A stretch of DNA of 64,000 nt, taken from positions 12,606,001 to 12,670,000 of the forward strand of contig NC_092573.1 of assembly GCF_037975245.1 (NCBI RefSeq). Reading direction: 5' to 3'. Positions 1-64,000 of this stretch are shown here, in pieces. The notes below the pieces were generated by a model, which was not told where the DNA came from, did no database searches, and saw only the letters and a list, made by a program, of their open reading frames with translations. Position 1 is the stretch's first letter, and the number at the start of each line of letters is the position of its first letter. The translations under genes were made by a program, and so were the position numbers. The DNA is from Apostichopus japonicus (lineage: Eukaryota > Echinodermata > Holothuroidea > Aspidochirotida > Stichopodidae).

Positions 1-2034
1 ATGCTAGTGTTTGCATTCCTGCCAATTCCTAGAGACCATTTGCATTCAAAATTACAACCCATGGCTTTGCCTAGTAACTTAACATAGGTTCTGTTACTGT
101 ACAAATATTAAGTACAGTACATACACCTGACACTGGTGATTTTTGTCTGAGAAAAGCACAAATTAAAAACCCTTTGGTGCTACCTACTGTTTTATAACAT
201 TCTGTTGTATTTTCATTTTCCCCCTTTCCATTGAGGAAGAATTAGGAGGTGCAAGGGGGGGGGGGGGAGGAGCTGTTGACGAGAAGCATCTCAATCAAAC
301 AGGGCAACAATGACAATTTGATTGATCTTCCTTTTGTTGTATTTTTGCTGGTACTTTTAGCTTAATTTGATATTTTCAGTAAATGTCATCAGTGAACCAC
401 TGCATGAAGTGACTTTTGTTATTATCATTGCTAAAGTGGCAGAAAATAATCTTGTTATATCCTATCTGCCCTGTATAACCAAACTTACACTCTCATCTAA
501 AGAGCAAAGAATGCTTGCTGGACATAAGAAACCTAGAGAATTAGGATGGTAAATGAGGGATGTTATGACAAAGATAATGGTTTATGATCAATTACAGTGT
601 GTGTGTTTTGAAGCTAGTGCTACATTTTTCTGTAGTTCATGGAAAGTGGAATAAACAATGTATATGTTCACATGAAGGATCTTTGTCACTGTTTGCATAA
701 CTACAGAACTGACTTAGGGTTCTTCATACAAAACTTATCATGCATCCTTCGGTTTAAGTAAAATCTGTTTGTCAGCAAGGGAGGGAAATTCTCCTCCTTA
801 TCATCCAAGAATGATGAGGAGAAGTTGCAAGAGAGATTAGACATCAGCAAAATATCGCAAAGAATCAGACTAATAAGCAAGAAATAGCAGCCAGTTGGGA
901 AAAAGTCCTGCTATTAGCATCTATACTGTCCTTCCATGTCATGCTTCAAAACACTCCCAATGACAGAACAAACAGTTCCTAAACATTATCTGACAGGACC
1001 ATGACATTCATATTGCTCGTACTGTCAGTACGGGGGGCTTGGAAGCGGGATATGAAAATACGGTATAGAAAAACAAAATCCTCTCAATTGAGTGCAACAG
1101 AGTTGGAATCTTGTTAATATAATAGCAGAATGAAAAAGAACAATTCCACATGAGGGTTTAATCAATGAGTTATTAATAACAATTGAAGCTAAGACAAAGA
1201 GGCAAATGAACACAGCAAGAAGCATCAGCAGGAAAGCAAACAAATAAAAGGCATCAGTTGTCCCAAGTTACCAGTCAACGCTGTGGAAAGAAATATGTCA
1301 GTCGCCTCAAGAGGTTGCAAACAAAGTGACAGGTTTGGAAAGTGAGATGGTGGTATACGGAAAAATGCTGGGTTATGAAGGAATAGCATACACTGAAAGC
1401 TGCATAGGTTTATTTAAGACAACCTTAAATTGAGGTGGAATTAGAGCATGTAGAAAGAGCTGTTATTTTTAGGACAGTTACCTTTTAAGTGCAATGCATT
1501 TGGTATATGACAATGACAGACTGCAAGCTTTGCCAGTTTGTGTTTGCTAAAGACCAAACAATGACACATGTAGCAAGCCTTCTTTGTGTAATTGAAATGT
1601 TCAAAAACATGGAAATAACATTGCATCAATGATGAAGGAACAAAGCAAGAACAAGGTTTCTATTTTAGCAGAGAAAAAAAATCAAATATGCCCAAGAAAA
1701 CAAAAATGTAACATTTTGCAGCAGTGGATACTAATCATGAAGTTGACATAATTTACAAGGTTGGTAAGTATGTTGAAGCAAACTTTTGAAATACACACAA
1801 TTTGGTTAAATTTGAAGAACTTGCCACTATTTTGCCGATTGGCAATGAAACAAATTTGTTCTTTTATCTTCCCGCCCCCCCCCCCTCTCTTCCTATCGAG
1901 TTTCTTCCCGAGCAACATTTACTCTAAAGATCACTTCTTGAGGAGGCATCTTTGGACCAGATGCATATCCCACCTTGTCTGTATTAACAAGATGGCTTAG
2001 TCTGGCATGAACGCCAAGTGTGTTTGGAATTTAC
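1..2034. other. Left-edge region: UBAP2L intron or 3' part, nothing firmly identified
   Basis: No exon with family similarity was found. One weak candidate coding exon is at 1923-1978 on the minus strand: phase-compatible and open for 19 codons, but it would need a 56-bp intron. G- or C-runs occur near 257 and 1874. The gene probably continues beyond the window. Confidence 0.4.
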
Positions 2035-2118
2035 CTTGCAATGTCCCGAAAGCACCTGGAGGGTTGGGCTGAGGGCCCGGGTGACCAAAGGGCTGGTAAC
2101 CTGAGACACGCTTCATAG
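2035..2118 (-). CDS. UBAP2L: UBAP2L exon 23 (last exon resolved)
   Basis: 84 nt with acceptor TTTCAG. It encodes AMKRVSGYQPFGHPGPQPN and PPGAFGTLQ. The donor G|GTAAAT would leave 1 nt over. If the donor is not used, the frame stops at 1999-1997, giving a short terminal exon. The vertebrate C-terminus has roughly 85 further residues, so I favour splicing to exons not recognised here. Confidence 0.7.
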
Positions 2119-5100
2119 CTGAAAGGCCAGACATAGGGAATTAGTAAGAGGAACAGAAGCTAAGACCAAAAAGAGTGGGTTAGTTAGAACACATCAAATC
2201 ATGACAAAGAGACAAGAAACTATAAGGAGCTGATAGCTATTGAAGGATACACTAATTCTACAGGGTATGGTGACAACAGGAGCCACAGTGCAGCTGAATA
2301 AAATGAGACGGGGGTTAAAAACTACTTTCTCTGCTTCTCCCGGGCGCAGAACCCTACCAATATCCATTCTTGCCTCACCCAGCACCAACTGCAAGACCTT
2401 CATTGCATGTAATGACACACCCACATTGGTATCTGCTCTGTTTAACAATGTAAGAAGTACTGAAAAAATATTTGCAATAAAAACAAACTGAAGTTTAAAA
2501 ATGTGGCAGACTCCATTTTTGACTCCATGGAGAGCGTTATTCGTCTAAGGTTTGGTTTGCAAAATCATTCAAGGGACGTAGTGCTTGATTATGTTTAGAC
2601 TTGACGCATGGGTGTAAACAGGAAACCGATGGGTGTAAACAGGATAGGAACAACAGTTTGGATGGATTTATCAATCGATTTCAAGGATTGGCACAGTTAG
2701 CGAAACTTCTGCAAACTTGTTGGTTTACGTTCTCTCTAAATGTGGCACGATGCTGCTGCTGTTGCTTACAGGTGGTCCCTTAGCTAAACAAATTGTTGAA
2801 ATAGGAAACTACAAACTGTACAAATCAATGTGGATCTGTCTGTTAATGAGAACATATTTTAAAACAAAAGAACAATAAAATAAAAAAAGAGGACTTTAAC
2901 AAACTTTACAGAGATGAATGTGTACAATTAAAACAGAGGTTCTTTCAGCTTGGTACTTTCTGACCATTTCAAGAAACACAGCTTTGAACAAAAATAGGAC
3001 TTCAATTCGAAACAAAATTAAGGTATCTTCCCAGTGATTTTATACAGATGAATAGATTATGAAGAATGTAAAGATTTATTCCTTTTCTTGCCAGGACTAG
3101 CCACACCCAAGGCAGTTTCCCCCTCCCCCCCCAGTCCCCCCCCAGTCGTAATAATAACCACTTTTAAAGAAGGAAACATTGGATAAACCAAAGTCATTGA
3201 CTTCTTCATGTGAACTACAAGGTATTGGAATTTGAGTATTCAATGCTATCAAAACTTGACCAAACCATAATGCTTACTGTAACATCATTGGAGGATTTCT
3301 TTTACTCTGCAATATTTGATTTCAAAGTTCTTTTTCCTTTCTAATAAAAACCAAAAGCCAATGGGCTTATTGTAAAGGGCCGATTTTCATTGAGGGAATC
3401 TTAATTATATTCCAACTGTTGGTATTTTATTTCTTCAATATTGTACTTTCTTTCTACTAGGGTCAGGTTTTAGGAGACAGCTTCCTGGAACCATGCCGCT
3501 TTGGGAGGAACCATGTCTCTAGTGTCATTGTATGCTTACTTCAAGTCTTCAACAGTGCTACTGATAAACAAGATAATCATATATGATTATGTTTATTAGG
3601 CAGTGAATAGGTACTTCAGTTATTTTGATAACTATTTTAATTTACTTTAATTTTATTTTTATTTTTATTTATTACTATTATTTTTTATTAATTTTTTTTT
3701 TATTATTATTATTATTTTTTAATTAAATTTATTTAAATTTAAATTAAAGAGAGTCCTTGATGGCAACAAAAATTCTGCATTTGAAAACCTTGAATATATT
3801 CACAAATACTGCTAGCATTTAAAAATAACCCATTCCACAGAAGAATTCCACTCTCAACAAAAATACATATGGAAATGCTTTCTCTTTTTCTTCTAAAAAG
3901 AAGAACATTTTATCATCCTAATTTCCTAATTCTTATCTTGACCATACTTCCCACTCCTTGTCAAGAAAAGACATACAAAGTTTTGTATTGACTTGATCTT
4001 ATCAAGGACCCTATTTAATCAAAATAAGAGTGCCTTCTCCACGAATCATAGCTTGTAAATTTCAACAGGATAATTTTTTGGCTTTCAATCCAAGACTATA
4101 TGAACTCAACCTAAATCGTCACATCCCACAAAGTGTCGAAACGCACAACTAATTTCAGCTATCAGCTACTCTTTCCAAATCGGTATGGAAAGTGTATCAC
4201 AACAATACTTCCGCATCAATGGACAAAATGGGGATCAATTTAAAGCAATATTTTGTAAATGGGGGGGGGGAGTTTGCACCACGCTGACCAGTCGTAGAAC
4301 ATTCTACTTGTATAATAAGCTAGTTTGCAGAGAGCATCTGCACATACCTAGCTCCTGTCTGTGACCTTTCTGTAGGGCTCAATTGGTAACCATTCACTGC
4401 ATGTTATACCACTGCACAATACTTACAGTATTGTAAGTCAAGCAGGATATCTATTTCTCCTGAGTTATTTCTACTTTCGACTCTGACACATTTCCATGTA
4501 GGTTTTGGAAAAGAAAAAATGTTTTTTATACAATCCTTCTGGCCCAGGTTACCTGTTCACTAATAACAACTGTGTATTTTGAATAAATTTATGCTGCTGA
4601 TTGTATGCAGTATGTAGCATGCACAAGCACTGTGTGCTCTACCATGCCTACTCTGTCAATAGCACATGACAGTGTAACACTGATTTGATTAGCCAGACTT
4701 TCACAGTCATATATCATCTATTGACAGAGTTTCCTGCATAACTTTCCAATTTTGGAGTGCAAAGATGTATACGTTAATCACTAAACTCGATGTGTCTCAC
4801 CGTGATAGATTTTACAGCCATATGTGCTCCTTATACATTAATGTTCATACATCACTGTATAGACTATAGGTTCACGTAATTGCCTATGACCCAGAGGTTT
4901 GTACTGTTGCCGATTGACCTCTTGCACAATACTCCTCTGTGTTGTAACACTGAACTAGCTAATTGGAAACCTCTCAATGTAACTAGCAGAAACTATGGTG
5001 TTACAGTCATCTGATTAACTTCAAATTAGAGAGTTAATACTGGTTTAAGCTAACCCAGTACATTGTTTTTTGTCTCACCAAGTAAGAAGAATCAACTCCT

Positions 5101-8100
5101 GTTTAGTGAGTAAACACCCCTGAGGTTTATGCCATAATTGAATGGTACCTGGTGAAAACTTTTTGATATCATATCCAGTTAAGTAAGACTAATTTAACAC
5201 AAAAATTGCAGCTCAAATATACCAGACAATTGAAGTAGAAAAAAATAGAAGAAAGCAACAACCCACCACAAATGGATATGTTGATATGGGGGAATGCCTT
5301 ACTCCGCACAAGCATGGGGAGTGTATGAGGGGGGGATGCCTTCCTTAAGCATGATACATGGGATTGGGTATGTGGGAAACGAAAGACAAAGAGGGATAAA
5401 ACAAAGTACCTGTATTTGTCCCATACGTAGCTGGCTGGGCAAAAGCACTTTGTTGATAGACAGAGTGGGGTGTTGAGCCTGCCTGAGTCCTGCTTGGTGG
5501 TTGGACCTAAAGACAGAAAACAAATGCTTTGGATAAGTTACAAATACTACATGCTATCCAATATCCAATGGTTCTTGCTCTACAGCTCTGGTATTCAAAC
5601 ATTTTCACCTACTGACAACAATCTCCACCATCATCGTCATCTCTGCGACTCTCCAGTGGCAGATGTCTCAGCCAGGGGGGGGGAGGAGGGGGGTAAAGGT
5701 CTAATGGGACAAAGTATCCCCCTCCCACTTGGGAAATCTTTATACAATTTTAAGGGGCGGGGTGATAAGCTGAAAAAAATGTTGTAGTTTTCTAACTTTT
5801 GAAGTTAATTTATGTTAAAGATTTTACCTCAAATATCAGCAAATTCTTTTCATTTCGAATTTTGGCAACCTTTGAAAACCCCTCCAAAAAGCTTTTGGAG
5901 CCCTAAAGAGGGCAGCAATACCCGCTTTGAATAGCAGGGCTTAACATTACACATAAAATGTTAGTGGTTAAGTGATGAAAGACATGTTTTTGACATTTAT
6001 ATTAATTGCATGCCAAAAATGTAGATAAAAAACTTTCATATTAATGTACATTTTCTTCTGTGCCGGCTTAAATATTGTCAACTTAATAAATACGGTGTTG
6101 AGGAAGCTTATTTTCAACTGCCGATGAAAACTTGACCAACCTCACCCCTGAGAGAGCTAATTTAAATAGTAGACAAGAGTTTGCAATTTGGGAACCAACT
6201 GAGAAGAATTACAAACCGTGCTGACAGCTGGGAACACCGGGTACGACAATCCAGGGGGTAAAATGCTGGCACCAGGGTAGGCTAAACCACCATAGGGTAG
6301 ACCTCCATAACCAGCTGTAGGGTAACCTGGAGGCAATGTCGGGTTCAAGAAAGGTGTCTGTGTTTGAGCCTGGGTCTGGTGATGTCCTCCCGCTAAGGAA
6401 TGAAGAAAGTCTAATGATGTGACCATGAAGTGAGGCAATCAATCATTAATTTGATAAATATCAATTTAAAGGTTTCCCTGGGAGTCAAATTTGAAGCAGT
6501 TATTTGTATAATTTGGTAACCAATTTGGGGCAATTCTATTGACAACTTTGAGCTATGAAACGTCATGAAACTGCTAATGCTTGTTATCAAGTTAAGAAAC
6601 CCGCTTTGAGTTTTTTTAAATACTAACTTGACTTAGTGAGGGGACTTGATGATTTTTCCATTTGATTCCAAGGATCTGTCACCTGTAAACTTGTGTTTAT
6701 CACATGACAAGATTAAACTGTTTTAGTTTGAAAAAAACATGACTAGTACTAAAACCTTTAACCTGCATTATTACTAGATACAAAAAGTCAATACAAACAG
6801 AAATTCAAAATTAACACAAACAGCTTCTTTAAGATGCTGGCTGTACATTATCTTATGCTGGTTGTACATCTTATCATAAACTATTCATTTTGTTTTGTCC
6901 TTTTGGGACCAACCTGATACCTTTCATGTGTAACACCCTGTTTCTTAACATTTTAACACAACTTCACAAGAGATATGTGCAAGCTCTTATCTGGCATGAC
7001 CTTACAATGACTAAAAACATTCTTTGAATGACTTTTCCATGTTGCTCAATCAACCAATGAAAGATTCTGGTGAAAGTTTGAAGATGCAGGAGGAAGGAAC
7101 AATCAACTCTCCCTAAGCTATGGTACCATTTGAGTTCCTATAACATACAACAATATTTACTCTTGGCATTTCATGCATCAAGAAGAAACTTAGAACACAC
7201 AGGCTTGGCAAAACGATGTTAAATCAGAGAAACTGAGTTCTTCATATGATCTCAGAAGAACGAAAGTCATAGAATTGATCTCATCATTTTTAACATGACC
7301 TTCAAAATCCCAAATCTGGCACGACAGATGTAAGACAGGGTGGTCCAAAATTCCTGGCTATAATGTGACCATAACCGTGTACTTTGGCCCAACAGGTTTA
7401 GCAAAGTATCTAGATAAATCAAGTATCAGCTTCAATCTTCCATCTAGCCATGCAGACTGTGTACTTTATCTAATGCTTTTGTACTCATGCTACAAGTCTG
7501 CTATGTTTTCCCGGTACTCATTTTCATAGTTTTTTACTCCATCTCACAGCATTTTGGAAAGTTAGTATAGTTACTTAGCGTAAGATTTGGTACTCGTACT
7601 TGCACTAAGAGAGCCTTGTACTCATGACAAGGGGAATTCTACTTGTACTTAAACTGATCCTTCTATACTCATGTCATAAGTCTACTGAGTATCTCAAGGT
7701 ACTCATTTTCATAGTTTTGTACTCCATCTCACAGCATTTTTGAAAGCTAGTATAGTTACTTAGCTTAAGATTTGGTACTCGGACTTACACTAATAGAGCC
7801 TTGTACTCATTTCTACTTGTACTTTAACCGATCCTTTTGTACCGATGCTATAAGTCTGCTGTGTATCTCACAATACTCATTTTCATATTTTTTTACTCCC
7901 TCTCACAGCATTTGGAAATCTAGTACAGTTACTTAGCGTAAGATTTGGTACTCGTACTTGCACAAAGAGAGCCTTGTACTCATTTCTACTTGTACTTTAA
8001 CCGATCCTTTTGTACCGATGCTATAAGTCTGTCGAGTATCTCAACCTTTTCTATAAAACAGGTCAACTCTCCTGTCAGATCCCTTTTATATAATAATAAT

Positions 8101-11100
8101 CATAATAATAATAAATGCAAATTTATATAGCGCCAATATCCAGAGGAAAACCAATGCTCAGTGGCGCTAGTGCTAAGGGAAGGCAGTCAAGAATAGATAA
8201 GTATTGAGTCTGTTTTGAAAATGTTAACGTTGGGTGCCGAATTGATGTGCAGTGGAAGTGAGTTCCAAAGAGTAGGAGCGGCATTAGAAAATGATTGTTG
8301 ACCAAATGACTTGAGCTTCCACTTAGGTACATGGAGCAATAGCTGATTAACTTACCAGCTTGTTGTTGTTGCTGCTGCTGCTGCTGGGATGACAACGAAC
8401 TGGCGACAGGTGAGGCAGCGTCGTTGCGGGTAAACTTGCTAGCTTCCGTCACGGAATACTGGGCTGTATTGGACAGAGGCGTAGCATCCCGTCCAGTATT
8501 CAAGGTGGTGGCAAGCTGCTGGTATTGCTGCAAATCATATGGATAACCCTACGTTAACGAGAAAAGAAGATCAAAACATTACCTCTGACATCAAACCTGG
8601 CAAATGTTTCACGACACAAAATTAGATTCGGTTATCTATAATTATACCCTCAATAGGCTCAAAACTATTAGTTCTAATTTTATGTAGAGAAAGGATCTGA
8701 AACGTCAAAATCATGTACGAACAGCATCACAGCTGGACTGTAACACTGGCACTGTTTGTGAAGATCTCATTGAAATATCAAATTTCATAAGTAGAGCTAT
8801 CTACTGGACATAAAGATGACACAAACATTCAAATTATTCAGTTTTTAAGAAATTAAAATATAACAATAAATATGTCAAGATGCTCAATCAGAGAAACAGA
8901 GTTCTTCATGTGATCTCAGAAGAACGAAAGTCATAGTATTGATCTCATCATTTCGAACATCTGAAACGAAAGGTGCAAACTAGAAGTTTTCCCGAAATGT
9001 TAGCACGATAAAAAAAATTTAAAAAGGGGGCAGCGTGTTGCATTTCAACTGTATTTTGTGCCTAATCTGACAGACTCTGGTACATCACACCTTGTAATTG
9101 ACAAATTCCAGCAAATAACTCCAGATTTAATTTTTAGGGTCTAACTGATCTAAACAAATGGTTGATTTGCTTTTATTTGTTACAACTCTTTCTTTATCTG
9201 ACAAAGGAACCTTGATCAGGTGAGCATAACAATCCTTCTCAATGGAACTAACGAGTGGCAAACCATGTCTTCAATACCACATTTTTAAGTATTTCAAAAA
9301 GCTTCCGATCATCAGCTATCAAAGACTGTTTCCACACATTCAAACTTTTTCAACTTTACAAGAACAACAGTGAATATCAATTTCAAGGATTAAACAATAA
9401 CCAAAACTGCTTAGTGATTGTTGTTTAGGTTCAGATTCTTCTCATGTTATCATCAAATGGACAAACTTCTCAGAATGTGACATGTCGATCTCGTAAAATA
9501 ATTTTGCGAATCACAAATGGAGCCTTTGCCAAAGTAACCCTTTGTGTATTCTTGACTGATTGAAGAAGGGCAAGGAATCCAGTTGACAGGAGTAGTTGTT
9601 GTTATCTCTTTAGGTTTAAAAAGACTAAAGTTCCATATATCCTAACTCACCATCGGTTGTTGCATTCTCTGTAGCATCAAATCTTCAAAGTTGTAGAACT
9701 GATGTGCCTGATAAAGAAGTAAACAACATGTCAGTAAATTTTTTAAATTCTTGAAAAGTGACATGCAACCTTTGGCACCTGCACACCCATAGTACCAGGA
9801 GAAATGAGCTATGCATACTCATCTCATTTAACGACTCAACGGCGTAGATTTGTGACTAGTTCTAGGGCAGGTTACAAAGGAATGGCAATCAGTCTTAATC
9901 TCATTACTAAAATTACACTCTATTCTGACAACTGCCCAACCTCACACAAGTGCTACATGTTGTCTTACTTCTTATGTCGATCATTAAAGAGTTAGTAATC
10001 CACAATATTATTTTACAAAGTCAAGATATAGGAAGCCCAAGCCTCCATTAGATGGCCAAGGTATACCGTTACCCTGATTACCACATAAACAAGCTACAAG
10101 ATTTAGCTTCAAATGCAATCAATTGTCATCTATGTGGTTGGTCTGTTTGGTAAGGTAAAACATTATGTGTAAATGCTTGCTTGCTATGTCAAGAGTGCAA
10201 AGTATCTACTCTGTCCTACTTGTGTGTTCATGATTCATCTCTGTGTAACAAATCTTGAATCTTAAAATCAAGAATTAACCTCATGTAGTTGGACACCTCT
10301 ACATCAACACAACTATTGCCTCATTTTATATGAAGTTACTCTGTTTCCCCTCACATTCCCCTCTCCCATTCCCTACCATCACCCCAACCCCTTCTGACAT
10401 CCTCCCCTTCCCCCTCATGCCATCACCCCCCCCCCACCTGCCATCTATCCCCAACTCTTTTTCTCAAGTCTACAATGCACATACATTAACATTGGAAATG
10501 AATTGAAATACTACAGTCACCACCAGACACAGGCTTCAACAACACATGTTTCAATCAGAGAAACTGAATTCTTCATATGATCTCAGAAGAACGAAAGTCA
10601 TAGAATTGATCTCATCATATTTTAACATGTGTAAATTTAAATTCAAGTGCTGATCCTTACATGGTAATTACAGTGCAACATTTCATTAATCCTTTTCCAA
10701 GCTCCAATATTTCTCGATTTTACTATGAAGACCAAGGGTCTTTACCGACAATATCTCAGATGATGTATTTCGGTAACTTCTACCTTGGGCAGACTTGTTG
10801 TTAATGGGCAAAGAAACAAACACTGCATGTTCTATTACTTTACAAGCATGAAGGGAAAGAAACCTATTTATAGAAAGAAGCTTCACACTCCAATCAGCTT
10901 AGAAGAACCACTTCAGCATTTTTTCAGTGAGGCACAAGTGTTCATTTGATAAGCAGCCGTTTGTAAACGGTTCACTTTTTCCTGTCAATTTTATCCTCCA
11001 GAAATTTATCCTTCAGAAAGAGTGTGACTCATATTAAAACAGATCAAACTGTTTGACACTGCTAAAATATTTAACTAAAACATCAGTTAATGGAGAAAAG

Positions 11101-14100
11101 AACTGACTCCACTTGATTCTAAAATGTTCATGAAAAGATATACATCCAAAGCAAAAGTACATTTAGACTCAGGAAATGACTAAACATTGGTTATTTCTGA
11201 TTTTTCATCATCATTATCTGGAATACAAATCACCTAGAACATGTCAACAAACTTGCACCGTATTCAGATTTTCAGTTCCAGATTGTATGGAAATTTGAGG
11301 TGGGAAGAAAATAAAAGCCCTCTTCAAGGGATTAAAACATTACGAAATAAACATCAAACTCACATATGCATTGACTGGAAGTAAACCATGCCCACCCATA
11401 ATCAAGTGATGGTTGACAAAAGGCATTCCTGGAGGCAAGTTAGGCGGCACCTTATCTGGAGAGATAAAGACAAGTGTAGACCTCAGTCTCGACAAAGTCA
11501 AACAAAAAGTTGTATGTTTCAAAGTATGTAAGACAGTCACTAACTTTAGGTTGTGATATGATTAGATCACAATAACAGCATTACTCAGTATACAGCTCAA
11601 ACATTCTACGGGAGTTGGCATAATGACTTCTTCTTTCATCTCAACTGAAAATACTATGTTCTGCAGTCAACACAATGAAGTGAACAAGACCTGCAAACCA
11701 TTTTCCAAATTTCCAGGCATTTTCATTCAATTTGAAAGAAGTAAGCACTACATTTCTTTCTCAACAACCCATTAAAAGCAATGGATAAATATCCGTTGCA
11801 AAACGATGAAACCTTATGATATACATAAGATTTTTCATGAAGGCAGTTTTTTGTGGATGTGCACGATGTCCAATCAGAGATCAAATCCTCTTCACGTTAA
11901 CTTCAGAAGAACGAAAGTCATGATTTAGTCTCATCATACTGGCTCTCCACCGACCGCACGCATTCATGAAACGGCAAAAGAATGATTCCTTCTACCTCAA
12001 TTTGTGCCTGGAGAATCATCGTGATTTAAAGACACGACTCTTTGTCTTACACAGTAGTTACATAAAACGAAACACCAAGCTGAATTTCATGTTTATCTTT
12101 TCTTTAAAACAAAGGTTATATTATTTTAACAAAGAGAATTGTAAATAATTTGAAGATTTATGTTCAAACAGTTTCTTTTGGGCTTTAAATGTGATGGATT
12201 ATACCACTGTAGAAGTCATGGCTGCAAACTTGACAAGTCTAACTTCTCAGCACTCATTAATTAGGTGTAAAAAAGAACCCAAGATGACTGAGAAACTATA
12301 TCTACACTTGTACTATTGTTTAAAAGATTGTAAGACCACATTTAAATCGTCTATATCTGTAAGCTGAATTAAGTCTGTATGGTAACCCATCAATACTTGT
12401 TTATTTCTTAGGTAGAAAAAGAACTGGAGATAACTAAACTGTGACCAGCTGCAACTTTAGCATTATTGTAAATTTACTTGCCCCCATGTATTTAAAATAT
12501 GGCAAACATCATTTCACTAAAGAGGGTCCAAAATTGGAGTCTCAAATATCTTTATATGGTATAAGATTTGTAAGACCAAATTGACATGGTGTGAAGTTAC
12601 ATGTCAACTGACTCCTTTCTATAGCTTTCAATGTAACCAATTTCCAACAAAGGTCCCATACTCAAGATTTCTTTATTCAAAATGTTTTCAAAAACTTACT
12701 TGACGGTTTGATACCACTTGAGGATATAGAACCGGACACCGACATAGACGTACTGAGAGCGGAGCCTATGTTTGTGGTAGATGGGAACCCTAGAGGGGTC
12801 GATGAGGTGGACGCTGACGAGAGAGTCGTTGCAATAGCTGAAATGGATGAGGTGGACGTTGTCGAGACACTTGCGCTGCCGTTCACTGAAGAAGGCCCTG
12901 AATCCAGGCCATGCTGAAAAGGAATCAGTCAAGTTCAATAGGACTTGCATGGGAATACAGAGAGGGTGTGGGGCAGGGGGAAGGGGAGAGAGATACAGGA
13001 AGAAAACAAGTGAATGAAAGTAGGCTTCTATGAAGATTGATAACTTGCCCTTTTCTTAAAACAATAAATTTATGAGGTGGTTAAATTTATCTCGCACCTC
13101 TTAAACACCTTGCTAACACAAGTCTTATCATAGTGAACTAGTAAGTTTAGCTTTTATATCTACCATATGATCTGAACATATAGGCTTAATTGCATGAAGG
13201 CTACGAGGACAAGTTAGCCAAAATTTAAAAGTTTGTAAATGGAGATATGAAACTAAATCCATATGAAGAGATATCCAAATGAGAATTTTTCCACACTTTC
13301 CAAACTTAACCTGGTGCACATTCAAGACTCAGAAAAAAAGCTATTCCTTTCCCCTACTTTTGCTGCTGGACATTTTCCCATTTTCAAGACTGCGTAGAAA
13401 CCATGTCACAGGTAATCGCTTCTAGATGTTGCAGCGCAAGAATACATGTACAGATCTACGGAAATGACCGACGCAACATTGCATCAGGATACAGGAACAA
13501 TGTACTCTGTATGAAATAACACTGCAGCTCTTACCTGGGATGGTCTTGTTTCCATCGGCCCTATCTTGGTGTTTGAGAGAGGCGATGTTTGCACACTTGT
13601 ATGCGTCGACTGAGACGCGTTTGCACTTGATACGGAATAGCTGGAGCTGTTTGACGAGGGCAGCGGGCTGAGATTACTCGAGGATGAATAACCCAGAGAG
13701 TTCGTTCCAGCACCATTGATCACACTGGTGGCACCCATGGAAGTGACACCGCCTAAAGAGTTCGATCCTACTAGTGAGTTACTGCCTCCTAGAGGATTTG
13801 CACCTATCGTACTCGCTGGGCCCATGGAACTCGGTGCCCCCATGCTCCCACCTAGTGACGACGTCCCCGTTGAAGACAGCCCCGTGCCGAGTCCACCACT
13901 GGACATTGCGGGGTTCCCGTAGCCAGGGATGCTGGAACTGACAGTTACGGCACTGCTGGGGGTTCCATAGGAACCAGCCTGAAATGAAAGAGGAATTGAT
14001 ACTATATAAATAGTATAGTGCATTTTATTTATATATATGAAACTGAAAAGTATAGGAAAATGATAAAAAAATAAAAAAAGGCGTCTCAAGGGAAGACCCT

Positions 14101-17100
14101 CCTGCTCCACCCCACTGGGGATTAGGATACCATCAGTCACTGGTTCTTTTGATTTTAATGCCCTTGTTTATCATCCATTCTGTGCACCGCCTCATAAAAT
14201 ACCTGAAATCCCTCCCTCCCTCCCTTCCACATAGTGATTGCTTGGTTACTGGTTTTTAAGATGTCCTAATGAAATGTCCCACCTGTCGGCTCGTAGATAA
14301 CCCTTGACCTCCTGGTAGTCCATATCCGGTAGAGGGCGGTAACACACTCGTTGAAATACCAACTGATGAAGACAGTGTGGTGGAATCAACAGCACCTGTG
14401 ATGGCAAATTTCAAAGCAGCTTCTTTTAAGTTTTTAACTTCTTTAAGTTTTTAACTTCCTTTTGTTTTAAATTTTTAACTTTTTTAACTTTGATCGGCAA
14501 TTTTGCCCGACCTTCCAAGTATTACTGAAAATGAGACTGCAATTGATCACACTGAGGCACTCTAACACTGAGGCACTCTCACATTGAGGCACTCTAACAC
14601 TGAGGCACTCTCACATTGAGGCACTCTAACACTGAGGCACTCTCACATTGAGGCACTCTAACACTGAGGCACTCTCACATTGAGGCACTCTAACACTGCG
14701 GCACTCTCACATTGAGGCACTCTCACATGGAGGCACTCTTCTGGATTTTTAACACTACAAAGAAAGGTTTTAATAAATGAGCAAGCCATTCAAGAACTAT
14801 TGGTAGCATAGTAAAACACCACAGTGAAATACTACTTAATGAACTTAATTGAAATGAAATATTGATCAAAGATAGTATCAGAGAAATTCTCAAATAAATA
14901 TTTGTATTTTTCAAAGATGTTATATTGTGACATTTACTAAATTAAGATTGTGAAATATGATGCTTTCAGAATCACAGCATTATGTACAGCTTCAAATGTT
15001 TACTCCCAAAAGTTATTTCTTTTTTGTCTCAACTAAAAATACTGTGTTCTGCAGTAAAACAATGAAGTGAACAAGACCTGCAAAACATTTTCATAATTTC
15101 CAGGCATTTTCATTCAATTTGAAAAAAATAAGCACCACACCTCGTTCTCAACAACCCATTACAAGGAGTGGATAAATATCAGTTGCAAAACAATGGAACC
15201 TTTAGCTGAGTTTTAAGGAATGATATACACAGGATTATTAATGAAGGCAAATTAACGGTCTGAAATATCCTGTCAAGAATTTTTGTGGTTTGGCCCGATG
15301 TCCAATCAGAGATCAAATCCTCTTCACGTTAACTTCAGAAGAACGAAAGTCAAGATTTATTCTCATCATACTGGTTCCCCATCGACCGAAAAGAAATGCT
15401 TCCTGTTACCTCAACTCAAAATTCTTCCTTCATTAAGGTAGTGTTTTCCTTAAATCTTAAAACCATGTTATCTTCCTTAAACTATACTCGGTAGTATGTA
15501 GCTTCATTTTGTATCAACTTCCCTTTGTTCCAGATGCCAGAGAGTCTAATATGTTCACCATTTCTTACATTCCTTAAAGACAACATTTTTCTTGAATGCC
15601 AATTTAGGAACAATTATTACTGTATGTAAATTTAATATCCAAGTTTACTGTGCTTAAGAAACCCATTTTCCTTTTCTAGGTTTCGAATCTATAACAACGA
15701 ATTACGGCGCCTCAGGATTGCAGCAAATTCAATGCAAAAATCAATCAAAGTTACACTATTGCTTAAGAAAATGGAAACCTTATCCACTCTGTGTAGGCAG
15801 TCAAGATTGAGGATAAATTGTCCTTACTTTCAATTGGACCATTGCTTGCTGTCTTCTGTCCTCCCATGTACTGTGAACTTTTTAATTCACTCTGTGTCGG
15901 GAGAGGTATAGGATCTGGGGCAAGCTACAAACAATAAAACGTGGATGGAAAATAGAATTAACAATTACTGGCCGAGATGAATATCATATGAACATGAATA
16001 TAAGTCAGACAATTTCAATGAAACTTGCTTTGCTTTTACATTTTCTTCTCAGGTTAATCCACTGACTGATTAAAGTACCTGTTATGGCACATTTTTGGTG
16101 AATAGATGTACACTGTAGGAGAGATGTGTAGGTTTGGTGAATAGAACACCAATATGTACACTGTAGGAGAGATGTGTAGGTTTGGTGAATAGAACACCAA
16201 TATGTACACTGTAGGAGAGAGATGTGTAGGTTTGGTGAATAGAACACCAATGTGTACACTGTAAGAGAGATGCGTAGGTTTAGTGAATAGAACACCAATA
16301 TGTACACTGTAGGAGAGAGATGTGTAGGTTTGGTGAATAGAACACCAATGTGTACACTGTAAGAGAGATGCGTAGGTTTAGTGAATAGAACACCAATATG
16401 TACACTGTAGGAGAGATGTGTAGGTTTGGTGAATGGAACACCAACATGTACACTGTAGGAGAGATGTGTAGGTTTGGTGAATAGAACACCAATATGTACA
16501 CTGTAGGAGAAATGTGTAGGTTTGGTGAATAGAACACCAATATGTACACTGTAGGAGAAATGTGTAGGTTTGGTGAATAGAACACCAATATGTACACTGT
16601 AGGAGAGATGTGTAGGTTTGGTGAATAGAACACCAATATGTACACTGTAGGAGATATGTGTATATTTGGTGAATAGAACACCAATATGTACACTTTAGGA
16701 GAGATTGTAGGTTTGGTGAATAGAACACCAATATGTACACTGTAGGAGAAAGATGTGTAGGTTGGTAAACAGACCATCAACATTGTAGGAGATGACAATG
16801 TATCCCTTAACAGATTTGGGGGCATTTAGTTAGAATGCAATCTAATTTGATGTAAACAACTAGTCGTCTGCCAGACAACCTATCGTTGTGGTTGTCTGAT
16901 CCGAATCTTAGTTGTCTCAGATGACCAGATAACCATTGAAAATTTTCCCTGCTAGTAGTTCAATGGGCAAATATGATCTCATGAAGTCACTTAATAACAG
17001 AAACAATATACTCGATACAAATCAGTGATAAACCAACTGGTACATCTACTTGATTGAAACAACATCAAAATTCAGTTTGTTCAAATCAAATCGATTTTTA

Positions 17101-20100
17101 AACCAAGATGCCAAATCAATGCAACAATGAGTAGTCTCCGAGCTGGATGCAACAGTGCTTTACGGAGACAAATGTTACATTACCACCCCGACAAATTTTT
17201 TGTTTACCCTGTAAAGTATGTTGTACAACACAATGAGTGTGCTACCTCCATTGCATTTGACAAAATGTTTTCAGTCACTTTTCTGAGAGCCACCTTGACC
17301 TCCCATCTTTTCTAACCCACCACCACCTCTACTTCTACCCCCCACTTTCTCTCTTCCTGTTCCTAAGCAGTGCGTATTCAAACTAAGAAGCCATCTTACT
17401 TTTTGACTTGGAACGTTTTGGCCGTGTCCGTAGGCTGCTCGTACTGATTGGTCCATAGAACTAGCTGGCACAGAGGATGGAATGCTGTTTGACATCCGTG
17501 AGCTCCCAATGCCAGTTGAATAGGCTGAATCTGTGACCTTTGCATTATACGATGACATGTGACTTGCACTTGACTTGGTATCGTTCACACTGTAAAGAGA
17601 GAAAAGAAAAAAAGATCCCACTTTCATCAGATAATGATCAAACCCAGCTAACAAATCAAAGGCTTTAAAACTGCTACATTTACACACTATCCAGTTGGTA
17701 TTCCAGATAAACTCAATCATCAGTATACAATGACAACTTCAGAATAGACTTAAAGCATCTACATGCTTGAAATGTCTTAATATATAGCTGTGCTTGCTCT
17801 AGAGTCAATCCTTCACCCTGTGGGCAGATCCCAAATTGGGGAATATTTGTAGCATTTGTAGGGATTTTATCCACTCTGCATGTAGGGTGCAAGCCTCGAT
17901 TTAAAGTATGGTCCGTATAGTTTGGATCTTACCCATAGAGAATAATATCGATATACCATCATTACATAATGAAGCAACCATGGATGGTAAAAGTCAAACC
18001 ATTTGTGGACGACGGATCTTCGGGACGAAGCTTGGAACTTACCCTAGTTCATTTTTCTTCTGAATGCATCTCGATGGGGCCTCACCAAGTCATATTCCTT
18101 AACATATGTGTAGACCGAGGCTGCCAATATTGATGCTATTCATTCTACTTGTACAAAGGCCAAGTTCAACACCACTTTCATTTTTTTTGAAAACCAACTT
18201 TCTGTGCAAAAATTGTATGTGGAAATACCTCTTGAACTTCAGCTGAGGATATATGAAATGAGGGTAAACCTAAGATGTGTTTGTGAATGATTGAAGTTAC
18301 CTGAAAGCCCCAGATGATAAGTCTCCCTTCGATGACAGAGAGGACCCTTGGATTACTATCCCATAGTCTGTGATGGCAGGGTCAATATTGATATCCATTG
18401 CACCAAACTGGACGTCCAAAGGACCAAGGCCTCTTGCTGATAAAGGCATCTCCACTGCAGATGGGGGAAACTGAAAAGAACAACGGAACAACCATCCAAA
18501 CGAAAAAATGAAATGAAAAAATAAATAAATACCTCCATAAACATGCTAGGCAATTAGTACACACACTGTTAGGACCTACATAAACATGCTAGGCAATTAG
18601 TACACACACTGTTAGTACCTACATAAACCTGCTATACAATAAGTACACACACTGTTAGGACCTACAAAAACATGCTAGACAATAAGTACACACACTGTTA
18701 GTACCTACATAAACATGCTAGGCAATTAGTACACACACTGTTAGTACCTACATAAACGTGCTAGCTATACAGTAAGTACACACACTGTTAGTACCTACAT
18801 AAACGTGCTAGCTATACAATAAGTACACACACTGTTAGTACCTACATAAACGTGCTAGCTATACAATAAGTACACACACTGTTAGTACCTACATAAACGT
18901 GCTAGCTATACAATAAGTACACACACTGTTAGTACCTACATAAACGTGCTAGCTATACAATAAGTACACACACTGTTAGTACCTACATAAACGTGCTAGC
19001 TATACAAGAAGTACACCTACATAAACGTGCTATACAATAAGTACACACACTGTTAGTACCTACATAAACGTGCTAGCTATACAATAAGTACACACACTGT
19101 TAGTACCTACATAAACGTGCTAGCTATACAGTAAGTACACACACTGTTAGTACCTACATAAACGTGCTAGCTATACAATAAGTACATACACTGTTAGTAC
19201 CTACATAAACGTGCTAGCTATACAATAAGTACACACACTGTTAGTACCTACATAAACGTGCTAGCTATACAGTAAGTACACCTACATAAACGTGCTATAC
19301 AATAAGTACACACACTGTTAGTACCTACATAAACGTGCTAGCTATACAATAAGTACACACACTGTTAGTACCTACATAAACGTGCTAGCTATACAAGAAG
19401 TACACACACTGTTAGTACCTTGATAATCCTGATAAATAGTTTCTAATCCATTTTCTATTAGAAATTAAACATTTACTTTTTTACTTTTTTTATTTTTACT
19501 AATTTACTTTTACAAATTCTCTTACACAGGCTCTCTAGTGGATAAGCAGTTTGCTAACAGTTTTATTTTATTTAGAAATAAAACAAGGTAGAAACCAGAC
19601 AATGTGAATAAACTCTACAGTTAAAGATGTAGCCCCACACTGCTGATTACTCACCTTGCTGTTTCCAGGGGGGAGTTTTTTCCGGGTAGGTTTTGGTTGA
19701 TGATGGGTCCGAGGTTGTTGCGATGGTTGGCTGTTTGGCATTTGGGGAGCCCTGCTCAGAGATGACTGGACCTGGCCGGTACCAGCACTCATCTATCAAA
19801 AACAACAAAATCCAAATGCAAGCAATTACCTGACTATGAATGGCAAATATGGAAAACATCTTTTAGTTTACATCAGTTCATACCCTAAGGCAGCCGAGTC
19901 TTATCTAACGTGACAATATTCAGGTGGCCAGTATGACTAAATCACTGTGTATTTTGACTCTTGGCAATAATGTGCATAAAAGATGAGACATGAGGGTGCT
20001 TCTTGTTGTTATGATGGAAGTAAAAAAAAAACATGTTTTCATCAAGTTATTATAATATTTAGGCCTGCATTGAGGAACTGACTTCAACATCAATGTAGAT

Positions 20101-23100
20101 TAAAACAAAGAAATCCAAAGCTTTGGTGTAGTTTAAAAGGTGAATATTTTTGGAAACCACAATAGATAGATGTAGAAACATTAATAGCACACCGATTGTT
20201 TTCTATTGTCTTGGACTATGTTACATCAAACTTCAAATTCTGCACAAAGTTATCATTTAAACATTGGACAGCTGCGTGTTAGGACCATGGAGGAAACTCA
20301 ACGATGTCAGTTTCTTACCTGCGAAGAGGGCTTGGGTGGTTCTCCAGAGGGGATCGTAGGGGGTGTTTGGTAGGTCTGGAACTGACTGAAGATGCTGGTA
20401 TCTTCTTTGTTCGAGGAGACGGGGAGGGTAGATTGCGAGGCAGAATGCTGTGTGGAATTCCTAAACAGTTCTGCAATGTCAATGCTGCAAGTAAAAAAAA
20501 CAAAATCAGACATTAGTCTTAACTTACTACAAATGGGACAAAAATGTAGACAATTATAAAAACTAACAATGTCCATAACATTTTTTGGACCTGTGTGATG
20601 GTTTAGGTAAGTCACATCAACTTTGAAAACAATATATAATTCATAAATTTGATTGTGACATCGACAGGAGCTTTGTCCCGCATTAAATTTCCTGGTAAGC
20701 ATGCAAGCACTCTGCAAACCCAGGACCACTGAGACTATGTAACAAAGTTAATGCAATGGATATATAAAAGAGTTAACAACTGAGATGGGATAGAAGGTTC
20801 CTATTTTCTAACCATGTAGACTGATTTTTCAATTCAAGGGCATGGAAAACTGAAGCGAAGAAACCGCATCAATGGATAGTACAACATTCAGTGAATACTG
20901 CTACAGTCAGTTTATTTTACCAGGTGAACTAGTCAGAACAATGATTGTCATAAAATAATGACTGTAAGACAAAGAGATACTAATTTGTATTTCAACTTTC
21001 TAGCCATTTTTTACACATCTAGAATTGTTCTTTTTTATTCTGTTATTATGATTTCATAAGCGGGTGATCATGGTCATTCCAAACAATATAATACTGCTAC
21101 AGTCAGTTTATTTTACCAGGTGAACTAGTCAGAACAATGATTGTCACAAAATAATGACTGTAAGACAAAGAGATACTAATTTGTATTTCAACTTTCTAGC
21201 CAATTTTTACACATCTAGAATTGTTCTTTTTTATTCTGTTATTATGATTTCATCCCTTTAAACATAAAATTGAAAACAATGCAAAAAATATATAATGCCA
21301 TTTTCTTCAATGAAATTGGTTGGAAACAGTTATTCCAGCTTTTCATGTTGTGTCATTATTAGTTGAGATCATATTCAATGCACTCTCGAGCACCTACTTA
21401 AAGTCATTTTAGAATTTCTATGTTCTTTATTGATTGAAGAGTAAAAGTAATGTCAAACTCTGACACAATACTGTGGTATGTTTACCCTCTACCTCCTCCC
21501 CCCTTCCTGTTCCCCCACCCACCCCTCTCTCCTTCCCTAATAGGTGAGGAAGTATACCCCATCGTTACCTGCGAGTCATTTCAGGCATTCCTGTGTTCTG
21601 CTGGGAAACTGAAGTAGTGTAGATGGAGGTGGACTGGAAAGTGTCACTTCCACCAAAAGTTGCACTTCCCTCTTGGCTACTACGCCCTGGCGCATACGGT
21701 GCTGCCGGGGAGGTCGTTAGTGGCGGTTCAGACGTCGGTGGCGCTGCGTCGATAGAATTGGCGCCAACCTCATCAGCCGCAGAGGCAGTAAAGACTTGCG
21801 AATGGGTCAGCTAGTATGACAAGATAATAAAGTTGTTTTTTTAATTTCTCTAGAAAAATATCACCTGATAGTCAGCGATTGGCGCAACTCCCACATATTA
21901 CACACCATTTAACTAACATTGACATTGTCACCTACAATTGACTAAAGATTAAAGAAATGATCAATTTGCCCAATTTGTCAAGGACAAACAAATGTCAGTG
22001 GCCCAATTGACAATGCCAACATCACTGCAAATGGTGATGAAAGCCCAGAAAGAAGCAAGCAAAGAGCTAAGATCAACTTTGTACTAAAGATAGTTGATCT
22101 CCGTAACATGTACATATCCTTGTAAAACTTGAAGCATGGGTAGACTTACATCTCCCGTCCACTCTTCGGCACCCCAGTCTTCCTTCCTAGCTGATTGTTC
22201 AACGTCATCCCAATCTGTGTTAAAGAATATTCAGAGATTAGCGTCTAGTAACGACACAAAATTTCACCTACGGGTTACCAAGACTAAGAAAGTAGATCAG
22301 CTAAAGTTTCAGATACTCAACATCCTAAGTAATATATTGCCCAGAAATCTGAGAAAACCCCAGAGTTTGCCTTTCCTTTTGCTTTGAAAATTTTACATCT
22401 TTGCTGGTTTCCAGCAAATTGTTAGGTTTCTTCTGTGGAAGATGCAACTTCACGTCTGCTCTAGGGTAACCCCTCATCTTAACCACCATCCCTATTTCTG
22501 TACATTTTATAATACTGCCATGCACTGATGTTCTACAACTTAATACTGACCTCAGAAATCAACCATTGTCAGGTCAGTCCAGTTTCAAACTTAGTACATC
22601 TAAAGCAAATACTTTAAAGCAAGTAAGTCAATATTTTACAAGATCCCAATTCAAGCAAAATACACATTTGTTCAAAAAGTTACAAACTACAGATATGAAA
22701 AGATACAGCTAACATCATTAAAATCATAAAAGACAATATATTAACAACTATCAAACAATTTAAACGTGCAGGTCAACCAAATGTTACCCTTACTTTAATT
22801 TATCAAAAGCTCTAAAATGTTGGATATGGAAGTATGAAGCTTATCCTGTCATTCAATATTATGTTTGAAAGAACATCTTTTTGATATCCATAAAAGAAAT
22901 GAAGTAATGGGTTGAATAAAGGGGCCTAAATAAGGGTGTTGATGTAATCATCAACTTTATCCTACAGGAACAGTTCAGAAATATGACATTTCTTAAATGC
23001 TAAGATGCTGCAAAACAAAACATACAGTAAAATGCTTCAGCATTCACTCTCATTCTCTCTCTCTCTAGATCAATCCATAGATCGATTTATCTTAGAACCA

Positions 23101-26100
23101 TATCACTATCAAAATAAAGCGACTTACTCTCTTCAGGAGGATTTCTCCACACGTTATCTCCAGAATTGAAGGCATCGTTTTCTACGGGTTTGCTGTTGCT
23201 GTAAAGAAAGATGAGGAAAAGATTTATTTATCTCTTCACAAAGCTACATCACCTTAGAGATGATGCAAACCCTTCGCAAGTACTAAGAGAGTCTCCGATA
23301 AGCCTAAGACTAGCAATGCTGTTACTAACTTGACTCAAAAAACCATTTGGCCTGTGAAAAGTGTAATCTCTTCTCATTTACAACAATAGGCCAGAGGGTT
23401 TTCAAGTAAGTCGTCAATAACCGGCAAAGTGCAAAACAACTTCTGTCCAAAGCATATATTCAATATGAACTACAGATTAAGATAAAATGACAAAATAACC
23501 TCACACTCCCCCCCCCCCCCCTTCCACAAAGGAAAAATTTATAAATGTTTCGATGGTTGTGGGAGTCACAGATTAATTTTGCGTCTACATAAACAACCTA
23601 AGTGGACCACACATACTGGCCATGTTAACTCAATCTAAATCCTTCATTAATTTCTCACTTTAATCATAAAGATTTGCTCAGTTCTCTAAACTAATATATT
23701 TGGAATATTCCAATGGAAAGCATAACGAATATGACTTGCAAGTTCATCAAACAATCTAACTGCATTGGAGTACACCTTTACTTAATCTACTTCAACAAAG
23801 TACCAACATTCTCAAAAGAAAGAAATACTTACTCAGTGAAACTGGAATTTGTAAAGGATCGAGCTCCGCCGCCCCTGCTGCTTCTTGCTGGTCCGTTCAT
23901 TTCTGAAACAGAAAGCACAGAGTGAACCGTTTCTCTTAAAGAGTGGAGAGATCTTAACAGCTCTGGACAGCAATACCTCCCATTTCAATCAAAGAGCAGA
24001 CAGAGTGATTAGGATCCATCAGAAAACAAACCTTTTATTCCAACGAAGCAATATTTATAGATTATAATTCTATTCAGAGGAAAATTCTGATTGAAAGAAT
24101 TGTATGCCAGCTTTAATAAGTGATATTTTCACAAAGTAATATTTCTTTTAAGTTATTTCTTGGCTCATTGCCCCGAAAGGACCGAATTTATCACCAACGG
24201 TCTACACCGTCATTTGAAAATGCTGCTTGTCAACTGCAACTTCCCTTGGACATCATCAGGCCCATCGCTAGCTAAATTCGTTGCCAATCTGCAACAGATG
24301 TATGTTTGGACTTTCTCTGGACCTCCATTCTCTATGTCATCTTGGCCGGCAGTATAAAGTTCTACTTTAATTTGGTATTCAGCATTAAATCCAATCAAAA
24401 CTTCATTTATGGCCATGAAGTTCAAACATGGAGCCAAAAATCATATATTCTATATTTTGTTGAAAGATGATAAAAATTTCATATCAACGGTAGAATGTTC
24501 GATATAGGGAAACACTGTACAAACAACTTTAAGTAAAATATTCCTTCTTCACTTTTGTTGCAAGTCTTGAGAAGCACACCGCCAACGTTTGTGAAAACGA
24601 CAAGATCTGTGCTTCTAATAAAGGATACGATATCCTCAATGACACATGGGACTTATTCTTTGAGAAAAGCTACTAAAATTTCTAAAATATCATTGACAAA
24701 AAGCAAAACGATTGTGATTGTACATTAAAATAAAGTCCAAAGCTATTACATGCAGCATGAACACAACAACACTCTCATTAAACTTTTTATCATATCTTGA
24801 TTTTTAAGTTATGAGTTTCACTACATCACCCTAAAGTTATGTGCCTAAGTTATGTGAATAGAACTCACCACCGTTCCTTCGTCCCCTGCCTCTGCCGAAG
24901 TCTCGGTCTCCTCTGTACCTGTCACGACTACCTCCATCGTATTCTCTACCCTTTCCTGAAGAAAAAAGAGATGTACCAAAATACTGTCTGTGCACCATAG
25001 AGATCTTAAAAGACTTTGGAACAAAAGTGTTTCTGTGTACTTTCATAGCATATATAGTTTCCAGACAGTTCCTGGGACCCTTACCCCTCACCACCAAGTA
25101 TGATTTTCTCAAAGCACTGCAAGGAGAACAAGTAATACTCTCTCCTTTCCTTGGTTTCCCTCTTCAAGAAAAAACTATTTCCTGCAACATCAGTTACAGA
25201 AAATTTCACTTACCTCTTGCCATACGAGGAGGCAGGGGGCCACGGCCACCTCTTCCCTTTCCTCTGTAACCACCCTCCCTGTCACGGCGCCTATCTGGAT
25301 CCTGTCCTCTGTCCCTGCTTTCAGAGTCATTATTTTTGTCACGATCACGGCCACCCCTCCCCCGTTCCCTGTCTGGTTTACTCCCACGGGCACTGATGTC
25401 TAGGTCCGGGGAGTCCAGCTGAGCCTTGCCAGAACCTCCCTGTTGGTTCCTGAGCTTACTTTTCTTGCTGCTTGTGGTCACCCAACCATCAATCTGTACA
25501 AAGACATATATTGTAACAATTTTAAATACAGGATATCACTTGAAACACTATATATCCTGTGGTTATAAATATTTGGGGTTCTTACTCATCATCAAACAAG
25601 GTCAATTGAAGAAAACACCTCCTTATAGGGCCAAAGTACCACACTTTCAGCCAATTAACACCATTGTTACTACGAGAAAGAACTAAACTGTGAGACGAGT
25701 GGCCGCTATTGCTTTTATCAGTACACGTCTCCACGGACCTCGTCTTACTCTTGGATGTTTCTGGCAGGAGTAGTAAGGAGCATTTGAATTCTGTTTAGAT
25801 GCTTGGATTGCTTCACTTTGCATTGCATCAGTCGTTCCTTGAAATATTCTTCCTCCCTCTTCCACAAAAGGATGAGGAGAATGTCTTTACCAACTTTTAA
25901 CTTCAGTGACTTGTAACTCTTTCTGGCAGTCATACTCACGGATTTGTTTTCAGTTTCATCCCTCTCTAGGAGCATGTTGATGGCCTGTTCTGTGTCGTAG
26001 TTTGCATCGTACAGGACGACCAGAATCTCATCTTCTGTTCTATTTGTCAGCTCTTTTATCTGTTGGACCTGCTCTTTGATTTTGTCGTTATCCATTTCAG

Positions 26101-26660
26101 TACTGTCTGAATATATCATGTTGGCCAGTCGAATCTGTTCTGCTGTAGCCTAACAATCAAAATGAGATAGAATAATCTTGGTCAGATGCAACATGGCTGT
26201 TGACAGCTCTTTTAAAGTGGATATCGAGGGTGGTAGCAGGCCTCCACAAACTTTCTTAAAAACTACTTGTAATTGGCGAACACGACTAACCTTCTACCCA
26301 CCAAAACACAAAATTTCACCTGTCACTAATTTAATAACACTGTTTTAGTCCATGCCATATTTGCATAAACTTGTGTGTGAAGAAATACTAGTTCTGTGAT
26401 ATCCCCCCAAATGGAAGAAGATATTTCTGAGCTGTTTGGGGAGGGTGTTCATGACAGTTATTTCTTATTTCTCTCACATTACTAATGATGGTAGGGGTGT
26501 GCGTCTCTTTAAAAGTATCCCTTCCTTGGGTTCTTACCTTTTTACCGGCTGGGGGCTCTGCGGGTACAGGAATTGTGGGGGATTTCACATTCTGTGCTTT
26601 CTGTTGTGAGCCTTTATCCCTAGGGCCTCCGCCCTTGGTATTACTCTTTGTTGAAACCAT
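2035..26660 (-). CDS. UBAP2L: UBAP2L/UBAP2 (Lingerer) orthologue, 22 coding exons, 3' end unresolved
   Basis: Joined on the minus strand (5' to 3'): 26660-26538, 26149-25940, 25493-25214, 24955-24869, 23902-23833, 23198-23128, 22214-22150, 21810-21569, 20484-20319, 19792-19655, 18470-18301, 17589-17400, 15924-15828, 14395-14283, 13978-13535, 12913-12700, 11455-11364, 9707-9651, 8548-8356, 6392-6217, 5506-5410, 2118-2035. All junctions are GT-AG and the phases chain without conflict for 3,379 nt (about 1,126 codons; human UBAP2L is about 1,087 aa as I recall). Order: UBA-type domain (about residues 42-103), Arg/Gly/Asp-rich RGG region (about 112-257), the EDWGAEEW and SQVFTAS blocks (about 290-311), the conserved SAVEMPLS/VQFGAM block (about 485-515), a long Ser/Thr/Gly-rich low-complexity stretch, then the family blocks PPNLPPGMP, polyQ and FLNPTLPPGY. 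Family members bind RNA and ribosomes, associate with G3BP and nucleate cytoplasmic stress granules; that role is inferred by homology. It is also a snoRNA host gene (introns 14, 17, 18, 19, 20). UBAP2 versus UBAP2L cannot be separated because the vertebrate duplication is later. Confidence 0.95.
2119..5409 (-). other. UBAP2L intron 22
   Basis: 3.3 kb without recognised genes. It holds a C-rich stretch near 3120-3147, an AT-only low-complexity tract at about 3630-3750 and a G-run near 4261. No snoRNA box pattern was seen. Confidence 0.6.
3630..3750. repeat. AT-rich low-complexity tract
   Basis: About 120 bases made of T-runs, TTATT and AAATTT units with almost no G or C. Confidence 0.8.
5410..5506 (-). 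CDS. UBAP2L: UBAP2L exon 22
   Basis: 97 nt. In the phase set by exon 21 it reads VQPPSRTQAGSTPHSVYQQS then AFAQPATYGTNT. That composition fits the family C-terminus better than the longer overlapping open frame. Acceptor TTTAG, donor CAG|GTACTT. Confidence 0.8.
6217..6392 (-). CDS. UBAP2L: UBAP2L exon 21: FLNPTLPPGY block
   Basis: 176 nt. It encodes HHQTQAQTQTPFLNPTLPPG and a Gly/Tyr/Pro-rich tail, matching THHTTQQTFLNPALPPGY in vertebrates. The donor GTTTGT is weak, but the phase (0) fits the next exon. Confidence 0.9.
7216..7296 (-). ncRNA. Box C/D snoRNA copy 1 (UBAP2L intron 20)
   Basis: On the minus strand: an 8-bp terminal stem (ATGTTAAA with TTTAACAT, perfect), box C ATGATGA (7287-7281), D' CTGA (7255-7252) and box D CTGA (7227-7224). 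The D' guide GACTTTCGTTCTT is perfectly complementary over 13 nt to the conserved 18S rRNA segment AAGAACGAAAGUC. The D+5 rule picks the second A of the GAA in that segment, which I believe is human Am1031 / yeast Am974, the SNORD59 / snR54 site. It has the same strand as its host, as expected for an intron-processed snoRNA. The D guide upstream of box D has no target I recognise. Confidence 0.9.
7476..8046. repeat. Direct repeat array, about 180 bp unit, 3 copies plus a partial
   Basis: Copies are anchored by ACTCATTTTCATA near 7516, 7701 and 7875 and by AAGTCTGCTRTG-like starts. Each carries TAAGATTTGGTACTCG and TTGTACTCAT blocks. The unit length drifts from 186 to about 174. It is in UBAP2L intron 20. 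Confidence 0.85.
8090..8340 (-). mobile_element. CR1/L2-like non-LTR retrotransposon, 3' end
   Basis: Minus-strand conceptual translation contains SFSNAAPTLWNSLPLHINSA followed by an FKTD-type end, the usual C-terminal tail of CR1/L2-group reverse-transcriptase ORFs. The 3' end carries GGCGCTATATAAATTTG and a TTA microsatellite tail (8090-8115). It is in UBAP2L intron 20, same strand as the gene, and truncated at its 5' side. Confidence 0.75.
8356..8548 (-). CDS. UBAP2L: UBAP2L exon 20: polyQ exon
   Basis: 193 nt. It encodes GYPYDLQQYQQL, the conserved KFTRNDAASP motif (vertebrate KFGRGDASSP) and a nine-residue polyQ made of mixed CAG/CAA codons (8360-8386). The open frame that runs on to about 8123 is intron plus retrotransposon, not exon. 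Confidence 0.93.
8878..8962 (-). ncRNA. Box C/D snoRNA copy 2 (UBAP2L intron 19)
   Basis: Box C ATGATGA (8951-8945), D box CTGA (8891-8888) and a terminal stem AGATG/CATCT extended past one mismatch. The D' guide is identical to copy 1. The D guide differs from copy 1 by one base (CTCTGTTTC for CTCAGTTTC). It belongs to subfamily A with copies 1 and 3. Confidence 0.88.
9651..9707 (-). CDS. UBAP2L: UBAP2L exon 19 (micro-exon, 19 codons)
   Basis: 57 nt encoding AHQFYNFEDLMLQRMQQPM, the counterpart of vertebrate PQVYGYDDLQMLQTR. Phase 0 at both ends, so it could be skipped without a frameshift. Confidence 0.92.
10542..10632 (-). ncRNA. Box C/D snoRNA copy 3 (UBAP2L intron 18)
   Basis: Perfect 9-bp terminal stem (ACACATGTT with AACATGTGT), box C ATGATGA (10618-10612), D box CTGA (10558-10555). 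The D' guide is identical to copies 1 and 2. The terminal stem differs in sequence from the other copies yet still pairs, which argues for selection on structure. Confidence 0.9.
11364..11455 (-). CDS. UBAP2L: UBAP2L exon 18: PPNLPPG block
   Basis: 92 nt. It encodes KVPPNLPPGMPFV and a GGHGLLPVNAY tail, matching KAPPNLPPGVPPL and APGLLHAY of vertebrates. Phase 0 exit at TAT|GTGAGT. Confidence 0.95.
11580..11943. repeat. Intron segment duplicated between introns 14 and 17 (copy in intron 17)
   Basis: Partner of 14972-15373. The flanking coding exons are not duplicated, so only intron sequence with its snoRNA was copied. Confidence 0.85.
11869..11942 (-). ncRNA. Box C/D snoRNA copy 4 (UBAP2L intron 17)
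   Basis: Box C ATGATGA (11937-11931), D' CTGA, box D CTGA (11877-11874). It carries the same 18S-complementary D' guide. The D guide (GAGGATTTGATCT) is unlike copies 1-3 and defines subfamily B. The closing stem is short (CCA/TGG) with more pairing further out. It lies in a longer segment duplicated in intron 14. Confidence 0.85.
12700..12913 (-). CDS. UBAP2L: UBAP2L exon 17: Ser/Thr-rich exon
   Basis: 214 nt. It encodes an almost pure Ser/Thr/Ala stretch, like the Ser/Thr region before the PPNLPPG block in vertebrates. The other strand and other frame are also open here; those are shadows. Confidence 0.9.
13535..13978 (-). CDS. UBAP2L: UBAP2L exon 16: long Ser/Gly-rich exon
   Basis: 444 nt (148 codons), the largest exon. 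It encodes imperfect Gly/Ser/Met/Leu repeats around NSLGG and SSMG, a disordered low-complexity stretch typical of stress-granule proteins. Open throughout; acceptor TTTCAG, donor CAG|GTAAGA. Confidence 0.92.
14283..14395 (-). CDS. UBAP2L: UBAP2L exon 15
   Basis: 113 nt. It encodes a Ser/Thr/Gly-rich segment containing LPPSTGYGLPGG. It ends at CAG|GTGGGA, phase 0. Confidence 0.83.
14547..14740. repeat. 16-bp minisatellite (GAGGCACTCTMACAYT)
   Basis: About 12 tandem units alternating between GAGGCACTCTAACACT and GAGGCACTCTCACATT, a higher-order 32-bp period. It is in UBAP2L intron 14. Confidence 0.93.
14972..15373. repeat. Intron segment duplicated between introns 14 and 17 (copy in intron 14)
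   Basis: Aligns over about 380 bases, with indels, to 11580-11943. Shared stretches include AATGAAGTGAACAAGACCTG and TTTCCAGGCATTTTCATTCA. The duplication ends with the snoRNA. Confidence 0.85.
15301..15374 (-). ncRNA. Box C/D snoRNA copy 5 (UBAP2L intron 14)
   Basis: Box C ATGATGA (15369-15363), box D CTGA (15309-15306), D' guide identical to the other four, D guide identical to copy 4. An outer CGATG/CATCG pairing supplements the short CCA/TGG stem. It is part of the duplicated segment shared with intron 17. Confidence 0.85.
15828..15924 (-). CDS. UBAP2L: UBAP2L exon 14
   Basis: 97 nt. It encodes LAPDPIPLPTQSELK and a short hydrophilic tail, preceded by TTTGTAG and followed by A|GTAAGG. 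The intron after it (intron 14) carries a snoRNA. Confidence 0.82.
16095..16766. repeat. 48-bp minisatellite
   Basis: About 14 tandem units built on GAATAGAACACCAATATGTA followed by CACTGTAGGAGAGATGTGTA. Because 48 is a multiple of three, the array is open on the minus strand in more than one frame for up to 181 codons. This is a product of periodicity, not a gene. It is in UBAP2L intron 13. Confidence 0.95.
17400..17589 (-). CDS. UBAP2L: UBAP2L exon 13
   Basis: 190 nt. It encodes a Ser-rich low-complexity segment with no obvious domain. It is supported by acceptor TTTACAG, donor GTAAGA and exact phase restoration (2+190). Confidence 0.85.
18301..18470 (-). CDS. UBAP2L: UBAP2L exon 12: conserved AVEMP/QFGAM block
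   Basis: 170 nt. It encodes FPPSAVEMPLS, LDVQFGAMDI and ITDYG, aligning with ALAVEMPGS, LQFGALQF and LSDYE of vertebrate UBAP2L (the Pfam DUF3697-type region). This is the clearest family hallmark outside the UBA domain. Confidence 0.95.
18531..19420. repeat. 47-bp minisatellite
   Basis: About 19 tandem units containing ACATAAACGTGCTAGCTATA and CACACACTGTTAGTACCT. Units at the left end lack the GCTAGCTATA form (GCTAGGCAATTAG instead), and two internal units are truncated near 19015 and 19275, showing array turnover. It is in UBAP2L intron 11. Confidence 0.95.
19655..19792 (-). CDS. UBAP2L: UBAP2L exon 11
   Basis: 138 nt, phase 0 at both ends. It encodes a Gln/Pro/Ser-rich segment ending in a basic KPTRKKLPPGNSK tail, placed like the basic KQQKKK stretch before the VEMP block in vertebrates. 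Confidence 0.85.
20319..20484 (-). CDS. UBAP2L: UBAP2L exon 10
   Basis: 166 nt. It begins IDIAELFRNS, the counterpart of vertebrate RIDLAVLLG, followed by a Gln/Ser/Pro-rich part. A polypyrimidine tract precedes the TTGCAG acceptor. Confidence 0.9.
20894..21057. repeat. 164-bp direct duplication, copy 1
   Basis: Nearly identical to 21090-21253 (starts AATACTGCTACAGTCAG or ATACTGCTACAGTCAG, ends ATTATGATTTCAT), separated by 32 bases. A recent local duplication in UBAP2L intron 9. Confidence 0.92.
21090..21253. repeat. 164-bp direct duplication, copy 2
   Basis: Partner of 20894-21057 with only a few substitutions. Confidence 0.92.
21569..21810 (-). CDS. UBAP2L: UBAP2L exon 9: SQVFTAS block and Ser/Thr-rich linker
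   Basis: 242 nt. It starts LTHSQVFTAS, equivalent to LSETKIFTAS in vertebrates, then continues with a Pro/Ser/Thr-rich low-complexity linker. It leaves 2 nt (AG) for the next exon. Confidence 0.92.
22150..22214 (-). CDS. UBAP2L: UBAP2L exon 8: Trp/acidic block
   Basis: 65 nt. It encodes WDDVEQSARKEDWGAEEWTGD, matching the conserved (T/E)EDWxxEDW block of UBAP2/UBAP2L. It ends in phase 0 at GAT|GTAAGT. Confidence 0.92.
23128..23198 (-). CDS. UBAP2L: UBAP2L exon 7
   Basis: 71 nt. It encodes an acidic/Asn-rich segment with NVWRNPPEE, the counterpart of the vertebrate TSAWRTATEEW stretch. Acceptor TTTACAG, donor GA|GTAAGT. Confidence 0.88.
23833..23902 (-). CDS. UBAP2L: UBAP2L exon 6: end of RGG region
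   Basis: 70 nt with acceptor TTTCAG and donor A|GTAAGT. It encodes MNGPARSSRGGGARSF and a short Ser/Thr-rich tail, closing the RGG region. Confidence 0.9.
24869..24955 (-). CDS. UBAP2L: UBAP2L exon 5: RGG region continued
   Basis: 87 nt, phase 1 in and out. It encodes Arg/Gly/Asp-rich sequence including FGRGRGRRNGG. The donor is G|GTGAGT. Confidence 0.9.
25214..25493 (-). CDS. UBAP2L: UBAP2L exon 4: Trp motif and RGG region
   Basis: 280 nt, leaving 1 nt over. It begins IDGWVTTSSKKSK, the counterpart of the vertebrate SWEMVGKKK segment, and runs into an Arg/Asp/Gly-rich tract with RGRGG, RGGRD and GRGGRG motifs typical of RNA-binding RGG regions. Confidence 0.93.
25940..26149 (-). CDS. UBAP2L: UBAP2L exon 3: UBA-type domain
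   Basis: 70 codons, phase 0 at both ends. It begins with ATAEQIRLA, a near-exact family signature, and continues with the three-helix UBA pattern ending in DTEQAINMLLE. UBA domains bind ubiquitin. Confidence 0.95.
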
Positions 26661-26667
26661 TTGTGAA
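26538..26667 (-). CDS. UBAP2L: UBAP2L exon 2 (start codon exon)
   Basis: Acceptor TACAG at 26668 leaves a 7-nt leader before ATG at 26660-26658. It encodes 41 residues rich in Lys/Gly/Pro and ends at AAG|GTAAG, phase 0. Lys-rich N-termini ahead of the UBA domain are usual in the family. Confidence 0.85.
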
Positions 26668-28493
26668 CTGTACAGTATATACAAGGTATATACAAATTAA
26701 AGCTGAGGAAAAGAGAAAAAAAATCTATGTGGCATGTTGGCTATATAGAACTCTGCAGTGCTCAAGGGTTGAAAGCTCTCTGAAATATGTGGTCCTTGGT
26801 ACCACTTTGTATGTTCAAGCATATATTACAGTAATTGTACTTAGAGTAATAGTCTGAGGATAAAACAAAATAGGTGACATCTTCAGTAGGATGTAATCTC
26901 TGAGCTCCTCAAAGACTGAACTGAGACGATGCAGGAATTAAAATACTTTAATGATCCATCACTAAAAAAACAATTGTCATTAGTTTGCACAGTATACAGA
27001 GTACATGACGAGTCAAAACTTGATCAAGCAAAGAAAACCTGATTGGAAATCAGTTATACATAATGTAAGTAATCTGATCACAGCAGCAACCATGATGCAG
27101 ATAGCTATATTGCTAATGCCATCCAGAGGGACTAGCTTACAGTAGTTGCTTTAAATATAGAGGCAATGTTTCAAAATCCAACCCTATCAAGGCTAAAAAG
27201 TCCTAGACTTTGGAGGTAATGTCTTCAAAATAAATTGTGGGATTGTTCTTTTTCCCATATTTTTTTTTTTTTTTTGGGGGGGGGGAGAGGGGGAATGGAA
27301 TCCTAAAAGAATATAATTCCTTCCATCCATTAATAAGGCAAATCCATGAATGCTTCATGATGAAATGTGAATTTGCCTAAAATTATGATGTGCAGTCATA
27401 ATTTGTGTTACTGGGCTAGGCCAAAATTCAAACATCACTACACCTTGATAGACTTAAAATGCACATTCTATACAAACTCTGTTCTGATGGAAAAGGAACA
27501 GGTCTGTAAAAATGGGGAAGGGAAATTAAGCTAAATTTTTGTCTACAAAAACTGCAGCACCTAGTTTAGGGATAGACTAATATTAATTGTAATGTGTGTA
27601 AACAAACTGTGCTTGACTGTCCACATTTCCGCTGTTATTATAGGGCTAGGATCGTCTGTCATCAAAACTTGGTTTGCTCCTTCTGACAAAATCCCTATTG
27701 ACAAAACTGTTGACGAGCACTGAACCACCACAATCGGTGCTTGTTTTAGCCCTGAATAATGTAGACATAGACTATTCTAGACCTATTTGATAGATTCAAG
27801 AACAATTACTATTTTGCTAGCCTTACACAAAGCCAAAGGTTAGACCTAAAGCTTGGGTCTCGCCTTAGCCTAAGTGAAAATGTCTAACTTGTCCAAGTTG
27901 TAACGTTAGGCTAACGTCACGATAAGCCTAAGGCAAGTTACATTATGCTTCTTACAATCATTTACATTTGAAAAACGGCCATAGTTAAAAATGCTGTTTG
28001 TGATCAATATAATAACAACGTTCAAAGTCTCAGTTCAGAAAGAAAATTTACCATATGGTTAGGCCGTTACTGAAAGATGTGGATTGATTTGCAAACCACG
28101 CTTCCGCAACTGAGCTGAGTTTTGTTGTTGTGTTGACATTTAAACCTAGGATATATATACACACAATACAGCCTATACTCAGCAACACGCAGAGGTGAGT
28201 GTTAATCGTAACGCTGAATGGAGTTAGTCATTGCGATGGTATGGGCTAACGAGATATGTGTGAATCGAATACGCAATGAGTAACTATTATTAGTACTGAT
28301 TACGATAAGTACACGTGCAGTGATGAATAATATACTGAAATTACATCCTTACGAGAACCTAAAGCATAAAAATGCTGCATTTAATAAAAAGCAGAAGTTT
28401 ATGTATATTCTGGATTGAAAGATTCGATATCATATAACAATCAAATATTGGTAAAATCCGTCGCCAGTTTGAGGCGAACGCATCTCTACTTAC
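26668..28493 (-). other. UBAP2L intron 1
   Basis: About 1.8 kb between the noncoding exon and the start-codon exon. It contains a T-run/G-run junction near 27259-27292. Nothing else identified. Confidence 0.55.
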
Positions 28494-28610
28494 CTTTCCG
28501 ATGTGCAAACGAAGATCGAAAACTGCTGCAATGTGAAGTACAAAGGAAGAGGTCACGTGGTTAAGGTCATTCGTTTCAGCGGTAGACTGGACGTCATATC
28601 CGGGTGGGTT
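28494..28610 (-). other. UBAP2L: UBAP2L 5' noncoding exon 1 (upstream limit uncertain)
   Basis: A strong minus-strand donor (AAAG|GTAAGTAG) lies at 28493/28494. The next good acceptor downstream is at 26668-26669, just before the coding start, which would make intron 1 about 1.8 kb. No transcription start can be read from sequence; the right limit given is nominal and set by the promoter-like motifs. Confidence 0.5.
28550..28610 (-). promoter_or_regulatory. Candidate UBAP2L promoter: E-box and CRE-like sites
   Basis: A USF-type E-box, GTCACGTGG (core CACGTG 28554-28559), and a CRE-like ATGACGTC on the minus strand (28590-28597) followed by an ETS-like CCGGAT sit just upstream of the noncoding exon. 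No TATA box is seen. This combination is common in housekeeping promoters; function is inferred. Confidence 0.4.
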
Positions 28611-29249
28611 GTTAGCACTGTAAATGTACAATTCAGTTTGACGGTCCCGATGCATTTTTTAAGGTCCCCGGCTGCAAAGACAGATGTGTAATAATAATAA
28701 TAATAAATGAACTTATAAAGCGCTAAAATCTACGAAGTATTCAATAGCGCTGTACAACCCCTAGAACGCCAACTTGAAAAAATGAGTCTTCAAACAAGAC
28801 TTGAACTGACTGAGAGTGGGAGAACTCCGCACAGATATGGGCAGACCATTCCAGAGCTTGGGCCCGGCTGATGGAAAGGCACGGTCGCCATCAGTGGCGG
28901 AGCGTCCATACAGTCAAGGGGGCGGATGCCCCCCCCCCCCCTTCCCTGACGGACTCAAATGGACTGCTGGCGCCCTTTTCAGCTTTTTACCACTTTTGAC
29001 TTATTCGAGATTATTTACTTTTTGATTGCGCTCTCATCTACCTATTGACATTTGTCACATTTTGTTGGCGATGACACCTATTTATTCTTTGTTTATCTGC
29101 AAATTAGCAAGGCCAGGAAAGGGTTATTTCCGGCAATCTAGGAAGTATCTTTACTCAAAAAATTCCTGTACGCTCCGCGCCAACCTGTGGTGGCGCTCCG
29201 CTTAGATAGTGTCGAAAGCGCCCTACAGACCATTCTGGCCCCCCTTGAC

Positions 29250-30951
29250 CAGTGGCGTAGCCAGCGGGGAGCAGGGGGCGGGAGCCCCCAGTTGAAATGC
29301 TCGCCCCCCACTTGCCCCCCCCCCAAATGGAATTATTGACTGAGAAAAAAAACTTGAATGCACACTAAATATGTTGCTGGGCCTATGTGCATATTACCAT
29401 GGTTTTTATGCAATTTTTATTCTTTACCTTTTACCTAATTCTCTATCTGCGAAATTGGGTGGCCAAAATGAAAATCACTTCCATGGGAACAATGCCTTAA
29501 AAAAGAATTTGACCCATGCAGCAGAGCAAAAAACGCCACTGTCTCTGTATTGTCAAATGTGGAAACGGGTTGGCAAATTAATTAAACGGTCTCCGCGGCA
29601 CTCACAAGCGGAGGCTACGTTCAGTTTATGTTCACATGGTTATCCCTAATCCCTGGATTGTGTTCCGAAATGATTCACACGTGAGTGACGTGAATGGCAG
29701 AATGAATATCACAGTATTTAGAAACAATTTGCATTTTGACTGAAACTTACAACATGTTTTGCTACGCCTACGCGACCAATCGCGATGTGTTTCTTGTGTT
29801 AGGTACATTCAACACAGAACAGCCTAGTAGTCTATATACGTGTGTGTTTCCGTAGTGAGCTCATAGGCCCGAGGTGACCAGACGTCCCCGATTTTCGGGG
29901 ACAGTCCCCGATTACAGTGTGCTGTCCCCGATGAACAAGTGTCCCCGAAAATGTCCCCGATTCGTCAAAATGTTCAGGAATTTCGAAAATATCCCACATT
30001 ATTAGTAAAATAATTGTAAAAAGAAAATTTAGTCAAGTGTGCAGTCGCAGAACGGAACTTATAACCATTATTTCAGGTGGGCCAGTGTAAAGTGGAAACA
30101 CTGTTAAAAATATGCTAGATCGATCTAGCCTAGCACTCTTTCGACCGTATAAATGGCAACTACGGCGACACAACGACACTTGTAGCGTGATCATGAGCAA
30201 ATCGCAAGCTCTCAAAGAACCACGTTAAGTAAGTGGATTTCATTTAAGAAAAAGCTACATTTTTGAAAATAAAATTGATTTAAAAAGTGCTTCAAAGTAT
30301 CACCATTTTACATCTAAGCACCTTAGGCACTTGAAAATTTTCCAAAGGGGAGGGGGACAACCCCTCCCCTTAAACCACTCCCCCATATCAGTCACGCAAT
30401 AAATGTCCCCGATTTCAGTCATGAAAATATGGTCAGTGTAATAGGGCGCAAAATTCGTCGATAAGTTCGTAGACAGTCATCAGAATAGGCGAATTAACCT
30501 TCGCTAGACTGTTTGAGTGAGCCCTAGAAAGTGCAAAAGAAGGGCCCGAAGGGGGAATGATAACCTCTTTTGTTGATTGCGGGGGGGGGGGGGTGGTTAC
30601 ACTCCCAGGCAAGTCAGATATCATGCTGATCATCTTTGAATACTGACAGAAAGAGCATAGTCTATTCAGATTTTTAAAGAGTTATTTTTTGTTTTTAATT
30701 TTTAAATTATCGATGACTTTTTCAGTGATCTGTTTTATCGTTGATAATACCTATGTGGAAATAACATAAAACGTCAGCTAACTAGAGTAACCATCTGTAC
30801 CCTACATTGCTGACACAATACCCGATTTGCCACAGTTTGTCATGCAAACTGTTTGGTATGTCTTTTGCACTAGCTTAGTCTGCCCCACCAATCAGACCCT
30901 TCGCACCCCCCCCCTTTGCCCCCCAGATGGAAAAGTCTGGCTACGCCACTG
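29250..30951. mobile_element. hAT-type non-autonomous element nested in the previous one
   Basis: 15-bp terminal repeats CAGTGGCGTAGCCAG / CTGGCTACGCCACTG, perfect, with exact 8-bp target duplication CCCTTGAC (29242-29249 and 30952-30959). It is 1,702 bp long with no recognisable transposase. Multiple G and C runs. Confidence 0.92.
29871..30440. mobile_element. Possible third-level hAT (Tip100-like) element
   Basis: Left end GAGGTGACCAGACGTCCCCG and right end (reverse complement) CACTGACCATATTTTCATG share TGACCA and a GGGGAC block. Flanks ATAGGCCC and ATAGGGCG match 6/8. The TGACCA start resembles Tip100-type ends. Boundaries are tentative. Confidence 0.45.
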
Positions 30952-31238
30952 CCCTTGACCAATAGCCCTAGCTCCGCCACTGGTCGCCATAGGTTTTCAG
31001 TTTAGTTCTGGGAACAGTGAGAGTGAGTGTATTGCTGGAACGCAAGGTATAACGAGTATTGACCTGGAAGGACAGATCGTCTGACAAATAGGCGGGTGCC
31101 ATTCCATGAATGCACTTATACACCAGGAGCAGTACTTTGAACTTAATTCTGAATTCAACAGGCAACCAGCTGTGCAAAGAATGGAGGATACTCAACGATG
31201 GTGTGTTGAACTTGAAGTCATAGCTGTCTACAACAAGC

Positions 31239-32347
31239 CAGTGGCGGCGGAACCGGGGGGGGGGGGCTTGGGGGGGCTCAGCCCCCCCAATAAAAAAGTT
31301 GAGGGGGCAAATGCATGATAAGCCCCCCCAATATTTACCAAGGCTCCGAAACGTGCATCTGCCCATTTTTCAATGCATATACTTGTCGATCTGTCCGATG
31401 CACACGTAAACTCTATAGGTGTAATAATTTTAGTAATTACTGGGGGACCCTCGGCCCGTCACCTGGCTATAGACCACATTGTCACCCCAACCGCGTCTTC
31501 ACGCGGTTGGGAAGCAGTGAAAAGTGGAAGCAGTGAGTGTGAGTACCGGTAAGCGTAACACAACTTCGTCTTAGGCAATGACTTGCCTCATTTCAGCCAG
31601 TTCTCCAACATCCCCTTACTTAGTGACGGAGCGTCCATATATACAGTCAGGGGGCGGATGCCCCCCCCCCCCCCTGACGGACTCAAATGGACTGCTGGCG
31701 CCCTTTTCAGCTTTTCACTACTTTTTACTTATTCGCGATTTTTGACTATTTTATTGCGCTCTCATATACCTATTGACATTTGTCATATTCTGTTGGTTTA
31801 ATTTTCCGACAAAATGGCGACGACACCTATTTATTCTCCGTTTATCTGCAAATTAGCAAGGCCCCGGAAAGGGTCATTTCCTGCAATCTAGGAAGTATCT
31901 TTACTCAAAAATTTTCTGTACGCTCCGCGCCAACCTGTGGTGGCGCTCCGCTTAGATAGTGTCGAAAGCGCCCCTACAGACCATTCTTGCCCTCCCTGAC
32001 CAATACTCTAGCTCCGCCACTGCCCTTACTACACTCAAAAACATCTTTGCGAGCACACTACGAGTAATAGCTACTCTTTTACAAAACCATCGAATATACA
32101 AATTACAATGTTTTTACAGACTTTTACGTGCAATCTGAGAAATTGCAGGCTTGAGACCCATATTTTAGGGCTGGGTATTCGCAGCATAAAACACTCGGAA
32201 AGTGCCGTTTCCGGCCATCTGGGGGTTTGAAAAAGCCCAAAATTTTCTTGTACGCTCCGCGCCAACCGATGGTGGCGCTCCGCTTAGATAGTCTCCACAC
32301 ATTAGCCCCCCCCCCCCCCCAATAATTTGTCCGTTCCGCCGCGCCTG
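31239..32347. mobile_element. hAT-type non-autonomous element, family 2
   Basis: Left end CAGTGGCGGCGGAAC, right end GTTCCGCCGCGCCTG (inverted, two mismatches), exact 8-bp target duplication CAACAAGC (31231-31238 and 32348-32355) in the retrotransposon ORF. About 699 bp without the element nested in it. Confidence 0.92.
31621..32022. mobile_element. hAT-type non-autonomous element, family 1, second copy (nested)
   Basis: Exact 8-bp target duplication CCCTTACT (31613-31620 and 32023-32030). The left end TAGTGACGGAGC is a decayed CAGTGGCGGAGC and the right end GCTCCGCCACTG is intact. The interior matches 28892-29249, including the GACGGACTCAAATGGACTGC block. Confidence 0.92.
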
Positions 32348-32570
32348 CAACAAGCCTGGCTGCGCTGTTCTGCAGACGTTGCAGTCTCTAAATCAGATAC
32401 CCTGGAATACCATGGAGCAAACTATTGCAATAATCAAAATGGCTATGAATAAATGAATGAACCAAGGTGCTCATAGTTCTAGAAGACATATGTTTCCTAA
32501 TCTTCTTTAGATTAAAAATATAATTGAAACCATCGCGGTCAATACAATCTTGTGCTCAGTTGTTGCTGAT

Positions 32571-33328
32571 AAAGAATTAAAATAGTCTAAACCTGCCTCA
32601 GAATACACAATCCGAATTGTCCGGATTCCGAAAAAGTTTTTTGGGCAGGACTCCTCAGACCACCTACATATAGGAGTCTGCTTCAACGACCCCAGGGTCC
32701 TTCATTCGCCTCTGGCCATTCCACCACAGTTCAGTCCAGGCCAGTCCCTCACCTATAAAGATCATGTGCATGCCGCCCTCGTGATGATGCGTCTGCTCGG
32801 ATAGGACATTCGCAGTTTATTATCTTCAAATTGCAACATTTTCTTTGTACTTTTCGAAAATTTGACTTGATCTCGGAATTTTTACTTGGTTCTCTTCGAC
32901 ATTATATGTCGAAATTTCTATTTCGTATCCCAAAACCACCCCTAATGTTTGGATAGGTACCTATTAATGTTAAGTTTTTCGGTTCTTTCAACTTTTCCTA
33001 AATGTATATTTCCGAATCAAAAGTTTATGGAAAAATATCGACTGTGTATTTGGAGATTGGCTTGAATCTTGAAATTGACCTTTCATAACATTTTTACAAG
33101 TTTATATCGTCTTTATACTAGTTTGGCTTTTAATTTAAATTGTTGCTTTCTACTGTCTATAAGGAAATGTCCACAAATCCATAAAACCGAATCGCATTGT
33201 TTGATGATCCAAATGTTGACCTTTCAAGTAGCAAAATTCCTCTCCAGTTACTGATACAACTGAATGGTTTCGCACTGCCATGGAACGCAACTCTAGTAAA
33301 TAAGGGAGTCAAGAGCCCCAACCAACCC
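32571..33328. other. Intergenic sequence, unidentified
   Basis: Contains CCTTCATTCGCCTCTGG (about 32699), repeated at about 47346, so probably old repeat debris. No gene recognised. Confidence 0.4.
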
Positions 33329-34110
33329 CAGGGACGTAGCTAAGGTCTGATGATTGGGGGGTGTAGTGGCTGAAAATCCAACTGGATAGGTTTTGAACTC
33401 CAGAAAATTCCGACTGCTGCCTTTGTACCCCCCCCCCCCCAACCCGCGCTACTCGTCAACGATACGGTCAGTGTCAGTCAGACACCCCATCTTTCGCGAC
33501 TGCACTTACGGTTCCGAACTTTTTTCGATACATTTGTACCCACTGGCACTCACTTCACAAACTTATTATCCCCCACTGACCCCCCCCCCCTCCCCCAACC
33601 AAATATTTTTGTGAAAGTTCGGGCAATATGCTGATAACTTTTCCGGCACCTACTGAAAGAAAGATAATTTGCAATGTGTTTTTCAATAATTAAACTTCTA
33701 TTATTATTACCTTTAATATTGTAACGGCTTCCAAAATAATTATAACCAATATGGAAAATGATTGTATGTTATTGGCATGCGATGTAAAAACCGATGCATG
33801 CCTATATGATATGCACATTAACATGTGGAAATTTTGGTTATATTTTTCTGCCCCCCCCCCCCCCAATCAAATTGGGCTCCTACGAAGTTTTGTATGGTGG
33901 AGTATAAGAATCGCGAGATACAGTTCAAAAAAGTGCCAAGGAAAACTTTTTTAGGTCATTCACAATCACAGGAATATATGATAGGCCTAGATAAACTAGA
34001 GTGCGACAGTCGGAAATTCCGACTGTCGCACTCCAATTATCCAACTATCGTCAGTTTAACCAAGTTTGGGGGGTGAGACACCCCCACACCCCCCTCTAGC
34101 GACGTCCCTG
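33329..34110. mobile_element. hAT-like non-autonomous element, family 3
   Basis: Terminal repeats CAGGGACGTAGCTA / TAGCGACGTCCCTG (one mismatch) with flanks ACCAACCC and CCCACCCC (6/8). 782 bp, several C-runs, no transposase. It contains a 35-bp near-perfect palindrome at 33999-34033. Confidence 0.72.
33999..34033. repeat. 17-bp inverted repeat with 1-nt spacer
   Basis: Arms GAGTGCGACAGTCGGAA and its exact complement flank a single A. A related TTCCGACTG sequence lies near the element's left end (about 33407), suggesting a sub-terminal motif. Confidence 0.9.
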
Positions 34111-35268
34111 CCCACCCCCCCCCTTTCAACCCCGGTCATGCACTTAGAAAATGGCAGCTATATACTCTCTCTAAGCCCTGGTACGTGCTCGTTCTTGCGC
34201 CTACGTATATGAAATACATTGTTCTAACTTCAAATAAGTTTTATATTGATATGTATATGACCCTGTTTTTCGGGTTTGATTAATCCCATGCATGTGTATT
34301 TCATGGACATCAACTGGAACGGCTACTGACATGAATTGTCACCAAAAACGTGCAACAGCTTCGAGCCATCATGCCATATGTAGTTTGTAAATACCAAGGG
34401 AGGCGGTTAGGTCCAGATTTAAATCCCACTAAGGCCAGACGGGATGAGGAAAGATCATGGGCACCCTCTGATAAAATCAGTAGACACGTAGTTGAGGTGA
34501 TGGAGCGGGGAGCAAAAGGCAATTGTTTGTTTTCGGCGATTGTTTTCGGGTTTTTTTTTCGTTTTGTAGTTATTTAATTCCCTCTATGGTTAAATGATTG
34601 ATTTACTGGGCGAAAAGCACCTGTACAATTTCAGGTGAATAAGGCCTACACTGATGATATTATTCATTCTGATACAAAATTAATGGGATGCAAACACTAT
34701 GAGGATGTTATTGTTATCAAACGGTGCAGACTATTTTCAGCAATTTTGCTAAGCAATCAGCCACCAGATAATCCAAGTTAAGACCTCAGAGATTTCTAAC
34801 AAGAGAGCGCCGGCGTTTATATTCTGTATTTGAGTAATATCAATAATCTTCAAGACAAGATCATAACCCCCCCCCCCCCTTGCAACAAAATAAATAAACA
34901 ATAACAACAAACACACACGGACACACAACCCGGGACCCCTTCATAGTTAATGCCTCCGATGATTACATGCGTCGATTACCATTTTCTTCACATAATCTTG
35001 CATTTAAGATATCTCAAATTAATTTAATTATTTTCATATGTTTGCATCAGAATTGCAGGTATATCATCAATATTACCTCAGACGGATTTGGTATGAGAAC
35101 GAGTTGTCACATCGGCGGGACGAGTTGTCAAAGACTTGAGTTTTGTGCGCACATGCCTCAACAGAGTATTCCGCAGGGTCTACAACGCAGGTTCGTGGGA
35201 AATGCCAAACACAGCAGGCATAAATGAGATGTGAACACTCGAGTGAAAGTTCATGAATCATCTACATA
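34111..35268. other. Upstream region of SLC25A46
   Basis: C-runs near 34110 and 34867. No TATA box or clear promoter motif was recognised, and the transcription start was not found. ACGAGTTGTCA occurs twice near 35100-35130. Confidence 0.4.
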
Positions 35269-35294
35269 ATGACATCGAGACGCTTTCCGGGTGA
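35253..35294 (+). promoter_or_regulatory. Overlapping uORF at the SLC25A46 start
   Basis: An ATG at 35253 in another frame gives a 13-codon ORF ending at TGA 35292-35294, overlapping the main start at 35269. If it lies in the transcript, scanning ribosomes would meet it first and main-ORF translation could be damped. TSS unknown. Confidence 0.4.
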
Positions 35295-35398
35295 AGAGGA
35301 AGAACTTATTGTTCCATCCTCCAAAGATAGTGTTCTCATGTCACAAGAGGAGATCATGAAAGCTGTAAAAAATGCAACTCCTCGTCAGAGTGAAACTG
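35269..35398 (+). CDS. SLC25A46: SLC25A46 exon 1
   Basis: 130 nt encoding a hydrophilic N-terminus ([20 protein letters not shown] and onward), ending G|GTAAGT. N-termini of the family are poorly conserved. Confidence 0.88.
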
Positions 35399-38300
35399 GT
35401 AAGTTTAGCTAAATATGAGGAGCCTAACGTTAGGCTAGGCCTCATCATGCGTGCTCACAATCATGCTACTGGTGGTTGGTCATGCTAGGGGGGTATATTT
35501 TAGGGTTGACATGAACCCAGGTAACGTCTTGGGGACTATGTGTAACCGTATTGGTGAACCAACATTTTAACTCCTCTCGTACCATAGTGCAAGTATGCAA
35601 GGCCTAACGAACCTGACATTATGCCACACTCGAGAATAAAATGAAAATCATATAGGATTAGCACTGTAGAGACTAGTGTAGCGTTAGGCTAGCGTAATGC
35701 CTAACTAGTAAGGAGTAAGGGTCCTTGACTAAGTGAAGAAGCCGAACGAATATCGTGGTAAGAAAATAACCAGGCTATTGCCATAAAAATTACCATGACT
35801 CGATACTGTTTGGAACATTTCTGTGTTTTTTTTTTTAACATGCTAGGCTAGTGACAGTGTTCCCGTTAATTTAAAACACTATAATAAACTTAGCCTATCT
35901 AATTTGATCAATGTTCTGATAGTGATACTGTATTAGAAGCATCTAAGTAATGTGGAACGTTGTGGCTATTCGCACGAACGTAATCGTGCGAATACAATTG
36001 ACTATTTGCACACATGTAACTTGATCAATCAGCGCTTGTGGTTGATGTAACCAATGAACTGTCCTGATATGTGCTGGCCGGGAGGGGTGAACTGCGGATA
36101 CTTTATCTATTTTTGTAATGAAGGATTCCAAAACCGTTGAAGCAGCAAACAAGCGACTAGATGAATTAAATTCATCATATTCCTTACGCATTTTAAGAAA
36201 GTTTGCAACAAATCTTTTCTGAAATATTCCAACAAAATCTTTAATTATTACTCCGAATTTTCCCAGAATTGATCACATCTCTGATTTCTCTCATATTTTA
36301 CAGATTTGGCTATTGATTTTGAAAAAGATAACCATTTTTTGAGAATCAGCAAATTTTCATCAACCAAAATCTTGAGGGGAGGGGGCGAGGGGGGGCAAAT
36401 CGACCGTGCACACCCCAACACTGGTGTTGGGGCCATGGTTTACCTTCCCCGCCTACTCAATACGAACACGTTTGTGCGAATATAAATGTTTATTGGCAGT
36501 GCTTTTCTAATCACTACATGGCTACTTATACCCACATACACGTTCGTGCGAACAACAATCCTTATTGGTACGCCTTCGTGTGCGTAGTCACTGTCTATAT
36601 AAGCACGAGCATGTTCGTGCGAATATCGATGCTTATTGGTACGTCAACGTAACAATAGCGGTTGTTATTGGCACGTGCACGTGCGAATAGACACGACCAA
36701 TGTGGAAAGGTAGGCTTACCTTTTCAAAACCTATGCATAGGCCTAGATAGAGCAAAATAATAATAGTTCATTTGTGGCTGTTCTTAGCTCGATATACAGT
36801 ATATGTCAGTTTGAGATGTTAAATTGTGAAGCCTAGTGACCTAACAATATAAGGAGGTAATATTGAAAGATCATATTCGTACAGAATTAACATTATATAT
36901 TTTTATATAATGGATTTTTTTAAGTGGGAGGGGGTACAGGTACTAGGTGTAGTTCATCATCAGAAGTTGAATTTGGTGTGTTGTACATCGATGTGATCAT
37001 AGTCATAGCAACATGTTGTTGAGGAGTTTACCTTTAGATTAAGAGAGCAAAGGTGGCTAGCATTTCATTTGAGTTGTTAAATGGTACACTGTTTACCGAA
37101 ATGGAAAACTACACACAATACCACAATCTATAGCTATCTATATGATGTTGCTTTAAATAATATCCACTAAAACTCTTCCTTGCAGAATTAAGTATTCACT
37201 TTCTGTTTTAGAAAATTTGCTTGTTGTTGACATCAATGATTTATTAGCATCCAACTGGGAAGAGAACTTGTGTACATTTTAGTCATTTCAAAATAAAAGG
37301 AATACAGTAATGCTCAAAGTACTGTCTGAATTCTGACCTTTAATATTTTAAATTATAGCATACCATATTTTATGGATTTGGATACATTGGTAAGAAATAA
37401 GAGTAATTTACATAGACCTGTTCATTGTTATTAAATTTGCTTAATGGATATTTTTGTTTGTTGCATTACAGAAAACTTTCACAGGATTGCTGGGTTTGGT
37501 ATTGGTATGGCCAGCCTGTTGATGGAAAATGTCCTCTCCTACCCGTTCATCATTTTCAGACGCCAATGTCAGGTAATTAAATTGTAAAGCTTTCTAAAGA
37601 GCCTAAGGAATATCTGCAGAACTATTGAATTTATCTGCATCACATCCTTTGAATGTGAATGGTTTTATAAAATGGGTCTTTTCTATAATTGCAAACTGGT
37701 ACTGTTGGTATACTTGAGGTCATAGTTGCTCCTAAGTGAGTAACAATAGTTCTTAAATTAGTTATTTCACATCAAGCTGGTTTTCCTTAACCAGTTGGCA
37801 GTCAGAAAGTAGTAAACAGTGTTGCTGTGCGTATGTACCATATGCATGTGACTTGCATACCGTCACTTGTACAGTATGCATGTAACATCTGTGTGTAATG
37901 TCTGTGGTTGTAAATGGATCTTTTTTTGGGGGGGGAGGTGGGGGGGGCTTCAAGAAACACATGCTGTACATATGCAGTTCTACCAAAAATATATGTAGAT
38001 TCTGTAAGTTGTAGTATTGATGTATGTGTGAAATTTAAACAAAAAATATATATAGATTCTGTAAGTTGTACTGTTGTAGTATTGATGTAAATGTAAAATT
38101 TAAAACAAAAATATATGTAGATTCTGTAAGTTGTACTGTTGTACAGAAGTGTAGTATTGATGTACAGGTGAAATTAAAACAAAAATATATGTAGATTCTG
38201 TAAGTTGTACTGTTGTAATATCGATGTACAGGTGAAATTTAAAACAAATATAGATTCTGTAAGTTGTAGTATTGGTGTACATTTGAAATTAAACACAACA

Positions 38301-41300
38301 ATATGTGATACTGAATGCTGTATATCCTACAACGTTAACCAATGAGTTTATTTTTATTTTTCATTTGATAATTGTTATTAAAAGTTGGGAGGTTGACCTT
38401 CCTGTTATGATTGTGATGCTATTCAATTCTCTTTCTCTGTTTAGGTTAACCACCAAGCCCATCGTTACCACCTCCAACCCTTTTCTGTGATCCAAGTCAT
38501 AGTTAGGTTACAAAGGCAACATGTAAGTTTCGTATGTAATGCACTCTTGGTAAAAGGACGATAGATTTGAAATGAATCAGTCAAACTACAAAATGAGTTA
38601 CTACAAACCTAAGTATTGAGCTGATATTGCTTCAAATGAGGAAGAATCATGGAGTCAATGTTACATTGCAAGCTTGTCATTACCTCAAGAGACGATAAGC
38701 CTTGGGTTGGGCCTCAAAAACTATTTGTGGACTTCGGTGGGACAATGTTGTCAGCAGCAATCCTATTACCATTGTAATTATTCACTCTCTAATGATTTAA
38801 TCTAATAAATGCTGTATGCTTTCAGAACTATTTGATCAATTGTGGTCATTTTTTAACAAACCTTGCAAGAAAAATGTATGGTCCAGATATTACCAAGCTG
38901 TAAACTCTGCTATGAATTAGTAACAAAATATTTATTACAGTACCTGCTGTTTTTAAGGGGATTACCTGTACTAGAGAACCTTATATCATCACATTTTCAA
39001 GAAGGATCTCGTTATATATTTGATCCAATCACAAAAACAGTATACAAACAACAAAGTACGAAAACACAAAGCGGATCAAGATGTACAAAAGGAAACCAAA
39101 TTCCTGTAGCCCGAGGGCCTGTACACCCTTACAATAAGAGACTTAGAACTAAAATAAATATATAATATTCACAAATAAAGCCATAAGAAATATAAGAATT
39201 AAAATTGACAAATTACACATGTGATAGCAAAAGCAAATAGTTGACTAATTTGGTAAAGATGGTTCTTGGACATACTAATTTCATTCTACCGATAATTCAC
39301 CGTACTCACATGTGTGTTTTGTTCATAAGGATGTTGTTGACAGCATCTCCAATAGAAATTTAAAATCAATGCTAGTTAGTTTGGTGATATCTGGTAAATA
39401 AGTTGGACTCTTGTTATTCATGTTTATTGACAGATATTATGGTAGTATGAATTCCACATCAGGTGGTTATCAAAACTGGAGGGCTTTTTAAAAGTTAAAC
39501 AGAGAAAAAAATAATCTGTTAACAAACTGCTTTCATACAGCACATTACTGCAAAAAGTGCCAGTGTATAAGTAAATGCATTCAAGTAAGAGGGCCTAAGA
39601 TTTTGATTGTAGCAGAATCTTCTTGAAAAGAAAAATTGCTTTGCCCTTGACCATCCTGTTACACTAGGATCAAAACATCTGGTTATCTAACTTATGCTCT
39701 TAGAAGTAACTGAATATTGAACTCTATTCATGAACTATAATAAGGAAAGGATATACAGTTTCCCTCTGAGTCTCACAGACACAAAAAAAACCAGTTCGTA
39801 TTTTTGTACTGAACCAAAACTGATGTAATAATGATACCAATTTGTGCACATATTCCAACAATAACTAATTTAACATGTATTTTGATGCACTGCTTTGGAT
39901 TTTTGGTTCCTTGCTAAAAGCAAAGGAACCTATGTATTCAGGTTGGCGTGTGTGTGTGTGTGACGCTTTAGCTTGTATGCACAATAACTCAACAAGGGAA
40001 TGGCCGATCATTACTGTACCATACTTAGTGGGTGGGTGGCCCATAGTGAGTAGATGGACTCTATTGATTTTGGTGCTCATATCATGAATATTAATGAGGT
40101 CATGGGGTCAAACGTGAAAAACTCCAAATTGCAATAACTTGGCTACTATTAGTCTGCATTTCTTCAAACTTGGTATGATGATATTGGTAGATAGTCTTCA
40201 CACACTGATGTGTGTTGCAAGTGATATCATGCATATTTATGAGGGGGCGAGCTTAACAATACAGTATTTCGGTATGAAAAGTTTGTATGCACGATAACTC
40301 AACAAGGGAATGACCGATCATTACCATACTTAGTGGGTGGGTGGCCCATAGTGAGTAGATAAGCCCTATTGATTTTGGTGCTCATATCATGAATATTAAT
40401 GAGGTCACGGGGTCAAACGTGAAAAACTCCAAATTGCAATAACTTGGCTACTATTAGTCGGAATTTCGTCAAACTTGGTATGATGATATTGGCAGATAGT
40501 CTATACACATGCTGTATGTTGCAATTGATATGATACAACTTTATGAGAGGGCAGGGCTTAGCATTACTTTGGTAACAAAAGTTTGTGTGTATGAATTGCT
40601 GTTGTTGTATTAGGGCTTTCTTAGAAATTTCCCTATGAATGGAACTAATGAACAGCAGCAAGGAACCATGAAATGTTTTTATTCTGGTCTTATCCCTTTT
40701 AGGGTTTTGTCACCATGTGGAAAGGAATCAGCAGTGCATTTGTTGTTCAGGGGATTGGCTTAGGAAGTGAGACCATCCTCGGTGAAGTTACCCCACTTCC
40801 CAAGTGAGTAATACCACTGTTTCCAATGTGACTAACACCCCTCCCTCCCTCCCGCCCCTTAACCGATTTTCCAAATTGAAGGTAGCATCAGTACCATTGT
40901 GACTATTATTCCCATCTTCAAGTTATTTAGCAGTTGTTTGTCCCAAGTAAACACAATCTCTGTTTCTTAAGTAACTATTACTGTAGCTTTTATGTCACTG
41001 CTAAAGCTGCCATTGTAGTTGAATGAGACACAATCTGATGATACAAATGTACTCAACCTTTTCAGAAAATTGAAGGTGGCTCAAAAGGTAATCTGCTATT
41101 TTTGCCTTCTTAGTGAGATATGTGGGTAAGTCACTGAAATACATGGGGTGTAATGACTGCAGCAGGGACCTTTTTTTATGTATGTATTTTTAGACATGAT
41201 GACATATGTGGTGCACCTGTTTTTTCCAGTTCATGTGGTACATTTACTTTAGACAGGTACAGTAGATATGTCATTAACTTGTACTACACTAATACTGCAG

Positions 41301-43694
41301 TGAAAACTGCCATTATTTATGTGTTTCTTTGCCCTCACATTACATTTACTAGACAATTATGAATTATAAGAAGTGTTAAATTGGTGTTTGCTAACAGACA
41401 GAGTACCTGCAGCTGGAATTATAAACATGACACTAGTCTTGTTATTGTAGGCCCTTATCACAGAGTGAGTATCTATGTACACAGTAATAAGGGGCAAGTA
41501 TGTCAGTGCAATGTGTTGCATGTTTGTATTGTCATGCTAATTCCAATCTTTCTTTCATTTTATTATCAGAGAAATTCACTCCTACAGTACAGCTAAACAG
41601 TTAGCAGGTCATGTGGCGTTGAAGGCCTTGGCCATCACCATATCAACACCATTTCTCTCAGCCAGTCTGGTGGAGTCGGTTCAAGTAAGTAATATGTCAA
41701 TATTGTGACACACATACACTGCATGAATACCATGTAGGGGTTAGGTCTTCCATCAGATCCATGGGAAGGCACAGAAGTTTATTAGTGATTGGCGGTGAAA
41801 GTTTTTTCCTAATTCATGGAGCAGCAACATCAAGGGATGTTACTGTAGCTACTACCATGACAAAAATGGTAACATTATACAAAGTTTATTTGAACAGACA
41901 TGAAAATGCATATGTACAGCAATTCATCTTTCAACTGCCCAGATTTACAGGGAGTGAAATTCATTGCTTTCCAATGGTATCAGGAATGCATCAGGAAGGC
42001 TTAATTCATCCAGTAGTAAATAAGGATCCATGAAAGTCACAGGGTTTGAAAAATGTCTGGGCCACACTTTGCCTACTAGCAATCGAGTCAGTTCCATGAG
42101 GAATGATTGTAGGACAAAGGTATGCTATCTGGTGGTCTGGTAGACATTCCTCATTGAATGAGGTGTGAAAAGAAACCATCAACTGGATTGACATACGTAT
42201 GAAGAACATAACATTATAATAATCAGTATACAGAATATTGAATTTCAACTGTCATATTTCTTGAGTATAACAGTAGGTTGTGGAAGGTAAATGAGGTTCC
42301 AAGCATCATTGAAATGTTTTTAAAACCAAGAATAGCAATATAGGAAGTCTGGAGGCTTGCATGTAAGCCCGGGGTAGGAGTGTTTGTATTTTGTGATATT
42401 CAATCAGTCACTCCATCTCAAGTCAATTCCATCTCCCTTGTGGTGAGTTCATTTTGTCTTGGGGAAAAAAAGGCGTCCCAAAGGCATAAAAATTGCTTTG
42501 GTCAAACTCTTGGTTTTCAATATATTTCTTATATCTGTCAGGGAGGGTGAACTTCAGTTTTCTTAAGATTGCTAAAGTTTATCATGTAGTAGCCTACACT
42601 GCTACTCAGTACAGTCTTAAAGAAGCCTACTTTACCTTCATTAGCATTTCACATGACATTTGTTCTTAGGACAATATTCTAGACATGCAGGGAACAGGTT
42701 GGAGCTGGTTTTCCTTCGCAGATAATATGCTATGACAGTTCTAATTGTTCACCCTGTGACTCTCTACGTATGGACTATGTTCAGTAGCAGAAGTTTTCAG
42801 GTACCATGAGCCAGATGGGTTTCCTAAGCGAGAAATATCGCAACTGTGAACTATCTGGATGTCAATGTAACACTAGTAAATCATGCACCTGTCTGGATAT
42901 TGTGGACTCATTTTACTGATCACTTATTCTCTTTGATCCAGAGAAAGAAAAAGTGCAAACTTTTTTGATTTATGACTGATGTATTTTGTATCAATACATA
43001 GCATTAACTGTCTTGAGTCAAGAAATGATGGATTTGCTTTTGCTCCAAATACATCCTTTTTCATCTATTTATCTACTTCCAGAGTGACATTGCCAGTGAC
43101 AAACCAGGGGTGTTGGACTGCGTAAAGGAGGGCTTCACCAGGCTTGCAGGAATGGGAACACCCCAGACCACAAGGTTGTTGCCAATGTATCTTCTCGTGC
43201 CTCCCACAATCATCCACGGCCTTTCAAAGTATCTGATTACATCGTTCGTGCAATACTCTTACTTAGCCGTCGTCAGACGAGGACTGAAGTCGAAACGTGA
43301 CTCCGGGGATGGGTTACAACCCAGGAGCATGTTGGATGCATTCTTCCCCGAGTTGGTTGCCAGTTTCCTCGGCAATCTCACTGCCGACTGCATTTTATAC
43401 CCTCTGGAAACAGTCCTGGCCAGATTACACATTCAGGGCACCAGAACGATTATCGACAACACAGACTTAGGCCACGGCGTCATTCCAGTGAGTACAAAGT
43501 ACGAGGGAATGATGCAGTGTTTCAGAGCTATTCAGGAAGGAGAGGGTGTGGAAGGACTCTTCAAGGGGTTCGGTGCTCTGATACTGCAGTACGCACTGCA
43601 TGCTGCCATATTGAAAGTGACTCATGTGATCTTTATAAGGATATGTGAAGAACTAGCAGCTCGAGAACACGACAGCCATGAGAGCCAGGAATAG
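35269..43694 (+). CDS. SLC25A46: SLC25A46, mitochondrial carrier homologue, six exons, complete
   Basis: Joined: 35269-35398, 37472-37572, 38445-38522, 40703-40803, 41570-41684, 43083-43694; all GT-AG and phases consistent; 1,137 nt, 378 aa (human about 418, the difference being at the N-terminus). Family blocks in order: [20 protein letters not shown] (about 49-68), [15 protein letters not shown] (73-87), [18 protein letters not shown] (106-123), [14 protein letters not shown] (about 254-267) and the diagnostic [20 protein letters not shown] (about 278-297). The last replaces the canonical carrier signature, as in SLC25A46. The protein belongs to the SLC25 fold but in vertebrates sits in the outer mitochondrial membrane. 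There it works in mitochondrial dynamics and lipid handling, like yeast Ugo1, rather than as a known transporter; function here is by homology. The start was chosen as the first ATG in frame with the conserved part; a short uORF overlaps it. Confidence 0.96.
35399..37471 (+). other. SLC25A46 intron 1
   Basis: 2.07 kb. Apart from the MITE at 35958-36698 nothing was identified. Confidence 0.6.
35958..36698. mobile_element. MITE with 9-bp target duplication, long form (SLC25A46 intron 1)
   Basis: Exact 9-bp direct repeats AATGTGGAA flank it (35949-35957, 36699-36707). Ends are CGTTGTGGCTATTCGCACG and, inverted, GGTCGTGTCTATTCGCACG. The interior repeats CGTTCGTGCGAA-type motifs and a perfect ATTCGCACGA...TCGTGCGAAT hairpin beside the left end. 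741 bp, no transposase. The 9-bp duplication suggests a Mutator-like class; that assignment is inference. Confidence 0.82.
37472..37572 (+). CDS. SLC25A46: SLC25A46 exon 2
   Basis: 101 nt. It encodes [20 protein letters not shown] and FIIFRRQCQ, the first carrier-type membrane segment. Acceptor TTACAG, donor CAG|GTAATT. Confidence 0.95.
37984..38296. repeat. About 60-bp tandem repeat, 5 units (SLC25A46 intron 2)
   Basis: Units contain ATATGTAGATTCTGTAAGTTG, TACTGTTGTAGTATTGATGT and GTGAAATTTAAAACAAA, with length changes between units. Confidence 0.88.
38445..38522 (+). CDS. SLC25A46: SLC25A46 exon 3
   Basis: 78 nt, phase 0 both ends. It encodes [20 protein letters not shown], aligning with VNYHAQHYHLTPFTVI in vertebrates. 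Confidence 0.94.
38523..40702 (+). other. SLC25A46 intron 3
   Basis: 2.2 kb. Its one clear feature is the two-copy repeat at 39973-40590. The open frame at 38863-39165 has no recognisable similarity. Confidence 0.55.
39973..40590. repeat. Two-copy tandem repeat, 310-bp period
   Basis: Copies start TTGTATGCACRATAACTCAA at 39973 and 40283 and share TACTTAGTGGGTGGGTGGCC and AACTTGGTATGATGATATTG blocks. The second copy ends by about 40590 at a third partial start. Confidence 0.88.
40703..40803 (+). CDS. SLC25A46: SLC25A46 exon 4
   Basis: 101 nt. It encodes [20 protein letters not shown] followed by [11 protein letters not shown]. Acceptor TTTTAG, donor AA|GTGAGT. Confidence 0.95.
41570..41684 (+). 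CDS. SLC25A46: SLC25A46 exon 5
   Basis: 115 nt. It encodes [20 protein letters not shown] and [13 protein letters not shown], matching MPFYSASLIETVQ. Acceptor TTATCAG, donor CAA|GTAAGT. Confidence 0.95.
41685..43082 (+). other. SLC25A46 intron 5
   Basis: 1.4 kb with no repeat, RNA gene or coding sequence recognised. Confidence 0.5.
43083..43694 (+). CDS. SLC25A46: SLC25A46 exon 6 (last coding exon)
   Basis: 612 nt to TAG. It carries [17 protein letters not shown], the PELVASF helix, the [19 protein letters not shown] signature and the [20 protein letters not shown] segment of the final carrier repeat. An acidic/Ser C-terminal tail follows. Confidence 0.97.
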   Translation, partial: SDIASDKPGVLDCVKEGFTRLAGMGTPQTTRLLPMYLLVPPTIIHGLSKYLITSFVQYSYLAVVRRGLKSKRDSGDGLQPRSMLDAFFPELVASFLGNLTADCILYPLETVLARLHIQGTRTIIDNTDLGHGVIPVSTKYEGMMQCFRAIQEGEGVEGLFKGFGALILQYALHAAILKVTHVIFIRICEELAAREHDSHESQE

Positions 43695-49365
<5,671 letters not shown>

Positions 49366-49962
49366 ATGGATGGCAGTAATTATGTTTTGAATATCAACGT
49401 CGGCGGGACTAAGTACACAACATATTTGTCGGTTGTTAAGAAGTACCCAGAGTCCCATCTCAGTCAGATGTTCCCAGAGGATACATCTTTGTGGAGGAGA
49501 GATGATGATGGTAATGTTTTTATCGACAGGGATGGACATGCGTTCCGTTATATACTTAACTATCTACGAGATGGTGACGTCATTTTGCCTTATAGATTTG
49601 CGGAGTTTGATTTGCTTTTAAAGGAAGCTGATTTCTATGGGCTTGTGAATCTGAAGACGGAGATTCGAAAATTAATGTCTGTCAGAAAACATGTTGTAAT
49701 TATAACGGAGGGTACTGGAACATTCCATAAAACTGCATACAGTAGCAAAGTTGCCTTAGTTGTAGAAGGTACACGAAATATATCCGAAGAACTGAAGGAT
49801 CATTTTAAAGGTGGGTTTTATGGTTCAGAAGAAAAATGTCGAAGTGGATTAACAAAGTCTTTCTTCAACGTTAATTTTCGCGGCTCTATTTCAGTTTTCC
49901 TACTGAGAAGGGGTTTCAAACAAGAAATGTCTTCTCCTCTCACATTCGCTATAGATATCTAG
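49366..49962 (+). CDS. Single-exon KCTD-type BTB/T1 protein, 198 aa
   Basis: ATG in ACATCATGG context. Residues about 6-105 form a BTB/T1 domain with the KCTD hallmarks LNINVGGTKYTTYLSVVKKY, FIDRDGHAFRYILNYLRDGD and FAEFDLLLKEADFYGLVNL. KCTD proteins tetramerise or pentamerise through this domain and act as Cullin-3 adaptors or as GABA-B receptor auxiliary subunits (KCTD8/12/16). The C-terminal part, including KVALVVEGTRNISEELKDHF, is only weakly like the H1 domain of the KCTD8/12/16 group, so the subfamily is not settled. No intron is needed, so an intronless or retrocopied paralogue is possible; I saw no flanking direct repeats or poly-A. Confidence 0.9.
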   Translation: MDGSNYVLNINVGGTKYTTYLSVVKKYPESHLSQMFPEDTSLWRRDDDGNVFIDRDGHAFRYILNYLRDGDVILPYRFAEFDLLLKEADFYGLVNLKTEIRKLMSVRKHVVIITEGTGTFHKTAYSSKVALVVEGTRNISEELKDHFKGGFYGSEEKCRSGLTKSFFNVNFRGSISVFLLRRGFKQEMSSPLTFAIDI

Positions 49963-52402
49963 TAGAGATGAGTCATCTGCCTATTAAGTGGGAAATTAAC
50001 CCAGTAACGGGTAAGTTAAATTATTTACAAGGCCGTTTATAATTACAGTGAAACGTCATTGATATTATAGTGAAAACATTTTAATAACAACTAAAATATA
50101 ACTAACAGTGTCATGGAGATTGCAAGATCTTTTTTAACCAACGTGAGGTTTATACATTCTGGAAAATGAAGCCACTTTTCCGAAAGAGAGAGAAATTATT
50201 TCAAAACCCCCAAAAACAAAACATATTCAGTACAATTTTGGCATAATCGGCCCTTTCCCTTATATACAGAAGATTTCTTTCATTATCAAATATTGAAAAT
50301 TGGGTGACTGTAAAGTATGTCATTAACATTATCTAATTTACACAAGGCGAGTTACCGTCAATGCAGAGTGAACCGCCAAAATAATGACCTTAACATTAAG
50401 TCTATAACAATAGAGCCTATAAGGAGGATCATATGCCACCCCACACTACCCCTGTCACGTCCCGTCCAGCTCTCAGATAAGTCTGTATAGCAAAACATCC
50501 CTTCCATTATTTGGTAATCATCTCCAATGCAGAATTCAAACCTGCATAGTTTCCACCAGGGGGTAGGAGCCGGGGGCAGTGGGGGTACGTGCCCCCTCTC
50601 CCACGTTTTTTTCTCCAAAATAGCAATGTGCCCTACTGGCAAATAAAATGTGCCCCTTTGATGAAGAACTCTCTTTTGGATATCTTAAGCCTTTGTAAAA
50701 TTTTAAATTTATTTAATTTTTTTTTTTAGTCTGTGTATGATATGCTATTATTAAAATGGCATCCCATATCTTTTTGTAGCACGGTTACATAAAAATAAAC
50801 AATCTCAATAAAATAATATTGATAGCATACTAACACATCATATATATTTAAGTGATATGGCCGGTGTGTATCGGTTATAGCATAACGAGTAGTGGTTGTG
50901 GAATGAGAAAGTGCCCCCTTTTTTTTAAGCTTCCTACCCCCTGGTTTCCATAACTTCGATTTCAAGTCCTATAATATTCTCTAAAGTTGATCACAACTAT
51001 GCCTACAAAATGGTGGTCATTATTGTTCGATGTTTTTTAGCGTCATGTTTATGATGACATTACGAGAGTGTCATACGTACAACGAGTAAGTCCATCTATA
51101 ATGAACAATTCTTCTGCTGAATGTTACAGAGCACGATCTGAATGTATTATTTATTTTGTCTGTGCAATTTTTCCTTCAGATTCTTGATATGAGATGATAG
51201 AGATCTCCGTAGCAACGATACTCTCTGGAGCAAATAACAAACGACTAAAAAGGAAATATTTGACAGGAAGGGGGACCAAGTAGGGAAATGTTCTTGCTTC
51301 TGTCATAGCTAATCATGCGTTACTATGGCTTCATAAATAAGACAATGAATAATTCAGGTATTTTGAAGATATGCGAATATATTCTTATGTCCATTCACCA
51401 TCACGTTTAAGTGGTAGAGAATGGCTTACTTCAAGTGAAATCAAACAAAAGATTTGATATAACAAAAATTCGACGCTGATATGTTACTGTACTTCTTTTG
51501 TTTGAAAATATTGTTCATTTCTTAAGAATTAGGTAAAATGTAAGGAATTGTACTTTCAGGTAAAGTTTGTCCCTATGTTAGCTACTCAGAGAAGGAATTT
51601 GATAATTGTGAATAAACAAAAGGCATATACAGGGCTTCTTATGTCGGTCAACCATATTTATGATGTGTTAGATATATGGTTTACGGCATAAGTACGTAAA
51701 ACGTCGTGTTTGATAATGTAATATTATATCTTCATATACTTATTCCATATGTCAATCCAGGATGTCAATTTAATAAGAGAGAGCGTTGTATATCAACAGC
51801 ATGATCCACAATGAAGAAGTCCCAAAATATACCTGTGTTTGAGGTTTTTTATATGCTATAACCTTTATCTTTACAGCGTCAATATATACAAAGATTTATA
51901 ATTGAGCTTTTCTATTGTTCTAAAAGAAATATTTCTCTGTAAGTAAATCTTCACACAAGGTTGTACCACTGATTATACTTTTAATTTTGGTCGAAGTTGA
52001 AAATAGGGGTTTACACCCCCACATCCCTGGATCTGCGCCTGGTTTCCATCTGTTGTACCGTTAACTGCATGTGACTGCTCTTTTGTTTTCGTCCTGGAAA
52101 ACGTATAGAGGCAACATTATGTGCCGTAAATGAAATATTTAAATTCTTCAGCAATTGTGGCTAAATCATAAAGGAATTTACACGTTGTGAGTACCCTGTA
52201 TTGATTCTTATGTTACTGTATATACGTACTGCTATACTATAAATACAGCATATGCAGATAGTATGTACAGTGAACGTGATATGGGTATCTGTAACAGTGT
52301 AGCAAATTGGAATCATTATCTATGTCAATATATTTCTCTTGATATAAATTTAAGTAATACAATTAACATAAATAATAATATGTTTATAAATGTGTATCGT
52401 TA
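49963..52402. other. Intergenic region downstream of the KCTD gene
   Basis: One small hAT-type element at 50557-50943. Near 52029-52044 CTGGATCTGCGCCTGG looks like an isolated transposon end (compare 62790). Nothing else recognised. Confidence 0.5.
50557..50943. mobile_element. hAT-type MITE, family 4
   Basis: Perfect 12-bp terminal repeats CAGGGGGTAGGA / TCCTACCCCCTG, with 8-bp target duplication GTTTCCAC / GTTTCCAT (7/8). 387 bp, non-coding. Confidence 0.85.
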
Positions 52403-52407
52403 CTATA

Positions 52408-54780
52408 CAGGGGCGTATCCAGGATTTTCTAACCCGGGGGCGCGAATTACTATCTAAGCGGAGCGCCACCATCGGTTGGCGCGCAGCGTACAAGAAAATT
52501 TCTGGTTTTCATACCACCCAGATCACCGGAAATGGTACTTCTCGGCCTTGAAAATGACCAACCAGATGTACACTTTTTGCCTGAGTAAACCAAGTATTTC
52601 CCAATAGTTTTTTTTTCTCATCCATAACCTTTTTGAAGATTGTCACCAGTCACAAATCATGTTCGACCTCATCGCATGACCTGTGGATCATTGCTTTTGT
52701 AGGTGATCTATACGTCGCGACCCACAATATCCGTCAGCTCCACTTTTCAAGGTTTTAAGCCCATTATTTGTTCAAAATTTGAAAATTCACATTCTCGTGA
52801 ATAAACTCACTTCAAAACATACCCATAATGTCGCACAAAATTTCAACTATGGACAACCAATATAGCAAAACCTCCATCAACCCCTAACAGACCGGTCAAA
52901 ATTGCATAGCTCCCAACTCTTGAGAAGGCTAGCTGGTCCATGCCACGTATCGCCGTCCTGGGGGAGGGGTATAAGGGGAGGGGGTGTCCCCCTCCCCTTT
53001 TGATTTTTTTTGGAATCCTGGTGATGCCTACATGTAAAATGGTGGCACTTAGAAAGGCTTTTGTCACCCAAAATTTTCTGAGAAATATGCATTTGTTTTG
53101 TGTGTAACATCAATAAATTGATAGGTGATAATTCATTCTTTCCCGTGGCATGAAAATGTTCGCTGCTCGCCCCAATGAAAAGAAATATAGGCTAATTTGT
53201 GGTTCAAATGATGCTGTAAAGGAGATTTTATACTCTATTATGCTAAATGCTAAAGAAATGATGGTTGCTAAGTCAAAATTTAATGCATTTTTTTATGTAT
53301 ACTTGACAATTACAATGCGGGTTTTTCGGAAGCTTGCGCGGGTCAGCGGGTTTGGCTGTTAGAATGCGGGTCCAGCTCGCGAATTGCGGGTCAGTTGGGA
53401 GCTCTGAAATTGCACGAGTAGAGGGAAGTGTGATGAAGAATGATGGTCAGAAATTATCGAGAATTCAGACACAGTTAATTTATTCGTGTACAAATATTAA
53501 AACCTCTTATAACGGCTATTATAAAACTTGGTTGAAGGATGAAAAAATAGCAGATATTTCCGAAACCGAACACTACACAAATAGGCGTAGGAGGCGGGAG
53601 GCTGCAGTCCCTAATTCGCCATGACAAATGTAAAAGATAGTAAGTTGACATAATTGGACCTCTATGCTTTTTCTCTATCTACGTAAGTCTCGTAAGACAT
53701 TTCTTTGTTTACATTTGCATCCCGCGGTATACTGCGAAACTTTGACGGACCGTACGGTATACGATGGCATGCGATGTAGGCCTCATAACCAATGCTTGCT
53801 CATATGATATTGACATTAACATGTTGAACGCGCGCGGAGCGCGCGAAAACTTTTGGCTGCTTTTTTTCGGGCAAGTCGGACAGTTTTGAGGCTGTTCATC
53901 CTGGAACGCCATTTTCATGCTCACTGATATGATGTGATATCTGCTGTTTGCTTTACAAATTCGAACAGGCGCGTAGCGAGGAATTTGCCAAGGGAAAGGC
54001 GAAGCCTGTAGGCAACGTATCTAAGCGTAGCGCCACCATAAGTTGGCGCGAAGCGAATACACAAGAAAAGTTTGGCCGAAAATCCCTCCCATATCGCTGG
54101 AAATGGCACTACCCAGGACCATTTGTTGGCGCGAAGCGTACAAGCAAATTTTGGCCGAAAATACCTCCCAGATCGCTGGAAATGACACTTCCCAGGCCTT
54201 GTAAGTTGCATCTGAGCACTTTCAATTTTGAAATTACTAGCAATATCATAAACAAAAAATATGCTGAAGGGGGGGGGGGGCGGTCGCCTCCTTCCCGAAA
54301 TGCGTCATGCTCCCCGACGACACGGTCGAGTTCGAGACCAGCCACAGTTGGTTTCATAGCACAATTCTACAATTGTTTAAGGCGTATATACACACACACG
54401 CGTTATGGTAGACCATATATAGTATATATATAGATCGTGAGTGAGAGAGGGAAAATGGAAACGTCAAAAATGGAGCTGTCGGTGTAAGGGGTAGGGTGAG
54501 GCACACGCCCCTTCTGAAATCCTTGATCCGTCACTGGCTACCCTGTATATAATAGGGATCAGCGCTGTAAAGATGTCGCAGTTCCTCTTTCTCTTCCCGG
54601 TGTTTTTCCTTTACTCCCTCCTTTCTCCCTTTTCTCTCTTTCTTCTTTTTCTTTTCCCTTCCTTCCTCTCCTCCTCTTTTTTTCCCCTCTTTTTTCCTTT
54701 TTTCTTCTCTTTTTTTTCTCTCCTCTTTTTCTTACCCGGGGGGCGCGCGCCCCCAACGCCCCCCCCTGGATACGCGCCTG
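52408..54780. mobile_element. Non-autonomous DNA transposon, 2.4 kb, with internal debris
   Basis: Ends CAGGGGCGTATCCAGG and CCTGGATACGCGCCTG (inverted, two mismatches), directly flanked by CTATA on both sides (52403-52407, 54781-54785). A 5-bp duplication is unusual for hAT, so the superfamily is open. The interior has the GCGCCACC/GGTTGGCGC module twice or more, a palindromic GCGCGCGGAGCGCGCG at about 53829, and a C/T-rich tract at 54590-54735. No transposase. Confidence 0.75.
53966..54200 (+). repeat. CAGGCGCGTAGCGAG family fragment, nested in the previous element
   Basis: Starts CAGGCGCGTAGCGAG like the copy at 55145, then carries the GCGCCACC/TTGGCGCGAAGCG module and a second partial copy of it (54123 on). 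The right end and target duplication were not found. Confidence 0.6.
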
Positions 54781-54785
54781 CTATA

Positions 54786-56179
54786 TGTGTTGTTATACTT
54801 TCCTACTCAGTTTCATTATGGTCTAGCTTTTTTTCGCTCAACACGTTCTAAGAGATATGATGTCACCACAGTGATCAGGAACTCTGTTTGCCACTGACTT
54901 AAAAAGATATTAACTATTTTAATCTTAATTTCTCTTTTATTGCTCCAAAGTTTGGCCAGAAAGAGGAACTTTAACACCATTGTATATCCAGCGCATACTG
55001 TCAATTCATGATAACAATTTAGTATATGACACATTTCCTTTTGGCTTAATTACACTGTAGACACTGAATGATCATCACTACTTGATCACTGTGCTTGAAC
55101 GGCAGTTTAATAGTCGATACAATCGTCCGATCCTTATAGCTAATCAGGCGCGTAGCGAGAAAATTTGCCAAGGGAGGGGCAAAACTGTAGGCAAACTTTT
55201 GGAGCCGTAGATTCGGCACTGGAAACTATCTAAGCGAAGCACCACCATCGGTTGGCGTGAAGCGTACACGAAAAGTTTGGCCGAAAATGCCTCCCAGATC
55301 GCTGGAAATGGCACTTCCCAGGCTTTGTAAGTTGCATCTAAGCATTTTCTATTTTGAATATTTTGGCAGAAAAAAATCTCATTTGGAGCACCAAATTGCA
55401 TCTAAGGCCAGGTGAAAATGCAAAATTATTTACAAAATGGAGTGGGTGTTGAAGTGTGCTATATTGCACCAAATTGCATCTGAGGCCACCTGGAAATGCA
55501 AAAAATTTCACCCCCTCCCCTTAGACCCCTCGCCCAGGCCGGCCGGCCATCGATCTTCAGCCCCCCCCCCCCACTCAAAAGTACCTTCCTACGACACTGC
55601 ATCGTCGTATATGAGATATCATTTCTATAAATGTTTCCGCTTTTGGCTTCTCACACATATAGTCTTATTGAATTGACAATGAAGAAGGTCTGAGATTATG
55701 AGTATGTTTTAAACGTTGTAATCAAATGGGAAGTTCCATCCTAGTTTGTCATATAAATCCGCAGATCTTTCATCATATGGTGCATCTCATGTAAATGGTA
55801 ACTGGAACTTTTGGAACATAACATTTCCTTCTGTAAGCTCAAATTTGATGGGAATTACGCGTTTTAAGTATACCCGTATACATATAGGTAATTATTAGGC
55901 TATAGCTCATTGGACTTTACATGCCATTACTTGGGGTCTCTATATAGGCTACTATCATTACCACTCCAAAGCAAAATCTACCATGTTTTCATAGTGGAAC
56001 GTTATTTACAGTATTTTCATACTCGTTATAGGTAAAAAAAAATCATCTATACAAACAACCCATGCATGCATATAAACGTCACCGCTTGGAATTGAACTTG
56101 ATTTTATGATAAAGGGAGTTGTATAATGCAGGTGCACTTCCTTTTTGACGAACCAATTCCTGACGTGTACTTTTGCAAT
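54786..56179. other. Region upstream of MYDGF
   Basis: Contains the repeat at 55145-55600. No promoter element stands out before the MYDGF start apart from AT-rich sequence. Confidence 0.4.
55145..55600 (+). mobile_element. CAGGCGCGTAGCGAG family element, probable hAT-type
   Basis: Left end CAGGCGCGTAGCGAG matches 53966. The possible right end CCTACGACACTG (about 55589-55600) is only loosely complementary, and no 8-bp duplication is visible. The interior has the GGTTGGCGTGAAGCGTACA module and a C-run at 55561-55573. Confidence 0.5.
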
Positions 56180-56320
56180 ATGGCTCTTTACCAGCTGACA
56201 TCTCTTCTGCTGTTTGCGTCTTTGCTTTACGTTTCAAGAGCAGATGAAAAACAATCTACGAATCATCACTTCTTTAAGGTGCAGCCGGGTGGAGAGATGC
56301 ATATCGTAAGCCGGAATTTG
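56180..56320 (+). CDS. MYDGF: MYDGF exon 1: signal peptide
   Basis: 141 nt, phase 0 exit at TTG|GTAAGA. It encodes the signal peptide and HHFFKVQPGGEMHIVSRNL, matching FDVRPGGVVHSFSHNV. Confidence 0.92.
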
Positions 56321-59300
56321 GTAAGACTGCCTACCTCAACTTTCCTCATCACAACGTTGGTACCGTTTGCACGAGACAACATAGGCTACTAAACATGTAA
56401 TTTAGTGATAGTGTGCGACTGCCATTGTCCTACGTTTCACTCTTGCCTACAGTTTATTTCGTAGAGAAATGAAAATGGTGCCGAACAGGAGGAATGCTAG
56501 GGAATTTCCTGACATGCATTTACAGTAAATTTGACAATGTTAACATCCAATGTTTTACATGACCAATTGATTTCAGTGTTAATGTAGATTGTCCTAGGTT
56601 AGGTCATATTTGATGGAAGCATTAATCCTCCAGGTAAGCAATGCGCTATTATCAACGGTCAGGTCATATGACAAACAATTGTAATCTGACATTGTGATGA
56701 GATAGGTTGTATAGTGCACTTCAGATATTTTTATTGGTTTCAACTTGTAATATAGCAATGCATGCACTTATTTCAATACCGAAATCCTGTGTGTTTCACA
56801 AAAAGTCAAGGCATGATCAAAGTTTGCACTGTATACCCGCTCAGTTTGTGTAAGATTACATGTTCGGTCTACGTTAGATCAATAGTTAGATTTTTATGTC
56901 CATACTTTAAGGAATGAGAAAAAACTAACCCATGCATATCAATGTTTCATTGTAAGGGCAGAATCTTCTTGACCATAGGTGAGTATAGGACATACAGTAC
57001 TGTACAATACAGTGTTGAAGTGTCTTCTTGTGGTCCAACCACCCCCCCCCCCCCCAATGTTTGACATATATACTTAAACAATTCAGTTGATGTGTTAAAA
57101 AACTTTCCTGAAATCTTGTGATACACTTGCACAAATTTGTTTAGGCCGTGGCTATTCTTACGACCAGTCGTAACAATTATTTATAAACTATTCTTACGAC
57201 ATCGGCGAGTTCATGCGCAGTAAAGTAAATAAAGCAACTTCGCATGTAGTAGGGGTAACCCTAACCGTAAACCCTAACCCTTACCCTAACCGGAAATTAT
57301 TGTTACACTTGGTCGTTAAAATAGCCACGTTAAAGCAACTGCGCATGCGTAACTGGACATTATTGTTACGACTAGTCGTAAATATAGCCACTTTGATTTG
57401 TTTACCCTATCATTTTCTTTTCTCTGTAGGGTCCATTTGAGTGTGCTTTCACATATGCTGCACAAGGTGGCACTAACGAGGTAAGAAAATATGAGAATAG
57501 TTGATTATATCTGTACAGTATGTAGGTAAATGTGTATTAAGTAGGGAAGGGGGAATAGTAGTGGATATTTCAAAACAAATTTTGCTGGTGTCTCTGGAAG
57601 ATATTAAAAATGTTTGGTATCATTCCAAAAAATATTACAGCATTTTAATTGTACTTGTTGCTGATAAGTATTATTCCTCAAAATCATCACATCATAAGTT
57701 GGTGTAGTAGGGGCACTGGAGTGAGTTATGAATACTATGTAATCCTGTCGGTTACTGTAGGAAACTCGCTTTGTCCACATTTATTTTCATTTATTTTTTC
57801 CATTTCCTCACAATGTTGATATAATAATAAGACGGTGAAGACAATACCATGCAAAGAAAATAATAAGTAATAACTAATAAGTCATATAATAGAAAAATCA
57901 TGGAAATTACGGAGAGAAAATGGTGGAAGGGCTTGGAAGCTGTACTGTAGCTTGTACAAGAAGCCCACCAAAAATAAAGATAACATGTATAAAGGATATG
58001 GGCATGATAATAAAGCCCTTTACCAAGAAGACCTATACCCCCCCCCACCCCTAAACATGATAGTACAGACTTTCAGTTTTGCAGTTTGTCATTTATTACA
58101 AGACAATTTACCATTGATTGACGTCATCATTGATTTGTGTCATAGTAATGAAAAAGATCAAAGAAACAAATGCATGAAATAGAGAAATGTAATTGTTTTG
58201 CAAGAAGCTTGTGTACTGTAGTTCAAATATGTACACTGTAGTCAAAAGTTTTCTTAGAAGTGATGGAGAAAATTGTGTCATGATTTTTTCTTTCTTTCCT
58301 TTCCAAAGATGGGCCAACATTATTACATTCCATCTTCCTAGCTTTTAATTCTTTCTAATATAAATCCAGAGCTCATAGAGACATAACTTCATTAATTTCA
58401 CCTAACTTTACAGGAATGGTTTTTTGATCTTGATGCGGACCACGATGGCAAGCTTTACACCTGCTCTATTGGACGCCCCTCTGGTTCATCTTATCTTGTG
58501 TTTACTCAGTTCAAAGTAGAAATCAATGGCGCCAACCTTAAAGATGTGGAGCTCTATGTGAGTGTAAAGATTAACATATATTTTCTGCTTCGGGAGAAAA
58601 CTATCAGAAGCAGTCTGCACCTCTATAAGCAGTAATCCTTACAAGAACTTTTCTTTTAAATTTAAGAGTTGATGGAGGAATGGGGATGGGTGTACAAGAG
58701 GAAGCTGGGGAGACTTTTGCATCATAAGTGAACTTGCAAATAACAACAAGCAAATAGAAAGCTTCTGTCAAGATTTAGTGGTCTGGGGTCATGATCCTAG
58801 GGGTCAGCAGGCCCTCCTCCCCTCCCCCTGTATGGAATACAATTTCTGGAACACCATTTTTAATACTCATCATACACATGTTGTCACCGATAACATGTGC
58901 TTGTGTCAATTTACATTATTGTTGCCCTTTTGCTTATAAATAAATAGTTCATTGTATTCATGAAATTACTAACACAAATTGGCTTTTATGGAGTAGGGTA
59001 GTGTTGTGGGTAGGGTAGGAGTTGGAAGTGTATCTTACAACCAATTCGTGAATGCTTCTGATGAAGTAAATGCTGGTAAGGGCTGGGTTTGGAAAGATTG
59101 CCGCTCCAATCATGGAGAATGATCAACAATGCTGCTGGTAGTATTATTGTATTATTATCGTAGTATTATAACATGTGCCTGAGTCAGTTTACATTATTGT
59201 TGCACTATATTACTGTTGCACTGGTAGTATTATCGTTGTATTATCTTAGTTATTATTGTAGAATTATAACAGGTGCCTGTGTCAATTTACATAGTATTAT

Positions 59301-60499
59301 CACATTACGTAGTATTATCATGGTCTTTGCATAGTTTTCAAAATGAGCATATATAGTTAGTAATGCTGTACTTCTCTAGTGGAATTTGTTACCGTTTTAG
59401 TTGCAGTAACTGGTGTGCAAAAGATCATGTGTAGTGTATGAATACATTCATTTGCAAAGAGCTGCCCCATTAGACATGATTCTATAATACTTAAACCAAA
59501 TCCTCATTCTTCTTTTTCTTCCAACAGAGCTCTCAGGGAGAGAAGTTAGGACCAGAAGAATACAATTTAAATAAAGAAGAACACACAGGTAGGATCTGTT
59601 GTAACATAAATGTCATGTACTATGCATTCAAGAAAATGTTATCATTGACATACATGGCAGTTAGGATAGAATGTGGCATGTGTATGGAAACCCTGAAGGA
59701 CACATTTTCTTGTATATAGAAAACCCAACAAGTTTAGTTCATTCTGAATCACATTTGAAGATCATCAATGATAACCTCATATGTGAAAACTTTGCATTGC
59801 TTCTTGATGAAATTTTAAGATAGTTGGTCAGGCATCAAACCCATAATCTCCTACAGTAGGTGGTGGTTTTCTTTCTTCCTTGACCATGTATTGCTGCGTT
59901 AGGAACTGTGTATGTATAGAGGAATGAAATAGACTTGGTGATGACAATTATGATTATGGCACATCCATCAGGTCTATTTCTGCAAGTTAAGCAAATGTAT
60001 ATCTTAGAAAATGGATGTAGGCTTAAAACAATAGCAGGCTTGAATGGACCAAATGTAAAGCAATCTGATTTTGCAAGCAATGAATGTTTAGTGGGCACAA
60101 ATAACTTACAATTACACCAAATTTAGAGAGAGAGTTCCCCTAAACAGAAATATGTGAAATGAAACTCACACGCTGTTAGTTTGGAATGGTCTGCATATTT
60201 GTGTTTAAATATATCTAATTTTTGTATGTAAATCTTTGCGCCTAAATTGTTTGAAGTCACTATGTCCTTGACTAATGCTTTATCAATATATAAATTCAAC
60301 AGATTGATATTTCAGATTTGTAAAAATGATTATTTTTGGCAAGGATCAATAGTTATTGTTTTCCTTAAAAGTTTAAATCATGTCATACTTTCTAAAATTA
60401 AAATCTCTTTGCCTTACAGTCTCATCCGTTGAGGGAGGTTTTCAAAGTCAACTGGCTCGGATTCATGTACTGGCCCAAGGAGTTAAGACAGAGTTATGA
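56180..60499 (+). CDS. MYDGF: MYDGF, myeloid-derived growth factor, five exons, complete
   Basis: Joined: 56180-56320, 57430-57480, 58414-58557, 59528-59588, 60420-60499; GT-AG junctions, phases consistent; 477 nt, 158 aa (human 173). Residues 1-21 form a signal peptide (MALYQLTSLLLF core, cleavage after SRA). The mature part carries FKVQPGGEMH, the FECAFTYAAQGGTNE and LYTCSIGRPSGSSY blocks with the two conserved cysteines, LVFTQFKVEI, and ends in KTEL. The tail is an ER-retention-like signal as in vertebrate MYDGF (RTEL). MYDGF is a secretory-pathway protein, ER/Golgi-resident and in mammals a secreted growth factor; a role here is by homology. An in-frame ATG at 56126 would add 18 residues and bury the signal peptide, so 56180 was chosen. 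Confidence 0.96.
57144..57395. mobile_element. MITE with 9-bp target duplication, short form (MYDGF intron 1)
   Basis: Exact 9-bp direct repeats ATTTGTTTA flank it (57135-57143, 57396-57404). Left end GGCCGTGGCTATTCTTACGA; the right end, inverted, reads CAAAGTGGCTATATTTACGA. Both ends continue with AGTCGTAACAAT. Shares the four-base-offset GTGGCTATTC terminus and 9-bp duplication with 35958-36698. Confidence 0.88.
57255..57292. repeat. Telomere-like CCCTAA degenerate array inside the MITE
   Basis: Five CCCTAA/CCGTAA-type units with spacing changes (TAACCCTAACCGTAAACCC and onward). Too short and degenerate to be a telomere. Confidence 0.75.
57430..57480 (+). CDS. MYDGF: MYDGF exon 2
   Basis: 51 nt, phase 0 both ends: GPFECAFTYAAQGGTNE. 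The acceptor TTTTCTCTGTAG lies only 25 bases right of a MITE target duplication. Confidence 0.95.
58414..58557 (+). CDS. MYDGF: MYDGF exon 3
   Basis: 144 nt, phase 0. It encodes the LYTCSIGRPSGSSYLVFTQF core and NGANLKDVELY. Acceptor TTTACAG, donor TAT|GTGAGT. Confidence 0.96.
58870..59340. repeat. Degenerate ATT-rich repeat (MYDGF intron 3)
   Basis: ACATGTGCYTGTGTCAATTT or close variants occur near 58890, 59170 and 59270, followed each time by ACATTATTGTTGC or GTATTATC-type runs. Confidence 0.6.
59528..59588 (+). CDS. MYDGF: MYDGF exon 4
   Basis: 61 nt: SSQGEKLGPEEYNLNKEEHT plus 1 nt. Acceptor CCAACAG, donor CAG|GTAGGA. Confidence 0.93.
60420..60499 (+). CDS. MYDGF: MYDGF exon 5 with KTEL end
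   Basis: 80 nt: VEGGFQSQLARIHVLAQGVK then TEL and TGA (60497-60499). Acceptor CTTACAG. Confidence 0.96.
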
Positions 60500-60802
60500 G
60501 ATCTACCAACCCTTCTTCTGGATATTTCAAGTTCTTTCTTCTTTCTCTTTGTGTTATACTACAGATGCCTTAGCAATCTACTTAAACTGCGTCTACTATT
60601 GGACAAACATATTTGCATGATAGACTATGCAATTTATTTTACTAATATAACTTTGTGGACACAAACTGTTTTAACATGAAGTTTCAATGAATTTAAGATG
60701 TTCTGTTCTCTTTAGTTTTATTTGTAGTGGTGTAGGTAGTAGGAAAGAGTTAAAAAAAGACTTGAGATTTTTGTTGTCTCTTATATCATGGCTCACTTGT
60801 TC

Positions 60803-60978
60803 AATAAAATATTGTAGGTTCGAAAGCAATTCTTACCACTGTATTGTAGGTGTGTCTGCACTGGTGACCAAATGACCTTCACTCTAGGATGTGACTATTT
60901 GGTACTTAACACTTGAGATATCTATTGACTTTAGAGAGGTAGTTTGCTTTGTCACTTGGTCACAAAGGAGAGAATAAA
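60803..60978 (+). terminator. MYDGF polyadenylation signals
   Basis: AATAAA at 60803-60808 and again at 60973-60978, about 305 and 475 bases after the stop codon. Which is used cannot be told from sequence. Confidence 0.5.
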
Positions 60979-63900
60979 CAACAACAACAATATCTTATGG
61001 AACCGTTAATGACCTTTACTAGGTTAACATAATTTCAACTAAAAAATGATGTATCTTTCGTTTAGTTATGATTTCATAATTGCTGTTCCAACAGGGAAAA
61101 GAAATGTTTCAAATTGTTTGGCATGTGCTCAATCTTCATAAAATGTGGCAGTGAATTTGTAATTCATCAAGATTTACAGTGACTGTAACCTATAGAAGTA
61201 TTCAAGCAATAATAGTTATTGACTTAATATCACGATTTCCTCCGTTATTAGTTACTAAATGAAAACTACAGATACATTCCAATTACATATATTTTAAGTT
61301 TTGTGACATCCACGTTACCATATTAACGAGTTTTGTAAAAGCCTTTCTATGCAGTGGGTCACCGGAACAGTCAAAGAGAACGTGAACAGCTCCTATATTT
61401 TTGCAGATAGGCTGGAAATTTAAGTTTGTGACATTATTATATGTTGAGTAAAAATTATTGGTTAAAAATATCGTACATTGAATGAAATGAGAAAAAGAGG
61501 ATATTGAATATTAAGATCTAATTTACCAAATTGTGTTTATACTGATTTCCTTTTCTATCTCATTTTTAATGAAGAGAGGGTACATTTTTTACCAAGTGGC
61601 AAATAAATAAATATCACTTCTCTGACAGTTCTGATCAAAAAGCAATCCCAACAATTGCAGAATTATTGACTTTCCCAGATTGCGATATTTTTTTGGGGGC
61701 AATGAGAAGTCTTTTTTCAACGTCTTAATCGTCATATTTTCCTTAGTTACAGATCGTTATGGGATGAAGGTTTAAATTGTTATTAATACATAATTACTTA
61801 TCATTATTATCACATTTTCGTGCAATATTTCTCAATAACTAATGTAGAGTCAGTACAAGTAATATAATCAGTATAATTGCAGTACAGTTTAGTATATTAA
61901 CTTCCATATCTCGATTACTTGTATAACGTGTTACTGTTTTCAAGTTAAATTAAACAAGTAAATAAGAAATTGGAAATGAGCAAAGAAAGACATAGCTGTG
62001 CTTTAACAGTCAAACCATCCAGCGCTTAATTTGAGGCGATCCCTGTATAGTCCCTTCCTTCCTGAACGGGAGGAGGGTGGTAGGGGGGGGGGGTTACTCA
62101 GAAGAAACAGTATTTGCATACCGCGTAATCCTTGGTCACGCCCCAGTTTCATTCGATAGAACCCAGAAAGTGGCAGGGACTATATTTTCAGAGAAATTTC
62201 GGCTAGTAATGTATATAAATAAATGAACAACACAAAAGGGACTGGGAATTTATAAACAATTATTTCATTTAAAAAGAACCTCGTTGAATTCTGGCTTCCA
62301 TTGAAGGATACGAGGTGTGCAGCTGGTTAAACCAGATAGTTGAAACATAATCTCTGTGGTTAAACAGTGTACAAGTTGTGCTACAAACTGAATGGCACCC
62401 TAGTAAAAGACCAGTTCATGAAGATCGCTGACAACGTGTATGCCATATGGCACTTATTCTAGTTCCAGCCAATAATGTATTTTCAAAACTTGTTTATATT
62501 TTTCCCTTTTTGCTCATTGCCATTTCTCTTGTATTATTGTAAGGCAAACCATAAACGTATGAACAGAGATGTTTCTATTCGCAAATTAATAACATCAGTT
62601 GAATTGTACTGTAATCGTACCTGTGTTTGGGCCTACAATGAATCGTAAAACTATCGGTTACACACCGTTTGTAATCCGTTTAACTTATTCTCAGCTATTA
62701 TTACTTCTTTTAACCAATACAACGAACAAGAAATTGAATTGTCTCTCATTTTACGTTTGTCTGTTTTATTTTCCCCATACATGACTACCAGGCGCGGATC
62801 CAGAGGGGTGGTGGTGGAGGTGGTGTGTGCGTGTAGTCCCGGTTTACTTACAATATATAACACCGATATTTTTAAAGCTCACCTCTCCCAGTAGGGGCGG
62901 GGGATCACAGGGGCACCTGCCCTCACAGCTTGTAGTGATAAACCTCGACAGGGCCCCCCTTTTATGATTACAAACTTTTGGTACCAACAAAGTACCCTGT
63001 TCCCATATTTGTAAGTAAACTGTGCCCATTTGTTTACTTAAAATGTACCCCTTTGGTATTGAAAGTCACATGTTTTACTGCCTCTCGATGATTCTGAACC
63101 TTGTTCTGCCGCCTGTGTCTGGGATAAATAGCGATTTAATGCATAAAGAAATCTAAAATGAAGGGACGAATCTCTCCGTGATGTCATTTTAGACTTGATC
63201 AAGTCGCACAGAAAAACTTGATATAATCTAAATGAGTGTTGCGCCATCTTTAAGTCCCACGACTCATGATAACTTCATTAGGACTGAGCCACGACCTATA
63301 TCAGATCCACCATCCATCAGAACTGCTACTCAGAATGTATGAAAGATAGCTTGGACCAGGGACTTGTTACATCGGTTACTTTGTCGACATCGGTAACCTT
63401 CGAAAACTGCCCTGTGGATAAATTGCTCGACGTGAGTAAAACTCCCCGTGACCTAACGAATAGTTTTAGCGACCCACGTTTAAGTCCAATATTCTTTGGC
63501 TTTAAAAGAGCTGTTCATCAAAAGGGTCGCTATCACAAAAGTAAATGCTGATGGTTTGATGTTCTCCGATAAAAATTATGTATCTCTTACCATTTCCAAC
63601 TACGAACCACCCCACCCCAACCCTACACCTATTTCCCCTCTTTCCGAGGCAGATAATTAATGCCCTGCCTTTAACGTACGACATTTTCAACCAAACTCGT
63701 ATGCTCGTGCTGGGAAATATCAAAAACAGAAAAGAAAAATCGTTGGCTAAATACTGTCCACACTTTATACAATTAAGTATCACTAAATGAACCGTGCAGT
63801 TTTTCATACCGAACCCTTCATACAAACCAGCACCAACGGGCTTCTGGTAAACACCTATTCGTCGTCATGTCGGAAATTGTCTGATCCCTCCCTCTGCACC

Positions 63901-64000
63901 AAGTTTAAATTTGAAAATACGATCATTGCTTGGTATAGCCACACCATATCGGACGGCAAACTTCATTGGGACAGTCCAGAGCACGGTGATTTGAATAACA
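60979..64000. other. Right-edge region, no gene recognised
   Basis: A G-run near 62083. CCAGGCGCGGATCCAGAGG at about 62790 looks like a transposon left end with no partner in the window (compare 52029-52044). Open frames near 63339-63825 lack recognisable similarity. Confidence 0.45.

Follow-up and report, generated by a model that had tools for sequence, protein, structure and literature searches.

The closest described counterpart of the elements reported here is SNORD59 (U59A/B; RF00273, clan CL00065), which matches them in D′ guide, target adenosine, arrangement of boxes and size, and yeast snR54 and Arabidopsis snoR59 are guides for the same 18S site. Both human U59 copies lie in ATP5B (ATP5F1B). 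One survey, which also gives the human names U59A/B, places chicken U59 in ATP5B intron 2 (PMC2653536). A table of C/D snoRNA sites equates U59 Am1031 with snR54 Am975 and includes this guide among those dating back to the last common eukaryotic ancestor (PMC3511168); at the locus described here, in a probable echinoderm, it has a different host and has undergone a large expansion.

C/D paralogues distributed over several introns of a single host have precedents. In published examples, chicken HBII-108 occupies introns 5, 7 and 9 of the protein-coding gene GNL3, one copy per intron as here, human SNORD58 has paralogues in different introns of RPL17, and chicken SNORD121 lies in UBAP2 introns 13 and 15, again one copy per intron and in the same host family as here; these examples have two or three copies, compared with five at our locus. 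Larger sets are also described, namely five paralogues for chicken GGgCD61, produced by intragenic and intergenic duplication, and SNORD116, with repeated genes in one host. In sponges, some snoRNAs are duplicated in neighbouring introns (PMC3412847). Vertebrate UBAP2 and UBAP2L are themselves known hosts, of the same family as here and with different snoRNAs: SNORD121 and ACA40 in chicken UBAP2, and SNORA58 in UBAP2L (PMC2653536 and PMC3511168).

We analysed a 64-kb stretch of DNA (the window) containing five such elements. They are very probably paralogous SNORD59/U59/snR54-type C/D genes, released from introns and redundantly guiding methylation of 18S A1036, that were duplicated within their host. 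The sequence shows their anatomy, their placement in introns, their pairing with 18S rRNA of the same genome, the genome-wide uniqueness of the C box plus guide, and a core that is conserved between copies A and B; transcription, processing and methylation are inferred for the five candidates. The mechanism is likely to be ordinary. The "unusual dosage" claimed in an initial annotation is not supported as worded, five copies being a high number yet no different kind of thing. What looks new is the UBAP2/UBAP2L host for a SNORD59-type guide, together with the five copies. We found no placement of SNORD59 in UBAP2/UBAP2L in the open-access literature, with SNORD59 papers covered in part, and no title surveying echinoderm snoRNAs among the matches listed for open-access literature on echinoderm or sea urchin snoRNAs.

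Five box C/D elements in a UBAP2/UBAP2L-type host gene

The host gene is of UBAP2/UBAP2L (lingerer) type and runs on the minus strand from an ATG at 26660 to 6268, where our coding-exon model ended arbitrarily inside exon 20; the gene continues toward lower coordinates. The reading frame remained open across the 20 modelled coding exons. The first 673 residues of the predicted protein contained PF12478 UBAP2-Lig (E 1.5e-8; 35.0 bits, cut-off 22.2) and PF06972 GIP1_N, an N-terminal UBA-like domain (30.4 bits, cut-off 26.4), in agreement with the earlier identification of a UBAP2L-type host, and an RG-rich stretch was visible by eye near the N-terminus.

All five elements lie on the host strand (minus), each in a separate GT-AG intron. 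Copy A spans about 15301..15374 in coding intron 13 (C box 15369-15363, D′ guide 15351-15339, D box 15309-15306), and copy B about 11869..11942 in coding intron 16 (C box 11937-11931, D′ guide 11919-11907, D box 11877-11874). Copies C, D and E span about 10550..10623 in coding intron 17 (C box 10618-10612, D′ guide 10599-10587, D box 10558-10555), 8883..8956 in coding intron 18 (C box 8951-8945, D′ guide 8932-8920, D box 8891-8888) and 7219..7292 in coding intron 19 (C box 7287-7281, D′ guide 7268-7256, D box 7227-7224), respectively. We placed the presumed outer ends of each copy 5 nt away from its boxes. Introns are counted from the start-codon exon; the numbers 14 and 17-20 given previously were not borne out, and an additional 5′ non-coding exon would account for the one-step shift.

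Every copy had the C box ATGATGA (RUGAUGA), CTGA (CUGA) at both D′ and D, a C-to-D core of 64 nt and the same 13-nt D′ guide, GACTTTCGTTCTT, so the boxes described initially are intact in all five. Boxes and D′ guide were invariant across the alignment, which separated two types differing in the D-guide half: type 1 (C, D and E) and type 2 (A and B). The 17-mer GACTTTCGTTCTTCTGA occurred exactly five times in the window, and no further site with up to three mismatches was found there (0.16 expected). Similarly, a model built from the five copies on sequence alone revealed no sixth copy in the window, the next match scoring 2.3 bits (E 9.7).

Pairing with 18S rRNA and family assignment

In all five copies, the 13-nt D′ guide was fully complementary to positions 1032-1044 of the 18S rRNA encoded in this genome, confirming the reported match. 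A SNORD59/snR54-type guide should have at least 10 nt of 18S complementarity immediately next to D′, with an A at position 5, as is the case here; the predicted target, at position 5 counted from the D′ box, is A1036 in all copies (human Am1031), and the adenosine named in the initial annotation agrees with the U59 Am1031/snR54 Am975 row of the table (PMC3511168). The guide scored 13 against 18S, the maximum, a score reached by none of 400 shuffled guides. A C/D scan of both window strands against 18S, 5.8S and the readable 1051 nt of 28S singled out the five copies as the only candidates with at least 12 nt of pairing; 20 shuffled rRNA sets yielded a mean of 0.00 at 12 nt and of 0.15 (maximum 3) at 13 nt. 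When a stem of 4 bp was strictly required, the scan recovered copy E alone; this requirement was dropped for the final scan. Under a cruder 20-nt scoring, the top site of copy A fell in 28S (11.0, one mismatch, 3 nt off the D′ box; shuffled control, 10.0) because the score penalised G-U extension, and its 13-nt guide matches 18S fully. An additional plus-strand candidate with 10-11 nt of pairing (C box at 63178, D′ ATGA) was weak and was dismissed, the control giving a mean of 0.70 (maximum 5) at 10 nt and of 0.15 (maximum 1) at 11 nt.

Genome-wide, the C box plus guide occurred at five places in 671.6 Mb, all of them in the host gene, whereas the reversed pattern occurred at none; the exact 17-mer was likewise confined to the five copies. 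Together with the common 64-nt anatomy and the shuffled-guide result, these counts make a chance or low-complexity likeness to 18S rRNA vanishingly improbable, even though short matches are not rare: the 13-mer alone had 112 genomic places against 33 for its reverse (88 of 100 among the matches listed were in the rDNA array), and the 17-mer with at most one mismatch had eight against four. No C/D boxes were visible by eye at the three one-mismatch 17-mer matches. A DNA search of the genome that used copy D as query recovered D itself, E and C but neither A nor B, and would therefore also miss other diverged copies. No guide for 18S A1036 was found in the genome besides the five copies, which thus offer a clean test of the redundancy used by one rRNA mark. 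Beyond the host, the copy number and this test, we see ordinary snoRNA biology.

Among Rfam families, SNORD59 was the best by E-value for all five copies (10 kb searched), with scores of 37.4 bits (E 5.1e-5) for A, 36.4 (9.9e-5) for B, 31.6 (2.3e-3) for C, 38.4 (2.7e-5) for D and 35.8 (1.5e-4) for E. None reached the 45-bit gathering cut-off, which is a curator's threshold and no biological feature (range, 31.6-38.4). At gathering scores no Rfam family matched anywhere in the window, an absence that is no evidence against snoRNAs of this organism; in 16000-27500, only three matches appeared at E ≤ 10^0 (E ≤ 1), all to unrelated families and under their cut-offs. In a genome-wide search with the SNORD59 model, the five copies ranked top, followed by a match of 27.2 bits (E 0.62); 13 matches were listed at E ≤ 10, none over the cut-off (of 153109 candidates from the first look, 60 were scored). 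At E ≤ 10 the model also matched in 10 of 14 control genomes, again never over the cut-off. RF01598 (snoR23) has the guide ACUUUCGUUCUUCUG in common with our copies and gave A and B higher scores than SNORD59 did (42.2 and 37.6 bits), but with worse E-values (0.017 and 0.12) and under its own 70-bit cut-off. Because the SNORD59 scores are under the gathering cut-off, we class the five copies by function, as guides for the 18S site; they are likely to be homologous to SNORD59. Besides the different host named earlier for human SNORD59, the one copy listed for chicken lies in ATP5B intron 2 rather than UBAP2/UBAP2L (PMC2653536).

Predicted processing, possible further targets and the host protein

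Splicing of the UBAP2/UBAP2L-type pre-mRNA would yield introns from which each snoRNA is released, with C/D core proteins on the C and D boxes protecting it while its ends are subsequently trimmed. Box C/D snoRNAs are by definition stable RNAs to which fibrillarin, NOP56, NOP58 and 15.5K bind. The 13-bp D′ guide duplex would then position A1036 for 2′-O-methylation by fibrillarin, and the five copies would act redundantly for this one conserved methylation. It is possible, but less likely, that only some copies are processed to stable snoRNA and the rest are decaying or poorly expressed duplicates. The D boxes lie 339, 418, 831, 847 and 910 nt from the 3′ splice sites, all far from the best reported position, about 50 nt upstream of the branch point (PMC8162545), which we count against the preferred reading. 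Terminal pairing, which had been ascribed to all five, extended over 9 bp in C, 10 bp in D and 8 bp in E, but was shorter and interrupted in A (4 + 6 bp flanking an internal loop) and B (broken off after 4 bp); the energies of these duplexes were -5.7 to -14.3 kcal/mol, all these pairing values standing without a shuffled control. Only copy C folded more stably than its shuffles (z = -2.27), the other four not differing from theirs (-1.01, -0.67, 0.00 and -0.06), and in E and B the fold of lowest energy favoured other pairing in place of the expected terminal stem. Abundance can also vary within a snoRNA family that shares a single host (PMC8178906). Against selective loss, boxes and guide are invariant in all five copies and the core is kept between A and B.

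The difference in the D-guide half raises a second option, that the two types methylate additional, different targets. The A/B D guide is identical despite drifted flanks, copy C matched 28S at 146 (score 9.8, equalled by 10 of 400 shuffles), copy D matched 18S at 381 (9.8; 17 of 400), and the 20-nt scoring gave 8.0-9.5 against 6.0-8.0 in one shuffled control each. We consider it unlikely: C and D are near-identical yet aimed at different places, their matches are weak after correction for the four D guides tried, E (97 of 400) and A/B (86 of 400) showed nothing, and U2 and U6 were no better. No convincing D-guide target was found in 18S, 5.8S, 1051 nt of 28S, U2 or U6.

One study reports that the N-terminal RGG region of human UBAP2L mediates its binding to C/D snoRNAs and that these snoRNAs help join UBAP2L to G3BP1 in stress granules, and also that snoRNA in granules is possibly very limited (PMC10104854). 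By analogy, the locus might encode both halves of one RNP, the host protein and its own C/D snoRNAs, besides guiding 18S methylation; in that case, the five snoRNAs could be the RNA partner of the host protein or report its splicing output. We regard this as highly unlikely, and the stress-granule tie drawn in the initial annotation was not supported as stated.

Proposed duplication within the host

Redundant guides of this kind would have arisen by duplication inside the host, with a first split between A/B and C/D/E followed by copying from intron to intron. The intron stretch containing copy B (11498..11956, minus strand) was duplicated at 14890-15388, around copy A, as a blastn block of 514 columns with 75% identity. 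Within it, the cores were identical at 62 of 64 positions and the flanks at 320 of 404 (Fisher p 2e-4); gene conversion could also keep cores alike. The 100-nt flank comparisons were alike for all ten pairs and thus had no discriminating power. Spread of retroposed snoRNAs, in place of intron recombination, would fit the introns of C, D and E, where local similarity covered only 82-104 columns and so little beyond the snoRNA, and Schistosoma SNORD59 candidate copies lie in a repeated, putatively mobile element, according to one report (PMC8490949). This route is nevertheless improbable given the long A/B block, a match between C and E that continues for about 28 nt beyond the D box, the absence of the C box plus guide elsewhere in the genome, and the lack of an A-rich tail visible by eye. 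The C, D and E cores were identical at 60-63 of 64 positions pairwise, C and E differing at a single one, while the similarity of their introns was this short, which counts in favour of the preferred reading.

Box anatomy and predicted 18S target

The five box C/D elements on the minus strand (copies A to E, at 15301-15374, 11869-11942, 10550-10623, 8883-8956 and 7219-7292, respectively) all had a 64-nt core with an ATGATGA C box, the D' guide GACTTTCGTTCTT with CTGA immediately after it, then a C'-like TGAAGA, and a CTGA D box. The intact C, D' and D boxes described in the initial annotation were present in 5 out of 5 copies. The pairing ends it described could form beside the boxes of copies C, D and E (9, 10 and 8 bp, respectively), and copies A and B could form shorter, interrupted end helices. 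End-duplex energies, calculated without a control, were -7.4, -7.7, -11.3, -14.3 and -5.7 kcal/mol for copies A to E, and folds of the entire element were unremarkable for four of the five. The D-guide half distinguished two types, one common to C, D and E (type 1) and another to A and B (type 2).

The genome's own 18S rRNA (1878 nt) contained AAGAACGAAAGTC once, at 1032-1044. The proposed sharing of a 13-nt D' guide matching 18S held exactly in all five copies, with A1036 as the target predicted by the D'+5 rule. The guide reached the full score of 13 against 18S, which none of 400 shuffled guides matched. Under a cruder 20-nt scoring of copy A, a 28S site ranked first (11.0, versus 10.0 for the shuffled control); this site has a mismatch and lies off the D' box, and we place more trust in the exact 18S match adjoining that box. 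The annotated target, human Am1031, agrees with a table row in PMC3511168 that equates human Am1031 (U59, or SNORD59) with Am975 in both yeast (snR54) and Arabidopsis (snoR59). The annotated location of U59 in a different host gene agrees with a passage of PMC2653536 placing chicken U59 in ATP5B intron 2. On both points the initial annotation was therefore sound.

Host gene and intron placement

The host gene model on the minus strand had a frame open across 20 coding exons, from the ATG at 26660 to 6268, where we chose to end it. In its predicted product, a domain profile search detected both the N-terminal domain of the UBAP2/UBAP2L family and its UBAP2-Lig motif, so assignment to the UBAP2/UBAP2L (lingerer) type is borne out. 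The joined host-protein query gave four matches above 17 bits, all within the host gene, and revealed no paralogue; two further matches on another contig (17.0 bits, E 3.5) were taken as noise.

The annotated arrangement of one copy per intron held, in coding introns 13, 16, 17, 18 and 19; coding introns 14 and 15 held no box C/D element. The intron numbers originally given (14 and 17-20) were one above the coding-intron count; a non-coding exon at the 5' end would account for the shift. The host introns also contain repeats: a 16-bp minisatellite at 14547-14738, about 560 nt downstream of copy A on the host strand and in the same intron; four diverged copies of a repeat spaced 173-185 bp apart in the intron of copy E (7460-8086); and, by eye, long tandem repeats in two introns further upstream (16090-16780 and 18540-19420) and a near-identical stretch of about 170 bp present twice within one intron (20880-21290).

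Uniqueness and origin of the copies

The guide 13-mer alone was common in the genome (112 places versus 33 for the reversed control), with 88 of 100 places listed falling in the rDNA array. By contrast, the 17-mer comprising guide and D' box occurred exactly at five places in 671.6 Mb. Allowing one mismatch added three places, none of which showed C/D boxes by eye; the reversed control gave four with up to one mismatch. The C box combined with the guide occurred at five places genome-wide, against zero for the control. In a genome-wide search with the Rfam SNORD59 model, the five copies ranked first, but none exceeded the cut-off. When the window was scanned on both strands for guides to 18S, 5.8S or the readable part of 28S, none of at least 12 nt turned up besides these five.

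Copies A and B lie in intron stretches that are duplicates of each other (aligned block of 514 columns, 75% identical). On realignment, 62 of 64 core positions were kept, versus 320 of 404 in the flanks plus 74 gap columns (Fisher p 2e-4). The cores of C, D and E agreed at 60-63 of 64 positions, whereas local similarity between their introns spanned only 82-104 columns. End-to-end alignment of 100-nt flanks gave similar values in all ten pairs and was uninformative. The copies therefore most likely arose inside the host gene, and either selection or gene conversion, indistinguishable here, most likely maintained their cores.

Predicted processing and known parallels

Judging from sequence, splicing would release the introns bearing the copies, core proteins would shield the C/D unit while exonucleases trimmed the ends, and five redundant RNAs would direct one predicted 18S methylation. 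Longer end pairing, here that of copies C, D and E, may offset a non-optimal position. The copies lie 339-910 nt upstream of the 3' splice site, a weak point of this mechanism; passages of PMC8162545 describe the best position as lying about 50 nt ahead of the branch point, SNORD116 being one of the exceptions.

Passages in the literature describe snoRNA paralogues in introns of one host as a known pattern (PMC8178906), common in chicken (PMC2653536), and vertebrate UBAP2 and UBAP2L as snoRNA hosts (PMC2653536, PMC3511168). The locus combines an old guide, a known host type and a high copy number, and is therefore another case of that pattern. In human cells, a section of PMC10104854 links UBAP2L protein, C/D snoRNAs and stress granules, which lends interest to the host choice; the snoRNAs tested there were SNORD44, 49A, 30 and 56, rather than SNORD59, and the amount in granules was possibly very limited. 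Broad expression of the host is explanation enough for the host choice.

Elsewhere in the window, plus-strand frames at 43029-43691 and 49360-49959 encode mitochondrial-carrier and BTB_2 domains. The orientation of 18S copies switches many times in the rDNA array (contig C5), and contig C16 carries a tandem array of U2 snRNA copies, often 645 bp apart, at about 31.01-31.16 Mb. On the mitochondrial contig (C35), COX1 has TGA, AGA and AAA codons in frame; read under the echinoderm/flatworm code, these give conserved residues. ARAGORN found eight tRNA genes there, in an order that presumably fits echinoids or holothuroids, and the genome is probably that of an echinoderm. COX1-like pieces also occur on contig C29 (14745-31219), perhaps copied into the nuclear genome or belonging to a second mitochondrial assembly.
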